Below, in pieces: positions 1-64,000 of a stretch of DNA of 64,000 nucleotides. A program made the translations under genes and the position numbers. The DNA is from Ancylobacter tetraedralis. GTDB lineage: Bacteria > Pseudomonadota > Alphaproteobacteria > Rhizobiales > Xanthobacteraceae. Position 1 is the stretch's first letter; every line of letters begins with the position of its first letter. The notes beneath the pieces are model-generated. The model was given only the letters and a program-made list of their open reading frames with translations, ran no database searches and was not told the origin of the DNA. Location: contig NZ_JACICD010000002.1 in NCBI RefSeq assembly GCF_014195655.1, positions 558,001 through 622,000 on the forward strand. The letters run 5' to 3'.

Positions 1-864
1 GCCCTGCGCCTGCGCCCGGCGTTCCAGCTCAAGAAGCGAGGCGTCGACATAGGTGCGGTACCAATAGGCCTGCAGGAAGTGGAAGAAGAAACCCTCCTTC
101 CCGTCCAGAAAGCCGCGCCCGATCCCGTAGCGATAAAAGAAATACAGTGAGGAGCGCAGCGCGCTCGGCAGCCGGTTGTAGATGCGCTCCTTGAGGAAGC
201 GCTTGCGCCGGGCCGATCCGCTGAGGTCGCCGGCTTTCTCCCGGCTCTCGCCGGCCGCGCGCGAGGCGATGATGTCGTAGGCCTCGCGCCGCGCATAGCC
301 GATATGCTTGCCGGTCCACCAGGCGAGGTCGTTCAGATTGTGGTCGACCAGATCGCCCGGCAGCGTCGCCGTGACCGGGTTCTCGACCAGAATGTGCTCG
401 TCCATCCAGCGCTGCTCGATGCGCCCCGCGCCGCTGCGCCAGAGCCGCAGCATGAGCGCGGGGTAGAAAAAGCCATGGGTGATCGGCCGATCGAGAAACA
501 CCACCTTGCGGCGGAAATAGACCGCGTTCACCGCGCCGGGACGGGCGAGAAAGTCGCCGATCGCCTGCTGCAGCGCGGGCTCCAGATATTCGTCGGCATC
601 GATGCGCATGGTCCAGCCAGTGGTGATGCCGGCATTGTCGAGGCCCCACTGGAACTGGGTGGCGTAGTTGCGCCACGGGTTGAGGAACACCTCGGCGCCG
701 TGCGCGCGGGCGATCTCCGCCGTGTCGTCGGTGGAGTGGCTGTCGATCACGCAGATGCGCGCGGCCACCGGGCGCAGGCTGTCGATGCAGCGGGCAATAT
801 GTTTCGCCTCGTTGAAGGTGAGGATGATGGCGGTGATTCCGCCGGGGCTGTCGCTCTGCGCCAT
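1..864 (-). CDS. Glycosyltransferase family 2 protein (C-terminus cut by window edge)
   Basis: The frame starts at ATG 864 and stays open for 288 codons to base 1 without a stop, so the C-terminus lies outside the window. The first residues read ITAIILTFNEAKHIARC, the GT-A opening of family 2 transferases. The nucleotide-binding DSHSTDDT stretch and a metal-binding RIDADEYL (DxD-type) motif follow within the first 100 residues. Such enzymes add one sugar to a lipid-linked oligosaccharide at the cytoplasmic face. The start is only 2 nt after the stop of the upstream fusion glycosyltransferase, so the two genes are probably co-transcribed. It resembles WaaE/KdtX-type transferases; the sugar donor cannot be read from the sequence. 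Confidence 0.85.
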   Translation of the reverse strand, partial: MAQSDSPGGITAIILTFNEAKHIARCIDSLRPVAARICVIDSHSTDDTAEIARAHGAEVFLNPWRNYATQFQWGLDNAGITTGWTMRIDADEYLEPALQQAIGDFLARPGAVNAVYFRRKVVFLDRPITHGFFYPALMLRLWRSGAGRIEQRWMDEHILVENPVTATLPGDLVDHNLNDLAWWTGKHIGYARREAYDIIASRAAGESREKAGDLSGSARRKRFLKERIYNRLPSALRSSLYFFYRYGIGRGFLDGKEGFFFHFLQAYWYRTYVDASLLELERRAQAQG

Positions 865-866
865 GC

Positions 867-2786
867 TCAGCGCCTCCGGAAGGGTTTGCGGGGCTTCAGC
901 GCCACGGCCGGGTTGCCCGAATAGATGGTCCAGGCCGTGAGGTCGCGCAGGGCGACCCCGCGCGCGCCGAGCACCGCGCCCTCGCCCACGGTGACGCCGG
1001 GCCCCACGAAGGCCTCGGCGCAGATCCAGGCGTCGTCATGGATGGTGATCGGGCGCACGCGCAGCTGGAAATCGGCGCTCTGCACGTCATGGGTGCCGCT
1101 GCACAGATGCGCGCGCTGCGAGACGACGACATGGTGTCCGATCCGCGTCGGCGCCATGCAGTAGCAGATGACGCCCGGCCCCAGCGCCGAATAGGGCGCC
1201 ATGTCGAGATTGGGCGGATACCAGACGCGCGCGCTGCCATAGACCTGCACGCCCGTGCCGATGCGCGCACCGAACAGCCGCAGCAGCATCGCCCGCCAGC
1301 GGCGCAGCGGCGGCGGCGTCCAGGCGGCGAGCAGAGCCCAGGTGAGCTGCCACACCACCCGCAGCAGCCGGTGCTTCAGCGGAAAGCTCGGGGCCCCCTC
1401 GAAGGTGGCGGTGCTGTTGGCCGCCAGCGGCCCGCCGGGGGAGGGCGGGCGAGCGGCCGAAGAGGTGGGCGAAGGGGAGGGCGAAGGGGTGGGCGAGGCA
1501 GCAGGCAAGGCCGTGGCAATGGTATCCGCGGTCACGGGCGTGCCCGCCGAGGGCACGGGAACTCGCTCGTCCGCGGGATGGGCCTCGCCGCGATAGGTGG
1601 CGACGAGTGCGTTGACGACAGCGTCCTGCGAGAACACCTCGCGGTGCAACTGCCGGGCATTCTCCACCATGGTGGTAACGCGTGCGTCGGGCCATGTGAC
1701 GAAATCGGCGATCTCCCGCTCCAGCGCGGCGGCATCCGGGCTGATGGCCAGCGCGGCGCCGCGCTCGAAGCCGATGCCGAGATTGCAGGCTGGCGTCATC
1801 AGTACGGGCAGCCCGGCGGCCCAGGCCTCCAGAACGGTCATCGGCAGGCCCTCGCTCTTGGAGGGCAGCAACAGGGCATCCGCGCCGGCCAGCGAGCGGG
1901 CCTTGCCGTCGCCATATTGCGGGCCGGCATAGGTCACGTTGCCGAAGCGCGCGGCCAGCGCTTCGATCCGCCCGACGAAATCGGGCGAGCCATCGACCCA
2001 GCCGCAGAACACCAGCTGATTGCCGGCGGCGAACGCGTCATTTCCGGCCGACAGCGATTCCCAGGCGTCGCACAGTTCGCGCCAGCCCTTCTTTTCGTGG
2101 ATGCGGCCGAAGAACAGATGGACGCGCCGCCCCTCCATGGCCGGCTGCCACCAGTCCGGCCGCTGCTCGACCACGGGCGCGGGGGGCACGAAATTCGGCA
2201 CGACGACGCAGGAGGCTGCCGTGCCGAGCGCCGCCTCGACATCGGAGCGCTCCTTCACGGTCAACACCTGGATCGCGTCGGCCTTGCGCAGGAACTGGTC
2301 CTGATAAAGCGCGGAAACGGCCGCCTTCAGCCGGCGCGAGCGGGCCATGATCCAGGCTTCCAGCATGCCGTGCGGCGTCACCACCACGCGCTGGCCCCGC
2401 CACCGGCTTTTCGACAGATGCGCGCACAGGTCATGAAACATCCACACGCCATGCACGTGCAGCACGTCCGCCCGGCGCCGCAGGAGGAAGGCGAGCATGC
2501 CGGGCGAGAAGCCGAAATTGCTTGGCCCATGGGAGCGGAAGGCATGGATCGGCACGTCCGGCCAGCCGGGGCGGTCGGTCGCGAAATGCTCGCTCTCCAG
2601 CGTCACCACTTCCAGCGCGATATCAGGCCGGCGCGACAGCGCATGTGCGAGAAGGCGTGCGGATTCCGAGACGCCACCGGCGCTGCGGCAGATCGCCGGC
2701 AACACCAGGAAGAGGCGCGTCGGCGGCATGTCGGGTTGCGCGCCGGCGCCCGTGGCGCGGCCCTCAGCGTTCATCGTCCTGGACAT
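867..2786 (-). CDS. Two-domain protein: GT4 glycosyltransferase fused to WcaF-like acetyltransferase
   Basis: About 639 residues from ATG 2786; ATG 2774 or 2729 are alternatives, and the frame stays open further upstream but that part looks non-coding. Residues 1-420 form a GT-B glycosyltransferase group 1: N-terminal LFLVLPAICRSAGGVSESAR, FFGRIHEKKGW, and the donor-site EX7E as SEGLPMTVLEAW near residue 311. A Pro/Ser-rich linker (about 430-455) leads to a left-handed beta-helix domain (about 470-639). Its IGTGVQVYGSARVWYPPNL, SGTHDV and GVTVGEGAVLGARG stretches resemble the colanic-acid O-acetyltransferase WcaF. The protein would add a sugar and acetylate the product or a neighbouring residue. 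These activities are usually separate genes, so the fusion is unusual. Confidence 0.8.
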   Translation of the reverse strand: MSRTMNAEGRATGAGAQPDMPPTRLFLVLPAICRSAGGVSESARLLAHALSRRPDIALEVVTLESEHFATDRPGWPDVPIHAFRSHGPSNFGFSPGMLAFLLRRRADVLHVHGVWMFHDLCAHLSKSRWRGQRVVVTPHGMLEAWIMARSRRLKAAVSALYQDQFLRKADAIQVLTVKERSDVEAALGTAASCVVVPNFVPPAPVVEQRPDWWQPAMEGRRVHLFFGRIHEKKGWRELCDAWESLSAGNDAFAAGNQLVFCGWVDGSPDFVGRIEALAARFGNVTYAGPQYGDGKARSLAGADALLLPSKSEGLPMTVLEAWAAGLPVLMTPACNLGIGFERGAALAISPDAAALEREIADFVTWPDARVTTMVENARQLHREVFSQDAVVNALVATYRGEAHPADERVPVPSAGTPVTADTIATALPAASPTPSPSPSPTSSAARPPSPGGPLAANSTATFEGAPSFPLKHRLLRVVWQLTWALLAAWTPPPLRRWRAMLLRLFGARIGTGVQVYGSARVWYPPNLDMAPYSALGPGVICYCMAPTRIGHHVVVSQRAHLCSGTHDVQSADFQLRVRPITIHDDAWICAEAFVGPGVTVGEGAVLGARGVALRDLTAWTIYSGNPAVALKPRKPFRRR

Positions 2787-3357
2787 GTTGTCTCGAAGGC
2801 AAGGGCGGATTCGGAAGGAATGATGGCGGGAACTGATGGATAGCACGCCCGCCGCCCGGGGGAAGGCGTCGCGCGCCACAATCGTCGCTCGGGCAAAATG
2901 CCGGATCCAGCATGCCGGAAGGGGCATCATCGCAGGCCGCGCATGGTGACAGCCGATGTGCGGCCGATTAGAGTGCGGCGCAATAAGTGCTTCGGGGGCT
3001 GGAGCGCCGACATTGCAAGGGCCGATTCGACGTTCGCGGCATTCCTGTCGTGCGCGTGGGCCTCGTGCAGGTCGACGTTGTGGCCATGTGGGCCGGTGGG
3101 GACGACTTGACGTTTGCTGTGCGGGGCCGCGGACAGGCTGTGTCGCGCGGGGCGGGACGAGGCGAGGATGCCGGCGTGACGGCATCGCGTTCGTGCCCAC
3201 CCGCCATGCTCGCGCGCGCCGTTGACCGGTCCTGCCCGGCGGCCGCCACCCGTGCCGCCACCCGTACCGGACCGTCGTCTCCTGCCTTCCGGGCCTCGCT
3301 CGTTTCCGCCACCCTGCCCAACTTTCCTCTGCACCGCCGTAAGGACTGCGTACAAAG
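2787..3357. other. Divergent intergenic region before gmd
   Basis: This 571-base stretch separates the leftward glycosyltransferase genes from the rightward gmd operon and should hold both promoters. I see no convincing coding frame, RNA gene or repeat. Immediately before gmd the sequence reads GTAAGGACTGCGTACAAAG, giving an AAGGA ribosome binding site a little far from the ATG. No clear -35/-10 pair stands out. Confidence 0.5.
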
Positions 3358-4428
3358 ATGACTTCGACCCGTAAGGTTGCCCTGATCACCGGCGTCACCG
3401 GGCAGGATGGCGCCTATCTTGCGCAGCTTCTGATCGACAAGGGCTATCTGGTCCACGGCGTGAAGCGGCGTTCGTCTTCCTTCAACACCGGACGCATCGA
3501 GAATATCTATCAGGATCCGCACGAGACGGATCCGCGCTTCATCCTTCACTACGGCGACATGACCGATGCGACCAATCTGATCCGCATCGTGCAGGAGACG
3601 CAGCCCGACGAGATCTACAATCTCGCCGCGCAGTCGCATGTGCAGGTGTCGTTCGAGACGCCGGAATACACCGCCAATGCCGACGGCATCGGCACCCTGC
3701 GGCTGCTGGAGGCGATCCGCATTCTCGGCCTTGAGAAGAAGACGCGCTTCTACCAGGCCTCGACCTCCGAGCTCTACGGCCTCGTGCAGGAAGTGCCGCA
3801 GTCGGAGACGACCCCGTTCTATCCGCGCTCGCCCTATGCGGCCGCCAAGCTCTATGCCTACTGGATCGTGGTGAACTACCGCGAGGCCTATGGCCTGTAT
3901 GCCGCCAACGGCATCCTGTTCAACCATGAGAGCCCGCTGCGCGGCGAGACCTTCGTCACCCGCAAGATCACCCGCGCCGCCGCCGCCATCAAGCTGGGCA
4001 AGCAGGAAAAGCTCTATCTCGGCAATCTCGACGCCAAGCGCGACTGGGGCCATGCCCGCGAATATGTGCGCGGCATGTGGCTCATCCTGCAGCAGGACGT
4101 GCCCGAGGATTTCGTGCTCGCCACCGGCGAGACGACGGAAGTGCGCCAGTTCGTGAGCTGGGCGTTCGAGGATGTCGGCATCACGCTGGAATGGCGCGGC
4201 AGCGGCGTCGACGAGAAGGGCTATGACGCCGCCACTGGCCGGCTTCTGGTCGAGGTCGACCCGCGCTATTTCCGCCCGACCGAGGTGGACCTGCTGATCG
4301 GCGACCCGCGCAAGGCGCACGAGAAGCTCGGCTGGAAGCACGACACGTCCGTGCGCGAACTCTGCCGCGAGATGGTGGTCGAGGACCTCCGGGTCATGCA
4401 GACTTCGACCATCATGAAGGAGGCCTGA
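3358..4428 (+). CDS. gmd: GDP-mannose 4,6-dehydratase
   Basis: This enzyme converts GDP-D-mannose to GDP-4-keto-6-deoxy-D-mannose, the first committed step to GDP-L-fucose. The 356-residue protein is full length for the family. It opens with the Rossmann motif [15 protein letters not shown]. The Gmd signatures [13 protein letters not shown] and HYGDMTD follow, then STSELYG, and the catalytic YxxxK as [12 protein letters not shown] near residue 160. [16 protein letters not shown] is also characteristic. It is followed after 2 nt by the GDP-fucose synthase gene, the usual operon pair. Identification is firm. Confidence 0.97.
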
Positions 4429-4430
4429 TC

Positions 4431-5363
4431 GTGTACGATCTGGCCGGCAAGAAGGTCTTCGTGGCCGGGCATCGCGGCATGGTCGGCTCGGCGGTGGTGC
4501 GCCGCCTCGCCGCGGAGGGCTGCGAGGTCATCACCGCCACCCGCGCGGAAGCGGACCTGAAGAACCAGGCGGCGGTCGAGGCCTTCATGGCGCGGGCGCG
4601 GCCGGACGTGGTGGTGATCGCCGCGGCCAAGGTCGGCGGCATTCTCGCCAACGACACGTTTCCCGCCGATTTTCTCTACGACAACCTGATGATCGAGGCG
4701 AACCTCATTGCCGCCGCGCATAATGTCGGCGTCGGCAAGCTGCTCTTCCTCGGCTCCTCCTGCATCTATCCGAAATTCGCGGACCAGCCGATCGTCGAGG
4801 ATTCGCTGCTCACCGGCCCGCTTGAGCCGACCAATGAGTGGTACGCCATCGCCAAGATCGCCGGCATCAAGCTGGCGCAGGCCTATCGCCGCCAGCACGG
4901 GCACGACTACATCAGCGCCATGCCGACCAATCTCTACGGGCCGGGCGACAATTTCGACCTCAATTCCAGCCATGTGATGCCGGCGCTGATCCGCAAGGCG
5001 CATGAGGCGAAGCTGCGTGGCGACCGGGAAGTCGTGGTCTGGGGCACCGGCACGCCGCGCCGCGAGTTCCTGCACTGCGACGACTGTGCCGACGCGCTGG
5101 TGTTCCTGCTCAAGAACTATTCCGGCTACGAGCACGTGAATGTCGGCTCCGGCGAGGACGTCACCATTCTCGAACTGACCCGCCTCGTCTGCGAGGTGGT
5201 CGGCTTCGAAGGCGAGATCGTGCATGACCTCACCAAGCCGGACGGCACGCCGCGCAAGCTGATGAGCGCGGACAAGCTGCGCGCGCTCGGCTGGGCGCCG
5301 CGTATCGGCCTGAAGCAGGGCCTGACGGAGACCTATGAGTGGTTCAAGGCCCATGCCGCCTGA
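4431..5363 (+). CDS. fcl: GDP-L-fucose synthase (epimerase/reductase)
   Basis: This bifunctional 3,5-epimerase/4-reductase finishes GDP-L-fucose from the Gmd product using NADPH. Start is GTG 4431, supported by an AAGGAGG site 7 nt upstream inside the end of gmd. The 310 residues match family length. Seen are the Rossmann motif [12 protein letters not shown], the [13 protein letters not shown] segment carrying the epimerase Cys, the catalytic Tyr-Lys as [10 protein letters not shown], and [10 protein letters not shown] with the second epimerase acid/base His. The gene is tightly coupled to gmd and overlaps the next glycosyltransferase gene. Confidence 0.96.
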
Positions 5364-6630
5364 ACCGACCGTCCCCGGCGCGGGGGCGCCCGCCGCTCCG
5401 CGCGCGCTGCGAATCCTCATCCTCGGCCTCAACTACGCGCCCGACATGGTCGGCATCGCGGTCTATACCAGCGATCTCGCCGAGCATCTCGTGCGCGGCG
5501 GCCATGTGGTCGAGGTGGTGGCCGGCAAGCCCTATTACCCCGCCTGGCGCGTGCCGGAGGCCTTTCGCAGCGGCTGGCGGCGGCGGACGCGCGAGAACGG
5601 CGTGGATGTGACCCGCGTCGCCCACTACGTGCCGGCCAAGCCCACCGGGGCGCGCCGCATCCTGCATCATGCCAGCTTTGCCGCTTCGAGCCTCGTTCCC
5701 GCGCTGGCGGCGGCGCGGCGGATGCGGCCGGACGTGGTGATCCAGGTCTCGCCCTCGCTGATCGCCGCACCGGTCGCGCGCCTCGCCGCTTCCGTGGGCG
5801 GTGCGCGCTCCTGGCTGCACATCCAGGATTTCGAGGTCGAGGCGGCCATCGCCACCGGGCTGGTGAAGGGCGGCACGACGCTGAAGCTGGCGCTGGCCTT
5901 CGAGCGCCGCGTGCTCTCCTGGTTCGATCGCGTGAGCTCGATCTCGCCCGCCATGTGCCGCAAATGCCGCGAGAAGGGCGTGCCGGCGGACCACGTCGTC
6001 GAGTTCCGCAACTGGGCGGACATTGACAGCGTGACCCCGCGTAGGGAGCCCTCGACCTATTCCGGTGAATGGAATGTGACCACGCCCCATGTCGCGCTCT
6101 ATTCCGGCAACATCGCCAACAAGCAGGGCATCGAGATCGTGCTGGAAGCCGCGCGCCGGCTCGGCCATCGCCGCGACCTGACCTTCGTCATCTGCGGCGA
6201 GGGCCCCAACCGGGCCAATCTCGAGGCGCAGGCGGGCGACCTCGGCAATATCCGCTTCCACGCCCTGCAGCCCAAGGAGCGGCTCGGCGACCTGCTCTCC
6301 CTCGCCAGCGTTCACCTGCTGCCGCAGGCGGCGGGAGCGGCCGATCTGGTGCTGCCCTCCAAGCTGACCAACATGCTCGCTTCGGGCCGCCCCGTGGTGG
6401 CGACGGCGGCGGCCGGAACCGGCCTTGCGGACGAGGTGGAAGGCTGCGGCATCGTGGTGCCGCCGGAGGATGGCGCCGCGTTCGCAGCCGCGATCGAGGA
6501 TCTGCTCGACAATGCGCCGGCCCGCGCCAGCCTGGGCGTTGCGGCACGCCGGCGGGCGGAGACGCGCTGGGCGCGCGATGCCATTATCGGCGGTCTGGTC
6601 GGGGAGCTCGGTCGGTTGACGCGGGGCTAG
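5353..6630 (+). CDS. WcaI-like glycosyltransferase (GT4)
   Basis: A 425-residue GT-B glycosyltransferase resembling WcaI of colanic acid clusters. Recognisable segments are [34 protein letters not shown], the [14 protein letters not shown] block, [12 protein letters not shown] and the C-terminal [17 protein letters not shown]. The ATG at 5353 overlaps the fcl stop by a few bases; an earlier in-frame ATG at 5335 would lengthen the overlap. Co-transcription with gmd and fcl suggests a role in assembling a fucose-containing repeat unit. WcaI is itself only assigned by context in Escherichia coli, so the donor is unknown. Confidence 0.88.
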
Positions 6631-6889
6631 AGCGTTTTCCGCGAGAGTTTGATCGGCTTTCGTGGTTCGAAAGTGCTCCCGTTTCGTGGATCGAGAGAGC
6701 TTTCGAGGGACGTGGATGTCCGGCGCGAAAACGCGCCGGGATGAATACCGGGCGCATTTTCGGTGAACCCGTGTTCGCTGAAACGGCACCGGGTCGTCGG
6801 TCCGGCTGGACCGGGACATATCGAGCGCAAGGCCTGGGTCGCCTCGGCATTGCATGATTTCTGTCGGGTGTGACACGCGCGAACGGGCC
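6631..6889. other. Intergenic region with a GC hairpin
   Basis: Between the WcaI-like and CgeB-like genes there is no supported coding frame. The stretch just after the stop begins AGCGTTTTCCGCGAGAG, a type of sequence common between genes in Hyphomicrobiales. At 6720-6739 there is a perfect hairpin, an 8-bp stem CCGGCGCG with an AAAA loop. It lacks a following T-run, so it may attenuate or stabilise RNA rather than terminate strongly. Confidence 0.45.
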
Positions 6890-7927
6890 ATGCGGATTCT
6901 GTATATTGGAAGTGCCGGCGGCATATCGCTCATGATGCGGAACGCGCTCGTGCGTCTGGGTCACGCGGTGGTGGGCGTCGATCCCTATGAAGTCCTGCGC
7001 GGCAACCGGCTGCTGAACAGCTGGTCCTGGCATTCCGGCGCGCTGGGCACTGCCTTTCTGGCGGAGCGGCATATCCGCCGCAGCGTCGGCGACCAGTTTT
7101 TCGATCTCGCCGTGGTCGACAATGGCGAACTCGTGCCACCCGGCGCCGTCGAATTCCTGCGCGCACGAGCCGGGCGGGTGGCGCTGTTCAACGGCGACAA
7201 TCCCTTTGTCGGGCGAGATGGCCGGCGCTGGCGCACGCTGCTGGCGGCGCTGCCGCATTACGACCTGTTCGTCACCGCCCGCCAGTCCACCGCCGACGTG
7301 GCGCCTTCCCATGGCGCGCGGCGGGTTCTTCGGGTCAATTTCTTTGCCGATGAGGTGCTGCACCGGCCGGCCCGGCCGAGCGAGGAGGAGCGCGCGCTCT
7401 ATGGCTCGCCGGTGTCCTTCGTCGGCACCTGGTTTCCCGAGCGGGGCCCCTTCATGGAGACGCTGCTGCGCCGCGGCGTGCCGTTGAAGATCATCGGCCC
7501 GCGCTGGAACAAGGCGGGCAACTACGACGCCATCCGTCACGCGGTGCTGCCCGGCTATCTCAACCCGAAACAATATTCCGCGGCGGTGCGCAGCAGCGCC
7601 ATCGCCATCGCCATGCTGTCGAAGGGCAATGAGGACCTCCACACCTCCCGCTCGGCGGAAATCCCCGCGATGGGCATCCTCATGTGCGCCGAGCGGACCT
7701 CGGAACATCTGCAGATGTATCGCGAGGGCGAGGAGGCGGTGTTCTGGTCGTCGGCCGACGAGTGCGCCGACATCTGTCTCGGCCTGCTGGCCGACCCGGA
7801 CCGTATTGCCCGCATCGCCGAAGCAGGGCACAAGCGTGTGCAGACGAACGATACCTGGACCGGCCGGACGATGGAGCGCATCGTGAGGGAAGCCGTCGAA
7901 CCCGGCGATGGCGTGCATGGGGCGTGA
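6890..7927 (+). CDS. CgeB-like glycosyltransferase family protein
   Basis: From ATG 6890 the protein is 345 residues and opens MRILYIGSAGGISLMMRNAL, typical of the CgeB/spore-coat-type glycosyltransferase family. An ATG at 6854 is possible but adds an uncharacteristic extension. The C-terminal half has the family pattern VSFVGTWFPERGPFME, LPGYLNPKQYSAA, TSRSAEIPAMGILM, then EGEEAVFWSS before a C-terminal glycosyltransferase domain. It probably transfers a sugar during polysaccharide repeat assembly. Its acceptor and donor are unknown. Confidence 0.82.
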   Translation: MRILYIGSAGGISLMMRNALVRLGHAVVGVDPYEVLRGNRLLNSWSWHSGALGTAFLAERHIRRSVGDQFFDLAVVDNGELVPPGAVEFLRARAGRVALFNGDNPFVGRDGRRWRTLLAALPHYDLFVTARQSTADVAPSHGARRVLRVNFFADEVLHRPARPSEEERALYGSPVSFVGTWFPERGPFMETLLRRGVPLKIIGPRWNKAGNYDAIRHAVLPGYLNPKQYSAAVRSSAIAIAMLSKGNEDLHTSRSAEIPAMGILMCAERTSEHLQMYREGEEAVFWSSADECADICLGLLADPDRIARIAEAGHKRVQTNDTWTGRTMERIVREAVEPGDGVHGA

Positions 7928-7987
7928 CAGGCAGTTCCTGCCGCGCGCTTGCACGCGACGCGATGCCGGGATCGGCAGGGAAATCCG

Positions 7988-9268
7988 ATGCTGTTCTATC
8001 TGATCCTATTCGTCGAACTGATCATGCTCGCTGAGCTGATGGTGCGCATTCGCCTGTTGACGTCCGCTCATCTCATTCTGATGTATATTATCCTGTCCCA
8101 GATCGTTTTCTGGTCGGCGGACTGGCTTGGCTACGAGGAACTTGTCGATGGGCTTCCGTCGTCATTTCTCTATTTCACGACAGAAGGAGTGCTGTTTTAT
8201 TTTGCGTTTTTCATATTGTTTTATCTATCGACTGTCGGAATAAAGATAAAGAATATAACAAAAATCGTTGACGATATCAGGAATTCCATAAACTCGGCCA
8301 GAAGTATACAATATTACATATTTATATTTTGTGTATCTTTCATAATAATAGACTTTATTGCGATAGATAAAGATGTTTTGTGGAAAAATTACCGATATCT
8401 ATTCATTGGTGGCGGAGAGTCTCTTATCTATTCGAATCCGATCACGCGGATCGCCCATTCGACAACGCCGATCCTCGCGATCGTCTCGGTTTTCGGCTTC
8501 TTCTCCAACCTGTTCGGCCGGAATTTTCGTTGGGCAATGCTGTGGTTCGTCCCTGCGCTGTGGATGGTCGCCTATGCCACGGCGTCGGCGTCGCGCCTTT
8601 CCGCCATGCTGATGTTCGTGCCGATCGTGCTCGGCATCGTCATGCTGCGCCGAGGCCGTCTGCTGGTGGGCATCGTGTTCGGCCTCGCGGCTGTCATGGA
8701 GCTGGGGGCCGCCCTGTGGGGCCGAGGCAATCTCGAATTCGGCATCTCCGCCATCCCGACCATGCTCGGCGGGGCTCTGTCGGAAGGGCTCGATCTCAGC
8801 GATTACAGCCTCAATCTCTTCCAGGGAATTTTCGTGACCAGCGATTCCCTGATGATCGGCGGAAACTTCTCGGATCGGTACAGCCTTCTGTCGATGTCGC
8901 CTTTCCCCTCCTTCATCGACGGCTTCAACAACATCCTCGAATCGGATCAGATCCGGCTTCATCTGTTCGTGCCGATGAGCGCCCTGGCCGAGGTGATCCT
9001 GTTCGGATGGCCGTACGCCGTGGTTTTCTTCGGGATCTTTGCCTATACCGTGCGGCTGTCGATCCGGCTCTCGCGAAAAAACGGCGTGCTCTACATTCTC
9101 TTTACGCCCTATGTGTTCCTCCTGTTCGTCATCGCCAACGCCTATCCGACGCGGAACGTGTTCCGGCAGTTGGTCTATGTCCTGATCCTCTCGGTGATCG
9201 CCAGCCTGTTCGTGGGGTGGCTGGGGCGCAGAAAGCAGGCCGCGCCGGGGGGCTTGCGGCGGAGGTAA
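7988..9268 (+). CDS. Polytopic membrane protein, probable Wzy-type oligosaccharide polymerase
   Basis: Start ATG 7988 follows GGCAGGGAAATCCG; the protein is 426 residues. It is strongly hydrophobic with roughly ten to twelve membrane segments, beginning LFYLILFVELIMLAELMV. A long loop (about residues 255-340) lies before the last helices, the layout of O-antigen/exopolysaccharide polymerases. No sequence motif proves the function; the call rests on topology and location in a polysaccharide locus that otherwise lacks a polymerase. Bases about 8190-8430 are far more AT-rich than the surroundings and use ATA and AGA codons freely, suggesting recent acquisition of at least this part. Confidence 0.72.
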   Translation: MLFYLILFVELIMLAELMVRIRLLTSAHLILMYIILSQIVFWSADWLGYEELVDGLPSSFLYFTTEGVLFYFAFFILFYLSTVGIKIKNITKIVDDIRNSINSARSIQYYIFIFCVSFIIIDFIAIDKDVLWKNYRYLFIGGGESLIYSNPITRIAHSTTPILAIVSVFGFFSNLFGRNFRWAMLWFVPALWMVAYATASASRLSAMLMFVPIVLGIVMLRRGRLLVGIVFGLAAVMELGAALWGRGNLEFGISAIPTMLGGALSEGLDLSDYSLNLFQGIFVTSDSLMIGGNFSDRYSLLSMSPFPSFIDGFNNILESDQIRLHLFVPMSALAEVILFGWPYAVVFFGIFAYTVRLSIRLSRKNGVLYILFTPYVFLLFVIANAYPTRNVFRQLVYVLILSVIASLFVGWLGRRKQAAPGGLRRR

Positions 9269-9411
9269 CGCGGGTTGGCAGGCGTCGGTTGGATCCTCGA
9301 AGGTGAGGCCTCGCCGAGACCTGGCGGTTGAAATGGGTGGAAGCCGCGCATGAAGGGTGGGCCTGTTGAGGCGGTGCCAGGGGCGTCGGTTCGGTCGATG
9401 AGGGAAATGGA

Positions 9412-10356
9412 ATGTGCTCAGTCAGCGTGATCGTGGCGGCCTATAACTCCACGCGGACGATCCAGCGGGCCATTGACAGTGCCCTCGGTCAGACGATGTC
9501 CGATCTGGAGATCCTCATTGTCGACGACTGCTCGACGGACGGCACGGCCGATCTGGTGCGGTCTTTCTATGGCGCCGAGCCGCGCGTGAAGCTGCTGTCC
9601 TGCGCCCGCAATGGCGGGCCGTCGCGGGCGCGCAACCTGGCGCTGGACGCCGCCTCCGGCGAATGGGTGGCGGTGCTGGATGCCGATGACCTCTGGCTGC
9701 CGGACCGGCTGGAGACCCTGCTAAGCCGTCGTGAGGTCGCGGACTTCATCGCCGATGGCATTGTCTCCTACGATGCCATCGCGGAGCGGCAGACGGGTCC
9801 GTTCTTCCTTGTCGACATTGCCGGAGCGCTCGATTTTGGCAGGTTCATCTCGCCGAAGACCAAGGCGGACCTGGGAAATCTCAAGCCAATCCTGCGCCGA
9901 TCCTTTCTCAACCGGCATGGGCTTCGCTATGACGAGCATCTTCGCTACGCGGAGGATTTTGTTCTCTACGCGCGGCTCCTGTGCCTGCGGGCACGCGCCT
10001 GCATCCTGCCCTATGCCGGATACGTCTACACGAGCCCGATCGGCCGGCTCACCCGGACGACCTCTCCCGACACGCGGACCACGCCGAGCATCGAGCCGTT
10101 CCTGAACGAATTGTCCGAGCTGGGCAGCCGCTTCAGCGCGACCCTGACCGGCGAGGAAAAGCGCCAGCTGGATCGCCGGATCCGGCACTTCCGCGCGGAG
10201 GTGAAGGCAAGGCCCTTCGCCCTCGCCTATCGGCGCCGCGATTTTGTCGCCATGTTCGGCCTGCTGGTGAAGAATCCGGTTCTGGTCGTCCGCTCCACCA
10301 TCGACTATTTCCAGTCCTCGGCGAAAATCAAAAAGATCCTCAGCGAGTTGGAATAG
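9412..10356 (+). CDS. Glycosyltransferase family 2 protein
   Basis: A 314-residue GT-A enzyme with the family 2 signature at the N-terminus: VSVIVAAYNSTRTIQRAIDS, LIVDDCSTDGT, NGGPSRARNLAL and the metal-binding VLDADDLW (DxDD). A YAEDFVLYARLL segment (ED motif) follows near residue 183. The ATG is preceded by AGGGAAATGGA. It lies last in the rightward polysaccharide gene run and faces a convergent pyruvyl transferase gene. It probably adds one sugar of the repeat unit; the donor is not predictable. Confidence 0.9.
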   Translation: MCSVSVIVAAYNSTRTIQRAIDSALGQTMSDLEILIVDDCSTDGTADLVRSFYGAEPRVKLLSCARNGGPSRARNLALDAASGEWVAVLDADDLWLPDRLETLLSRREVADFIADGIVSYDAIAERQTGPFFLVDIAGALDFGRFISPKTKADLGNLKPILRRSFLNRHGLRYDEHLRYAEDFVLYARLLCLRARACILPYAGYVYTSPIGRLTRTTSPDTRTTPSIEPFLNELSELGSRFSATLTGEEKRQLDRRIRHFRAEVKARPFALAYRRRDFVAMFGLLVKNPVLVVRSTIDYFQSSAKIKKILSELE

Positions 10357-10401
10357 ATATTCGCCACGCGCGTTGGGCCCCGGCCCTATGGGCTCAGGCA
10401 T

Positions 10402-10429
10402 GCCTGGTGAAGCGCCGGCTTCACCAGGC
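10402..10429. terminator. Strong hairpin between convergent genes, probable bidirectional terminator
   Basis: GCCTGGTGAAGC and GCTTCACCAGGC form a perfect 12-bp stem around the loop GCCG. It lies between the stop of the family 2 glycosyltransferase (10356) and the stop of the leftward pyruvyl transferase (10507). There is no clear T-run on either side, which is common in high-GC genomes. Position and symmetry support a terminator serving both genes. Confidence 0.6.
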
Positions 10430-10506
10430 CCGGGGGGACGTCGCGCCTGCGCGCCACCGGAAGCCGGCAGGCAGGGGCAAGACCGCCGCCTCCGCCGCGA
10501 TGGGGC

Positions 10507-11688
10507 TCAGGAGCGCGTGAGCGCCTCGCGCAGGAACGCATCGGACGATTGCCGCAGCGCGGCGAGCTTTTCCCGCACAGGGCCGTAGTCGATCGGCGTT
10601 CGCGCGAGATCGCGGGCCCGATCCGGGGCGCCCTCGACGAGCAGGCGGTCCATCAGCCCCAATTGGCCGAGCAGCGAGGTGAAGCGATCGCCGCCGCGCT
10701 CGCGGTTCATCATCGACACGAAGTTCTTCTCGAACAGGATCGCGAAGACCGTGCCGTGGAAGGAATCGGTGAGGATGTAATCCGCATCCATGAAATCCCG
10801 CAGCCAGTTCGGCACATCCCGCACCTTCCGGCCGGCATCCGCGGTCAGCAGGCTGAACGTGTGATTCGGCCCGAGCGCCTCGGCGATATCCGTCCGCACG
10901 CGGATCGTGTGGGGCGTGGGGTCGAGCAGATATTCCAGAAACAGCTTGCCACGCCGCTGCACATGCGGCGCAGCAATGGCCTTGAACAGCGCGGGGTCGA
11001 CGAGCAGCGTGGGGTCGAGCACGGTTCGCGCATCCGAGCGCCCGAATTCGGACTGGCAGATCGACACGCCGGACATTTCGCGAACCGAAACCGCGTCGAA
11101 CTGCGCGAGGAGTGGAGCCACCCGCGGCGTCATTTCCGGGAACCGCCAATCCCCCCGACCGAACGAGGCGGCATAGGAAATCTTGCGGATGCCGGGCGAC
11201 GCGGCGAAGCCGAGGAAATAGTCCTCGACCGCGCGATTGGGCAAATAGTCGGCGCGCCAGACCTGATCGCTGCCGACCACGACCGCGTCCAATTCAAGAG
11301 CCTCTGTCGCCGCGGCGAGTGCCTCCGAACTGTAGAGCGGGCCGGATGTGCGGGGCATCTGGGCACGCAGGAACGGGCGGTGCGCCAGGGCGCGCCGGTC
11401 GAGGGCGGCGGCCCGGCTGAAATACGCGACCCGTCGCATGAGGCCGCCCACGCCGGACGACGCACGCTCCGTCCAGGGTTCCAGCGTCTGGCTCAGCGAC
11501 AGAATGCCCGGCAGGCTTCGGGCGACAGCGAGGGTGGTGCGGCGACCCCGCTTCATCGTCGCCGATCTTTCCAGCAGAGTGACCTCATGGCCGCTCCGGG
11601 ACAGGTGGTGGTAAAGGGACACTGCCTGCAGCATGCCGCCATAATTGATGCTCAGGGGAAGCGTCAGTAGTCCGATGCGTTGAGCCAC
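10507..11688 (-). CDS. Polysaccharide pyruvyl transferase family protein
   Basis: The family (PF04230, which includes WcaK) adds pyruvate ketals to polysaccharides. The protein starts canonically as AQRIGLLTLPLSINYGGML if GTG 11688 is used, giving about 393 residues. An ATG at 11787 would add 33 residues of low-complexity character. Supporting segments are VVGSDQVWRADYLP, FGRGDWRFPE, VSVREMSGVSIC, VLDPTLLVD and the conserved TDSFHGTVFAI. It lies leftward between two rightward genes, so it has its own promoter in 11689-11987. The pyruvyl acceptor is unknown. Confidence 0.85.
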   Translation of the reverse strand: MAQRIGLLTLPLSINYGGMLQAVSLYHHLSRSGHEVTLLERSATMKRGRRTTLAVARSLPGILSLSQTLEPWTERASSGVGGLMRRVAYFSRAAALDRRALAHRPFLRAQMPRTSGPLYSSEALAAATEALELDAVVVGSDQVWRADYLPNRAVEDYFLGFAASPGIRKISYAASFGRGDWRFPEMTPRVAPLLAQFDAVSVREMSGVSICQSEFGRSDARTVLDPTLLVDPALFKAIAAPHVQRRGKLFLEYLLDPTPHTIRVRTDIAEALGPNHTFSLLTADAGRKVRDVPNWLRDFMDADYILTDSFHGTVFAILFEKNFVSMMNRERGGDRFTSLLGQLGLMDRLLVEGAPDRARDLARTPIDYGPVREKLAALRQSSDAFLREALTRS

Positions 11689-11987
11689 GGGGCCCGATCC
11701 TGTCGTGTTGAGCGTGGAGGTAGGGTCCGGAAGGATAGAGGATCGGGTCCGCGGATCATAGGTGGCGCGGGCGATGGACCGCCGCATTCACCGCCTGCGG
11801 TTTCATTTTCGGCACCCGGATGTCCGCGACGTGGCGTGGGATCGTGGACGTTTCGGGAGGGAACCATCCCGAACGGGCCTTGGCTGAATAGCCAATCCGG
11901 AATGGACGATGGGCGCTGCCGCGCGACCATTGCCAAGCCCGGCAGACCCCCGCATAAGGCGGCGCTGGGTCAGTGGGAGCGAGGTGT
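11689..11987. other. Divergent promoter region, pyruvyl transferase / galE
   Basis: About 300 bases lie between the leftward pyruvyl transferase and rightward galE. No supported gene or repeat is present. The end of the region has GGGAGCGAGGTGT directly before galE, a usable ribosome binding site. Confidence 0.4.
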
Positions 11988-13001
11988 ATGGAACGGACGG
12001 GTCGCAACGTGCTGGTCACCGGGGGCGCCGGCTATATCGGCTCCCATGCCTGCAAGAGGCTGGCGGCGGCCGGCTATGTGCCGGTGACATTCGACAGTCT
12101 GGTCACGGGATGGGAGGAGGCCGTGCGCTTCGGCCCGTTCGAGCCGGGTGACCTCGCGGACCGTGCGCGGCTCGACGAAGTGTTCGCCCGCTGGCAGCCG
12201 GTGGCGGTCATGCATTTCGCCGCGCTCAGCCAGGTGGGCGAATCGATGAGCCAGCCCGGGCGCTACTGGCGGGCCAACGTGCTGGGCACGCTCAACCTGA
12301 TCGAGGCGGCGGTCGCGGCGGGTTGCCGCGACATCGTCTTCTCCTCGACCTGCGCCACCTATGGCGACCATGACGGGCTGCTGCTGGATGAGGATACGCC
12401 GCAGCGCCCGCTCAACGCCTATGGCGCCTCCAAGCGCGCCATCGAGGACATGCTGCGCGATTTCGGGGCGTCACATGGCGTGAACGCGGTGATCTTCCGT
12501 TATTTCAACGTGGCGGGCGCGGACCCGGACGGCGAGATCGGCGAGTGGCACCGGCCCGAGACCCATCTCATTCCCATCATCCTCGAGGTCGCCACCGGCC
12601 AGCGTCCCTCCCTCAAGATCTATGGCGACGATTATGCCACGCCGGATGGCACCTGCGTGCGCGACTACATCCATGTCGGCGACCTCGTGGAGGCGCATGT
12701 GCTCGGCCTCCGCTGGCTGGAGGCCGGCAGGGGCAGCCGCGTCTTCTGTCTCGGCAGCGGGCATGGGTTCTCCGTGCGCGAGGTGATCGAGGAGGCGCGG
12801 CGGGTGACCGGGCACGCGATCCCGGTCGAGACAGCCCCGCGGCGGGCCGGCGACGCGGCACGGCTGGTCTGCGGCAGCCGGCGGGCCGTGGAAGAGCTGG
12901 GTTGGCAGCCGCAGCGCACGGATCTCGCCTCGATGATCACCGATGCCTGGCGCAGCCCCCGCGGCGTCGAGGAATTCCGCCGCCGCCTGTCGTCGACCTG
13001 A
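11988..13001 (+). CDS. galE: UDP-glucose 4-epimerase
   Basis: Interconverts UDP-glucose and UDP-galactose, supplying galactosyl units for the polysaccharide. From ATG 11988 (preceded by GCGAGGTGT) the protein is 337 residues, the normal GalE length. Motifs are VLVTGGAGYIGSHACKRL, HFAALSQVGESM, the catalytic SSTCATYG with YGASKRAIEDM, YFNVAGADPDGEIGE and the PDGTCVRDYIHVGDL block. A longer start at 11973 is possible. It stands alone between leftward genes but clearly belongs to the sugar-nucleotide supply of this locus. Confidence 0.95.
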   Translation: MERTGRNVLVTGGAGYIGSHACKRLAAAGYVPVTFDSLVTGWEEAVRFGPFEPGDLADRARLDEVFARWQPVAVMHFAALSQVGESMSQPGRYWRANVLGTLNLIEAAVAAGCRDIVFSSTCATYGDHDGLLLDEDTPQRPLNAYGASKRAIEDMLRDFGASHGVNAVIFRYFNVAGADPDGEIGEWHRPETHLIPIILEVATGQRPSLKIYGDDYATPDGTCVRDYIHVGDLVEAHVLGLRWLEAGRGSRVFCLGSGHGFSVREVIEEARRVTGHAIPVETAPRRAGDAARLVCGSRRAVEELGWQPQRTDLASMITDAWRSPRGVEEFRRRLSST

Positions 13002-13040
13002 GCGGGGGCCGCTCCGCCAAGGAAGGGGCGCCGCGCGCGC

Positions 13041-13130
13041 CTCAGGTCTTGCCGTTGCCTCAGGTCTTGCCGTTGCCTCAGGTCTTGCCGTTGCCTCAGG
13101 TCTTGCCGCCGTCTCAGGTCTTGCCGCGCC
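13041..13130. repeat. 18-bp tandem repeat, five units, spanning the flippase stop codon
   Basis: The unit CTCAGGTCTTGCCGTTGC occurs three times perfectly (13041-13094), then twice with changes (13095-13130). On the minus strand each unit contains AAGACCTGA, i.e. Lys-Thr-stop, the last codons of the flippase gene. The actual stop is in the last, leftward-first unit. The repeats therefore look like serial duplication of the gene's 3' end. Confidence 0.9.
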
Positions 13131-14580
13131 GCTGGATCATGCCGAACAGGAACCGTTCGGCGCCATCCGGCCGTCCGGCGAGCCACCACAGCCCCAGATG
13201 CGTCGCGACATAGACCAGCATGCCGGCGGCGATGATCAGCCCGAGCTCCACCACCTGCGCCAGGCTGCCCGTCATTGGCGGCAGGCCGAGCTTTAGCGCC
13301 AGCACGGCGCCCGCCATGATGCACGCGCTGGTGAGGCTGCGCCACGCATTGACGATCTGCTGCAGCACGGAGAGGCGCAGGAAGCGGCGCCCGAGCATCA
13401 AGGTCATCAGGATGATCGCGAAGCCGCTGACGGTGCGGGCGATGATCGCCCCCAAGAAGCCGTAATACCACGCGCCCACCAGCGTCACCGGCAGCCGCAT
13501 GAGGAGATTCGCGACCTCGCGCACCACCAGCACGCGCGGCTGGGCGAGCGCCATGGCGAGCGAGAGCATCGGCAGGTAGAGCACCTGCAGCGCGGCCACC
13601 GGCGCCATCCACACGACAGCTGAAATGGCGGCATCCCAGTTCGGCCCGAGCAGCAGCGGCATCAGCCGGTCGGCGACCGCCGACATGCCGAAGCCGAAGG
13701 GCAGAACCGCCATGACCAGCAATTGCTGGCCCTTGAGATAGGCCGCGCGCATGCGTTCCGCGTCGCCATGCAGGCGCGAGAAGCCGCCGAACATGGTCTG
13801 CATGATGGGAGTGGCGAAGGCATAGGTCGTCATCGAGGAGATGTCGCTGCCGACCGTGTATTGCCCGAGCTGGGCCTTGCCCAGGATATAACCGACGAGA
13901 AAGCGGTCGGACTGCAGGTTGACGGTCGAGACGATCCGCGAGGTGGTCATCCAGCCGGCGAAATGCAGGATGCTGCGCGCGCCTTCGAGCCGCAGCCGGG
14001 GGCGATAGGGCGCGATACGGTAGCTGTAGCAGGTGGAGATCACCTGAGCCACGAACTGGTTGGCGATCAGCGCCCAGTAGGAGCCCGTGCCGTAGGCGAG
14101 AGCGATCGCGATCACCAGCCCGCCCAGGCGCCCCATGATCTGCAACTGCGCGGTCGGCCGGTATTCCAGCCGGTGCAGGAAGTGCACCATGGCCGGGCTC
14201 GCCAGGCTGTTGACGAACGGGATGAGCGACATGGCGCAGAGCAGCAGCGCGAGACGATGGTCGTTGTAGAGCGCCGCAATCGGAAAGGCGCAGGCCAGGA
14301 TGATGAACATCACCAGCAGGCCGCGCAGCAGGTTGAGCGTGAAGGCGGTGTCGACGTCACCCGGCTCGATGACCTTGCGCTGGACCAGCACGTCACCGAC
14401 GCTCAGTTCCGTCACCGCCCCGACGATCAGCAGCACCGAGGCGGCCAGCGCCACGAGGCCGAAATCGGCCGGCGTCAGCAGGCGCGCCATGATCACCAGC
14501 GAGATCACGTCGACGAATTTGACCACCAGTTGCAGGGCGGTCAGAAGCGCCGCGCCGAGGGCAACCTTATGTCCGATCAT
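13114..14580 (-). CDS. Wzx-type lipopolysaccharide/exopolysaccharide flippase
   Basis: A 488-residue polytopic protein of the MVF/PST exporter family, predicted to flip the lipid-linked repeat unit across the inner membrane. The N-terminus reads ALLTALQLVVKFVDVISLVIMARLLTPADFG as consecutive conserved blocks. AAASVLLIVGAVTEL, DVLVQRKVIEPGDVDTAF and about twelve to fourteen hydrophobic segments follow, as in WzxC-like proteins. The gene is the last of a leftward run that includes ugd and the ThDP-enzyme pair, after a 273-nt gap. Its 3' end is built of 18-bp repeats. Confidence 0.9.
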   Translation of the reverse strand: MIGHKVALGAALLTALQLVVKFVDVISLVIMARLLTPADFGLVALAASVLLIVGAVTELSVGDVLVQRKVIEPGDVDTAFTLNLLRGLLVMFIILACAFPIAALYNDHRLALLLCAMSLIPFVNSLASPAMVHFLHRLEYRPTAQLQIMGRLGGLVIAIALAYGTGSYWALIANQFVAQVISTCYSYRIAPYRPRLRLEGARSILHFAGWMTTSRIVSTVNLQSDRFLVGYILGKAQLGQYTVGSDISSMTTYAFATPIMQTMFGGFSRLHGDAERMRAAYLKGQQLLVMAVLPFGFGMSAVADRLMPLLLGPNWDAAISAVVWMAPVAALQVLYLPMLSLAMALAQPRVLVVREVANLLMRLPVTLVGAWYYGFLGAIIARTVSGFAIILMTLMLGRRFLRLSVLQQIVNAWRSLTSACIMAGAVLALKLGLPPMTGSLAQVVELGLIIAAGMLVYVATHLGLWWLAGRPDGAERFLFGMIQRRGKT

Positions 14581-14853
14581 GCGCCTGCTCTTTTCCGTCC
14601 ACGCCAGTGAGGGCGAAGGACTGTGCGTGCGCCGGCCCGATCCGGGCGCGCCGGCACTCGTGCCACAGATTGCGGGTCAGACATGACGGGGCATGAACGC
14701 GGGAATGCCCTGAGCGGCGCAGCGGGCACGCGGCAGGCCCGTGCCCGGGCGGTCCGGCCAGCGGCCTGCATGCGTCGCCCTGCCGGGCGCGAAGACAGAG
14801 GCGGAAGTCATGGGTGAATCCAGAAGTAAAACCACGGGGTCGCCGGTCGAGGC

Positions 14854-16611
14854 CTATCGTCCCATCAGCTTCTTGACCATGTTGACGCCGTCCGTGCCGA
14901 GCATGTCCTTGGCCAGCTGCTTGACGCCATGCTTGACGGCATCGGCCTTGGGTCGCTTCTCGATATTCTTGATGGTCTTCAACGCATCGCTTTCGAGATC
15001 GGCATCGGTGAACACCTCGAACAGCAGCGGCTTTGCCGACGCGGTCGGCGAGAGGAAGCGCTCGTGCACCGCCTCGAACCCTTCCTTGCTCTCGGCGGAG
15101 ATGTAGTCGAAGCCGAGATTCTGCGCGTAGTTCTTCACGAGGCTGCGCGACTGCGTGCCGAAATGGCCGGACGCGGCCACGAAAACATTGGCGTCTTCGC
15201 CGAGAGCCGAGCCCGGATGGGCATATTGGGTGAATTCGGTACCCTTGCCATTATTGACCAGAAGGATGCGGATATTCGACCCGACATGGCGGTTGCCGAG
15301 CACGTTCATGTCGTAAAAGAAGGCGAGATCGCCGATCACCAGGAAATACAGCTTGTCCTTGTTCGCAAGCGAGGCCCCGATAAAGGCGGAGAGGCAGCCA
15401 TCAATGCCGAAACCGCCGACATTGGACGCGGAGGTGACATGCGGCGGCAGGTCGAAGTAATTCCAGGTCCGCAGGCTGTTGAGGATGCCGAAATGGATCG
15501 TCGCGTTCTCCGGAAGGCGATGCGCCATCCGTGACGCCAGCCACGCATTCGAGAAGGGCAGTTCCGGGAGATGGGCCCGAACCTGTTGCAGCTTCTCCCG
15601 GCAGGTGGCGAGATAGCTGTTTTCGGTAGCGGAACCCGTCTCGGCATAATGCGCGAAGAACGAGGTTTCCGGCATCTCGAAGACATAGCGCAGCTTGCGG
15701 AAGGCATCGCGGATCTCGCCATCCGGGCTGACGCGCCAGACCTGCTTGCCCGAGGCCTTCAGCGTGTCGTAGTCGCCGCTGATTTCGCCGATATGGATCA
15801 TGACGTCGGCCGCCATCTCCGCCGGATCGAACATGTCCTGGCCGGCGGCGAGGGCGAAGTGGATGCCATGCGTGCCGCGATAGCCGCTGGTGTGGTCGCA
15901 CAGCACCACCGCGTTGTTGGCGGCGCAGAAACGCTCCAGCGCGTCCGTCTCCGCCGGCGACCAGGTCGCGTGCGCCCCGACGAACACCGCCACCTTGCCC
16001 GAGAGCGGGGGAAACACGTCGGTGGGGGTGATGCGGTCGATCACCCGGTAGGCCGGCAGGGTCTTCACGTCGAAGGTGCGGGCGTAGTTGGTTGGCAGGT
16101 TGATGTGCACCGGCCCGCCGCCGTGGCGCTTGAGCGCCAGGATGGCCTGGTTGACCTTCATCTCACAGTCCCAGAGGTCGTCGGCATCCTTCACGACCGG
16201 CAACTGGACGCTCAGCTTGGCGATGTCGTTCGGGATGGAACTGCGATCGATGATCTGCGCGACATGATGCCCGACCTTGGCCTGGATCTGGGTCGAGGTG
16301 ATCGCGAGCACCGGCAGCTTGCGATAATAGGCCTCGGTCAGCCCGGGCCCATAGTTTCGCGACGCCGTGGCGCCGGTGCAGCTCAGGACGACCGGCTCGC
16401 CCAGTTCGGCCGCCAGCCCGCAGGCCATATAGGCCGCCGAGCGTTCGTCGACGCAGGAATAGACGGTGAAGAACGGATCGCTCTGGATGCTCACCACGAA
16501 AGCCATGTTCGTGGTGCCCGGGGAGGCGATGACGTGCCTTATGCCGCTATTCTTCAGGAGATGGATAATGACCTGAACGTTCTTCTCGGTTGTGTAATGC
16601 CGCATATGCAC
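14854..16611 (-). CDS. MenD-like thiamine-diphosphate-dependent enzyme of a polysaccharide locus
   Basis: A 585-residue protein (ATG 16611; ATG 16605 also possible) with full ThDP-enzyme architecture. An N-terminal pyrimidine-binding domain carries the catalytic Glu in VDERSAAYMACGLA (Glu56). A central domain follows, then a C-terminal diphosphate-binding domain with GDLAFFYDMN ... VNNGKG, closely like MenD. The MenD substrate motif SPGSRS reads SPGTTN here (residues 30-35), losing the Arg that contacts isochorismate. The substrate is therefore probably different. Its only tightly linked partner is an NAD-dependent sugar-type epimerase/dehydratase ending 9 nt upstream. I infer C-C bond formation or decarboxylation on a modified sugar or its precursor; this is unproven. 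Confidence 0.75.
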   Translation of the reverse strand: MHMRHYTTEKNVQVIIHLLKNSGIRHVIASPGTTNMAFVVSIQSDPFFTVYSCVDERSAAYMACGLAAELGEPVVLSCTGATASRNYGPGLTEAYYRKLPVLAITSTQIQAKVGHHVAQIIDRSSIPNDIAKLSVQLPVVKDADDLWDCEMKVNQAILALKRHGGGPVHINLPTNYARTFDVKTLPAYRVIDRITPTDVFPPLSGKVAVFVGAHATWSPAETDALERFCAANNAVVLCDHTSGYRGTHGIHFALAAGQDMFDPAEMAADVMIHIGEISGDYDTLKASGKQVWRVSPDGEIRDAFRKLRYVFEMPETSFFAHYAETGSATENSYLATCREKLQQVRAHLPELPFSNAWLASRMAHRLPENATIHFGILNSLRTWNYFDLPPHVTSASNVGGFGIDGCLSAFIGASLANKDKLYFLVIGDLAFFYDMNVLGNRHVGSNIRILLVNNGKGTEFTQYAHPGSALGEDANVFVAASGHFGTQSRSLVKNYAQNLGFDYISAESKEGFEAVHERFLSPTASAKPLLFEVFTDADLESDALKTIKNIEKRPKADAVKHGVKQLAKDMLGTDGVNMVKKLMGR

Positions 16612-16620
16612 CTCCCACTA

Positions 16621-17685
16621 CTAGTTCCCGGCGCTCATATATCGGCAAACCGAATATTTTACTGCATTTTTCATGCCAGACACTTCGCTCAAGCTCATGC
16701 GCTCACGCGTGAAACGGTCTTTGACCCCTTCGCGCCGCCAGTCGATAGCCAGGAAGCGGGGGCTCTTCAGGAATGCCGTCAGGCAATCGCGCAGGCCCTC
16801 GCGCGGCGTCACGAAATCACCGCTGTCGATGAGCGTGTCGATCTTGCCCGTGTCGAAAACCCGGTTGTAGAGCCGGTCATACCGCACCTGGGCCGGCGCC
16901 GGCGACCAGGCGAGCGTGTCCGGAAGATTCTGCAGCACGACCTTCGGTTTGCGGCCGAGATGGGTCTCCAGCACCTCGACATAGAGGTCCAGCACGTCGC
17001 TCCAGAGGATCGGGTTGCGCCCTGCCATGTTGAAGGCCTGCCCCTGCGCCTTCGGGTTGCCGATGGTCGCGGCCATGGCGCGGGCCACGTCCAGCCCGTA
17101 GGTCAGCGTCGACTGGCGCGCGCAGATGTCCCTGGAGAACAGGATGGTCCGCCCGTGCAGCGCCCGGTAGAGCCAGTGCTCCTTTTCGAGATGGCCGAGC
17201 TGCAGCCGCTCCTCGCCATAGGTGATGTAGGGGCGGATGATGGTCCAGTTCTGGCGGCCGGAATCCATCAGCCGGTTTTCCTGGCGCGCCTTGGTCAGGG
17301 CGTACTCGTCCGTGGCCAGGTAGTCCTTGTCCGTCGAGGCATCGAGAAGGCGCGGCGAATCCTCGGTGATGGGACGGTCCGAGCCGGCGAATACCCGCGC
17401 CGAGCTCAGGAACACGTATTGCGCGGTGGAGGACAGGAACCGGTCCGCCTGCGCGGAAAAGCTCTGCGTCGTGTAGACCATGAAGTCGACGACGCAATCC
17501 CATCGCTCTTTCAGCAACTCACCGACGAAAGCGGGATCCTGCGCATCCCCCCGGATGTAGCGCACCCGGCCCTTGCTGCCTTCGCGGCTGCGCGAGGTGA
17601 CGGCGATCTCGAATCCCCGGTCGTCAAGCAGCTTGACGAGGTGATTGCCCATAGCCCCCGTGCCGCCAAGAATCAGGACGCGCAT
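16621..17685 (-). CDS. NAD-dependent epimerase/dehydratase (SDR), partner of the ThDP enzyme
   Basis: A 354-residue extended SDR beginning MRVLILGGTGAMGNHLVKLL, a Rossmann motif with Gly-Gly-Thr-Gly. VDFMVYTTQSF, FLSSARVFAGSD and the YALTKARQENRL segment (YxxxK) follow, then IIRPYITYGEERL. It may oxidise, dehydrate or epimerise a nucleotide sugar. It is transcribed leftward and the ThDP-enzyme gene follows after 9 nt, so the two form a unit. The last about 30 codons and the junction are AT-richer than the neighbours. The substrate cannot be assigned. Confidence 0.8.
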   Translation of the reverse strand: MRVLILGGTGAMGNHLVKLLDDRGFEIAVTSRSREGSKGRVRYIRGDAQDPAFVGELLKERWDCVVDFMVYTTQSFSAQADRFLSSTAQYVFLSSARVFAGSDRPITEDSPRLLDASTDKDYLATDEYALTKARQENRLMDSGRQNWTIIRPYITYGEERLQLGHLEKEHWLYRALHGRTILFSRDICARQSTLTYGLDVARAMAATIGNPKAQGQAFNMAGRNPILWSDVLDLYVEVLETHLGRKPKVVLQNLPDTLAWSPAPAQVRYDRLYNRVFDTGKIDTLIDSGDFVTPREGLRDCLTAFLKSPRFLAIDWRREGVKDRFTRERMSLSEVSGMKNAVKYSVCRYMSAGN

Positions 17686-17887
17686 GAATCCACCCAGACA
17701 ACGTCGAGAAACCGGAGGCTCGGACGAGCGATCGATTCGGATTTCTAGAGCATGGCACGCCGGCGCGCCAGCGCGGGAAACCGCGGAGCCTCATCGGGAC
17801 GCGTCGTTCCTGCTCGCATGCCCCGGTGCCGTGTGAATTGGCGATCCCCGTCGAGTTTTCACGCGCGGCGAACCACCGTCGCGGACC

Positions 17888-19216
17888 TCACGGCGCGGCG
17901 GGCGTCAGATGTCCGCGGCCGATCCCGACATATTTGAAGCCGCGGCTGATCAGGTCGCCCGGCGGGTAGATGTTGCGCAGGTCGACCACGATGGGGCTCC
18001 GGAGCACCTGCTTCAGCCGGTCGAGATCGAGCGCGCGGAAAGCATCCCATTCGGTGACGATGACGAGCCCGTCCGCGCCCTCCGCGCATTCATAGGGGCC
18101 GCTGGCATATTCGACACTGTCGGGCAGCACCTTGCGCGCTTCCGCCATGCCGACGGGATCGAAGGCACGCACTTTCACGCCGCGGTCGAGCAGCGACTGC
18201 ACGATGTTGATCGCCGGGCTGTCGCGCATGTCGTCGGTATTGGGCTTGAAGGTGAGGCCGAGCACCGCCACCGTCGCCCCGCGCGGGGGCACGTCGAGCG
18301 CCTCCAGCACGCGCCGGCCCATGGCGGCCTTGCGGCTCTCGTTCACCGTCGTCACCGTCTCGATGAGGCGGGTGGGCGCGCCGGCCTCCTGCGCCGTGCG
18401 CATCAGCGCCAGCGTATCCTTGGGAAAGCAGGAACCGCCATAGCCGGGCCCGGCATGCAGGAATTTCGACCCGATGCGCCCGTCGAGCCCGATGCCGCGC
18501 GCCACTTCCTGCACATTGCCGCCGACCTTCTCGCACAGGTCGGCCATCTCGTTGATGAAGGTGATCTTCATCGCCAGGAAGGCATTGGCGGCATATTTGA
18601 TCAGTTCGGCGGTGTTGCGCTCGGTGAACAGGATCGGCGCGGCGTTGAGCGAGAGCGGGCGGTAGAGCGCGGCCATCACCTCGCGGGCGCGCGGGTCGTC
18701 GGTGCCGATCACCACGCGGTCGGGTCGCTTGAAATCCTCGATCGCCGCGCCCTCGCGCAGGAATTCGGGGTTGGACACGACGGCGATGTCGGCCTCCGGC
18801 GCCGCCTCGGCGATGATGTGTTCGAGGTCGGACCCCGTGCCCACGGGTACGGTCGACTTGGTGACGACCACCGTGAAGCCTTCCGCCGTGCGGGCGATCT
18901 CGCGCGCGGCGGCGTGCACATAGGAAAGGTCGGCATGGCCGTCGCCGCGTCGCGAGGGGGTGCCGACGGCGATGAACACCACATCCGCGCTGCGCACCGC
19001 CTGGGTCAGGTCGGTGTCGAACTGGAGCCGCCCGGCGGCGACGTTGCGGCGCACCAGATCCTCAAGCCCCGGCTCGAAGATGGGTATCTCGCCCTGCTTG
19101 AGGCGCTCGATCTTCGAAGCGTCCTTGTCGATGCAGGTCACTTCATGTCCGAAATCGGAGAAGCAGGTGCCGGAGACGAGGCCGACATAGCCGGTTCCGA
19201 TCATGGCAACGCGCAT
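17888..19216 (-). CDS. ugd: UDP-glucose 6-dehydrogenase
   Basis: Oxidises UDP-glucose to UDP-glucuronate with two NAD+. The 442 residues are normal length. Motifs are MIGTGYVGLVSGTCFSDFGH, VFIAVGTPSRRGDG, VTKSTVPVGTG, SNPEFLREG, then KYAANAFLAMKITFINE. The catalytic cysteine sits in GYGGSCFPKDT near residue 260. The C-terminal LGLTFKPNTDDMRDSPA block is also present. It heads the leftward run toward the SDR, ThDP enzyme and flippase genes, 202 nt before the SDR start. Glucuronate would make the polysaccharide acidic. Confidence 0.97.
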   Translation of the reverse strand: MRVAMIGTGYVGLVSGTCFSDFGHEVTCIDKDASKIERLKQGEIPIFEPGLEDLVRRNVAAGRLQFDTDLTQAVRSADVVFIAVGTPSRRGDGHADLSYVHAAAREIARTAEGFTVVVTKSTVPVGTGSDLEHIIAEAAPEADIAVVSNPEFLREGAAIEDFKRPDRVVIGTDDPRAREVMAALYRPLSLNAAPILFTERNTAELIKYAANAFLAMKITFINEMADLCEKVGGNVQEVARGIGLDGRIGSKFLHAGPGYGGSCFPKDTLALMRTAQEAGAPTRLIETVTTVNESRKAAMGRRVLEALDVPPRGATVAVLGLTFKPNTDDMRDSPAINIVQSLLDRGVKVRAFDPVGMAEARKVLPDSVEYASGPYECAEGADGLVIVTEWDAFRALDLDRLKQVLRSPIVVDLRNIYPPGDLISRGFKYVGIGRGHLTPAAP

Positions 19217-19577
19217 TGCGGCGAACTCTCATTCTGGAACCCGGCCGCGTCTGGCGCGACCGGGGGGAGGGGCGTCCCCTTCTAGCCGGTTCGCCGGACC
19301 TCCCGCGAGGGCCCGGCAGTTGTGCACAGGGCGACATTCGACATCATCGCAGATCTGTACGTCGGTTTTACGGCGCTACCGTCGCTGGGAACCGCGCGCC
19401 GCATGGCGAGGATACGTGAGCGTGATGTGCGGTAGTTCAAAGTAAATGAAAGTATGTTTGTCAAACAAATATACATTAGACTAATTAAAAACAAGCAGTT
19501 ACAAATTGTTTAGTTGACAGGTCGGTCTACTCGTCGGAAGAGCGACAGCAACCATCTCGTCGATCCGGCCTCTCCTC
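19217..19577. promoter_or_regulatory. Divergent control region, ugd / siderophore operon
   Basis: This 361-base gene-free region separates ugd from the siderophore operon. Its right half (about 19430-19520) is conspicuously AT-rich. A possible forward promoter is TTGTCA at 19458-19463 and TAATTA at 19482-19487, spaced 18 bp. No classical E. coli-type Fur box is evident by eye. Confidence 0.5.
19455..19467. promoter_or_regulatory. Perfect inverted repeat TGTTTG-T-CAAACA, candidate operator
   Basis: A 6-1-6 perfect palindrome lies in the AT-rich segment about 110 bp before the siderophore operon and overlaps a plausible -35 element. Iron-regulated repressors (Fur, RirA, Irr) are the natural candidates. 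The motif does not clearly match any of their published consensus boxes, so the regulator is open. Confidence 0.4.
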
Positions 19578-20714
19578 ATGCCTTTTGGATTTTCCGCGCG
19601 CAGATCTTCGTTCGCCGCCCGCCTCGGGCGATGGCTCGGCGCGCTCGCGCTCGGCCTCGTCGTGCAGGCATCCCCCGCGATCGCGGATATCGCGCTGAAG
19701 GACGTGACCGGGCGCGAGGTGCATCTGGCCGCGCCGGCGCAGCGGCTGCTGATCGATGACGGGCGCTTTCTGATCGCCCTGGCGCTGATCCATCCCGATC
19801 CGGTGAGTGTGGTGGCCGCCTGGCCGCGCGACATCAACCGAATCGGCGCGGCGACCTTCGCGGCCTATCAGGCGAAATTCCCCGCCATTGACAGCCTCGC
19901 CAAGGTGGCGAGTTCGGCCGGCTCGCTCTCGGTCGAGCAGGTGGTGGCGGCGCGGCCGGACCTCGCGGTGTTCTCGCTGGGCTCGCAGCCCTCGGATGAG
20001 GAGCGCGCCCGCATCGAGGCGGCCGGCATCCCCGTCGTCGTGATCGACTTCTTCGTCCATCCGCTCGCCAATACCGAGCCGAGCCTGCGCCTTCTCGGCG
20101 CGGCGACGGGACGGACGGCGCAGGCCGAGGACTTCCTCGCCTTCCGCCGCGACCATCTCGATGCCGTGCGCGACGCCCTGGCCGGGCTGACGGCGGCGGA
20201 GCGTCCGCGCGTCTTCCTTGAGCCGCACGCCGCCATGACGGCCGATTGCTGCAACTCGCCCGGCAGGGGCAATGTCGGCGAGATCATCGAGGCGGCGGGT
20301 GGAACCAATATCGGCGCGGCGGTCATTCCGCGTGCCTTCGGCAAGCTCAACCTCGAATATGTCATCGCCCAGGACCCGCAGGTCTATATCGCCACCGGCG
20401 GCAGTCACATGGAGGGCACTGCCGGGCTGCTGATCGGGCCGGAATACAGCCCTGCCCGTGCCCGCGAGACGCTGCAGCGGGTCATTTCGCGCCCCGGATT
20501 CGCCGGGCTCGCCGCCGTGCGCGACGGGCGGGTGCATGGCCTCAGCCACCAGCTGCTCAATTCCCCGCTCGATCTCTTCACCGTCGAGATCCTCGCCACA
20601 TGGATCCACCCCGAGCGCTTCAAGGGGCTCGATGTCGGCGAGACGGTCGCGCAGGTGAACCAGCGCTTCCTCGCGGTTCCCATCCAGGGGCCGAACTGGA
20701 TCGATCTTCCCTGA
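19578..20714 (+). CDS. Periplasmic substrate-binding protein, iron-siderophore ABC transporter
   Basis: A 378-residue cluster A-II (FepB/FecB/BtuF-like) binding protein with an N-terminal signal (hydrophobic GALALGLVVQ, cleavage likely after AIA at 36). ALKDVTGREVHLAAPAQRLL, VEQVVAARPDLAVFSLG and AAGIPVVVIDFF are family hallmarks. The C-terminal lobe follows. First in the siderophore operon, it would capture the ferric catecholate in the periplasm. It would deliver it to the FecCD-type permease and ATPase encoded convergently at 30591-32440. There are internal Cys (DCCNSPGRGN), unusual for this family. Confidence 0.88.
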   Translation: MPFGFSARRSSFAARLGRWLGALALGLVVQASPAIADIALKDVTGREVHLAAPAQRLLIDDGRFLIALALIHPDPVSVVAAWPRDINRIGAATFAAYQAKFPAIDSLAKVASSAGSLSVEQVVAARPDLAVFSLGSQPSDEERARIEAAGIPVVVIDFFVHPLANTEPSLRLLGAATGRTAQAEDFLAFRRDHLDAVRDALAGLTAAERPRVFLEPHAAMTADCCNSPGRGNVGEIIEAAGGTNIGAAVIPRAFGKLNLEYVIAQDPQVYIATGGSHMEGTAGLLIGPEYSPARARETLQRVISRPGFAGLAAVRDGRVHGLSHQLLNSPLDLFTVEILATWIHPERFKGLDVGETVAQVNQRFLAVPIQGPNWIDLP

Positions 20715-20776
20715 TGCGTGCCGGCCGCCGGGGCCGCCGCGCATCTCCTCCCCGCTTTCCTCAACGGAGAAACGTC

Positions 20777-21976
20777 ATGTCGACCGCCTCTTACGCCCGG
20801 TCCCGCCTCGGGTTCCTGCAATCCGCCGCGCTCGCGGTGCTGGCACTCGCCGCCTGCAGCGGCGCCGCCTTCGCCGATCCGGAATTCGTGAGGTCGGCCA
20901 AGCCGGGCGAGGGGCTGTACGAGATCGTCTACAGCGCGCCGCTCGGCCGCGTCTATGTCGCCGCGGCGGGCGCGCGCGGCGCGAAGGAGACCTTCGTGCT
21001 GGCGCTCGATCCGGTGACTCTCGAGACCCGCGAGACGATCGCGCTGGGCGACGACCCGGTGTTCGGCCTCGGCATCAACAACAAGACCAGGACGCTCTAT
21101 GGCACGCAGACCCGCGACGGCGCGCTCGCGGTGATCGACCTCACGACCGGCAAGGTGGTGGCCAAGATCGCCAAGGGCGAGAAGGCGCATGTGCGCGAGG
21201 TCGCCGTCGACGAGGCCAATAACCGCGCCTACGTGACCGTCACCGGCCGCCGCGACACGCCGTCCTCGGTGTGGGTGGTGGACGGAGCCCGGAACGAGGT
21301 GGTCGACACGATCGACAACCTGCCCGGCAGCGTCACCGGCATCGCGGTCGATGCCAAGGGCAACCGCCTGTTCCTTTCGGCCATGGAGAGCAACCAGGTT
21401 CATGTGGTGGACCTCGCGACCAAGCAGGTGAAGAGCTTCCCCTCGGGCGGCGAGGGTGCCATCAACCTCGCCTATGACCCCTCCAGCGACCGGATCTTCG
21501 TGGCGCATCAGGGCAGCGGCGAAGTGGTCGCGCTCGACGCCCGGGATGGCACGATCGTCAAGGAGATCCCGACCGGCGGCGGGGCGCTCGGCGTCGCCAT
21601 CGATGCCGGCCGCTCCATCCTCTACGTGGCCAACCGCACCGGCGGCTATGTCACGCTGGTCGACACCAAGACGCTGGAGCCGATCGCCAATGTGGTCACC
21701 GGCTCGGCGCCGCAGACGGTGGCGGTCGATGCGGCGAGCGGCAATGCCTATGTCACCAACAAGCTCAAGGTCGTTGCCCGGCCGCGTCCGCCGGCACCGC
21801 CCGCCGGCGCCGCTGCGGGCGCCACACCCGCGCCGCAGCCGACCTCGGCGCCCGCAGGCGCTGCCCCGGCAGGCGCTGCTCCGGCCGGCGCCCCTCCGGC
21901 CGGTGGGGAGGCGCGCGCCCGCCCGGTGCCGCTGGTCGATCCGTTCGGCGACACGGTCGTGCTGATCAAGCCCTGA
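20777..21976 (+). CDS. YncE-like beta-propeller periplasmic/lipoprotein
   Basis: From ATG 20777 (CGGAGAAACGTC upstream) the protein is 399 residues. It has an N-terminal export signal: LAAC at 24-27 fits a lipobox, but cleavage after AFA is an alternative. The body is built of about seven propeller blades with repeats such as VIDLTTGKVVAKIAKG, VTGIAVDAKGNRLFLS and LGVAIDAGRSILYVAN. A low-complexity Pro/Ala tail with PAGAAPAGAAPAG repeats follows. E. coli YncE is iron-responsive and linked to a TonB receptor. Placement in a siderophore operon supports a role in iron handling; its exact job is unknown. Confidence 0.82.
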   Translation: MSTASYARSRLGFLQSAALAVLALAACSGAAFADPEFVRSAKPGEGLYEIVYSAPLGRVYVAAAGARGAKETFVLALDPVTLETRETIALGDDPVFGLGINNKTRTLYGTQTRDGALAVIDLTTGKVVAKIAKGEKAHVREVAVDEANNRAYVTVTGRRDTPSSVWVVDGARNEVVDTIDNLPGSVTGIAVDAKGNRLFLSAMESNQVHVVDLATKQVKSFPSGGEGAINLAYDPSSDRIFVAHQGSGEVVALDARDGTIVKEIPTGGGALGVAIDAGRSILYVANRTGGYVTLVDTKTLEPIANVVTGSAPQTVAVDAASGNAYVTNKLKVVARPRPPAPPAGAAAGATPAPQPTSAPAGAAPAGAAPAGAPPAGGEARARPVPLVDPFGDTVVLIKP

Positions 21977-21996
21977 GCGCGAAGCGGAGACGGACC

Positions 21997-23286
21997 GTGT
22001 CGATGAGCGTCGTTGCCGGCGGAGGCGCACGTATGCCCGAGATTGCGGGGCAGGCGGCCGAGGAGCGCGCCGAGGAGCGCGCGGGCTTCGCGCCCGCCTT
22101 GCCCTTCGCGCTGGTGTCGAGCGGCGAGACCCTTGTCGGCAAGGGCTGCCTCGGCCTCGTGGCCGAGGGAGATGAGCCGCTCGGCGCGCGGGTGCGCGCG
22201 CATCTGGCCGCCAGTGCCGCCTTTCGGGGCCCGGCGCCGGATATCGTGGTCGGCGCGCTGCCCTATGAGCCGGGCGCGCCGGCGCATCTGTTCCAGCCGG
22301 CCGAACTGTCGCGCAGCGCGGGGCGGGCCTGCTTCGCCGCCGCCTTTCCTCCGCCGGCGCTGGTGCGGCCGCCGCCGGCCCGCCCGCCGCATATGTGCAT
22401 CGCCGCCGAACCCCCACTCGCCGCCTATCGCGCGGCGGTGGCCGAGGCGCTGGTCCGCATGCAGGCAAGCGAAGGCGCGCCGATGGGCGAGGTTCTGCGC
22501 AAGATCGTTCTCTCGCGCAGCCTGCGCCTGTCCAGCGACCGGCCGATCGATGCCAGCACGCTGCTGCGGGCGCTGGCGCGGGACGCGGGCGTCACCGCCT
22601 TCTGCGTACCGCTGGCCGGCGCGCCGCAAACGCCCGGCCGCGCGCTGGTCGGCGCGACGCCGGAACTGCTGGTCGCCCGGCAGGGCACGGTCGTCACCTC
22701 GCATCCACTCGCCGGCTCCGCCCGGCGACGGCGCGAAGCGAGCGCCGACCGCGCCGCCGCGCAGGCCCTGCTCGCCTCGGACAAGGACCGGCGGGAGCAT
22801 GGGGAAGTCGTCACCGCCATTCTCGACCAGCTGGCGCCGCATTGCGTTGACCTCGGCACGCCGGTCGGTATCGGCCTGACCGCGACCGCGAGCATGTGGC
22901 ACCTGGGCACCCGCATCACCGGCCGCCTGCGCCGGACCGAGCTTTCCGCCATCGATCTCGCGGTGCTGCTGCATCCCACGCCCGCCGTCTGCGGCACCCC
23001 GCGAGCGTTGGCCGCTCGCGCGATCGCCGAGCTGGAGGGCTATGACCGCGGCTTCTATTCCGGCGCGGTCGGCTGGTGCGACGGGGCGGGCGACGGCACC
23101 TGGCATGTCGCCCTGCGCTGCGCCGAGGTCGCGGGGCATGAGGCGCGGCTTTATGCCGGCGCGGGCATCGTGCCGGGCTCGGATCCGGTCTCGGAGGGCG
23201 AGGAAACCTCCGCCAAGTTCGCCGCCATGCTGCAGGCGCTCGGCATCGACGAGGATGGCCGCCCGCTGACGGAGGACGGCGCGTGA
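21997..23286 (+). CDS. entC: Isochorismate synthase
   Basis: Converts chorismate to isochorismate, the first step to 2,3-dihydroxybenzoate. The 429-residue protein begins at GTG 21997 (or ATG 22003). It carries the chorismate-binding-enzyme core: [19 protein letters not shown] with the general-base Lys, [43 protein letters not shown] and [13 protein letters not shown]. Its TGA overlaps the GTG of the next gene by 4 nt, showing translational coupling. The DHB genes that follow rule out a menaquinone role. Confidence 0.94.
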
Positions 23287-24920
23287 GGAAGCTGGAGCAG
23301 AGCTGGCCGGCGGAGGCTGCGGCGCGCTATCGCGCGAGGGGCTATTGGCGCGGCGAGACCTTCACCCGCGTGCTGCGCGACCGGGCCCGTGAGCGGCCCG
23401 ATCATGTCGCGGTGGTCGGCGGCGGCGCGCGCTGGAGCTTTGGCGAGCTGGAGGCGCGCGCCGAGCGCCTCGCCCGCGGCTTCCTCGCGCGGGGCCTTGA
23501 GCCGGGCGACCGGGTGATCGTGCAGCTGCCGAACATCCCGGAATTCCTCACCGTCGTGTTCGCCCTGTTCCGCGCGCGGCTCATCCCGGTCTTTGCGCTG
23601 CCGGCCCATCGTCTCGTCGAGATCGCCCATTTCGCCCGCACGGCGCAGGCGCGCGGCTATGTCGTCGCCGAACGGCACGAGGGCTTCGACTATCGCACCC
23701 TCGCGCAGGAGCTTCTCGGCGAGGTGCCGGATATCGCGCATGTCGTGGTGGTGGGCGATGCGGGGGACTTCACGGGTCTGGAAGGGCTTCCCCAAGGCGG
23801 GGATATCGACCTGCCCGAAGATGCCGACCCCTCCGATGTCGCCTTCCTGCAGATTTCCGGCGGCTCGACCGGCCTGTCCAAGCTCATCCCGCGCACCCAT
23901 GACGACTATATCTATTCGTTCCGCGCCAGCGCCGAGATCTGCAAGCTGACGCCTTCCAGCGTCTATCTCGCCGCGCTTCCCGTGGCGCATAATTTCCCCA
24001 TGAGCTCGCCCGGCGTGTTCGGCGCGCTGTATGCGGGATCGCGCGTGGTGCTGAGCCCCTCGCCGAGCCCGGAAGCGGCTTTTCCGCTGATCGAGCGCGA
24101 GCGCGTCACCATCACCGGCCTCGTGCCGCCGCTGGCGCTGCTGTGGCTGCAGGCGGCGCCGACCACCCGGCACGACCTCTCCTCGCTGGAGGTCTTGCAG
24201 GTGGGCGGCGCCAAATTCCTCCCCGAATCCGCCCGACGGGTGAAGCCGGTGCTCGGCTGCACGCTGCAGCAGGTATTCGGCATGGCGGAGGGGCTGGTGA
24301 ACTATACGCGGCTCGACGACCCGGAGGAGATCATCGTCTCCACCCAGGGCCGGCCGATCAGCGGGGATGACGAGGTGCTGATCCTCGATGATGCCGGTCA
24401 ACCCGTGCCTGAGGGCGAGGCGGGCCATCTCTTGACGCGCGGGCCCTACACGATCCGCGCCTATCACAATAATGACGGCGCGAATGCGCGTGCCTTCACG
24501 CCGGACGGCTTCTACCGCACCGGCGACGTGGTGAAGCGCATGCCCGGTGGCTATCTCGTCGTGCAGGGGCGGGCGGGCGACCATATCAACCGCGCCGGCG
24601 AGAAAATCTCCGCCGAGGAGATCGAGGACCATCTCCTCGCCCACCCCGCCGTGTTCGATGCCGCGGTGGTGTCGCTGCCCGACGACTATCTGGGCGAGCG
24701 CTCCTGCGCCTTCATCATCCCTCAGGGCGAAAAGCCCAAGGCGGCGGCGCTGAAGCTGTTCATGCGCAAGCGCGGCCTCGCGGATTTCAAGGTGCCCGAC
24801 CAGATCGTGTTCATCGAGGCGTTCGAGACCACGGCGGTCGGCAAGGTCTCGCGCAAGGAACTGCGCGCCGGCCTGCGCCGCCGTTTCCTTGAAAAGACGG
24901 AAGCGGAGGCGGGAGAATGA
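23283..24920 (+). CDS. entE: 2,3-dihydroxybenzoate-AMP ligase
   Basis: Activates 2,3-DHB as the acyl-adenylate and loads it on the aryl carrier protein. The 545-residue protein starts at GTG 23283 within the entC stop (GTGA). The EntE hallmarks are clear: [20 protein letters not shown] (the ATP-binding loop), [13 protein letters not shown] and [36 protein letters not shown] and the catalytic Lys near the end ([12 protein letters not shown]) follow. It overlaps entB by 4 nt. Substrate assignment is well supported by near-identity of these motifs and by context. Confidence 0.96.
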
Positions 24921-25567
24921 GCGCGCAGGTGAAACCCGGTCTGCCGGCCATCGCCCCTTATGCTCTGCCGCGCGCGGAGGAACTGCCCGTGCCCCGCGCG
25001 CCGTGGCGGCTGGAGCGCGCGCGCGCGGCGCTGCTGATCCACGACATGCAGAACTATTTCCTGCGCGTCTTCACGCCCGATGCCTCCCCCATCGCCCCGG
25101 TCATCGCCAATATCGCGGCGCTGGCGCAGGCCGCGCGGGGCTCGGGCGTGCCGGTATTCTACACCGCGCAGGACGGCGACCAGGATCGGCGCGACCGCGG
25201 CCTGCAGGCCGACCTCTGGGGGCCAGGCATGAGCTGGGCGCCCGAGCACCAGCCCATTGTCGGCGCGCTCGCCCCGCAGGCTGGCGATATCGTGCTGGTG
25301 AAACACCGCTACAGCGCCTTCCAGCGATCCAACCTGGAGACGCTGATGCGCGCGCGCGGCCGCGACCAGCTGATCATCTGCGGGGTCTACGCGCATATCG
25401 GCTGCACGCTGACGGCGGCGGATGCGTTCATGCGCGATATCGAGCCGTTCATGGCGGCCGACGCGCTGGCGGACTTCTCCCGCGCGAAGCACGACCTCGC
25501 CCTGTCCTATGTCGCCGACACGTGCGGCGTGCCGCTGACCAGCGCGCAGATCCGGGAGCAACTGTAA
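24917..25567 (+). CDS. entB: Isochorismatase (stand-alone EntB N-domain)
   Basis: Hydrolyses isochorismate to 2,3-dihydro-2,3-DHB and pyruvate. The 216 residues match the EntB isochorismatase domain: [14 protein letters not shown] with the catalytic Asp, [31 protein letters not shown] with the catalytic Lys, and [13 protein letters not shown]. coli EntB continues into an aryl carrier domain. Here the protein ends at TAA 25565-25567 and the carrier is a separate gene starting in the TAATG overlap. The break is clean, not a frameshift remnant, since the next gene has its own ATG. Confidence 0.95.
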
Positions 25568-25863
25568 TGGCCATCGAGCCCGCCGACATCCGGCGTATCA
25601 TTGTCCCAGCCGCGCCGATCACCCGCGAGAGGATGCGCGCGGACATCGCCAGGATGCTGCACGAGGACCCCGAGGCGATCGGCGGCGATGACAGCCTGAT
25701 GGATCTCGGCCTCGATTCCATGCGGGCCATGAATCTCGTGCTGGCCTGGAGCGAGGGCGGGCTGGAGCTGGAATTCGCCGAATTCGCGGAAACGCCCACG
25801 CTTGACGGCTGGTGGGCACTCATCCACGCCAAGCAGGCGGCACGTGGTGCACCCGGTGTCTGA
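25567..25863 (+). CDS. Free-standing aryl carrier protein
   Basis: A 98-residue phosphopantetheine carrier that starts at ATG 25567, overlapping the isochorismatase stop (TAATG). The 4'-phosphopantetheine attachment Ser is Ser51 in LMDLGLDSMRAM, as in the EntB C-terminal carrier. FAEFAETPTLDGWWALI resembles the helix that closes EntB-type carriers. It would receive DHB from EntE and present it to the condensation domain of the next protein. The separate carrier is a variation on EntB's fused form. Its 3' end overlaps the synthetase start. Confidence 0.92.
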   Translation: MAIEPADIRRIIVPAAPITRERMRADIARMLHEDPEAIGGDDSLMDLGLDSMRAMNLVLAWSEGGLELEFAEFAETPTLDGWWALIHAKQAARGAPGV

Positions 25864-28800
25864 CCCCCGCGCGCCGGCGCATCCGCTCACCGAGGCGCAG
25901 GCGGGCCTGTGGTACGCCCAGCGGCTGGACCCCGCCAACCCGCTGTTCAACACCGGCCAATCCATCGAGTTCACCGGCCCGCTCGACCGCGACGCCTTCG
26001 CGGCGGCACTGGCGCAGGCGGTGACGGAAGCCGACGCGCTGGCGCTGCGGCTGGTGGATGACCCCGCCGGCCCCTATCAGGTCGTTGACCCGGCCAGCCG
26101 GCCGATGCTGGAAGTCATCGACCTGTCGGGTGAGGTCGATCCGCCGGCGGCGGCGCAGGCGGCCATCTCCCGCGACATGGCGACGCCGGTCGACCCGACG
26201 CGCGACAGGCTCGCCGCCGAGCGACTCTTCGTGCTCGGGCCGCAGCATCACATCTGGCAGCAGCGCATCCATCATCTGGCCATTGACGGCTATGGGATGA
26301 TCCTCCTCACGCAGCGCGTCGCCGAGCTTTACACGGCGCGGCTGCGCGCCCGCACGCCGGGCGCCCCAGCCCCCGGCATCGCCGCGGCATTCGTGGAGGA
26401 TGCGACCTATCGCGCCTCCGACCGGCGGGCGAAGGACGGCGCCTATTGGCGCGCGCGGTTCGCCGACCGACCGGAGGCGGCAAGCCTCACCGCCGGCGTC
26501 CCGGCGAGCGCTCACGCCTTCCACCGCCACGTCGTGGAGATCGATGCCGAGGCCTTCGCCCGGCTGCGCGCGCGGGCCGAGCGCACCTCCATCCCCTGGC
26601 CGGACATCGTCACGGCGCTCAGCGCGGCCTATGTGCAGCGCCATACCCAGACCCCCGAGGTGATTGTCGGCGTGCCGTTCATGGCGCGGCTCGGCAGCGC
26701 GGCGGCGCGGGTGCCGGCCATGCTGATGAACGTGCTGGCGTTACGCGTCACCGTCCCATCCGGCGTGCCGCTCGACGACTTCCTCGATGCGGTGGCCGGG
26801 AGCCTCGTGCGCGCCCGCCGGCACGGGCGCTACCGTTCCGAGCAGCTGCGCCGCGACCTCCGGCTGGTGGGAGGCAACCGCCGGCTGCACGGGCCGCTGA
26901 TCAACCTGCTGCCCTTCGACGAGACGCCTCGCTTCGAGGGGCTGACCAGCCGGCTGGACGTGCTCTCCACCGGGCCGGTGGAGGACATTACCTTCGCCTT
27001 TCGCCTACATGGGGCGGACGGGCTGCGGCTGGAGGTCGACGCCAATCCGGCGCTGTACGATATCGCCGCCGTCGAGGCGCATGCGCGGCGGTTGGCGCAC
27101 TTCATCGCGGCGGCGAGCGCGGCGGCGCGGCTCGATGACGTGCCCACCGCCACGCCCGCCGAGGCCGAACGCCATCTCGTCAACCTCAACGCCACCGACC
27201 ACCCCGTGCCCGACACGACGCTGGCGGCGCTGATCGGCGAGGGGCTGGTCGCCACGCCCGACGCGCCGGCGCTACGCTTCGGCGGCACGACGCTGGATTA
27301 TGCCGGCCTTGAGGCGCGCAGCCGCGCGCTGGCCGAGCAGCTGGTGGCGGCTGGAATCGGCGCGGATGAGCGCGTCGTGGTGGCGCTGCCGCGCTCTTTC
27401 GAGCTGGTGGTGGCGCTCATCGCCGTGCTGCGGGCCGGGGCGGCCTATCTGCCGCTGGACCTCGCCCAGCCGGACGCGCGGCTCTCCCGCATCCTCGCCT
27501 CGGCGACGCCGCGCTTCGTGCTGGCGCGCGCGCAGGATGCGCATCGCTTCACGGGCAAGGCCGAGGTGCTGGCGCCGGAGGACTGGCGGACGGTGCCGGT
27601 GGGCGAGCCTCTGCCCGTGCCCCGGCCCGAGGATGCGGCCTATGTGATCTACACCTCGGGCTCCACCGGCGAGCCGAAGGGCGTCGTCATCGAGCACCGG
27701 GCCATCGTCAATCGCCTCCTGTGGATGCGCGCGCATTACGGATTCGGGCCGCGGGATCGCATCCTGCAGAAGACGCCAGCGACCTTCGACGTCTCGGTGT
27801 GGGAGTTCTTCCTGCCCTTCCTCGCGGGGGCCTGCCTCGTCATCGCCCCGCCGGAGGCCCATCGCGACCCGCAGGAGCTGGCGCGGATCCTCCGCGAGGA
27901 GACGATCACCACGGCGCATTTCGTGCCCTCGATGCTCGCCGCCTTCCTCGCCGAGCCGAGTGCGCAGGGCCTTGTCCTGGCCCGTGTCTTCTGCTCGGGC
28001 GAGGAATTGCCGGCGGACCTGCGCGACCGCTTCCACCGCACGCTCAAGGCCGAGCTGCACAATCTCTACGGGCCGACCGAGGCGGCGGTGGATGTGAGCT
28101 TCTGGCCGGCCGGGCCGGAGGACCGCAGCACGCCGGTGCCGATCGGCTTTCCCGTGTGGAACACGCGGCTCTATGTGCTGGATGAGGCCGGGCGCCCGCA
28201 GCCGCCGGATGTGCCGGGCCATCTCTTTCTCGGCGGGGTGCAGCTGGCGCGCGGCTATCTCGGCCGACCGGACCTCACCCGCGAGCGCTTCCGCCCCGAT
28301 CCCTTCCGGCCGGGCGAGCGGGTCTATGCCACGGGCGACCTCGCCCTGTGGCGGGCGGATGGGGCGGTGGTGTTCCTCGGCCGCTCGGATCACCAGATCA
28401 AGATCCGCGGCCTGCGGGTCGAACTCGGCGAGATCGAGGCGGCGGTCATGGCCTCCGGCCGCGTGCGGCAGGCCGGGATCGTCGCGCGCGAGGATCGCGG
28501 CACGAAGCGCATCGTCGCCTATCTGGTGCCTGCGCCGGGTCTTGAACCGGGTATGGACCTTGCCGCGCTCAAGGCCGATCTCGCGTCCCGGCTGCCGGAC
28601 TACATGGTGCCGGCCGCCTTCGTCGGGCTCGACGCACTGCCCGTGACCGCCAATGGCAAGCTCGACCGGGCGGCCCTGCCGGCCCCGGATTTCGCCGGCA
28701 CCGGCAGCCGGGCGCCGGACACGCCGACCGAAAGGCAACTCGCCGCGCTGTTCGCCGCGCAACTGGCGATCGATGGCCCGATCGCGGCGGAAGATGATTT

Positions 28801-29776
28801 CTTCGCGCTGGGCGGGGATTCGCTGCACGCCGTCGCGCTGCTGCTGCAGGTGCGCGAGCGCTGGGGCCGCGATCCCGGCCTCGGCGCGCTGTTCGCCCAG
28901 TCGACCGTGGAGGGCTTCGCCCGGCTGATCGAGGCCGAGGGCGACGTGGATGCCGGGCTCGGGCCGCTGGTGACGCTGGCACAGGGCGATCCCGGCCGGC
29001 CGCCGCTCTTCGTCATCCATCCCGCCGGCGGCCTGTCCTGGTGCTATGGCCGGCTGGCCCGCGCGCTCACCCCCCGCCGCACGGTCTACGGGCTGCAGGC
29101 ACCGGCGCTGGCGGCGGGCGTCGCGACGCCGGAAAGCCTGGAGGCGCTGGCACGCGATTATGTGGCGCGCATCCGCCGGCTGCAGCCGCGCGGGCCCTGT
29201 CATCTGCTCGGCTGGTCGGTCGGCGGCATCCTCGCGCAGGCGATGGCGGTGAGGCTGCGCGAGGACGCGGCGGAGGTCGGGGTGGTGGCGCTTCTGGATT
29301 CCTACCCCTGCGATGTGTGGCGCGGCGAGCCGGACCCGGGCGAGGATGGCGCGGTCAAGGCGCTTCTCGCCATTGCCGGGCACGACCCGGACCGGTTGCC
29401 GGCGCTGGCGTTGAACCGCGCCGCGGTGCGGGCCTTCCTGCGCGCCACCGATAGCCCGCTCGGCCGGCTGCCCGAGGCCGCGCTGGACGGCGTGGTGCGG
29501 GTGGTGGCTGGCAACAACGCGCTGGTGCGCGGGCATTTTCACCGCCGCTATGACGGCGTCCTCACCCATTTCCGCGCCGCGCTGGATCATCAGGGGCGCG
29601 ACCTGTCGCCCGAACTCTGGGCGCCGTATGCGGCGCAGATCGATGTCATCGACGTGCCGAGCCTGCACGCCCACCTCACCGGCCCGGAGGCGACCGCGCG
29701 TGTCGCTCCGGTGTTGGCACGGGCGCTGGCGCAGGCCGATAGCAGGGAGAAGGTTGCATGCGCGACAGCGGTCTGA
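25847..29776 (+). CDS. entF: EntF-like nonribosomal peptide synthetase (C-A-PCP-TE), serine-activating
   Basis: About 1309 residues from GTG 25847 (AGGCGG 6 nt upstream); GTG 25844, GTG 25856 and TTG 25802 are alternatives. The order is the same as EntF. A condensation domain has HHLAIDGYG (about 143). An adenylation domain has YTSGSTGEPKG (about 602). A carrier domain has FFALGGDSLHAV (about 989), and a thioesterase has GWSVGG (about 1122). Aligning the A-domain pocket with EntF by eye gives D-V-W-H-F-S-L-V-D-K, the serine code. It should join DHB to Ser and oligomerise or cyclise the product as in enterobactin. The next gene overlaps by 19 nt. Confidence 0.94.
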   Translation: MHPVSDPRAPAHPLTEAQAGLWYAQRLDPANPLFNTGQSIEFTGPLDRDAFAAALAQAVTEADALALRLVDDPAGPYQVVDPASRPMLEVIDLSGEVDPPAAAQAAISRDMATPVDPTRDRLAAERLFVLGPQHHIWQQRIHHLAIDGYGMILLTQRVAELYTARLRARTPGAPAPGIAAAFVEDATYRASDRRAKDGAYWRARFADRPEAASLTAGVPASAHAFHRHVVEIDAEAFARLRARAERTSIPWPDIVTALSAAYVQRHTQTPEVIVGVPFMARLGSAAARVPAMLMNVLALRVTVPSGVPLDDFLDAVAGSLVRARRHGRYRSEQLRRDLRLVGGNRRLHGPLINLLPFDETPRFEGLTSRLDVLSTGPVEDITFAFRLHGADGLRLEVDANPALYDIAAVEAHARRLAHFIAAASAAARLDDVPTATPAEAERHLVNLNATDHPVPDTTLAALIGEGLVATPDAPALRFGGTTLDYAGLEARSRALAEQLVAAGIGADERVVVALPRSFELVVALIAVLRAGAAYLPLDLAQPDARLSRILASATPRFVLARAQDAHRFTGKAEVLAPEDWRTVPVGEPLPVPRPEDAAYVIYTSGSTGEPKGVVIEHRAIVNRLLWMRAHYGFGPRDRILQKTPATFDVSVWEFFLPFLAGACLVIAPPEAHRDPQELARILREETITTAHFVPSMLAAFLAEPSAQGLVLARVFCSGEELPADLRDRFHRTLKAELHNLYGPTEAAVDVSFWPAGPEDRSTPVPIGFPVWNTRLYVLDEAGRPQPPDVPGHLFLGGVQLARGYLGRPDLTRERFRPDPFRPGERVYATGDLALWRADGAVVFLGRSDHQIKIRGLRVELGEIEAAVMASGRVRQAGIVAREDRGTKRIVAYLVPAPGLEPGMDLAALKADLASRLPDYMVPAAFVGLDALPVTANGKLDRAALPAPDFAGTGSRAPDTPTERQLAALFAAQLAIDGPIAAEDDFFALGGDSLHAVALLLQVRERWGRDPGLGALFAQSTVEGFARLIEAEGDVDAGLGPLVTLAQGDPGRPPLFVIHPAGGLSWCYGRLARALTPRRTVYGLQAPALAAGVATPESLEALARDYVARIRRLQPRGPCHLLGWSVGGILAQAMAVRLREDAAEVGVVALLDSYPCDVWRGEPDPGEDGAVKALLAIAGHDPDRLPALALNRAAVRAFLRATDSPLGRLPEAALDGVVRVVAGNNALVRGHFHRRYDGVLTHFRAALDHQGRDLSPELWAPYAAQIDVIDVPSLHAHLTGPEATARVAPVLARALAQADSREKVACATAV

Positions 29777-30534
29777 GCGGCAAGGTCGCCCTCGTCACCG
29801 GCGCGGCCGGCGGCATCGGTGCCGCCGTGGTGCGCCGTCTGGTGGAAGAGGGCGCGCGCGTGGTCGCCACCGATGTGGAGGCCGAGCCCCTGCAGGCGCT
29901 GGCCGACACGCTGGGTGCGGCCGCCGTTCCCGCCTGCCTCGATGTGCGCTCCACGGCCGAGGTCGACGCCCTTGTGGCGTGGGTCGAGCGGGAGATCGGC
30001 CCCATCGACCTTCTCGCCAATGTCGCGGGCGTGCTGTCCCATGAGCCGGTGACGAGTCTGTCCGATGCCGAATGGGAGCGGGTGTTCGACATCAACGCCG
30101 CCGGCGTATTCCGCCTCTCGCGGGCGCTGGCGCGGGTGATGCAGCCGCGCCGGCGCGGCGCCATCGTCACCGTGTCCTCCAACGCCGCCGGCATTCCGCG
30201 CCACGCCATGGCGGCCTATGCCGCCTCCAAGGCGGCGGCGACCATGTTCACCCGCTGCCTCGGTCTGGAACTGGCGCCGCATGGCATACGCTGCAACATC
30301 GTCGCGCCGGGCTCCACGCTCACGCCGATGCAGACCGGCATGTGGGCCGACGGCAACGGCGCCGCGCGGGTGATTGCCGGCTCGCCGGAAACCTTCAAGG
30401 CGGGTATCCCGCTCGCCAAGCTGGCGACGCCGGAAGATGTGGCCGATGCCGTGCTGTTCCTGCTCTCGGAGCGGGCCGGCCACATCACCATGGCCGACCT
30501 CTATGTCGATGGCGGCGCGACGATGCGCGGGTGA
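29758..30534 (+). CDS. entA: 2,3-dihydro-2,3-dihydroxybenzoate dehydrogenase
   Basis: NAD-dependent oxidation of 2,3-dihydro-DHB to 2,3-DHB. The 258-residue classical SDR has [44 protein letters not shown], the catalytic Ser as [10 protein letters not shown] and the catalytic YxxxK as [22 protein letters not shown], a typical EntA segment, is also present. The ATG has AGAAGG upstream, within the synthetase 3' end, so translation is coupled. It is the last gene of the operon. Confidence 0.95.
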
Positions 30535-30535
30535 G

Positions 30536-30570
30536 GGGGCTAAAAACCCCTTCTCCCTGTCGGGGAGAGG
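30536..30570. terminator. Paired hairpins between convergent siderophore genes
   Basis: Directly after the entA stop GGGG-CTAAAAA-CCCC can fold. It is followed by TTCTCCC and GGGGAGAG around a small loop. The segment lies between convergent entA and the ABC ATPase gene and is likely a two-way terminator. The TTCTCCC/GGGAGA core also resembles a widespread intergenic repeat of rhizobial relatives. Confidence 0.5.
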
Positions 30571-30590
30571 GGGGAGGGTTCTTTCCGGCC

Positions 30591-31385
30591 TCACACCGCG
30601 CGGTCGACGATGACCTGCAGGAACCCGCGCGCGCAGCGCTCGACGCGCGCCTCCACACGATAGACGCGGGCCAGCGTTTCCGGGGTGATCGCCTCCCCCG
30701 GCGAGCCATCGGCGGCGATGCGGCCCTGCTCCAGCACGACGATGCGGCGGGCGAAGCGGGCCGCCTGGGCGATGTCGTGCAGCACGATGACGACGATGAT
30801 GGAGCGCTCGCGCGCCAGTTCTTCCACCAGCTGCATCACCCGCATCTGGTGGTGGATGTCGAGCGCGCTGGTCGGCTCGTCCAGCAGCAGCACGGTCGGC
30901 TCGCGCACGATGGACTGGGCGAGGCTGGCGAGCTGGCGCTGGCCGCCGGAAAGCTCGTCCAGCCCGCGCATGGCGAGATCGCCGATGCCGAGCCGCTCCA
31001 ATGTGCGCAGCGCGCGCGCCTGAGCTTCACCCGAGGACAGGCCGCCCCCGGACAGCCCCCCCTCGCGCGAGGACATCAGCGCGGACAGCGTCGCCTCGAA
31101 CACGGTGAGTGCCACGCGTTGCGGCAGCGCCTGCGGCATGTAGGTGACAAAGCGCGCATGGCCGGCAATGGTGAGCCGGGTCAGCTCGACATCGTCGAGG
31201 CGGATCGAGCCCGTCGCCGGCACCAGCCCGGCCAGCGCGCGCAGCAGCGTGGTCTTGCCGGCGCCATTGGGGCCGATCAGCGCGGTGACGCTGCCGCCCG
31301 TGAGCGCCGGCACGGACAGGTTCTCGAGGATGGCGCGCCGGCCATAGAAGACCGACAGCCCCGCGATGGTGAGCGCCGGCGCCAT
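30591..31385 (-). CDS. Iron-siderophore ABC transporter ATP-binding protein
   Basis: A 264-residue FepC/FecE-type ATPase. Walker A is GPNGAGKTT, the signature is LSGGQRQL, and Walker B is VLLLDEPTSALD, with the switch His in VIVLHDIAQAARF. Start ATG 31385 overlaps the permease stop as ATGA, so the two are translationally coupled. It energises uptake by the permease encoded just upstream. It faces the biosynthesis operon tail to tail. Confidence 0.95.
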   Translation of the reverse strand: MAPALTIAGLSVFYGRRAILENLSVPALTGGSVTALIGPNGAGKTTLLRALAGLVPATGSIRLDDVELTRLTIAGHARFVTYMPQALPQRVALTVFEATLSALMSSREGGLSGGGLSSGEAQARALRTLERLGIGDLAMRGLDELSGGQRQLASLAQSIVREPTVLLLDEPTSALDIHHQMRVMQLVEELARERSIIVVIVLHDIAQAARFARRIVVLEQGRIAADGSPGEAITPETLARVYRVEARVERCARGFLQVIVDRAV

Positions 31386-32440
31386 CACAGCCGCTCCCGC
31401 CGGGTGAAGATGAGCGCCATGAAGAAGGGCACGCCGATCAGCGCCGTGACGATGCCGACCGGCAGCAGCGCGCCGGGAACCAGCGTCTTCGAGGCCACCG
31501 AGGCGAGCGACATGATGGCCGCTCCCGCCAGCATGCTCGCCGGCAGGAAGAAGCGGTGGTCCTCGCCCACCAGCATCCGCGCGATGTGCGGGGCGACCAG
31601 CCCGATGAAGCCGATCGTGCCGACAAAGGCGACCGAGGTCGCCGCCAGCAGGCTGACGCGCAGCAGCGAGAAGAAGCGCAGCCGTGCCACCGAGATGCCG
31701 AAGGAGCGGGCGCGGTCCTCGCCCAGGCGCAGCGCGGTCATGCGCCAGGAGGCGTGGAGCGCGAAAGGCGTGGTCAGCGCCGTCACCAGCGCCAGCACGC
31801 CGAGCTTCTGCCAGGTGGCCCGCGACAGGCTGCCCATGCTCCAGAACACCAGTTGCTGCAACGCCTCCTGGCTGGCGACGAACTGGATCAGCGCCACCAG
31901 CGCGTTGAAGGTGAAGACCAGCGCGATGCCGAACAGCACCAGCGTTTCCACCCCCGTGCCGCGCAGGCCGGCCAGCGCCTGCAGCAGCAGCACCGAGCCG
32001 AAGGCGAAGAGGAAGGCGAAGGCCGGCAGGTTCCAGCCCGCCGGGATGAACGGCAGGCTGGCGCCGAGCACCAGCGCCAGCGCGGCGCCGAACGAGGCGG
32101 CGGAGGAGACGCCCAGCGTGAAGGGACTGGCCAGCGGGTTGTTGAGGATGGTCTGCATTTCCGCGCCGGCCAGCGCCAGCGCGGCGCCTACCAGAACCGC
32201 CATCAGCGCATAGGGCAGGCGCACGTCCCAGATGATGACGCGCCCCGGCCCATCGAGGCCGGCAGGGTTCAGAATGCCAGTGATCACGTCGTTGAGCGGC
32301 AGGTTGGACGGGCCGGTGGCGATGTCGAACAGCAGCGCCACCAGCATGAGCGCGCCGAGCCCGAGAAGGATGGCGACGCGCCGGCGCAGCCGGTGCGCAT
32401 AGGCGGGCAGCGTGGCCGTGCGGGGCGAGGGTCCGGTCAT
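31385..32440 (-). CDS. FecCD-type iron-siderophore permease
   Basis: From ATG 32440 (GGAGACAGG directly upstream) the protein is 351 residues, the usual FecCD length. An upstream open frame to 32596 would add a non-hydrophobic tail. About ten membrane helices are visible. The family segments RLPYALMAVLVGAALALAG, LASPFTLGVSSAASFG, LRLGEDRARSFGIS, IGFIGLVAPHIARM and VPGALLPVGIVTALIGVPFF are present. FepD and FepG form a heterodimer in E. coli. Here only one permease is present, so it probably acts as a homodimer or pairs with a distant gene product. Confidence 0.93.
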   Translation of the reverse strand: MTGPSPRTATLPAYAHRLRRRVAILLGLGALMLVALLFDIATGPSNLPLNDVITGILNPAGLDGPGRVIIWDVRLPYALMAVLVGAALALAGAEMQTILNNPLASPFTLGVSSAASFGAALALVLGASLPFIPAGWNLPAFAFLFAFGSVLLLQALAGLRGTGVETLVLFGIALVFTFNALVALIQFVASQEALQQLVFWSMGSLSRATWQKLGVLALVTALTTPFALHASWRMTALRLGEDRARSFGISVARLRFFSLLRVSLLAATSVAFVGTIGFIGLVAPHIARMLVGEDHRFFLPASMLAGAAIMSLASVASKTLVPGALLPVGIVTALIGVPFFMALIFTRRERL

Positions 32441-32549
32441 CCTGTCTCCGGCGCCTCCGCCCGGCAGACACGGGGCGGCAGGCGGTGCCGGAGGGTTCTG
32501 CATGAGCGGCCCGTATGGGTCAAGTTCTTGATAGAAAAGGACATTCCTT

Positions 32550-32565
32550 AGAATCATTTCATTCT
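32550..32565. promoter_or_regulatory. Small inverted repeat AGAAT-N6-ATTCT in the divergent promoter region
   Basis: The 196-nt gap between the leftward permease and rightward esterase contains an AT-rich island (about 32517-32566) with this 5-bp inverted repeat. Such a position suits an iron-responsive operator controlling both transcripts. The match to known boxes is weak, so the assignment is tentative. Confidence 0.3.
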
Positions 32566-32636
32566 GCCCCGATGCGGCTTGCGCCGTCCACGGCATGGGC
32601 TAGAGCTTGCTCGTCAGGTTCGCCGCGGGAGCGCCC

Positions 32637-33551
32637 ATGTCCACCATGATATCGGCCACGTCGCCCGTCCTTCTGCCCGACACTGAGGCGTTCGACCTTG
32701 CGCCCGCGTCGCATGGCGCGGGCGGTGCGGCGCGGGGGTGGCGCATCTTCCGCTCCATCCCGCGCGGGCCGGCGCCGGAAGACGGCTTCCCCGTCATCTA
32801 CATGCTGGATGCCAATGCCGGCTTCGCCAGCTTCCACGAGGCGATGGCCCGCGCGGCGCGGCGCCCGTCCGCCACCGGCGTGAGCGAGGCGGTGATTGTC
32901 GGTATCGGCTATCGCGAGGGCGAGGATATCCGCACCCGCCGCGCCTTCGATTTCACCGCCGGGCCGAGCCGTGAGGCCGCGCCGGCCCACCCGGAAAGGG
33001 CATCGCTGCACGGCGGGCGCGACGCGTTCCTTGGCTTCATCGAGACGACGCTGAAACCTGCCATCGCCGCGCGCGTTGCCGTCGATCCCGCCCGCCAGAC
33101 GCTGTTCGGTCATTCGCTGGCCGGCTGGTTCACGCTGGACGTCATGACGCGCGTCCCCGCCGCCTTCGCCGCCTATGTCGCGGTCAGCCCGTCCATCTGG
33201 TGGGACGAGGCGCGGCTGATGGAGGGCCTTGCGGGGATGGAGGGCCTCGCGAGGACAAAGGGCCCGCCGCCGCGGCTTGCGCTGATGGTGGGCGAGTGGG
33301 AAGAGGCGCTCGCCCCCTGGCAGGCGGACCGTCCGGAGGCCGCCGAGATGGCGGCGCGGCGGGCGCAGCGCGCGATGGTCGCCCGCGCCCGCGCCTTCGC
33401 CGCACAGGCTGCCGTGACACTCGGCCCGGCCGCGCGGGTGCGGTTCGACCGGATGGCCGGCGAGGACCACGCCTCGATCCTGCCGGCCGCCATGACGCGA
33501 GCGCTGCGCTTCGCGCTGGAGCAGGGGCACGGGCGAGCCGCCTTTCCCTAG
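32637..33551 (+). CDS. Alpha/beta-hydrolase, IroE/Fes-like siderophore esterase
   Basis: A 304-residue hydrolase from ATG 32637 (GGGAG upstream); an earlier start at 32607 is less likely. The nucleophile is in GHSLAGWFTL and the SPSIWWDEARL segment is typical of the IroE/Fes/BesA esterase group. The catalytic His is likely in GEDHASILP. FPVIYMLDANAGFASF also fits. There is no clear signal peptide, so it may act in the cytoplasm on imported ferric siderophore, as Fes does. Hydrolysis of seryl-ester bonds would release iron and fits the predicted DHB-Ser product. Confidence 0.83.
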   Translation: MSTMISATSPVLLPDTEAFDLAPASHGAGGAARGWRIFRSIPRGPAPEDGFPVIYMLDANAGFASFHEAMARAARRPSATGVSEAVIVGIGYREGEDIRTRRAFDFTAGPSREAAPAHPERASLHGGRDAFLGFIETTLKPAIAARVAVDPARQTLFGHSLAGWFTLDVMTRVPAAFAAYVAVSPSIWWDEARLMEGLAGMEGLARTKGPPPRLALMVGEWEEALAPWQADRPEAAEMAARRAQRAMVARARAFAAQAAVTLGPAARVRFDRMAGEDHASILPAAMTRALRFALEQGHGRAAFP

Positions 33552-33725
33552 CGGGACCTGCTGCCGACGTGATCGGGTTCGGGGCGAGGTGACTTGCGTC
33601 GGGTGGCGGCGGGGGTAGTTATGGAGCGCTTTCGAGCGGCGCGGATTGCGGTTCGCCCGCCGGGAACGCGCCGCTGAAGATGGCTGGAGCGCCTCTCGCG
33701 AGGGACTCTGGCGCCACCGCTGCCA

Positions 33726-34262
33726 ATGGATTGCACCATGACCGCTGCTTCGCCCGTCACCTCCGCCGCCGCTTCCAAGCTGCGCAGCGTGCAGACCGCC
33801 GCCGCCCTTATCGTCGCGGTGGCCGGTGCCGGCACGCTGGCGGGAGCATGGTATTTCCAGCTTGTGGTGGGTCTGGCGCCATGCCCGCTCTGCCTGGAGC
33901 AGCGCATTCCCTATTATGTCGGCGTGCCGGTCGCGCTCATCGCCGTGATCTGCGCGCTGGGTGGGCGCGCGCCGCTCGCCCGCGTCGCGCTGGCGCTGGC
34001 CGGCACGCTGATGGCGGTGGCCGCCGCGCTGGCGGTCTATCATGCCGGTGTCGAATGGGGCCTGTGGGCGGGGCCGACCGCCTGCTCGGGCTCCGGGCCG
34101 GCGCTCTCCTCGGGCAATCTGCTCGAAAGCCTGCAGCAGGCACGGGTGGTGCGCTGCGACGAGGCGCCGTGGCGGCTTCTCGGCCTCTCGCTCGCCGGCT
34201 ACAACGCCCTCATCGCCAGCGCGCTGACCCTGGTCGCGTTCCGCGGCGCGGCGGCGCGGTAG
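33726..34262 (+). CDS. dsbB: Disulfide bond formation protein B
   Basis: Inner-membrane quinone reductase that reoxidises DsbA. The protein is 178 residues (ATG 33726; ATG 33738 also plausible) with four hydrophobic segments. Both redox pairs are present: CPLC (Cys53/Cys56) in the first periplasmic loop, and Cys120 and Cys144 in the second. No dsbA gene is nearby. It is probably monocistronic and faces the HNH gene, whose stop is 47 nt away. Confidence 0.92.
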   Translation: MDCTMTAASPVTSAAASKLRSVQTAAALIVAVAGAGTLAGAWYFQLVVGLAPCPLCLEQRIPYYVGVPVALIAVICALGGRAPLARVALALAGTLMAVAAALAVYHAGVEWGLWAGPTACSGSGPALSSGNLLESLQQARVVRCDEAPWRLLGLSLAGYNALIASALTLVAFRGAAAR

Positions 34263-34308
34263 GGGCCGCCGGAGAGACCGGGCAAGCCGGCGTTTCCGGG
34301 CGTCGGTC

Positions 34309-34866
34309 TCACGGATCCAGTTCGGTGTCCCAGTAGAGGTAGTCCACCCAGCTGTCATGGAGGTAGTTGGGCGGGAAGTGCCGTCCATTCTGGTGCAGGT
34401 CGAACACGGCGGGCTGATAAGGCTTCTGCCGCGGGATCATGCGTGCCTCGGCCGGCATCATGCTGCCCTTCTTCAGATTGCAGGGCGAGCAGGCGGCGAC
34501 GACGTTCTCCCAGGTGGTCTGCCCGCCGCGCGAGCGCGGGATGACGTGGTCGAAGGTCAGATCCTCGCGCGAATCGCAATACTGGCAGGTGAAGCGGTCG
34601 CGCAGGAACACGTTGAAGCGGGTGAAGGCGGGCTGGCGGGCCGGCCGGATGAAGGCCTTGAGCGACACCACGCTCGGCAGGCGCATCTGGAAGGTCGCGC
34701 TGGAGACCTGCCGCTCATAATATTCGACGATGTTCACGCGGTCGAGGAAGACCGCCTTGATCGCGTCCTGCCACGCCCAGACCGACAGCGGGTAATAGCT
34801 CAGCGGCCGATAATCGGCGTTGAGCACGAGGGCAGGCCAGGCACCCGGAGACAATGTCGCCGTCAA
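34309..34866 (-). CDS. HNH endonuclease, TTG start
   Basis: An HNH nuclease of the small alphaproteobacterial family whose proteins are about 185 residues. TTG 34866 gives 185 residues and has a good AGGGAG site 8 nt upstream. Starting further upstream would translate a large palindrome, which is unlikely. Core segments are PALVLNADYRPLSYYPLS, CQYCDSREDLTFDHVIPRS (zinc Cys pair and the HNH His), TTWENVVAACSPCNLKKG (second Cys pair). The substrate is unknown. These proteins occur as solitary housekeeping-like genes, not in obvious restriction systems. Confidence 0.88.
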   Translation of the reverse strand: MTATLSPGAWPALVLNADYRPLSYYPLSVWAWQDAIKAVFLDRVNIVEYYERQVSSATFQMRLPSVVSLKAFIRPARQPAFTRFNVFLRDRFTCQYCDSREDLTFDHVIPRSRGGQTTWENVVAACSPCNLKKGSMMPAEARMIPRQKPYQPAVFDLHQNGRHFPPNYLHDSWVDYLYWDTELDP

Positions 34867-34883
34867 CGCTCTCGCTCCCTGCC

Positions 34884-34928
34884 GGAGCCCTTTGCGATCG
34901 GGTGCGCCACCCGATCGCGAAGGGCTCC
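34884..34928. repeat. 45-nt near-perfect palindrome in the HNH leader
   Basis: Arms of 21 nt (GGAGCCCTTTGCGATCGGGTG and its complement, one mismatch) flank a CGC loop. It ends 3 nt from the ribosome binding site of the HNH gene. It could be an intergenic repetitive palindrome or a regulatory leader hairpin. Confidence 0.85.
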
Positions 34929-35035
34929 AGTTCCACGAACCGGAGCCTGATCTCATCGCACAAGCCAAGCGGCTCCTGCGGAACAGGCTCGTCGCCGGCA
35001 CGGGCAAGTCGGCACCGCGCGGCGCAGGGGGATAG

Positions 35036-35063
35036 TCTATATTTAGCGTGTCAATCTTGTGAA
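35036..35063 (-). promoter_or_regulatory. Candidate sigma-70-type promoter for the HNH gene
   Basis: On the minus strand TTCACA (35058-35063) and TATAGA (35036-35041) are separated by 16 bp in a short AT-rich patch. The predicted leader is about 160 nt and would contain the 45-nt palindrome. No experimental support. Confidence 0.4.
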
Positions 35064-35160
35064 GCGCTGCCTTGCGGAGGATGCCGGGCGGATCGCGGCA
35101 GGACCATGGAGCGCGCCCGCCACAGGTGGCTCAGGGCCGGTTATCCCGCCAGGGGCGGGT

Positions 35161-35820
35161 TCAGCCCAGCACCTCGGCCAGGAAGCGGCCGGCCAGCGCC
35201 AGCCCGTCCGGGTCGATGCCATGGCCAAGGCCTCGGGAGAGCTGCGAGCGCACCGCGATGCCGCGCGCGCTCAAGCTCTCGACTGCGCGGGGCAGGGCGG
35301 CGGGCGGAATCACCTCGTCCACATCGCCATGTACCAGCAGCACCGGCGGGCGGGCTGTGATCCCGGCGTCGAAGGCGGGCAGCGCGCGCTCGGACGGCAC
35401 CACATGAATGCCGGAAAAGCCGACCAGGCCGGCCGGCGCCTCGGCACGCCGCAGGCCCGTATGCAGCGCCATCATCGTGCCCTGGCTGAAGCCGACCAGC
35501 GCGAGGCGCGAGCCGGGCAGGCCGAGACGGGTGAGTTCGGCGTCGAGGAAGCCGTCGAGCGCCGCGTGCGCCGACTGCACCCCGACCCACCGCTCGGCAT
35601 CGTTGCGCTCGACATAGCCGAACCATTGCCGGCCGACCGGCGCGACCGCGCAGGCCTCGGGGGCATGCGGGGAGACGAAGGCGGCGCCCGGCAGCAGGGG
35701 AGCCCAGTGCCGCCCGAGGTCGATCAGGTCGCGCCCATCGGCGCCGTAGCCATGAAGCAGCACCACGAGCGCCTCGGCTGGGCGGCCCGAGCGGGGCGGA
35801 AGACGGGGGCCGTCGAGCAT
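35161..35820 (-). CDS. YpfH-like serine esterase / carboxylesterase
   Basis: A 219-residue alpha/beta hydrolase of the phospholipase/carboxylesterase family. Start ATG 35820 is preceded by AGAGAGG at good spacing; ATG 35826 is too close to it. The oxyanion-hole motif LLHGYGADGRDLID, nucleophile VGFSQGTMMALH, acid VHGDVDEVIP and base GLGHGID are all present. It has no signal peptide, so it should be cytoplasmic. The physiological ester substrate is unknown. It lies 49 nt after the M23 peptidase gene would begin its 3' end, in the opposite gene order (peptidase upstream), so the two could be co-transcribed. Confidence 0.88.
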   Translation of the reverse strand: MLDGPRLPPRSGRPAEALVVLLHGYGADGRDLIDLGRHWAPLLPGAAFVSPHAPEACAVAPVGRQWFGYVERNDAERWVGVQSAHAALDGFLDAELTRLGLPGSRLALVGFSQGTMMALHTGLRRAEAPAGLVGFSGIHVVPSERALPAFDAGITARPPVLLVHGDVDEVIPPAALPRAVESLSARGIAVRSQLSRGLGHGIDPDGLALAGRFLAEVLG

Positions 35821-35869
35821 GGGCATCCTCTCTGTCGGATCGTCCTCTGGCGGGTCTTCCTCGCCCGTG

Positions 35870-37831
35870 TCAGTTGGTGTCGTCGTCGAGCGCGCGCAGG
35901 CCCCCGGCGGCGACCTTGGGCATGGCGCTGTGGTTGAGCAGCGTGTCGATGCGTTCGCGCTCCTGCTCGAAGGAGGCGAGGATCCTGCCATCGAGCGCGC
36001 GCCCGCGCGGCAGGCGGATGCGCATCGGGTCGACGAAGCGGCCGTTCACCAACACCTCATAGTGCAGATGCGCGCCGGTGGAGAGGCCGGTCGAGCCGAT
36101 ATAGCCGATCAGCTGGCCCTGCCGCACGCGCAGCCCCTCGCGGATGCCCTTGGCGAAGCCGGACTGGTGCGAATAGGTGGTGACGTAGCCGTTCGAGTGC
36201 TGGATCTCGATGCGCCGCCCGTAGCCGGAGGTCCAGGCCGCCTTCTTGATCACGCCATTGCCGGCGGCATAGATCGGGGTGCCGACCCGGTCGGCCCAGT
36301 CGACGCCCGAATGCAGTCGGCTATAGCCGAGAATGGGGTGGCGGCGCATGCCGAAGCCCGAGCGCAGCACGCCGCCCGAGAGCGGCTTGCGCACCAGGAA
36401 CTTCTTCGCGCTCTTGCCGGATTCGTCATAGAAATCGATCAGCCCGTCATCCGGGGTCTGGTAGCGGAAATAGCGCCGCTCCTCGCCGCCGACGATCAGC
36501 CCGGCATAGAGCACGCCTCCGGCGCCGCCGGCCTCGTCGGGCTCATAGACGACCTCGAAGGAATCGCCGGTGCGCACCCGGCGCTGGAAATCGACGTCGA
36601 AGGAATAGACGCGGATCAGGCTCTCGATGACCGGGCGCGGCACGTCGTGGCGCAGCGCGGTCTCCCAGATGCTCTCATAGAGCGTGACGCCGCCACGCCC
36701 GCCGCCATCGGCGTCGTCGTCGCCATCGTCCGGCGCGATATCGGCGACCTGCGTGTCGGCCGGCTCCTGCACGGGCAGGAACTTGCCCATGTCGGACAGC
36801 GCCACCGTGCCCTGATGGCCGGTATCGTTGAAGACGGCGACGCGCACCGCCACGGGCGAGCCGCTCGAACCGTCGAGCAGCACCTTGAGCCGCATGCCAT
36901 CGGGCAGCGGGCCCTGCAGGTCGCGCGTCAGGAACGCGGCGGCGGCGGCGCGGGCGGAGACCTGCGGTACGCCGAGATCGACCAGGATCGAGGCGATGGT
37001 GTCGCCCTTCTTGGTGACGACGGCGCGCTCCGCCCAGTCATTGCCGCCGGTCGCCTCCTCGCCCGACTTGCCCATGGAACTGACATTCTCGGGCTGCTGC
37101 AGCGCGCTGGCGGCGGCTCCCCCGGCCGGCGGGGGGGCGAAGGCGAGCGTGCCGGCAATGCCGAGATTGGCCAGCGCGGGCGTGCGGGTATCGGTCGGGG
37201 TGCTGAACTCGGCGGCCTCGCGCACCTTCATCAGCACGTCTTCCATCGGCAGTTCGGCCGCGAATTTGGTGCTGGGGGGGACCGCGGCGATGTCGCGCAC
37301 CACCAGGGTGAGGTCGCCGGTGGGCTCGGCCTGGGGCGCCTCGCCGTCATCATTGGTGCTGTCGGCGATCAGCTTGGCGGGGTTGAAGCGCGGCACGTCC
37401 ACCGAGGCGGCGGTGACGGACTGCGCGAGATTGGCCGCGACCTTGGTCACGGCGCGCACCTTGATGACCTCCTTGTCGCCGTCCTTGCTGGCGGAGGCGA
37501 GGCGCAGGGTCTGCTTGGCGGCGAAGCTCTCCGACAGGATCGACATGCGGTCGCCCTTGCGGGCGACGTTGGACGGCCGCTCGCCGGCGGCCAGCGCGCC
37601 GCGCAGCGCCGAGCGCACCGTCTCCGGGCTCTGCGCGAAGCGATACTCGCCATCCAGCGCCGCATAGACCGCCCCGCCCATCAGCGCGGCACCGCAGATG
37701 CCGGTGAGCAACGTCGCCATCAGCCAGCGGATGGAGATGCGGCGGCGGTTGGTCGGCTCCTCGGCATCGCCATCGACGCCGAGCGGGGGCTCTTCGCCCA
37801 GATCGAACCCAGCGCCGCGGTTTTGCCGCAT
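35870..37831 (-). CDS. M23 family metallopeptidase, membrane-anchored murein endopeptidase
   Basis: About 653 residues from ATG 37831; the frame is open to 37948 and ATG 37897 is possible. A single N-terminal membrane segment (WLMATLLTGICGAALMGGAVY) anchors a long periplasmic region. A LysM/OapA-like module around VVTKKGDTIASILVDLGV follows. The C-terminal LytM domain carries the zinc ligands: HSGVDWA (HxxxD) and GAHLHYEVL (HxH), plus TYSHQSG. With all ligands intact it should be an active DD-endopeptidase-type enzyme, used in cell-wall growth or division. Low-complexity Asp/Gly stretches interrupt the middle. Confidence 0.92.
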   Translation of the reverse strand: MRQNRGAGFDLGEEPPLGVDGDAEEPTNRRRISIRWLMATLLTGICGAALMGGAVYAALDGEYRFAQSPETVRSALRGALAAGERPSNVARKGDRMSILSESFAAKQTLRLASASKDGDKEVIKVRAVTKVAANLAQSVTAASVDVPRFNPAKLIADSTNDDGEAPQAEPTGDLTLVVRDIAAVPPSTKFAAELPMEDVLMKVREAAEFSTPTDTRTPALANLGIAGTLAFAPPPAGGAAASALQQPENVSSMGKSGEEATGGNDWAERAVVTKKGDTIASILVDLGVPQVSARAAAAAFLTRDLQGPLPDGMRLKVLLDGSSGSPVAVRVAVFNDTGHQGTVALSDMGKFLPVQEPADTQVADIAPDDGDDDADGGGRGGVTLYESIWETALRHDVPRPVIESLIRVYSFDVDFQRRVRTGDSFEVVYEPDEAGGAGGVLYAGLIVGGEERRYFRYQTPDDGLIDFYDESGKSAKKFLVRKPLSGGVLRSGFGMRRHPILGYSRLHSGVDWADRVGTPIYAAGNGVIKKAAWTSGYGRRIEIQHSNGYVTTYSHQSGFAKGIREGLRVRQGQLIGYIGSTGLSTGAHLHYEVLVNGRFVDPMRIRLPRGRALDGRILASFEQERERIDTLLNHSAMPKVAAGGLRALDDDTN

Positions 37832-38115
37832 GCCGTTTGGTCCGCGACGAGTCTCCAACAGGCCATCCCCACATTCATCGGCGCTCGACGCCGACATCGC
37901 GTCACTTGTGGCCGCAGCGTGCGACCGGACGTTCTGCCTCCCCGGCATCCGCCGGGGCGGATGCGATGGTCACGCGGGCGGTAAATTGTTCCGCAGGACG
38001 CGGGAACTTGCCGCCTGGGGTGGACGCCGTCAACCCGGCGCTCACCGCGGGTGCGAATCCGAATGCGCGCCCGATGGGGTGCGATGTAGAGCGGGGGCTC
38101 ACGGCAAAAGCATGG

Positions 38116-38137
38116 CGGCCGGCGCACATGCCGGCCG
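38116..38137 (-). terminator. Hairpin downstream of the LpqC-like gene
   Basis: CGGCCGGC and GCCGGCCG form a perfect 8-bp stem around GCACAT, 38 nt beyond the stop of the leftward esterase gene. On the transcribed strand it is followed shortly by TTTT, fitting an intrinsic terminator. The rest of 37832-38175 shows no gene. Confidence 0.55.
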
Positions 38138-38175
38138 GGCTCCACAGCCGTCGCCGGAGCGGGTCCGGTTGCGGG

Positions 38176-39429
38176 TTACTGCGCGGAGGTACTGCGCTGG
38201 CGCAGCGGCGAGGGCGGCGGCAGCGGAACCAGCGCCACCCGGGCGCCGGCGGGTGCGGCGTCATCGTCCGTCGAGGCGATGCCCTGCCAGGCATTGGCGG
38301 GGGAACTGGGGTTGCGCAGGATCGGCGCGCCGCCATTGGCGTGAGATGCTGTCGCGGAATAGGCGCTGCTGCGCGCGCCCGGCACGCTCGTGGCCATGAC
38401 GGGCGCCGCGCCGGGCGTGACGAGCGGTATCGCCACCGTCCCGGAGGCCGGCGCACCGGGCGCGGCGGCGTCGGCCATCACCGCGCCCTCGGTCGGGGCC
38501 ACGTCGAAGCGCTTGAAGAAGGACCAGATTTCCTGCGGCGCGTCGAGCCCGCTGCGGCGCGGGCCGAGGATGACCGCCGCCAGCGCGTCGCCCGCGCCGG
38601 TGGACTGGGCGGGCGGCTGGTGGCCGCCGGCAATTTCATAGAAGGCCACCGCCGAGCCCGACGCGCAATTGTCCCAGCGCAGGATGCGCGCGCTCGGCGC
38701 GGTGCTCGCTTGCGGCGGCGCGCAGCCGTCGATGCGGGCGAACAGTTCCGCGCTCTCGGAGGCCGACATCAGCCGGGCGCCCGGTGTCTGCCGGCCGAAC
38801 ATGGGCACGATCGGATCATAGGTGCCGTTCATGATGAGGATCGGCACCGGCCGCGCGGGCTTGCAGCTCTCGTTGTAGCCCACCGGCACGGTCATCATCA
38901 TCGTGGCGAACGCCTTGAAGTGTTCGGCATAGCGGCAGGCGATGAAGGCGGTGAGGAAGCCGCCATTGGAGAAGCCCATAAGAAAGGCGCGATTCGGATC
39001 GGCGATCCCCTCGGCCTCCAGTGTCGCAAGCACGTCCAGCACGAACCGGCCATCGTCGCGCGGGTAGAGGATGGGCAGGAAGCCGGCGACCGTGCTGCGC
39101 CCATCATTCCAGAGCAGATTCATGCCCTTGGGGTAGGCCACCACGAAGCCCTCGCGGTCGGCCACGGCATCGAGGTCGAGATAGCGCTGCATGATGGAGG
39201 CCGGCTGCAGCGCGCCATGCAGGGCGATGACCACGGGCTTCGGCCCCGGCGCCGCGTTCTTCGGCACGTGCAGGATGAATTCGCGCTTGAGGCCGCCCGA
39301 GGTGATGGTGCGCTCGCCATCCTGCACGGCCCGGCCGGGGCTCTCCTGCGCCGTGGCAGGCGTCGCCGCCAGCGCGGCAAGGCTCGCGACGAATGCAAAG
39401 AGCAGAAGGCAGGGTTTCGCGAAATGCAT
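38176..39429 (-). CDS. Secreted LpqC-like esterase (PHB depolymerase/feruloyl esterase family)
   Basis: A 417-residue protein with an N-terminal signal peptide (LLLFAFVASLAALAATPATA). The alpha/beta-hydrolase domain has VVIALHGALQPAS, nucleophile MGFSNGGFLTAF, acid NGTYDPIVPMFG and base EIAGGHQPP. It resembles LpqC/PHB-depolymerase-family esterases. The last about 120 residues after the hydrolase fold are Ala/Pro-rich and unlike the family, perhaps a disordered tail. Substrate is likely an extracellular or periplasmic ester. It has its own transcription unit, divergent from the sdh genes. Confidence 0.85.
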   Translation of the reverse strand: MHFAKPCLLLFAFVASLAALAATPATAQESPGRAVQDGERTITSGGLKREFILHVPKNAAPGPKPVVIALHGALQPASIMQRYLDLDAVADREGFVVAYPKGMNLLWNDGRSTVAGFLPILYPRDDGRFVLDVLATLEAEGIADPNRAFLMGFSNGGFLTAFIACRYAEHFKAFATMMMTVPVGYNESCKPARPVPILIMNGTYDPIVPMFGRQTPGARLMSASESAELFARIDGCAPPQASTAPSARILRWDNCASGSAVAFYEIAGGHQPPAQSTGAGDALAAVILGPRRSGLDAPQEIWSFFKRFDVAPTEGAVMADAAAPGAPASGTVAIPLVTPGAAPVMATSVPGARSSAYSATASHANGGAPILRNPSSPANAWQGIASTDDDAAPAGARVALVPLPPPSPLRQRSTSAQ

Positions 39430-39669
39430 GCTCGTCGCAACCTTGGCAGGGCGGGCGCCATCGGAGAGGTACGTTACAGACGGTTTATTTCAGTCAAATA
39501 AATGGCGAAGATAGTTAACGAACCGTCAGCGCCGCGCGTCGATCGCTTGATCTGCGGGGCGTGGGCGGTGGCGACGGGGGGCTGGCGCTGCCGCCGGCTT
39601 CGTCTAGGGTGCGCGCGCTGCATCGCAGCGACAGCGACTTTGTTGTGTGATAGGCGTCGCCTTTGGAAT

Positions 39670-39686
39670 GATTGCGAAAAGCAATC
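39670..39686. promoter_or_regulatory. Inverted repeat GATTGC-N5-GCAATC upstream of sdhC
   Basis: A perfect 6-bp inverted repeat lies about 50 bp before sdhC. It overlaps a possible -35 (TTGCGA, 39672-39677) of a promoter whose -10 would be TAGGCA 17 bp on. This is a likely operator for control of the succinate dehydrogenase genes; the regulator is not identifiable. Confidence 0.4.
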
Positions 39687-39735
39687 GTTTCGGCTAGGCA
39701 CTGCAAAACAAGCCTTCGGGACCGGGAAAATCGAT

Positions 39736-40128
39736 ATGCCAGGAGCGGCCGAGCGGCCCCTTTCTCCGCATCTCCAAATTTATCGCCCGATGCTCACGAT
39801 GATGATGTCCATCGTGCACCGCATCACGGGCGTCGCCCTTTATTTCGGCACGCTGCTGCCGGTGATCTGGCTGCTCGCCGCGGCGAGTTCGCCGGAGGCC
39901 TTCGCCACGGTGAACGGCCTTTTGGGCAGCTGGATCGGGCTCATTATCCTGTTCGGCTATAGCTGGGCACTCATCCATCACGCGCTGGGCGGCGTACGTC
40001 ACTTCGTGTGGGACTTCGGCCATGGTTTCGGGCCGCAGGCGCGCGAGCTTCTGGCGAAGGCCACCATCGGCGGCTCGGTCGTACTGACCGTGCTCTTGTG
40101 GATCGTCATCGCGGTGGTGAAAGGCTGA
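39736..40128 (+). CDS. sdhC: Succinate dehydrogenase cytochrome b556 subunit
   Basis: Membrane anchor of respiratory complex II, contributing to heme b and quinone binding. From ATG 39736 the protein is 130 residues; an upstream open frame to 39502 runs through the promoter and is not used. It begins with RPLSPHLQIYRPML, includes SIVHRITGVALYFG (the SdhC signature) and HHALGGVRHFVWD with the likely heme-ligand His, and has three membrane helices. Followed after 4 nt by sdhD. Confidence 0.95.
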   Translation: MPGAAERPLSPHLQIYRPMLTMMMSIVHRITGVALYFGTLLPVIWLLAAASSPEAFATVNGLLGSWIGLIILFGYSWALIHHALGGVRHFVWDFGHGFGPQARELLAKATIGGSVVLTVLLWIVIAVVKG

Positions 40129-40132
40129 GCCC

Positions 40133-40543
40133 ATGAGCACCTCGTCGCGTACCCCTTCCGGCGCCTCCATGCGCACCCCGCGCCGCAAGGTCGCGGGCCT
40201 CGGCTCCGCCCGGTCCGGCACGGGCCATTTCTGGCTGCAGCGGGTGACGGCGCTGGCCAACATCATCCTCGTGATCATCGCCCTGCCGATCGTCATCTCC
40301 ATGGCGGGCGGCGGCCAGGAGGCCGTCCTGTCCACCCTGCGCCATCCGCTGGCGGCGCTGGTGCTGCTGCTGCTCCTGCTCTCGATGACGTTCCACATGC
40401 GCATCGGAATGCAGGTGGTGATCGAGGACTACGTCCATAGCGAGGGAACGAAGGTGCTCGCCCTGATCGGCAACACCTTCTTCACGATCGCGGTCGGCGC
40501 TGCCGGCGCGTTCGCCATCCTCAAGATCAGTTTCGGAGGCTGA
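40133..40543 (+). CDS. sdhD: Succinate dehydrogenase hydrophobic membrane anchor subunit
   Basis: The 136-residue second anchor of complex II. It has [20 protein letters not shown] at the start of the conserved part, three membrane helices, and [20 protein letters not shown], the family block with the heme-ligand and quinone-site residues. It begins 4 nt after sdhC and ends 7 nt before sdhA, so the three are one operon. Confidence 0.94.
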
Positions 40544-40550
40544 GAGACCG

Positions 40551-42401
40551 ATGGCCGGAACCCACTCCGCCAATGGCGCTTCCAACGGTGCTGCCGGCCC
40601 CTCGGTGAACGGGGCCGCCTATCCCATCACCGATCACACCTATGACGTCGTCGTGGTTGGCGCTGGCGGCGCGGGGCTGCGCGCCGTGGTCGGCTGCTCG
40701 GAAGCCGGGCTGCGCACCGCCTGCGTGACCAAGGTGTTTCCCACCCGCTCGCACACTGTGGCGGCACAGGGCGGCATCGCCGCCTCGCTCGGCAACATGG
40801 GCACCGATGACTGGCGCTACCACATGTACGACACCGTGAAGGGGTCGGACTGGCTGGGCGACCAGGACGCCATCGAATATCTCGTGCGCCACGCGCCGGC
40901 GGCGGTGTATGAGCTCGAGCACTGGGGCGTGCCGTTCTCGCGCACCGAACAGGGCACGATCTACCAGCGCCCGTTCGGCGGCATGACCATCGACTACGGC
41001 AAGAGCCCGGCGCAGCGCACCTGCGCCGCCGCCGACCGCACCGGCCACGCCATCCTGCACACGCTCTACGGCGCGGCGCTGAAGCACAATGCCGAGTTCT
41101 TCATCGAGTATTTCGCGCTCGACCTGATCATGGACGAGGATGGCCGCTGCCGTGGCATCGTCGCGCTGAAGATGGACGACGGCACGCTGCACCGTTTCCG
41201 CGCGCAGACCGTGATCCTCGCCACCGGCGGCTATGGCCGCGCCTATTTCTCCGCAACGAGCGCCCATACCTGCACGGGCGACGGCAATGCCATGGTGCTG
41301 CGCGCCGGCCTGCCGCTGCAGGACATGGAGTTCGTGCAGTTCCACCCCACCGGCATCTACGGCTCGGGCTGCCTCATCACCGAGGGCGCGCGGGGCGAGG
41401 GCGGCTACCTCACCAATTCCGAGGGCGAGCGCTTCATGGAGCGCTATGCCCCCTCGGCCAAGGACCTGGCCTCGCGCGACGTCGTCTCCCGCTCCATGAC
41501 CATGGAGATTCGCGAGGGACGCGGCGTGGGCAAGAACAAGGACCACATCTACCTGCACCTCGACCATCTCGACCCGGCGATCCTGCATGAGCGCCTGCCG
41601 GGCATTTCCGAGAGCGCGAAGATCTTCGCCGGGGTCGACGTGACCAAGGAGCCGATCCCGGTTCTGCCGACCGTGCATTACAACATGGGCGGCATCCCGA
41701 CGAACTTCCACGGCGAGGTCGTCACCAAGAAGGACGGCAATCCCGATCACGTGGTGCCGGGCCTGATGGCGGTGGGCGAATGCGCCTGCGTGTCGATCCA
41801 CGGCGCCAACCGGCTGGGCTCGAACTCGCTGACCGACCTCGTGGTGTTCGGCCGTGCGGCGGCTTTGCGTTGCGCCGACATCCTCACCCCCGGCGACAAG
41901 CAGCGCGAACTGCCGGCCAATTCCGCCGATCTCGCGCTGTCCCGGCTCGATCGCTTCCGCCATGCTTCCGGCGGCACGCCGACCGCCGAACTCCGCCTCT
42001 CCATGCAGAAGGTGATGCAGAACAACTGCGCCGTGTATCGCACCGGCGAGGTGTTGGAGGAAGGCCGCAAGCTGATCGCCGACGTGTTCGCCGGCACGGG
42101 CGACATCGACGTGACGGACCGTTCGCTGGTGTGGAATTCCGATCTCATCGAGACGCTGGAATATGACAACCTGATCGGGCAGGCCATCGTCACGATGGAG
42201 AGCGCCGCCGCCCGCACGGAAAGCCGCGGCGCCCACGCCCGAGAGGACTTTCCCGAGCGCGACGATGCCACATGGATGAAGCACACGCTGGCTTTCGTCG
42301 ATTTCGACAAGGGCGCGGTGAGGCTCGATGATCGCCCGGTTCACACCTATACGTTGTCGAACGACATCCAGTATATTGAGCCGCGCAAGCGCGTCTATTG
42401 A
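40551..42401 (+). CDS. sdhA: Succinate dehydrogenase flavoprotein subunit
   Basis: Catalytic subunit that oxidises succinate to fumarate. The 616 residues match the alphaproteobacterial form. The dinucleotide motif is [15 protein letters not shown] and the FAD-linking His is in [11 protein letters not shown]. Active-site segments are [19 protein letters not shown] and [29 protein letters not shown] is fully conserved, as is the C-terminal [12 protein letters not shown]. It would normally be followed directly by sdhB; here a methyltransferase gene intervenes. Confidence 0.98.
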
Positions 42402-42431
42402 CGCTCACGACCTTTGGGGGGCGGAGCCGTG

Positions 42432-43202
42432 ATGGAGACGAAGCAGGTAAAATATACAGAGAGATTCTTTCAAGATCTGGCTGACGACTCCTACAGGTCC
42501 GCATTCAAGATTCTCGGGATCGTATTCGATATTACCCGGCCCGAGTCTGTCATCGATTTTGGTTGCGGGACCGGTTCCTGGCTCAAGGCAGCGCATGAAT
42601 TGGGCGCGTCGCGCGTGGCCGGAGTGGACGGGCCGTGGGTTACGAAGGGTCAATTGGTCGACGGCTCGATTGCACTGATAACATCGGACATGTCCTTGGC
42701 GTCGACCCCGGCGGTTTCCGCGGGCGCCTTTGATCTGGCCATTTCGCTGGAGTGCGGCGAGCACCTTCCGGCGAGTCGAGCGGATTGGCTCGTCGACAAC
42801 ATGTGCGACGCATCCAGCAAGGTGCTGTTTGGCTCGGCGATTCCCGGGCAGGGTGGAACCGACCATATCAACGAGCAGTGGCCCAGCTACTGGGCGGAGA
42901 AGTTTCGTGCCCGCGGCTACCTTCCGCTCGATCTCGTTCGTCCGAACGTCTGCTTTGATCAAAGCATACCCACTTGGTATCGAAACAACCCTCTCATGTA
43001 CATCCACGAGGATGAGCATGCGCAAGTGCGGAATACGGCCCTCTCGTCGAAGACCCATTCATTGACCATTACCGATTTCGTCATTCCGCAGCTGTTCGAC
43101 GATCCTGGCCTGCGTCAAAGTATGCGGATCGCGAGCCACATCCCCGGCAAACTGGCTCGCTCTCTGCTGTGGCGGTGGAAGATCCGCCGCTGGTCGATGT
43201 GA
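42432..43202 (+). CDS. SAM-dependent methyltransferase inserted between sdhA and sdhB
   Basis: A 256-residue class I methyltransferase starting at ATG 42432. SAM-binding motif I is SVIDFGCGTGSWLKAAHELG, with GVDGPWV as the motif II acidic loop and FDLAISLECGEHLP as motif IV-like. It resembles FkbM-unrelated, sugar- or glycan-associated methyltransferases found near surface-polysaccharide genes; the acceptor is not known. The base composition is lower in GC and AGA/ATA codons appear, unlike the flanking sdh genes. It begins 30 nt after sdhA and breaks the sdhCDAB order, so lateral insertion is the simplest explanation. Confidence 0.85.
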   Translation: METKQVKYTERFFQDLADDSYRSAFKILGIVFDITRPESVIDFGCGTGSWLKAAHELGASRVAGVDGPWVTKGQLVDGSIALITSDMSLASTPAVSAGAFDLAISLECGEHLPASRADWLVDNMCDASSKVLFGSAIPGQGGTDHINEQWPSYWAEKFRARGYLPLDLVRPNVCFDQSIPTWYRNNPLMYIHEDEHAQVRNTALSSKTHSLTITDFVIPQLFDDPGLRQSMRIASHIPGKLARSLLWRWKIRRWSM

Positions 43203-43444
43203 CCGTGATGGCGAGACCAACCGACATGCGCAGAGCCTTCGATCGAACGATCGGCCGGATCCGGCGGCCGGCGCGTGTTGGTTGGTCGGGCCCGGTCGTT
43301 GGAAGATCCGCCGAGATCGGCTGGCCGGTATGTTTCGCCAATGTCAGCCCCTCCTGTCCCGGGCGGGTTGATAGTTTCGCTGCCCAACTCTCTCGGCGAT
43401 ACGCTATCCGCCTGGCCCGCATTCGAGCCTTCTGAGGAACTGCC
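43203..43444. other. Gene-free scar between the methyltransferase and sdhB
   Basis: This 242-nt stretch carries no supported gene. The 14-mer TGGAAGATCCGCCG at 43300-43313 also occurs at 43176-43189 inside the methyltransferase 3' end. This suggests local duplication or debris from the insertion event. Its last bases hold the GAGGAACTGCC ribosome binding site of sdhB. Confidence 0.5.
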
Positions 43445-44227
43445 ATGGTCCAGCTTACACTTCCCAAGAATTCCCAGCTCGTCGCGGGCAAGGTCTGGCC
43501 GAAGCCCGTGGGCACCAACCGGCTGACCGAGTACCGCATCTATCGCTGGAACCCCGATGACGGGAAGAATCCCAGCGTCGACACCTATTATGTCGACCGC
43601 GACGATTGCGGGCCGATGGTGCTGGACGGCCTCATCTACATCAAGAACAAGATCGACCCGACGCTGACCTTCCGCCGCTCCTGCCGCGAGGGCATCTGCG
43701 GCTCCTGCGCGATGAACATCGACGGCACCAACACGCTGGCCTGCCTCAAGAGCATGGACGACGTGAGCGCGAAGTCGGTCAACGTCTATCCGCTGCCGCA
43801 CATGCCTGTGGTGAAGGATCTCGTCCCCGACCTCACCCAGTTCTATGCCCAGCATGCCTCGGTCGAGCCGTGGCTGCACACGCAGACGCCGGCCCCGGAG
43901 CGTGAATGGCGCCAGGGGCGCGGCGACCGCGAGAAGCTGGACGGGCTCTACGAGTGCATCCTGTGCGCCTGCTGCTCGACCTCCTGCCCGAGCTACTGGT
44001 GGAATGGCGATCGCTATCTCGGCCCGGCGGCGCTGCTGCAGGCCTATCGCTGGCTGATCGACAGTCGCGACGAGGCCACCGGCGATCGGCTGGACGATCT
44101 GGAAGACCCGTTCCGGCTCTATCGCTGCCACACCATCATGAACTGCGCCAAGGCGTGCCCGAAGGGGCTCAACCCGGCGAAGGCGATTGCCGAGATCAAG
44201 AAAATGATGGTTGAGCGGCAGTTCTGA
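43445..44227 (+). CDS. sdhB: Succinate dehydrogenase iron-sulfur subunit
   Basis: Passes electrons from SdhA to quinone through three Fe-S clusters. The 260-residue protein has the 2Fe-2S Cys set in [16 protein letters not shown]. The 4Fe-4S set is in [17 protein letters not shown], and the 3Fe-4S/4Fe-4S set in [17 protein letters not shown]. All ligands are present. Although separated from sdhA by a methyltransferase gene and a 242-nt gap, it is intact and keeps a good ribosome binding site. Confidence 0.98.
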
Positions 44228-44246
44228 CGCGCTACATCAAGGGGCG

Positions 44247-45149
44247 ATGATCTCGCCCGCACGCCCCACCTTTCGTTTCGCCCCCAGCCCGAACGGGCTG
44301 CTGCATCTCGGCCATGCCCGCTCCGCCCTGCTCAACGCGGCCATGGCCGCACAGGCGGGCGGGGTATTGCTGCTGCGCGTCGAGGATATCGATCTCGCGC
44401 GCTGCCGCCCGGAATATGAGGCCGCGATCTGCGAGGATCTTGCCTGGCTCGGCATCGCCTGGGAGCCGCCCGCTCGCCGCCAGTCGGAGCATTTCGACGA
44501 CTACCGGACCGCGCTCGTTCGGCTCGGCGAACTGGATCTGGTCTATGAGAGCTTCGAGAGCCGCGCGGATATCAACCGCGCGGTCCGGGATCGCCCGGAC
44601 TGGCCGCGCGATCCCGATGGCGCGCCGCTGTTTCCCTTCCGCCGCATGGCCATGGGCGTCGACGAGCGTGCCCGCCGCCGCGCCGCCGGCGAGCCTTTTG
44701 CGCTGCGCCTCGACATGGCCCGCGCGGTCGCTTTGGCCGGCCCGCTCGACTGGCAAGAGCAGGGTGAAGGGGCGGGGCACGGGGCGGGGCACGCGGCGTC
44801 GATCGAGCCGCGCGCCGTTGCGGCGGATCCGCTCGCCTGGGGCGATGTGGTGCTCGCCCGCAAGGATGTGCCGACCAGCTACCATCTTTCCGTCGTGGTC
44901 GATGACGCGCTGCAGGGCGTGACGCATGTGGTGCGCGGGGCGGACCTGACGGCGGCCACCTCGGTGCACCGGCTGTTGCAGACGTTGCTCGATCTGCCGG
45001 CGCCGCTCTACACGCATCATTCGCTGCTGGTGGATCCACAGGGCCGCAAGCTCTCGAAGTCGCTCGGCTCGGAAAGCCTGCGCAGGCTGCGGGAGAACGG
45101 GGCAACGGCGCAGGAGGTGCGGCGGCTGGCGCTCGATGCCGTTGATTAG
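44247..45149 (+). CDS. gluQ: Glutamyl-Q tRNA(Asp) synthetase
   Basis: A truncated GluRS paralogue (300 residues, no anticodon-binding domain) that glutamylates queuosine in tRNA-Asp. ATG 44247 follows AAGGGGCG. The HIGH-type motif is APSPNGLLHLGHARSAL, the KMSKS-type motif is RKLSKSLG, and LLRVEDIDLARCRPEY is also typical. The segment after LVYESFES lacks the Cys residues that bind zinc in E. coli GluQ, so the zinc site seems lost. It lies 19 nt after sdhB and may be read from the same transcript. Confidence 0.93.
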   Translation: MISPARPTFRFAPSPNGLLHLGHARSALLNAAMAAQAGGVLLLRVEDIDLARCRPEYEAAICEDLAWLGIAWEPPARRQSEHFDDYRTALVRLGELDLVYESFESRADINRAVRDRPDWPRDPDGAPLFPFRRMAMGVDERARRRAAGEPFALRLDMARAVALAGPLDWQEQGEGAGHGAGHAASIEPRAVAADPLAWGDVVLARKDVPTSYHLSVVVDDALQGVTHVVRGADLTAATSVHRLLQTLLDLPAPLYTHHSLLVDPQGRKLSKSLGSESLRRLRENGATAQEVRRLALDAVD

Positions 45150-45244
45150 CCGGCATTATATCGGTGTCGCTGCGTAACATACCTGTCACCGCCGGCCTGT
45201 AGCCATGGCGGCGCCCTCTTCAGTCCCGCATGACGGAGCCTGCC

Positions 45245-46501
45245 ATGAAGAAGCGTCTCGCCAGCCCCCTACTCGCCACGCCTCTCCTTGTTATCGCCTT
45301 CGCCGCCGGCTCCCTCGGTGCGGCCCTCGCCCAGGCGCCCGGCGGCCCCGCCGAACTGGGCCCGCGCCCGTTCTATCTGGTCGACCAGATGAAGGACGGC
45401 CCGCTCAAGGACGAACTCGCCCGCTGCAAGGGCCCGTTCACCACCAAGGGCTTCTCGATCTCGCATCGCGGCGCCCCGCTGCAGTTTCCCGAGCATACAC
45501 GCGAAGGCTATCTCGCCGCCGCGCGCATGGGGGCGGGTGTCATCGAGTGCGACATCGCCTTCACCAAGGACCGCGAACTCGTCTGCCGCCACGCGCAGTG
45601 CGACCTGCACACCACGACCGACATTCTCGCCCGGCCGGAGCTGGCGTCGAAATGCACCAAGGGCTTCGAGCCCGCCGACCCCGCCACGGGCCGCAAGGCG
45701 AGCGCCAAGTGCTGCACCAGCGACCTGACGCTGGCCGAATTCCGCTCGCTCAAGCCGAAAATGGACGCCGGCAACCCCAATGCCACGACGGTGGCCGACT
45801 ACATGAATTCCACGCCGCGCTGGCGCACCGATCTCTATGTCGACCGCGCCACCCTGATGTCGCACAAGGATTACATCGCGCTGGTGAAGTCGCTCGGCCT
45901 CAAGTTCACGCCCGAGCTGAAGACGCCGGAAGTGCCGATGCCGTTCGAGGGTGATTACACGCAGCAGGCCTATGCCCAGCAGATGATCGACGAGTACAAG
46001 GCCGCCGGCGTCGACCCCCGGGATGTCTACGCCCAGTCCTTCCTGCTCGATGACGTGCTGTACTGGCTCAAGAACGAGCCGGCCTTCGGCGCGCAGGCGG
46101 TGTTCCTCGACGATCGCGACGAGACCACCAAGGGCTTCGACAACATGAAGCCGGAGACCTGGCAGCCCTCCATGCAGGAACTGGCCGACAAGGGCGTGAA
46201 GATCCTCGCCCCGCCGCTGTGGATGCTGGTGACGGTGAAGGACGGCAAGGTCGTGCCGTCCGCCTATGCGCAGGAGGCCAAGAAGGCCGGGCTCGGGCTC
46301 ATCGCCTGGTCACTGGAGCGCTCCGGCCCGCTGAAGGATGGCGGCGGCTATTACTACCAGTCGATCAAGTCCGTGACCGACCGCGATGGCGACACGCTGG
46401 CACTGCTCGATGTGCTGGCCCGCGACATCGGCGTGATCGGCGTGTTCTCGGACTGGCCGGCGACCACCACCTTCTACGCCAACTGCATGAAGCTGAACTG
46501 A
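45245..46501 (+). CDS. Secreted glycerophosphodiester phosphodiesterase
   Basis: Hydrolyses glycerophosphodiesters to glycerol-3-phosphate and an alcohol. From ATG 45245 it is 418 residues with a signal peptide ([18 protein letters not shown]). Catalytic segments are [17 protein letters not shown] and [20 protein letters not shown] Cys-containing insertion (SKCTKGF ... [11 protein letters not shown]) between the first strands marks a known longer GDPD subgroup. [10 protein letters not shown] carries the metal-binding Glu. It is likely periplasmic and has its own promoter. Confidence 0.93.
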
Positions 46502-46664
46502 GCGGCAGCGGGCGGCCGCATGAGTGCGACCGCCCATTTGGCTCTCGACATGCCGCGCGGGCCCGCGTGGCATGTCGACGTGGAAGCCTCGCGTGAAGGG
46601 CACTTGTCCTGTGCCGCGTCACGGGCGATAGGCGAGGGGCGCCTTTTTCCACGGATGCCCTGCG

Positions 46665-47420
46665 ATGATTCCCTGGTCCCTCATCGACACCGCGAAAGTC
46701 CCCGATGGGTTCGGCGACCTGCGCCTGATGCGGCGTGGCGACGAATTTTCCATCATGACCGGCGCGACGGAATTGATGAACAGCCGCCTCAGCGGCTCGG
46801 AGAAGGCGCTCGCCACGCTGGTCTGCGAGCGTCTGCGCGAGCGCGCCGCGCCGCGCCTCCTGATCGGCGGGCTCGGCATGGGCTTCACCCTGCGCGCGGC
46901 GCTGGGCGAACTGGGGCCGCAGGCGCAGGTCGTGGTCGCCGAACTCGTGCCGGCCGTCATTGCCTGGGCCCGCGGGCCGATGGCGGAGATCTTCGGCACC
47001 AGCCTCGATGATTCCCGCGTCAGCCTGTTCGAGGGCGATGTCGCCGCCTCGATCCGCGCCGGCCGCGCCGCCTATGACGCGATCCTGCTGGATGTCGATA
47101 ACGGCCCGGGCGGCCTGACCCGCGCCGCCAATGACGGGCTCTACAGCCCCGCCGGCCTTGCCGCCGCCCGCGCGGCGCTGCGCCCCGGCGGCATTCTCGC
47201 GGTGTGGTCCTCGGCCCCGGACAGCGACTTCACCGGCCGCCTGCGCCGTGGCGGCTTCACCGTCGAGGAGGCGCGGGTGCGGGCAAACGGCAAGGGCGGC
47301 GGCGCGCGCCATGTCATCTGGCTTGCCGCCAAGGCCGGGATATCGGCAAATCCGGCCGGGAGCTCGAAGCCGGCCGGGGGCGCGAGTCCGCCGCGCGCGC
47401 GCAGCCCCCGCACGCCTTGA
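46665..47420 (+). CDS. Spermidine-synthase-like protein
   Basis: A 251-residue Rossmann-fold protein of the polyamine synthase-like family. The nucleotide-binding motif is LLIGGLGMGFTLRAAL, with VAELVPAVIAWA and the acidic LLDVDNGPGGLT at the active-site edge. It lacks the N-terminal beta-domain of true SpeE, so spermidine synthesis is doubtful. Such alphaproteobacterial paralogues have no settled substrate. The last about 25 residues are Pro/Ser/Gly-rich. The DUF2161 gene follows closely on the same strand. Confidence 0.8.
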   Translation: MIPWSLIDTAKVPDGFGDLRLMRRGDEFSIMTGATELMNSRLSGSEKALATLVCERLRERAAPRLLIGGLGMGFTLRAALGELGPQAQVVVAELVPAVIAWARGPMAEIFGTSLDDSRVSLFEGDVAASIRAGRAAYDAILLDVDNGPGGLTRAANDGLYSPAGLAAARAALRPGGILAVWSSAPDSDFTGRLRRGGFTVEEARVRANGKGGGARHVIWLAAKAGISANPAGSSKPAGGASPPRARSPRTP

Positions 47421-47456
47421 TCCCTATTGCGGATCATCCTCATTTCCCGCCCTGGA

Positions 47457-48167
47457 GTGCCGGTCCTGGAGACATCGCTTTACCTGCCGATCAAACGCTT
47501 TCTCGAAGCGCGTGGCTTCACCGTCAAAGGGGAGATCGGCGACTGCGATCTGGTCGCGCTGTCCCCGGAGGCCGAGCCGCTGGTGATCATCGGCGAGATG
47601 AAGCTGAGCTTCAATCTGGAACTCGTGCTGCAGGCGGTGGACCGCGCGAGCGCGTGCGACGAGGTGTGGCTGGCGGCGCGGGCCTCGCGGCGTGGCAAGG
47701 GCCGCGAGAGCGATTCGCGCTTTCGCAATCTCTGCCGCCGGCTGGGATTCGGCATGCTGGCGGTGTCGGAAGGCGGCGAGGTGAGCGTGCTGGTCAGTCC
47801 GGTCTCGCCCATGCCGCGCAAGGATCCGCGCCGCCGCGCGCGGCTGGTGGCGGAGCACACGCGGCGGCTCGGCGACCCGGCCGTGGGCGGCGCCTCCCGC
47901 GTGCCGATCATGACCGCGTATCGCCAGCAGGCGCTCGCCTGCGCTGCCGCGCTGGCCGCGGGCCCGCGGCGCCCGCGCGACCTGCGTGGCCGGGCTCCCG
48001 ATGCGGGCAAGATCCTCATGAACAATGTCTATGGCTGGTTCATTCGCACCGAACGCGGCGTCTATGCGCTGACGCCGGCCGGGCTGGAGGCGCTGGCGCG
48101 CTGGCCGCAGGAGCAGGAGCAGGAGCAGGCCGCCGATGAGGCCGCTTCTACCCCACGCCCAGAATGA
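47457..48167 (+). CDS. DUF2161 protein, predicted PD-(D/E)XK nuclease fold
   Basis: About 236 residues if GTG 47457 is used, which places the conserved LETSLYLPIKRFLEARGF at the N-terminus; TTG 47427 is the longer alternative. The PD-(D/E)XK-like core appears as GDCDLVALSPE followed by IIGEMKLSF. The C-terminal GWFIRTERGVYALTPAGLEAL resembles a winged helix. The family is called a nuclease-like phosphodiesterase but has no proven role. The end carries a QEQEQEQ run. Its 3' end overlaps the convergent transporter gene by 20 nt. Confidence 0.8.
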   Translation: MPVLETSLYLPIKRFLEARGFTVKGEIGDCDLVALSPEAEPLVIIGEMKLSFNLELVLQAVDRASACDEVWLAARASRRGKGRESDSRFRNLCRRLGFGMLAVSEGGEVSVLVSPVSPMPRKDPRRRARLVAEHTRRLGDPAVGGASRVPIMTAYRQQALACAAALAAGPRRPRDLRGRAPDAGKILMNNVYGWFIRTERGVYALTPAGLEALARWPQEQEQEQAADEAASTPRPE

Positions 48168-49092
48168 GCAGCCACACCGAGAGGGTGACGAGGCTCAGCG
48201 CGGTGGACAGCGAGACCGCGCCGGCCGAGGCGGCGACGCCCACCCTGTAGCGCTGCGCCAGCAGATAGGCGTTGATGCCGCTCGGCATGGCAGCGAAGGT
48301 CACGCACACGCCCGCCCAGACCGGGGGCATCGGCAGCACCCGGGTCAGCGCGTAGACGATGGCCGGATGGACGATCAGCTTCAGCACCGTGATGACCAGC
48401 GCCGGCCCGAGATCGCCGCGGATCGGGTAGCGGTGCAGGGCGAGGCCGAGCGAAATCAGCGCGCAAGGCGAGGCCGAGGCCGCCAGCATGTCGAAGACCT
48501 GCTTGGGGATGCCGCCCGGCACGAAGCCGACCAGCTTGGCGATGGCGCCGGCATAGATGCCGATCAGGATCGGGTTGCAGGCGAGCATGCGGCCGAGCTT
48601 CTGGAGCCCCGCCAGCGAAAGCCCGGCGGAGGCGCCCTCGGTCAGCACGGTCGCCACCATCATCATGATCGGCAGATGGACGGCGATCAGCAGGAACAGC
48701 GGCACCGCGCCCTCCGGCCCGAAGGCCGAGAGGATGAGCGGCACGCCGACGAACACGGTGTTCGCCTGGCCCGAGGTGAAGCCGTGGATCACCGCCTCGG
48801 TATGGCTGCGCCCGAACAGCCGCCGCGCCGCCAGCATGCCGAGTGCGAAGACGATGAAGGCGCCGGTGAAATAGGCGATCCAGTAGCCCCAGGGCTGCCC
48901 TTCATCGGGCAGCCTCGCCTCGGACAGCGTCTTGAAGATGAGCACCGGCACGGCGAGGCCGAACACGTATTCGGACAGCCCCTCGGCCGCTTTCTCCCGG
49001 ATATATCCGGCGAGCGAGGCGAGGAAGCCGACGCCGATCAGACCGAACACCGGCGCCACGATGAGAGCGATGGCGCCGAGCTGGTTCAGCAT
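48148..49092 (-). CDS. AEC-family transporter
   Basis: A 314-residue auxin-efflux-carrier family permease with about ten helices in two five-helix halves. AFIVFALGMLAARRLFG, GQANTVFVGVPLILSAFG and FAAMPSGINAYLLAQRY are typical. Members move malate, malonate or related acids, but the substrate cannot be told here. Its 3' end overlaps the DUF2161 gene tail to tail. Just upstream on the same strand is a small ACT-like gene, 6 nt away, so they form an operon. Confidence 0.9.
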   Translation of the reverse strand: MLNQLGAIALIVAPVFGLIGVGFLASLAGYIREKAAEGLSEYVFGLAVPVLIFKTLSEARLPDEGQPWGYWIAYFTGAFIVFALGMLAARRLFGRSHTEAVIHGFTSGQANTVFVGVPLILSAFGPEGAVPLFLLIAVHLPIMMMVATVLTEGASAGLSLAGLQKLGRMLACNPILIGIYAGAIAKLVGFVPGGIPKQVFDMLAASASPCALISLGLALHRYPIRGDLGPALVITVLKLIVHPAIVYALTRVLPMPPVWAGVCVTFAAMPSGINAYLLAQRYRVGVAASAGAVSLSTALSLVTLSVWLLILGVG

Positions 49093-49098
49093 GATCGA

Positions 49099-49392
49099 TC
49101 AGGCCGCCACCGCGGCCGAGGCGCTTGAGACCAGATGCGAACTGCGCACCGGCACCATCACGTCGATCCGCGCCCACAGGCGCTCGGCGAGTTCCGCCGG
49201 CGCGGTGAAGCCGATCTCGGCGCGCATGGGGCGCAGGTCCGTCGGATCCAGCCGCTCGTCTTCCGGCGCGTCGAGCCGCACGCGCGTGGGCTGGACATTG
49301 TGGATGGCGAAGGGCTCGAGCAGGCGCAGCATCAGATTGGGATGGGCATCGGCCTCGACAACGAGGCGATGGCGGAGAAGACCGGCAGTCAT
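49099..49392 (-). CDS. Small ACT-like domain protein
   Basis: 97 residues with RLVVEADAHPNLMLRLLEPFAIHN, the strand-loop-helix pattern of an ACT domain such as in the IlvM/IlvN regulatory subunits. A second half with AEIGFTAPAELAERLWARID follows. It ends 6 nt before the AEC transporter start, so both are co-transcribed. It may sense an amino acid or organic acid; no enzyme partner is nearby. Function is unassigned. Confidence 0.65.
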   Translation of the reverse strand: MTAGLLRHRLVVEADAHPNLMLRLLEPFAIHNVQPTRVRLDAPEDERLDPTDLRPMRAEIGFTAPAELAERLWARIDVMVPVRSSHLVSSASAAVAA

Positions 49393-49831
49393 GGCAATAT
49401 CCGATGACGAAAGCAGCAGAACGGGGACGAGCGTCAGGAAACCCGGCCGATCCTGTCGGCCGGGCGACGAATTCGCCGCCCGAGGCGCATGCGCCCGCTC
49501 ATTTCGTTCATCGACATCATGGCGTCAAAACTAGGCGCACCGCGCCGCGCCGTCAACGGTGCTTACCCGTTTCGCCCGCCGCAGGGGGAGGGCGGGGGAA
49601 GCGGCGCGGGCTCGAGCCGCGAGGCTCGCACCGAGGGTCGCGTCACCGTCGCGTCGTTTCGGTATTTCGATTGACGCTGAAGGCCCCCGGCGGCACGCTC
49701 GGCCCTGCCGGGCGGCTTTCAGCGCCGCCATCGCCACGGCGGCAGGCGCCGCCACCACAGGGGGCGCCGCACATGCAATATCGGAAGTGAACGGTCGATA
49801 GCGACACGCCATCCAGTTCGGGGAAGAAACG
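49393..49831. other. Divergent intergenic region
   Basis: This 439-base stretch separates the ACT-like gene from the collagen-like gene and must contain both promoters. I find no convincing gene, RNA or strong hairpin. Several short frames are open but have no ribosome binding site or recognisable composition. Confidence 0.4.
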
Positions 49832-50350
49832 ATGAGATTGGTTTATCTGGGCCTCGCCCTCGGCGCCGCGCTGCTCCTCTCCGCCTGCGGCGATCCGCAG
49901 CCCGGCCCTGCCGGCCCTCCCGGCCCGCAGGGCGCCGCGGGTCCGGCCGGTGCGCAGGGCACGGTCGGCCCGGCGGGTCCCGCGGGCCCGAAGGGCGATC
50001 CCGGTGTAGCGGGTCCGGCCGGCCCGGCAGGTCCCGCGGGTGCCGCCGGCCCGGCCGGGCCGGCTGGTCCCCAGGGCCCGGCCGGCATGGCGGGCGACAA
50101 GGGAGAGGCGGGCGAGGCCGGCAAGGCCGCCGAGGCGCCCGGCAGCGTGCGCGTCTATTCGCGCCGCGAATGCTTCTCGCCCGAGGGCTGCCACCTGACC
50201 TGCGAGGCCGATGAGGTGGTGGTGAACGCCTATCTCGCGCCGCGCGAGGGCGAGACCACCATCGTGAGCGAGCGGGAGGTGCATTTCGCGCCCAAGCCGG
50301 TGGATGCGAGCCGCGCTCCGCTCATGGTGCTCATCTGCGCCCGGCGCTAG
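49832..50350 (+). CDS. Collagen-like lipoprotein
   Basis: A 172-residue protein with a lipoprotein signal: [14 protein letters not shown], with the lipidated Cys at 19. Residues about 24-100 are an almost uninterrupted Gly-X-Y array ([17 protein letters not shown] and similar), rich in GPAG. It can form a collagen-type triple helix even without hydroxyproline. A C-terminal globular part with four Cys ([18 protein letters not shown] and VLICARR) probably folds with disulfides and may trimerise the array. It should be anchored in the outer or inner membrane facing the periplasm or surface. Function is unknown. Confidence 0.88.
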
Positions 50351-50393
50351 GCGCGTGACGCGGGGGCGTCGCGCGATCCGCCGCTTGCGCGGG

Positions 50394-52604
50394 TCACAGG
50401 AAGCTCTGCGGGTCGATGTCGATCTCGACGCGCAGGCTGCCCGTGGCGCGCGGCGCTCCGGCCATCCAGCGCCGCACATAGGCGGAGAGGTCGAAGCCCC
50501 GCGCCGCGCGCGCCAGCAGGCGGAAGCGATGGCGCCCGCGCACCAGCGCCAGCGGCGCCTCCGCCGGGCCGAGCACGCGCACTTCGTCGGTGAAGGGTGA
50601 GCATGCCGCGACGGCGCGCGCATGCGACTGCGCGGCGTGGGCATCCGTGCCCGAGACGATGAGCGCGCAGAAGCGGCCGAAGGGCGGCAGGTGCGCCTCC
50701 TCGCGGATGGCGATCTCGCGGTCGTAGAAGGCGTCGCGGTCGCCGGCCACCAGCGCCTGCATCACCGGATGCTCGGGCATGTAGGTCTGCAGGAAGGCCC
50801 GCCCTTCCACCGTGTGGCGCCCGGCGCGGCCGGCCACCTGATGCAGCAACTGGAAGGTTCGCTCGGCGGCGCGCGGATCGCCCTGCCCGAGGCCCACATC
50901 GGCGTCGATCACCCCCACCATGGCGAGGCCGGGGAAATTGTGCCCCTTGGCGACCAGCTGGGTGCCGACGATCACGTCCACCTCGCCATCCTCGATCGCC
51001 TTGAGCTCGGCGCGCAGCCGCTCCACTCCGCCGGCAAGGTCGGAAGAGAGCACCTGCAGGCGTGCTTCCGGCATCAGCGCCTGCACCTCCTCGTGCAGCC
51101 GCTCGACGCCCGGACCACACGGGATGAGCGCGTTCGGCTCATGGCAGTTCGGGCATTCGGTCGGCACCGGCGTGGCATAGCCGCACTGGTGGCATTCCAG
51201 CCGGCGGCGGAAGCGATGTTCCACCAGCCAGGACGAGCAGGACGGGCACTTGATGCGGTGGCCGCAGGCGCGGCACAGGGTGAGCGGGGCATAGCCGCGC
51301 CGGTTGAGGAAGAGGAGCGCCTGCCCGCCGGCCGCCACCGTGCGCTCCATTTCCGCCGCGAGGCGCGGGGCGATCCAGCGCCCGCGTGGCGGGCCTTCGC
51401 GACGCAGGTCGATCGGCTCGAGGCGCGGCACCTGCGTGCCGGCGAAGCGCTCGGGCAGGGCAAGCCGGGTGTAGCGCCCGCGCCGCGCATTCACTTCCGT
51501 TTCGATCGAGGGGGTGGCGGAGACCAGCACCACCGGTCCGCCCTCCAGCCGCGCGCGCACCACCGCCATGTCGCGGGCGTGGTAATGCACCCCGTCTTCC
51601 TGCTTGTAGGCGCTGTCATGCTCCTCATCGACGATGATCAGGCCGAGATCGGCGAAGGGCAGGAACAGCGCCGAGCGCGCCCCCGCCACCACGCGCACCT
51701 CGCCGCTGGCGACGCCCCGGAACACCCGCCCGCGCCTCTTCGAGCCGACAGCCGAATGCCATTCCGCCGGCTTCACGCCGAAGCGGCGGGCGAAACGATC
51801 GAGAAACGCCTGGGTGAGGGCGATTTCCGGCATCAGGATCAGCGTCTGCCGCCCTTGTCGGATGGTTTCCGCCACGGCCTCGAAATAGGTCTCGGTCTTA
51901 CCGGAGCCGGTAACGCCGTCGATCAGGAAGGGGCGGAAGGCCCGGGCCTTCACCGCGTCCACAAGGCGCGCGGCGGCCTCGCCTTGCGCGGGCAGCAGGT
52001 CGGGGCGGGCATGGTCGGGGTCGGGCGCCTCGGCGGCCGGTTCCGGCGGCAACACGAGCGTTTGCAGCACGCCGTCATCGATCAGCCCATCAATGACCGA
52101 GGGCGACACGCCGGCCTCGCGCGCCGCATCCGTCTTGGAGCGGACGAAGCCGTCCGCCAGCGCCTCGATCACGCGGGCGCGCGCCTTGGTCGCCCTGTCG
52201 GGCCGCGTGTCGGTGAGCCGCACGCCGGTGCGCTCGCGGGCGATGCCGGCGCTCTCGTCATGGCGCAGCGCGAGGCGCAGCACCATGCCCGGTGGGGAAA
52301 CGGTATATTCCGCGATCCAGCGGATGAAATCGATCATCTCCGGCCGGAGCGGGGCGACGTCATAGCGGCGCTGGATCGACTTGAGCTTGGCCGGGTCGAC
52401 CGGCGCGGCGCCCTCCGCCCGCGGCCACACGCAGCCGAGCATGTTGCGCGTGCCCAGCGGCACCACCACGATGTCGCCCGGCGCCACCTCCAGACCCTCG
52501 GGCACGCGGTAGGAATAGGCCGTGCCCACCGCGAGGGGCAGCAGCACATCGACCACCCGCTCGTGACGCGGGAAGAGGAGAAGGGAATCGGCGGGGCTGG
52601 GCAT
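50394..52604 (-). CDS. priA: Primosomal protein N' (replication restart helicase)
   Basis: The 736-residue protein is the PriA 3'-5' helicase that reloads the replisome. Walker A is DGVTGSGKTETYFE (about residue 233) and the DEAH-type box is IIVDEEHDSAYKQED. The eight zinc-binding Cys fall in CRACGHRIKCPSCSSWL and HQCGYATPVPTECPNCH. GTQLVAKGHNFPGL and QVAGRAGRH complete the C-terminal helicase lobe. It is divergent from xerC, a common neighbour arrangement in Hyphomicrobiales. It is convergent with the collagen-like gene across a 43-nt gap. Confidence 0.97.
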   Translation of the reverse strand: MPSPADSLLLFPRHERVVDVLLPLAVGTAYSYRVPEGLEVAPGDIVVVPLGTRNMLGCVWPRAEGAAPVDPAKLKSIQRRYDVAPLRPEMIDFIRWIAEYTVSPPGMVLRLALRHDESAGIARERTGVRLTDTRPDRATKARARVIEALADGFVRSKTDAAREAGVSPSVIDGLIDDGVLQTLVLPPEPAAEAPDPDHARPDLLPAQGEAAARLVDAVKARAFRPFLIDGVTGSGKTETYFEAVAETIRQGRQTLILMPEIALTQAFLDRFARRFGVKPAEWHSAVGSKRRGRVFRGVASGEVRVVAGARSALFLPFADLGLIIVDEEHDSAYKQEDGVHYHARDMAVVRARLEGGPVVLVSATPSIETEVNARRGRYTRLALPERFAGTQVPRLEPIDLRREGPPRGRWIAPRLAAEMERTVAAGGQALLFLNRRGYAPLTLCRACGHRIKCPSCSSWLVEHRFRRRLECHQCGYATPVPTECPNCHEPNALIPCGPGVERLHEEVQALMPEARLQVLSSDLAGGVERLRAELKAIEDGEVDVIVGTQLVAKGHNFPGLAMVGVIDADVGLGQGDPRAAERTFQLLHQVAGRAGRHTVEGRAFLQTYMPEHPVMQALVAGDRDAFYDREIAIREEAHLPPFGRFCALIVSGTDAHAAQSHARAVAACSPFTDEVRVLGPAEAPLALVRGRHRFRLLARAARGFDLSAYVRRWMAGAPRATGSLRVEIDIDPQSFL

Positions 52605-52834
52605 GGTGGGCCTTCATAGCGCATTCGCAACGACGATGCCGTCCTCGCGGAGGTCTCCTCGCCTCTCTCCCGAGGGCGTGAGCGGCAGGGGGGCGACGGC
52701 TCGCCGCCGGGCCTCTCCATGGCCATGCGGCGAGCTTTCCCGCCGGTCGTGCGCGGCGACCTCGGCGAAACTTAAGGATCGTGTGGCACTCTCGCCAGTG
52801 GATCGACGAGCAGGTTGTTCGGAAGGGCAGGGTG

Positions 52835-53821
52835 ATGGCGGCAAGCGATGCACAGAAGGCGGCTCGGGCGGAGCGGGCGCTGCTCGCCGGCGCGGCGCCG
52901 GATGTCGGCGCGGCGCTGACGGCGTGGCTAGCCCGGCTCGGTCATGAGCGGCGGCTCTCGCCGAAGACGCGCGAGGCCTATGCGCGGGATGTGGCGACCT
53001 TTCTCGGCCTTCTGGCGCGCCATCTCGGCCGCGTGCCGGACCTCAGGGCGCTGGCCGACATGCACCCGCGCGACGTGCGGGCGGTGATCGCCGCGCGACG
53101 CGCCGAGGGCATCGAGCCGCGCACGCAGATGCGCTTCCTCGCCGCCGCGCGCTCCTTCGGCCGGCACATGGAGCGCGAGGGGCTGGGCAAGGTCGGTGCG
53201 CTCACCGCCGTGCGGGCGCCGCGCATTCCCCGCACCCTGCCGCGCCCGCTCTCGCCCGCCGATGCCCGCGCCATGGCCGACCCGGCCACGCGCGCCGGCG
53301 AGGATCGCGAGCCCTGGGTGCTGGCGCGCGACGCGGCGGTGATCGCGCTGCTCTATGGCTCGGGCCTGCGCATTTCCGAGGCGCTCGGGCTGATGCGCCG
53401 CGACATGCCGGAGCCCGGGCGCGGCGACCAGATCATCGTCCACGGCAAGGGCAACAAGACCCGCATGGTGCCGGTGCTCAAGGCGGTGCTGGAGGCTGTC
53501 GAGGCCTATGCCCGCGCCTGCCCGCATGAGCTGGAGCCGGCCAGCCCGCTGTTCCGCGGCGTCAAGGGCGGGCCGCTCTCCCCGCGTATCGTGCAGCAGG
53601 CGGTGGAGCGCATGCGCGGCAGCCTCGGCCTGCCCGACAGCGCCACGCCGCACGCGCTGCGCCATTCCTTCGCGACGCATCTGCTCAGCCGCGGCAGCGA
53701 CCTGCGTTCGATCCAGGAACTTCTCGGCCACGCCTCGCTGTCCACCACGCAGATCTATGCGGCGGTGGATTCGGTGGCGCTGATGGCGGCATGGAAGGCG
53801 GCGCATCCGCGCGCGCGATAG
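52835..53821 (+). CDS. xerC: Tyrosine recombinase XerC
   Basis: Resolves chromosome dimers at dif with XerD. From ATG 52835 (GGGCAGGGTG upstream) it is 328 residues; an earlier start at 52781 is less likely. Catalytic residues are intact: Arg in YGSGLRISEALGL, Lys in VHGKGNKTRMVPV, His-x-x-Arg in HALRHSFATHLL, His in LLGHASLSTTQIY and the nucleophilic Tyr at the end of that motif. Its N-terminal SAM-like domain begins LTAWLARLGHERRLS. Together with priA this is a conserved alphaproteobacterial neighbourhood, not a mobile-element integrase. Confidence 0.94.
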   Translation: MAASDAQKAARAERALLAGAAPDVGAALTAWLARLGHERRLSPKTREAYARDVATFLGLLARHLGRVPDLRALADMHPRDVRAVIAARRAEGIEPRTQMRFLAAARSFGRHMEREGLGKVGALTAVRAPRIPRTLPRPLSPADARAMADPATRAGEDREPWVLARDAAVIALLYGSGLRISEALGLMRRDMPEPGRGDQIIVHGKGNKTRMVPVLKAVLEAVEAYARACPHELEPASPLFRGVKGGPLSPRIVQQAVERMRGSLGLPDSATPHALRHSFATHLLSRGSDLRSIQELLGHASLSTTQIYAAVDSVALMAAWKAAHPRAR

Positions 53822-53830
53822 GAGGAGACG

Positions 53831-54265
53831 ATGCACCACGTTCGGCCGGTCATCGAACACATGTCGATCGGCGTCGCGGATTTCGAGCGCGCGCGCGCCT
53901 TCTATGACGCGGTGCTGGCCCCGCTGGGCTTCGTGCGGGTGATGACGTTCACGGAGGCGGAGGGCGAATCGGCCTGCTGGGGACCTTTGGGCGAATTGCC
54001 CTCGCCCGAGGGCACGCCCGGCGCCGCGCCGTTCTGGATCCAGCATCGGGCGGACACGGTGACGCCGCCGCCCGGCTTCCACCTCTGCTTCATGGCGCCC
54101 TCGCGCATGGCGGTGGACGCGTTCCACGCGGCGGGACTGCGGTTCGGCGGGAGTGACGAGGGCCCGCCCGGCCTGCGTCCGCATTATGGCGAGGGCTATT
54201 ACGCCGCCTTCCTGTTCGATCCCGATGGCTGGAAGATCGAGGCCGTGACCTACACGGATGCGTGA
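53831..54265 (+). CDS. VOC (glyoxalase/bleomycin-resistance fold) family protein
   Basis: A 144-residue single VOC module beginning VIEHMSIGVADFERARAFYDAVL and ending AAFLFDPDGWKIEAVTY, the two ends of the betaalphabetabetabeta repeats. Metal-binding positions are likely the His in EHMSIG and the Glu in KIEAV. A strong AGGAGGAGACG precedes the ATG. It is 9 nt after xerC and probably shares its transcript. Substrate unknown; members include lactoylglutathione lyase-like and dioxygenase enzymes. Confidence 0.9.
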   Translation: MHHVRPVIEHMSIGVADFERARAFYDAVLAPLGFVRVMTFTEAEGESACWGPLGELPSPEGTPGAAPFWIQHRADTVTPPPGFHLCFMAPSRMAVDAFHAAGLRFGGSDEGPPGLRPHYGEGYYAAFLFDPDGWKIEAVTYTDA

Positions 54266-54375
54266 GACAACGGCTTTTATCTTCCCTTAGGTTATTAGCC
54301 ACCGCTGGCGTGCTTTTCATCGCGCCCGCCGGGCGTACACTGGCTGTCATCCGAAGCAGCCAGAGGAGACCACGC

Positions 54376-54507
54376 ATGAAGAAGATTGTGACGGCCCTGT
54401 GCGCCCTGTCCTTCACCGCCGCCCTCTCGGGCGCCGCGCTGGCGGATTGCTACCAGGGCCATGCCTCGGCCAAGCCCCCGGTGGCGACCGACACCAAGGG
54501 CAGCTGA
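54376..54507 (+). CDS. 43-residue secreted small protein
   Basis: A 43-codon gene from ATG 54376 with AGAGGAG at good spacing. Residues 1-23 are a clear signal peptide (KKIVTALCALSFTAALSG, cleavage after ALA). The mature part is only 20 residues, beginning DCYQGHASAKPP. It is followed at once by a strong terminator, so it is a true short transcription unit. The function is unknown. Confidence 0.7.
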   Translation: MKKIVTALCALSFTAALSGAALADCYQGHASAKPPVATDTKGS

Positions 54508-54534
54508 TCCTTCCCCATTCCTCCGCCAAACGCG

Positions 54535-54570
54535 ACGGCCCGGAGAGCGCTCTCCGGGCCGTCGTCGTTT
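54535..54570 (+). terminator. Strong rho-independent terminator
   Basis: A 28-nt perfect palindrome (ACGGCCCGGAGAGC and its complement, 54535-54562) is followed by CGTCGTTTTC. It ends the small secreted protein gene. It may also serve the leftward lpdA, whose stop is at 54619, since the stem is symmetric. Confidence 0.9.
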
Positions 54571-54618
54571 TCATCGCGGGTATGGCGCCGCGTGGGCGCC
54601 GCTTGGGCGCCCACGCGC

Positions 54619-56019
54619 TCACATGTGGATGGCGCGCTTTTCCACCGCCATCGCCGCTTCCTTCACCGCTTCCGAGCGGGTCGGGTGGGCGTGGCAGGTC
54701 CGGGCGAGGTCTTCCGAGGAGCCGCCGAACTCCATCAGCACCGCCGCCTCGTGGATCAGTTCGCCCGCCTCGACGCCGATGATGTGCACGCCGAGCACAC
54801 GGTCGGTGGTCTCGTCCGCCAGCACCTTCACGAAGCCGTCGGTCTCGTCATTGGCCTTGGCGCGGCCATTGGCGAGGAAGGGGAACTTGCCGACCTTGTA
54901 GGCGATGCCGGCCTCCTTCAGTTCCTCCTCGGACTTGCCGACGGAGGCCACTTCCGGAGAGGTGTAGACCACCGCCGGAATGACGTCGTAATTCACATGG
55001 CCGGCCTGCCCGGCCAGCAGTTCGGCGATGGCGACGCCCTCGTCCTCAGCCTTGTGGGCCAGCATCGGGCCGGCGATCGCGTCGCCAATGGCGAAGATGC
55101 CCGGCACGTTGGTGCGGTAATAATGGTCGGTGACGACGCGCCCGCGCTTGTCGGTCTCGACGCCCAGCGCCTCCAGCCCCAGCCCTTCCGTGTAGGGCAC
55201 GCGACCGATGGCGACGAGCACGACGTCGGCCTCCAGCACCTCGGCCGCCCCGCCGGCCGCCGGCTCCACGGAGACCTTGAGCGTCTCGCCGCTGGTATCC
55301 ACGCCCGTCACCTTGGAGCCGAGCTTGAAGGCGACGCCCTGCTTCTGCAGGATGCGCTGGAAGGACTTGGCCACGTCGAGATCCATGCCGGGCAGAATAC
55401 GGTCGAGATATTCGACCACGGTGACCTCGGCACCAACCCGGCGCCACACGCTGCCAAGCTCCAGCCCGATGACGCCCGCGCCCACCACGAGCAGCTTGCC
55501 CGGCACCTTCTCCAGCGCGATGGCGCCGGTGGAGGAGACGACGCGGGTCTCGTCGATGGTGATGCCGGGAAGCTTCGCCACATCCGAGCCGGTGGCGATG
55601 ACGATGGCGGTGGCCTCCAGCGCCTGCGAGCCGCCGGCAGCGAGCGCCACCTCGACCTTTCCGGGCGCCGTGATGGTGGCGGTGCCGTGGAACGTGTCGA
55701 TCTTGTTCTTCTTCATCAGGAAGGCGACACCCTTGGTGTTGCCCTCAACGGCCTGGTCCTTGAAGGCGAGGAAGGCGGCATGGTCGAGCTTCGGCGTGTC
55801 GACCACGATGCCGAGCTTGGCAAAGTTGTGGCTCGCCTCCTCGAACAGGTGCGAGGCGTGCAGCAGCGCCTTGGAGGGGATGCAGCCAATGTTGAGGCAG
55901 GTGCCGCCGAACGTGGCGCGCTTCTCGACCACCGCGACCTTGAGCCCGAGCTGGGCGGCACGAATGGCGCACACATAGCCGCCGGGGCCGGTGCCGATGA
56001 CGACAAGATCGTAGGACAT
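54619..56019 (-). CDS. lpdA: Dihydrolipoyl dehydrogenase (E3)
   Basis: Reoxidises dihydrolipoyl groups of 2-oxoacid dehydrogenases. The 466-residue protein has the FAD motif [19 protein letters not shown], the redox disulfide in [16 protein letters not shown], the NAD motif [15 protein letters not shown], and [20 protein letters not shown]. The catalytic His-Glu pair is in [10 protein letters not shown] near the C-terminus. It is the last gene of the leftward sucA-sucB block, separated from sucB by a LysE-type exporter gene. Confidence 0.97.
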
Positions 56020-56048
56020 GGACGCAGCTTCCCTGAATTCGAACGCGG

Positions 56049-56693
56049 TCAGCCCGCCTTCTGGACGGCGAGGCGAAGGCCGAGCAGCACGAAGGTTGCA
56101 CCGGTCAACCGGTTGAACCAGCGGCCACCCGCCGCGAAGCGTGCCCGCACGGCGGGGTTGGTGAAGAACAAGGTGACGCCGGCAAACCAGGCGATGAGCG
56201 CGCTCGCCATGCCGATGCCATAGAGAAAGACCACCGGAACCGGCGTCTCATGGCTCACCATCGCCGAGAACAGCGACAGGAAGAACAGTACCGGCTTCGG
56301 GTTGAGCGCATTGGTGAGGAAGCCCATGCCGAAGCATCCGGCGAGCGAGGCGCCGCGCGCCGCGCCGGCCTCGGCCGCAAAGGACGCCTCGTTGAACGCC
56401 ATCGGCTTCTCGAAGAAGGAGCGGATGCCGAGATAGACGAGATAGCCGACGCCCAGCCACTTGATCAGCGCGAACAGCGCCAGCGACTGGGAGACGATGA
56501 GCCCGATGCCGAGGATGGTGTAGGAGATGTGGAAGAGCAGCGAGGCGCCGATGCCGAAGCTGGTGATGAGCGCCGCCTTGCGGCCATGCACCACGCTCTG
56601 GCGCACGACGAGGGCGAAATCCGCCCCCGGCGCCACGATAACCACCGCGAACACGGCCATCAGCGCCGCGAATTCGCTCACATAGCTCATCAC
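56049..56693 (-). CDS. LysE/RhtB-family exporter
   Basis: A 214-residue, six-helix amino acid exporter family protein. [23 protein letters not shown] near the start is the LysE/RhtB signature, then [19 protein letters not shown]. Starts at ATG 56693 or 56690. It is wedged between sucB (25 nt upstream) and lpdA (29 nt downstream), an unusual place for an exporter, and is probably read on the same messenger. Substrate is likely an amino acid or small metabolite. Confidence 0.9.
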
Positions 56694-56718
56694 ATCCTCC
56701 GCGTGCCCGATCTGCGGA

Positions 56719-57987
56719 TCACAGATCCAGCACCAGCCGGGTCGGGTCCTCCAGCGCTTCCTTGACGCGGACGAGGAAGGTCACCGCGCCCTTGCCGTCG
56801 ACGATGCGGTGATCGTAGCTCAGCGCCAGATACATCATCGGGCGGATGACGATCTGGCCCTTCACCACGACGGGCCGCTCCTCGATGCGGTGCATGCCGA
56901 GAATGCCGGACTGCGGCGCGTTGAGGATCGGGGTCGACATCAGCGAGCCGTAGATGCCGCCATTGGTGATGGTGAAGGTGCCGCCCTGCAGGTCCTCGAT
57001 GCCGAGCTTGCCGTCGCGCGCCTTGCGACCATAGCCGGCAATGGCCTTCTCGATGCCTGCGATGGACAGCGTGTCGGCATCGCGCACCACCGGCACGACG
57101 AGACCCTTGTCGGTGCCGACCGCGATGCCGATATTGTAGTAGTTCTTGTAGACGAGGTCCTGCCCGTCAATCTCGGCATTGACCTCGGGCACGTCCTTCA
57201 GGGCCTGGATGACGGCCTTGGAGAAGAAGCCCATGAAGCCGAGCTTCACGCCGTGCTTCTTCTCGAACACGTCCTTGTACTGCGCGCGCAGGCTCATCAC
57301 CGCCGACATGTCGACATCGTTGAAGGTGGTGAGCATGGCGGCGCTGTTCTGCGCGTCCTTCAGCCGCCGGGCGATGGTCTGGCGCAGCTTGGTCATCTTC
57401 ACCCGCTCCTCGCGCACGGCATCGGCCGGCACGGAGGGAGCGCGCACCGTCACCGGGGCGCTGGCGGCGGGAGCCGGGGCGGCGACGCTGGTGGCGATGG
57501 CGGCGAGCATGTCGCCCTTGGTCACGCGGCTGTCCTTGCCGGAGCCGGCGAGCAGGGCCGGGTTGATGCCCGATTCCGCCGCGAGCTTGGCCACCGCCGG
57601 GCCGTTGGCACCCGCGGGAGCCGCCGCCTGAGCGGGAGCCGCCGGGGCCGCCGCGGGAGCTTCGGTCTTCGCAGCTTCCGCCTTGGGAGCTTCCGCCTTT
57701 ACGGGAGCGGCCGGTGCGGCGGCGGGTGCCGCCTTGGCGCCCGCACCCGCACCCGCACCGATGGAGCCGAGCAGCGCGCCGACACCGACCGTCTCGCCGT
57801 CCTTGGCGATGATCTCGGAGAGCACGCCGGCCGCCGGGGCCGGAACTTCGATCGTGACCTTGTCGGTCTCCAGCTCGACGATCGGTTCATCGGCGGCGAC
57901 CGCCTCGCCAGCCTTCTTGAACCACTTGCCGATAGTTGCCTCGGTGACCGATTCGCCCAGCGTCGGGACGCGGATCTCGGTGGCCAT
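56719..57987 (-). CDS. sucB: Dihydrolipoyllysine-residue succinyltransferase (E2 of 2-oxoglutarate dehydrogenase)
   Basis: Forms the core of the 2-oxoglutarate dehydrogenase complex. The 422 residues comprise one lipoyl domain with the lipoyl Lys in [17 protein letters not shown]. An Ala/Pro-rich linker follows, then a peripheral-subunit-binding domain ([25 protein letters not shown] split as conserved segments). The catalytic domain ends in [16 protein letters not shown] with the active His-Asp. It follows sucA by 62 nt. Confidence 0.97.
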
Positions 57988-58049
57988 GCTCTTAATTCCT
58001 CACCGTTTGCCGACCAGATGGCCGGCGCTCCCTCAGGGTATGCGGATCG

Positions 58050-61031
58050 TCAGCCCAGCGCGTCCTGCAGGAACGCCTTGAGTTGCGCAAGATGCTTGGA
58101 CATCAGGCCGGTCGCCGTGGCGGCAGAGGCCGGACGGCCGGTATAGCGCGGCCGCGCCGAGGCGGAGCCGGCCTGTTCCAGCACCCATTCCAGATAGGGC
58201 TGCACGAAGGCCCAGGCGCCCTGGTTCTTCGGCTCTTCCTGGCACCAGGCCACTTCCGCCTGCTTGAAGCGGGAGATTTCCTGCACCAGCGTCTTGAGCG
58301 GGAACGGGTAGAGCTGCTCCACGCGCAGGAGGTAGATATCGTCGGCGCCCCGGCGCTCGCGCTCCTCGTACAGGTCGTAATAGACCTTGCCCGAACACAG
58401 CACGACGCGGCGGATCTCGCTGTCCGGCTTCAGCTTCACCGCCTCGGGGGGCAGGGTCGCCGCGTTGGAGCGGTCGGCATCGTCCCACAGCACGCGGTGG
58501 AAGGTGGTCTGCGGGCCAAGCTGCGCCAGCGTGGAGGTGGCGCGCTTGTGGCGCAGCAGGCTCTTCGGCGTCATCAGGATCAGCGGCTTGCGGAAGTCGC
58601 GCTTCAGCTGACGGCGCAGGGCGTGGAAATAATTCGCCGGCGTCGTCAGGTTGGCGACCTGCATGTTGTCCTCGGCGCACATCTGCAGGAAGCGCTCCAG
58701 GCGGGCCGAGGAATGTTCCGGGCCCTGGCCTTCATAGCCGTGCGGCAGCAGGCAGACGAGGCCCGACATGCGCAGCCACTTGCGCTCGCCCGAGGACAGG
58801 AACTGGTCGAACACCACCTGCGCGCCGTTGGCGAAGTCGCCGAACTGGGCTTCCCACAGGGTCAGCGCGTTCGGCTCGGAGAGCGAGTAGCCATATTCGA
58901 AGCCGAGCACCGCTTCTTCCGAGAGCATCGAGTTGATGACCTCGTACTGGGCCTGCCCCGCGCGCACATGGTTGAAGGGCGTGTAGCGATCCTCGTTCTC
59001 CTGGTCGGTCAGCACGGAGTGGCGCTGCGTGAAGGTGCCGCGCTCGCTGTCCTGGCCGGACAGGCGCACCCGGTTGCCGTCGAGCAGCAGCGTGGTGAAG
59101 GCGAGTGCCTCGGCGGTCGACCAGTCGATGCCCGTGCCGTCCTCCACGATCGCCTTGCGGCGGGCGTCGAGGAAGCGCTGGATGGTGCGGTGGAGGTGGA
59201 AGCCCTCCGGCACGGTGGTGATCTTCTCGCCGATCTCCTTGAGCACGGCGAAATCGACGCCGGTATTGCCGCGGCGCGGATCGTCCTCGCCGGCGGCGGC
59301 CTTGAGGCCCGCCCAGCGCCCGTCCAGCCAGTCGGCCTTGTTGGGCTTGTAGGCCTGGCCGGCCTCGTATTCGCCATCGAGCTTGGAGCGCCACTCGGCG
59401 CGCATGCGGTCGAGCTCGCCCGGCTCGATCACGCCCTCGGCCTCCAGCTTCTTCGAATACAGCTCCAGCGTGGTCGGGTGCTGCTTGATGAGCTTGTACA
59501 TCAGGGGCTGGGTGAAGGCGGGCTCGTCGCCTTCATTGTGGCCGAAGCGGCGGTAGCAGAACATGTCCACCACCACGGGCTTGTGGAAGCGCTGGCGGAA
59601 CTCGGTGGCGATCTTGGCGGCGAAGGTCACGGCTTCCGGGTCGTCGCCATTGGCGTGGAAGATCGGCGCCTCGATGGTCTTGGCGACATCCGAGGGGTAG
59701 GGCGAGGAGCGCGAATTGCCGGGATAGGTGGTGAAGCCGATCTGGTTGTTGATGATGAAGTGGATCGAGCCGCCGGTGCGGTGCCCCTTCAGGCCCGACA
59801 GGCCGAAACACTCGGCCACCACGCCCTGGCCGGCAAAGGCGGCGTCGCCGTGCAGCAGCAGCGGCAGCACCTGGCTGCGCTCGGTATCGCCCAGCTGGTC
59901 CTGCTTGGCGCGCGCCTTGCCCAGCACGACGGGATCGACGATTTCCAGATGCGAGGGATTGGCGGTCAGCGACAGGTGCACCTGGTTGCCGTCGAACTCG
60001 CGGTCCGAGGAGGCGCCGAGATGGTACTTCACGTCGCCCGAGCCCTCGACGTCGTCCGGCGCCCAGGAGCCGCCCTTGAATTCGTGGAACAGCGCGCGGT
60101 GCGGCTTGCCCATTACCTGGGTCAGCACGTTCAGACGGCCGCGATGGGCCATGCCGAACACGACCTCCTTCACGCCGAGATTGCCGCCGCGCTTGATGAT
60201 CTGTTCGAGCGCGGGGATCAGGCTCTCGCCGCCGTCAAGGCCGAAGCGCTTGGTGCCGGTGTAGCGCACGTCGAGGAACTTCTCGAAGCCCTCGGCCTCC
60301 ACCAGCTTGTTGAGGATGGCGCGCTTGCCTTCGCGGGTGAAGGTGATTTCCTTGTCCGGCCCCTCGATGCGCTCCTGGATCCACGCCTTCTCCTCGGGCG
60401 AGGAGATGTGCATGAACTCGACGCCGAGCGTCTCGCAATAGGTGCGCTGGAGAATGGCCACCATCTGGCGCACGGTGGCGAATTCCATGCCGAGCACGTG
60501 GTCGATGAAGATCGGCCGGTCGAGATCGGCTTCGCGGAAGCCGTAGGAGGCGGGGTCGAGCTCGGGCGCGGGGTGCACCGGCTCCAGACCCAGCGGGTCG
60601 AGCTTGGCATGCAGGTGGCCGCGCATGCGGTAGGCGCGGATCATCATCAGCGCCTTGACCGAGTCGCGCGTGGCCTGCTGCACATCGGTCGAGGTCAGTT
60701 CGACGCCAGCCTTCTGCGCCTTCTCGGCGACCTTGGCCTCGACCTTCCTGCCGACCGCCTTCTCGGTCTCGATCCAGTTGCCGTCGAGCGCCGAGACGAG
60801 TTCGCCATTGGCGTGGATCGGCCAGCCGGGCTTCTTCCAGGAGGCGCCGCGCGCGCTCTTCTCGACATCGGCCGGGGCGTCCTTGAGCCCGGCGAAGAAG
60901 GCCTGCCACTCGGCGTCGACCGCGTTCGGGTCGGCCTCGTAGCGGGCGTAGAGATCCTCGATCCAGGCGGCATTGGCGCCGTAGAGGAAGGACGTATTCA
61001 GGAAGGCTTCGTTCAAGTCCGCGCGCGACAT
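58050..61031 (-). CDS. sucA: 2-oxoglutarate dehydrogenase E1 component
   Basis: ThDP-dependent decarboxylase of the complex, 993 residues from ATG 61031, which has AGGAG 7 nt upstream; ATG 61052 is a longer option. The N-terminus SFLYGANAAWIEDLYARYE helps bind E2. Seen are FGMAHRGRLNVLTQVMGK, the ThDP-binding GDAAFAGQGVVAECF and IINNQIGFTT. FCYRRFGHNEGDEPAFTQP and the C-terminal LPHGYEGQGPEHSSARLER follow. Length is normal. It heads sucA-sucB-lysE-lpdA and lacks the sucCD genes that often precede it. Confidence 0.98.
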   Translation of the reverse strand: MSRADLNEAFLNTSFLYGANAAWIEDLYARYEADPNAVDAEWQAFFAGLKDAPADVEKSARGASWKKPGWPIHANGELVSALDGNWIETEKAVGRKVEAKVAEKAQKAGVELTSTDVQQATRDSVKALMMIRAYRMRGHLHAKLDPLGLEPVHPAPELDPASYGFREADLDRPIFIDHVLGMEFATVRQMVAILQRTYCETLGVEFMHISSPEEKAWIQERIEGPDKEITFTREGKRAILNKLVEAEGFEKFLDVRYTGTKRFGLDGGESLIPALEQIIKRGGNLGVKEVVFGMAHRGRLNVLTQVMGKPHRALFHEFKGGSWAPDDVEGSGDVKYHLGASSDREFDGNQVHLSLTANPSHLEIVDPVVLGKARAKQDQLGDTERSQVLPLLLHGDAAFAGQGVVAECFGLSGLKGHRTGGSIHFIINNQIGFTTYPGNSRSSPYPSDVAKTIEAPIFHANGDDPEAVTFAAKIATEFRQRFHKPVVVDMFCYRRFGHNEGDEPAFTQPLMYKLIKQHPTTLELYSKKLEAEGVIEPGELDRMRAEWRSKLDGEYEAGQAYKPNKADWLDGRWAGLKAAAGEDDPRRGNTGVDFAVLKEIGEKITTVPEGFHLHRTIQRFLDARRKAIVEDGTGIDWSTAEALAFTTLLLDGNRVRLSGQDSERGTFTQRHSVLTDQENEDRYTPFNHVRAGQAQYEVINSMLSEEAVLGFEYGYSLSEPNALTLWEAQFGDFANGAQVVFDQFLSSGERKWLRMSGLVCLLPHGYEGQGPEHSSARLERFLQMCAEDNMQVANLTTPANYFHALRRQLKRDFRKPLILMTPKSLLRHKRATSTLAQLGPQTTFHRVLWDDADRSNAATLPPEAVKLKPDSEIRRVVLCSGKVYYDLYEERERRGADDIYLLRVEQLYPFPLKTLVQEISRFKQAEVAWCQEEPKNQGAWAFVQPYLEWVLEQAGSASARPRYTGRPASAATATGLMSKHLAQLKAFLQDALG

Positions 61032-61153
61032 TGTCGGCTCCTGAGGGACCAATGGTCCGATGGAGGCAATTTTCTGCCGGATGTCCGGCTTCGCCGAGGG
61101 CGTTGTCGGACTCCGGTCGCCCCGGACCCTCGGGGCAATGGCTCGATAGAACC

Positions 61154-61181
61154 TATATAGGTCTCGTGTTCACTTCATGAA
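61154..61181 (-). promoter_or_regulatory. Candidate sucA promoter with palindromic -10 region
   Basis: On the minus strand TTCATG (61176-61181) lies 16 bp upstream of TATATA (61154-61159). The -10 is inside a perfect 12-bp palindrome ACCTATATAGGT (61151-61162). This sits about 120 bp before sucA in the otherwise GC-rich 290-nt gap after mdh. The -35 matches the consensus poorly. Confidence 0.4.
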
Positions 61182-61321
61182 TACCGCAGGATTGCGGCAC
61201 GGCGGTGCTCATCGGCAACAGGTCGCTGCGGTCGGCAGCCGCTGCGGCACCCGTCGGGGCGTCGCAGGCGGCATGGCGGAGCGGCGGCGGAACCTTGGCG
61301 GCTCGCCGCGCGCCGGTCAGG

Positions 61322-62410
<1,089 letters not shown>

Positions 62411-62424
62411 CTACGACTTTGCGC

Positions 62425-62449
62425 GTATTCGTTTTGGCATACGAAATAC
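62425..62449. promoter_or_regulatory. Imperfect inverted repeat upstream of mdh
   Basis: GTATTCG and CGAAATAC (one-base bulge) flank TTTTGGCATA in an AT-richer patch between the DUF1003 gene stop and mdh. The location fits an mdh promoter or operator. No regulator can be named. Confidence 0.3.
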
Positions 62450-62456
62450 TGAATGC

Positions 62457-63176
62457 CTAACGTCGGCGTGCCGCCAAGTCTTCCATAAGCTCGATCTGGA
62501 TGGTCTGGATCTCGGTCAGGCGTTCCCACTGATGCGTGAGCATGTGATCGATCTTCTCGTGCAGGTGCCGGATTTCCAGCTCGGCCTTGAGATTGACCCG
62601 ATAGTCGTTTTCCGAACGCAACCGGTCTTTCGACTCCTGCCGTTTCTGGCTCATCATGATGACCGGCGCCTGCAGCGCGGCGATGCAGGACAGCACGAGA
62701 TTGAGCAAAATGAAGGGGTAGGGGTCGAACCCGCCGACTAGGCCGAGGATGTTCAGCGCCATCCAGATGTTGATGAACACCATGAAGGAGATGATGAAGG
62801 TCCAGCTGCCGCCGAACGAGGCAATGGCGTCCGCCGCCTGCTCGCCGAAGGTGCGGTGCTGGTCGATTTCCGCCTCGACATTGGCGGTGAGGATGTCGTT
62901 CTGCGCGAGGCTGTCGATGACGTCATGGTCGAGCTGGGTGAGGTCGCCGCGCTCGGCCTGCAGGGTCGCGGCGATGTAGGCGGCCCTCTCCCGCGCCAGC
63001 GCCGGGCGGGAGATGTATGCGTCCGGCGCAATGCCGGGATGCGCGGCGCGTATATGATCGGCCAGCGCGGGGCGCAGCATGTCGAGCTGGACGGCATCGC
63101 GCTGGGAAACGATCTTTCCCGTCAGTGCGCAGCTATGCTCCCGCAACTCGTTTCCGTGATGATGTCGACTGCTCAT
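62457..63176 (-). CDS. DUF1003 membrane protein
   Basis: A 239-residue protein of the DUF1003 family. The first about 120 residues are soluble. Two closely spaced membrane helices follow, reading WTFIISFMVFINIWMALNI and YPFILLNLVLSCIAALQAPVI. The family hallmark MMSQKRQESKDRLRSENDYRVNLKAE starts right after the second. The C-terminus is a helical, coiled-coil-like tail. No function is established for the family. It precedes mdh on the same strand by 157 nt. Confidence 0.9.
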   Translation of the reverse strand: MSSRHHHGNELREHSCALTGKIVSQRDAVQLDMLRPALADHIRAAHPGIAPDAYISRPALARERAAYIAATLQAERGDLTQLDHDVIDSLAQNDILTANVEAEIDQHRTFGEQAADAIASFGGSWTFIISFMVFINIWMALNILGLVGGFDPYPFILLNLVLSCIAALQAPVIMMSQKRQESKDRLRSENDYRVNLKAELEIRHLHEKIDHMLTHQWERLTEIQTIQIELMEDLAARRR

Positions 63177-63249
63177 GAGCCCACGCGCTGGTGATGGAGA
63201 GGCGGAACCACAGAAGAAGCCGCGCCGCCGTCCCGATCAAGCCCGCAGG

Positions 63250-64000
63250 TCAGGTTTCGACAAGGCCCGTCGTGTCGCCGGAGGCTTCGGAATCGCCGCG
63301 GCCGTGCGGACGCGCAATATAGTCGCTGGAGCGCATCTCATGCAGGCGCGAGACGGTGCGTGCCCATTCGAACGCTTCCGCCCCTTCCGTGCCGAGATAG
63401 AGATCCTCCGGCTCGGCCGCGGCGGAGGCGACCAGCTTGACGCCCTTCTCGTAGAACTCGTCGATCAGCGTGATAAAGCGCTTGGCCTCGTTGCGCCGGT
63501 CCTGGTCGAGCTGGGGAATGTGGTCGATCACCACCGTGTGGTAGGCGCGCGCGATGCGCAGATAGTCCGAGGCGCCGAGCGCCGCGGCGCACAGGTCCTC
63601 GAAGCTGAAGCGCGCCGCCCCGCCGCCCGCGCGCGGCACGCGGATGATGCGGCCGGCGGAACTGATGCTGGCGGGCGCGCCGCCATCATTGCCGGCGATG
63701 CGATGCCAGATCTTCTCCATCTCGCGGTCGATCTGCGCCATGGAATGGTCGTCGTCGGGCACGAACCAGATCCGCACGCCGCCAAGCTTTTCCATGCGGT
63801 AGTCGGTGGGCGACTCGATACGCACCACCTCCATGTGTTTCTCGATCATGGCGATGAAGGGCAGGAACAGCGCCCGGTTGAGGCCGCCCTTGTAGAGATC
63901 TTCCGGCGCCACGTTGGAGGTGGCGACGATGACGACGCCGAGGTCGAACAGCTTCTCGAACAGCCGGCCCAGGATCATCGCATCGGCGATGTCGGTGACG
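63250..64000 (-). CDS. zapE: ZapE/AFG1-family P-loop ATPase (N-terminus outside window)
   Basis: The frame is open from the stop at 63250 to base 64000, continuing past the edge, so only the C-terminal about 250 residues are present. TDIADAMILGRLFEKLF, VVIVATSNVAPEDLY, LNRALFLPFIAMIEKHM, YHTVVIDHIPQLDQD and EAKRFITLIDEFYEKGVKLV are the ZapE/Afg1 arrangement after Walker B. The ATPase promotes cell division under stress in E. coli and is the mitochondrial Afg1 relative. In Alphaproteobacteria it commonly lies upstream of mdh. Confidence 0.93.
   Translation of the reverse strand, partial: VTDIADAMILGRLFEKLFDLGVVIVATSNVAPEDLYKGGLNRALFLPFIAMIEKHMEVVRIESPTDYRMEKLGGVRIWFVPDDDHSMAQIDREMEKIWHRIAGNDGGAPASISSAGRIIRVPRAGGGAARFSFEDLCAAALGASDYLRIARAYHTVVIDHIPQLDQDRRNEAKRFITLIDEFYEKGVKLVASAAAEPEDLYLGTEGAEAFEWARTVSRLHEMRSSDYIARPHGRGDSEASGDTTGLVET

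Follow-up and report, generated by a model that had tools for sequence, protein, structure and literature searches.

A MenD-related ThDP enzyme and a likely ketoreductase partner in a recurrent cassette of bacterial polysaccharide loci, with a predicted role in carbon-extended residues

The gene pair and its surroundings

The window considered here is a stretch of 64,000 nucleotides from Ancylobacter tetraedralis (contig NZ_JACICD010000002.1, positions 558,001 to 622,000). Two neighboring genes on its minus strand form the subject of this analysis. The upstream gene (16621..17685) encodes an extended SDR of 354 aa, likely an NADPH-dependent ketoreductase partner, which matches Pfam Epimerase at 47.7 bits; its best NCBIfam score is 22.9 bits versus a cut-off of 400. 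The downstream gene (14854..16611) encodes a MenD-like ThDP enzyme of 585 aa, a likely carboligase as judged from Pfam (TPP_enzyme_N and TPP_enzyme_C, both over cut-off), TIGR00173, Foldseek and a comparison of residues. An ORF check places both reading frames at the coordinates of the original prediction, with the 9 nt spacing that it gave, and supplies the strand, which it did not give. The start codon of the ThDP frame is GTG, and the homologue in Ancylobacter amanitiformis begins two codons later. The closest proteins to both products are from that species (94% identity for the ThDP enzyme, 96% for the SDR). The ThDP gene is present as a single full-length copy in the genome, besides which there are two weak matches that span the first third at 25% and 23% identity.

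The motifs claimed for the ThDP enzyme, DERSA with Glu56, GDLAFFYDMN and the NN motif, are all found in the translation, and none of the ThDP/metal residues Glu56, Asp428, Asn453 and Asn454 varies among 58 aligned ThDP sequences. The features by which the ThDP decarboxylase superfamily is recognized, a catalytic Glu and the GDx...NN ThDP/Mg motif, can both be read from the sequence. In the SDR, residues G7, G10 and G13 (GxxGxxG) and Y128 and K132 (YxxxK) are invariant in 44 aligned extended SDRs, and the predicted structure (pLDDT 93.6) finds matches of SDR fold.

The pair lies in a polysaccharide locus. Downstream of the ThDP gene is a wzx-type flippase gene (13114..14580, minus strand; Pfam Polysacc_synt_3, 217.5 bits). 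Its product falls outside the flippase subfamily of most other loci described below, with no match to the profile of the cluster, and profile searches found no member of that subfamily in the window or in the corresponding A. amanitiformis locus. A gene for a PF04230 'polysaccharide pyruvyl transferase' protein (10507..11787, minus strand; PF04230 at 86.1 bits, cluster profile at 335 bits) is related to the one found directly after the ThDP gene in other loci; in the window wzx and galE (11973..13001, plus strand; TIGR01179 at 400.7 bits, over cut-off) intervene, and in both Ancylobacter loci the PF04230 gene is located about 3 kb further on. On the other side of the pair is a UDP-glucose dehydrogenase gene (17888..19216, minus strand; TIGR03026, 459.4 bits), a neighbor and not a conserved partner. 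The locus also has gmd and fcl, each of which exceeds its cut-off, three glycosyltransferase genes, and a gene at 7949-9268 for a 439-aa protein without a Pfam match.

An enterobactin-like catecholate siderophore cluster occupies 19578-30534 on the plus strand. It encodes a periplasmic binding protein, an isochorismate synthase-type protein (over the TIGR00543 cut-off), a DHB-AMP ligase and a DHB dehydrogenase (each over cut-off), and an EntF-like single-module NRPS with a thioesterase. The isochorismate synthase-type gene (21997-23286), which the original prediction did not mention, lies 4.3 kb past the SDR gene.

Relationship of the ThDP enzyme to MenD

By profile, by sequence against solved structures and by fold, the family nearest to the ThDP enzyme is MenD (SEPHCHC synthase), which accounts for all of its best 50 Foldseek matches; its nearest relatives are not YerE or JanthE. 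The ThDP/Mg site is shared with MenD as well. The score against TIGR00173 (menD), 178.0 bits, is under the curated equivalog cut-off of 244.2. Residues were mapped through a HMMER alignment to Bacillus subtilis MenD (2x7j), where the chain is numbered with an offset of 24 residues. In this alignment Arg32 and Arg106 of MenD correspond to T34 and Q108, and Lys299, Arg428 and Ile489 to Y281, V398 and E459, while Arg409 is retained as R381 and Phe490 as F460; four of the five basic residues that bind substrate in the Bacillus enzyme are replaced. The motif SPGTTN, found where MenD has SPGSRS, had been taken to mean loss of an isochorismate-binding Arg. R381 and E459 are invariant across the 58 aligned sequences. 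In a mutagenesis study of the B. subtilis enzyme, a carboligase, Arg32 and Arg106 are described as critical for isochorismate, Arg428 as mainly for 2-oxoglutarate and Arg409 as serving both substrates (PMC2914249). These replacements, beside the kept ThDP/metal residues and Arg409, give the look of a pocket reshaped for something other than isochorismate. A monomer model of the ThDP enzyme (pLDDT 87.6) superposes on MenD crystal structures at an rmsd of ~17 Å only, and no active-site geometry was therefore taken from it.

The original prediction also stated that no other menaquinone genes are present. Profile searches of the whole genome for menA, menB and menC gave no match for menA and matches only below the curated cut-offs for menB and menC, so that for the three genes covered the statement holds genome-wide. 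Since the ThDP enzyme scores below the TIGR00173 cut-off, has four of the five basic residues replaced and belongs to a genome in which none of menA, menB and menC reaches its cut-off, these comparisons indicate that it is a relative of MenD and not menD, as had been proposed. It differs from MenD also in being found in polysaccharide loci.

The cassette and its reductase slot

When one genome of each species was scanned, the query being an alignment of near relatives, relatives of the ThDP enzyme were found encoded in 404 stretches. The best 80 loci of the 404 were retained; the tallies that follow are accordingly valid for that part of the family. At least 4 kb is available on each side in 63 of the 80. 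Counts are from profile searches of open frames, automatic gene calls being coarse, except those for protein clusters 8, 14, 16 and 17. The best 80 loci are distributed over ten phyla, most frequently Bacteroidota (43), Pseudomonadota (23) and Bacillota (6), as read from the titles of records that include MAGs, some of which may be wrongly binned.

Profile searches find, on the strand of the ThDP gene and no more than 4 kb from it, a carbonyl reductase in 75 of the 80 loci, the flippase subfamily in 67 and a PF04230 protein in 61, with all three together in 51. The prevailing order is wzx, reductase, ThDP enzyme, PF04230. Where both flanks reach 4 kb, the reductase is present in 61 of 63 loci; of the five loci among the 80 in which it was not found, three (L024, L064 and L066) are at contig ends and two (L071 and L083) have full flanks. 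At the center of a larger cassette, the ThDP-reductase pair recurs in the polysaccharide loci of distantly related bacteria. The family is sporadic: it occurs in 2/398 Pseudomonadota genomes and in 2/30 genomes of the genus, the A. tetraedralis genome counted in each case. The extended SDR family is found in the same two Pseudomonadota genomes, with the genes adjacent in both, and in the second carrier a gene of the flippase subfamily is also beside the pair. Co-occurrence of the pair, which the original prediction had put forward as a matter for survey, is thus borne out both by the 75 loci and by the shared genomes, and the recurrence of a ThDP enzyme and a reductase in such loci supports the polysaccharide pairing that it had drawn by analogy with YerE. 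Its choice of wzx and ugd as partners stands for wzx, through the subfamily common to 67 loci, and falls for ugd, as ugd-like genes are present in only 11 of 80; the PF04230 gene, which it had passed over, belongs to the conserved set. Other genes for keto-sugar supply are comparably scattered near the ThDP gene (gmd-like in 7/80 loci, galE-like in 11/80), dehydratase-like clusters 8, 14 and 16 jointly reach 22/80, and no such supply pathway is conserved beside the ThDP gene among these 80 loci, although the window itself has gmd.

The reductase slot is filled by proteins of three families: an extended SDR in 46 of the 80 loci, a classical, FabG-like SDR (PF13561/PF00106) in 28, one locus having both, and an aldo/keto reductase (AKR; PF00248) in two. 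The order wzx-reductase-ThDP-PF04230 is seen with each of them, in 30, 15 and 1 loci, respectively. On a tree of 81 ThDP proteins, a quick tree with SH-aLRT only, in which 75 rows are labelled with reductase type, the type switches at least 16 times; if only starred branches are counted, 9 changes are still required for the extended type or 8 for the classical. With the labels shuffled, the average is 24.3 changes, and 0 of 200 shuffles come down to 16; reductase type is therefore also partly inherited. Given these repeated switches, the three families look interchangeable in the slot, and the chemistry common to them looks to be carbonyl reduction. Extended SDRs, classical SDRs and AKRs all act on carbonyl groups with NAD(P)H, and reduction is what each of them is known for. 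T30 and R32, an Arg after strand beta2, are invariant in the 44 extended SDRs, and xGR or TSR follows beta2 in 26/26 classical SDRs, six of them read by eye. An Arg in this position fits NADP(H). GMD-type SDR dehydratases also have it, as does the gmd product of the window, and the beta2 Arg alone is therefore no proof of a reductase. The SDR partner is nonetheless most likely a ketoreductase. It had been called an epimerase/dehydratase, an assignment made unlikely by the classical SDRs (28 loci) and AKRs (2 loci) that occupy its place.

Several loci have features of their own. In the two AKR loci, L060 (4965-6654) and L082 (8577-10004), an extra small protein of 266 and 197 aa, respectively, without a Pfam match, is encoded beside the AKR. 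A protein of ~400 aa (cluster 17) adjoins the cassette in seven loci (L059, L072, L073, L075, L078, L079 and L088); the two members scanned have no Pfam match, and a GxSxGVDS-like loop and Cys pairs recognized by eye suggest that it is possibly a PP-loop enzyme. The Bacteroidales loci L072, L075, L076, L078 and L079 have the flippase-SDR-ThDP set without a PF04230 neighbor, and L083 has the ThDP gene alone; in L075, L076, L079 and L083 the neighbors are a shared set of PLD, GHMP-kinase and DnaJ genes, with no obvious polysaccharide locus around them. A DNA query from Vibrio jasicida gave, at the DNA level, no SDR or ThDP match in E. coli genomes and, for PF04230 genes, two short matches on plasmids. 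Among plasmids one record, that of Ruminococcus albus pRUMAL01, was matched (E 1e-60), and on it PF04230, wzx, ThDP and SDR genes are adjacent; this plasmid (L091) is typed as mobilizable, and its cassette lies beside LicD genes and a gene of the cytidylyltransferase family.

Predicted chemistry and its alternatives

By analogy with C-branched sugar pathways, there is about an even chance that the MenD-derived enzyme is a carboligase that builds, with its partner ketoreductase, a carbon-extended residue for the polysaccharide. The ThDP enzyme would decarboxylate a 2-oxo acid and join its acyl unit to a sugar or small precursor that bears a carbonyl group, after which the reductase would reduce the new ketone with NADPH; acyl addition followed by ketone reduction is proposed because it is the logic of those pathways. 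Transferases of the locus, perhaps with the PF04230 protein, would add the carbon-extended residue to the repeat unit on its lipid carrier, and Wzx would export the lipid-linked unit. That the enzyme ligates and does not simply decarboxylate, that reduction comes second and that NADPH is used are inferences. Since supply genes are not conserved within the loci, they give no clear sign of a keto-sugar acceptor, and the acyl unit may instead go to a common sugar nucleotide, to a lipid-linked sugar or to a small aldehyde.

Two known systems offer comparison. In yersiniose synthesis YerE takes activated acetaldehyde from pyruvate and attaches it to CDP-3,6-dideoxy-4-ketoglucose, and according to a review no decarboxylase subclass other than the YerE-like enzymes is known to accept isolated ketones (PMC12247030); the term MenD is absent from that review. 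The YerE-like lyases of yersiniose and erwiniose resemble the cassette enzyme in being ThDP enzymes within a surface-polysaccharide locus, and their acyl unit goes from a 2-oxo acid to a keto-sugar, again as stated in the review (PMC12247030). They differ in belonging to another ThDP subclass, the cassette enzyme being of the MenD branch, and in their pathway, for which the cassette loci have no conserved keto-sugar supply genes. For paulomycose, the source proposes a C-4 acetyl branch derived from pyruvate, introduced by a two-protein complex (Pau11/Pau12), and describes demonstrated reduction of this branch in paulomycins by the aldo/keto reductase Pau7 (PMC4753412); the succession of branching and ketoreduction is like that predicted here, and the two-protein complex is a difference. 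The product there is an antibiotic and not a polysaccharide, and the reductase is an AKR, compared with mostly SDRs in the cassette. The Pau11/Pau12 complex also belongs to another ThDP superfamily. The cassette is best filed as a variant of the ThDP-dependent carbon-branching pathways, with predicted chemistry. Assignment of the ThDP enzyme as a phosphonopyruvate decarboxylase was rejected, there being no phosphonate gene among the annotated recurrent clusters, and a comparison with bradyrhizose was dropped as there was no pathway gene to compare.

The main rival to carboligation is that the ThDP enzyme goes no further than decarboxylating a 2-oxo acid and the reductase turns the aldehyde into an alcohol, for instance a hydroxy acid, that decorates the glycan. 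Swappable reductases, AKRs included, would suit aldehyde reduction equally, and no acceptor pathway is conserved among the 80 loci; however, MenD, the closest relative, is a carboligase, and the annotated recurrent clusters, small and rare clusters excluded, contain no gene to activate a free acid (ligase or acyl carrier), which leaves this alternative rather unlikely, if still to be reckoned with. The order of steps could also be reversed, with the SDR acting first as an oxidase or epimerase to make a keto-NDP-sugar to which the ThDP enzyme then attaches an acyl unit. The classical SDRs and AKRs found in the slot speak against this, since to our knowledge neither are NDP-sugar epimerases, as does the low best NCBIfam score of the SDR, and we consider it improbable. 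A divergent MenD acting on isochorismate, whether for menaquinone or from the siderophore pathway of the window, would agree with MenD as nearest family and with the isochorismate synthase-type gene nearby. The sub-threshold TIGR00173 score, the replacement of the isochorismate residues Arg32 and Arg106, the state of menA, menB and menC in the genome, and conserved neighbors elsewhere that are wzx, reductase and PF04230 genes all argue against it, and make it very improbable indeed.

The PF04230 protein may differ from its described relatives in the donor that it uses. Known members move pyruvate from PEP, and WcfO and CsaB act on lipid-linked sugars, according to one source (PMC6801904); the Arg of the PEP site in CsaB is R306, as given in another (PMC10435577). 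In an alignment weakly anchored on Pvg1p (5ax7, E 0.11), Ser occupies the position of CsaB Arg306 and Pvg1p Arg337 in 55 of 58 full-length cassette members and Thr in the other 3, whereas the PEP-site His (CsaB H308) is retained in all 58. The cassette proteins thus share the family and this His with the ketal-pyruvyltransferases and differ from CsaB and Pvg1p in the Arg.

A broader reading, put forward tentatively and with some doubt, is that the cassette represents a second, independent origin of sugar C-branching, in which a MenD-derived carboligase travels between phyla with wzx, PF04230 and a swappable ketoreductase and produces a so far undescribed carbon-extended residue of the glycan, and the reductase family sets the stereochemistry of the carbinol and thus the surface antigen. 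The stereochemical part would be analogous to the 7R/7S difference of yersiniose A and B. If carboligation is correct, the cassette flags an undescribed carbon-extended residue in the surface polysaccharides of many bacteria, adds a new ThDP carboligase to sugar chemistry, and tells which polysaccharides merit structure work by NMR. No description of the cassette gene set was recognized in searches of one open-access library, the coverage of which leaves out most subscription papers. Among 120 database entries listed for relatives of the ThDP enzyme, several carry the name MenD, which is probably wrong for them.
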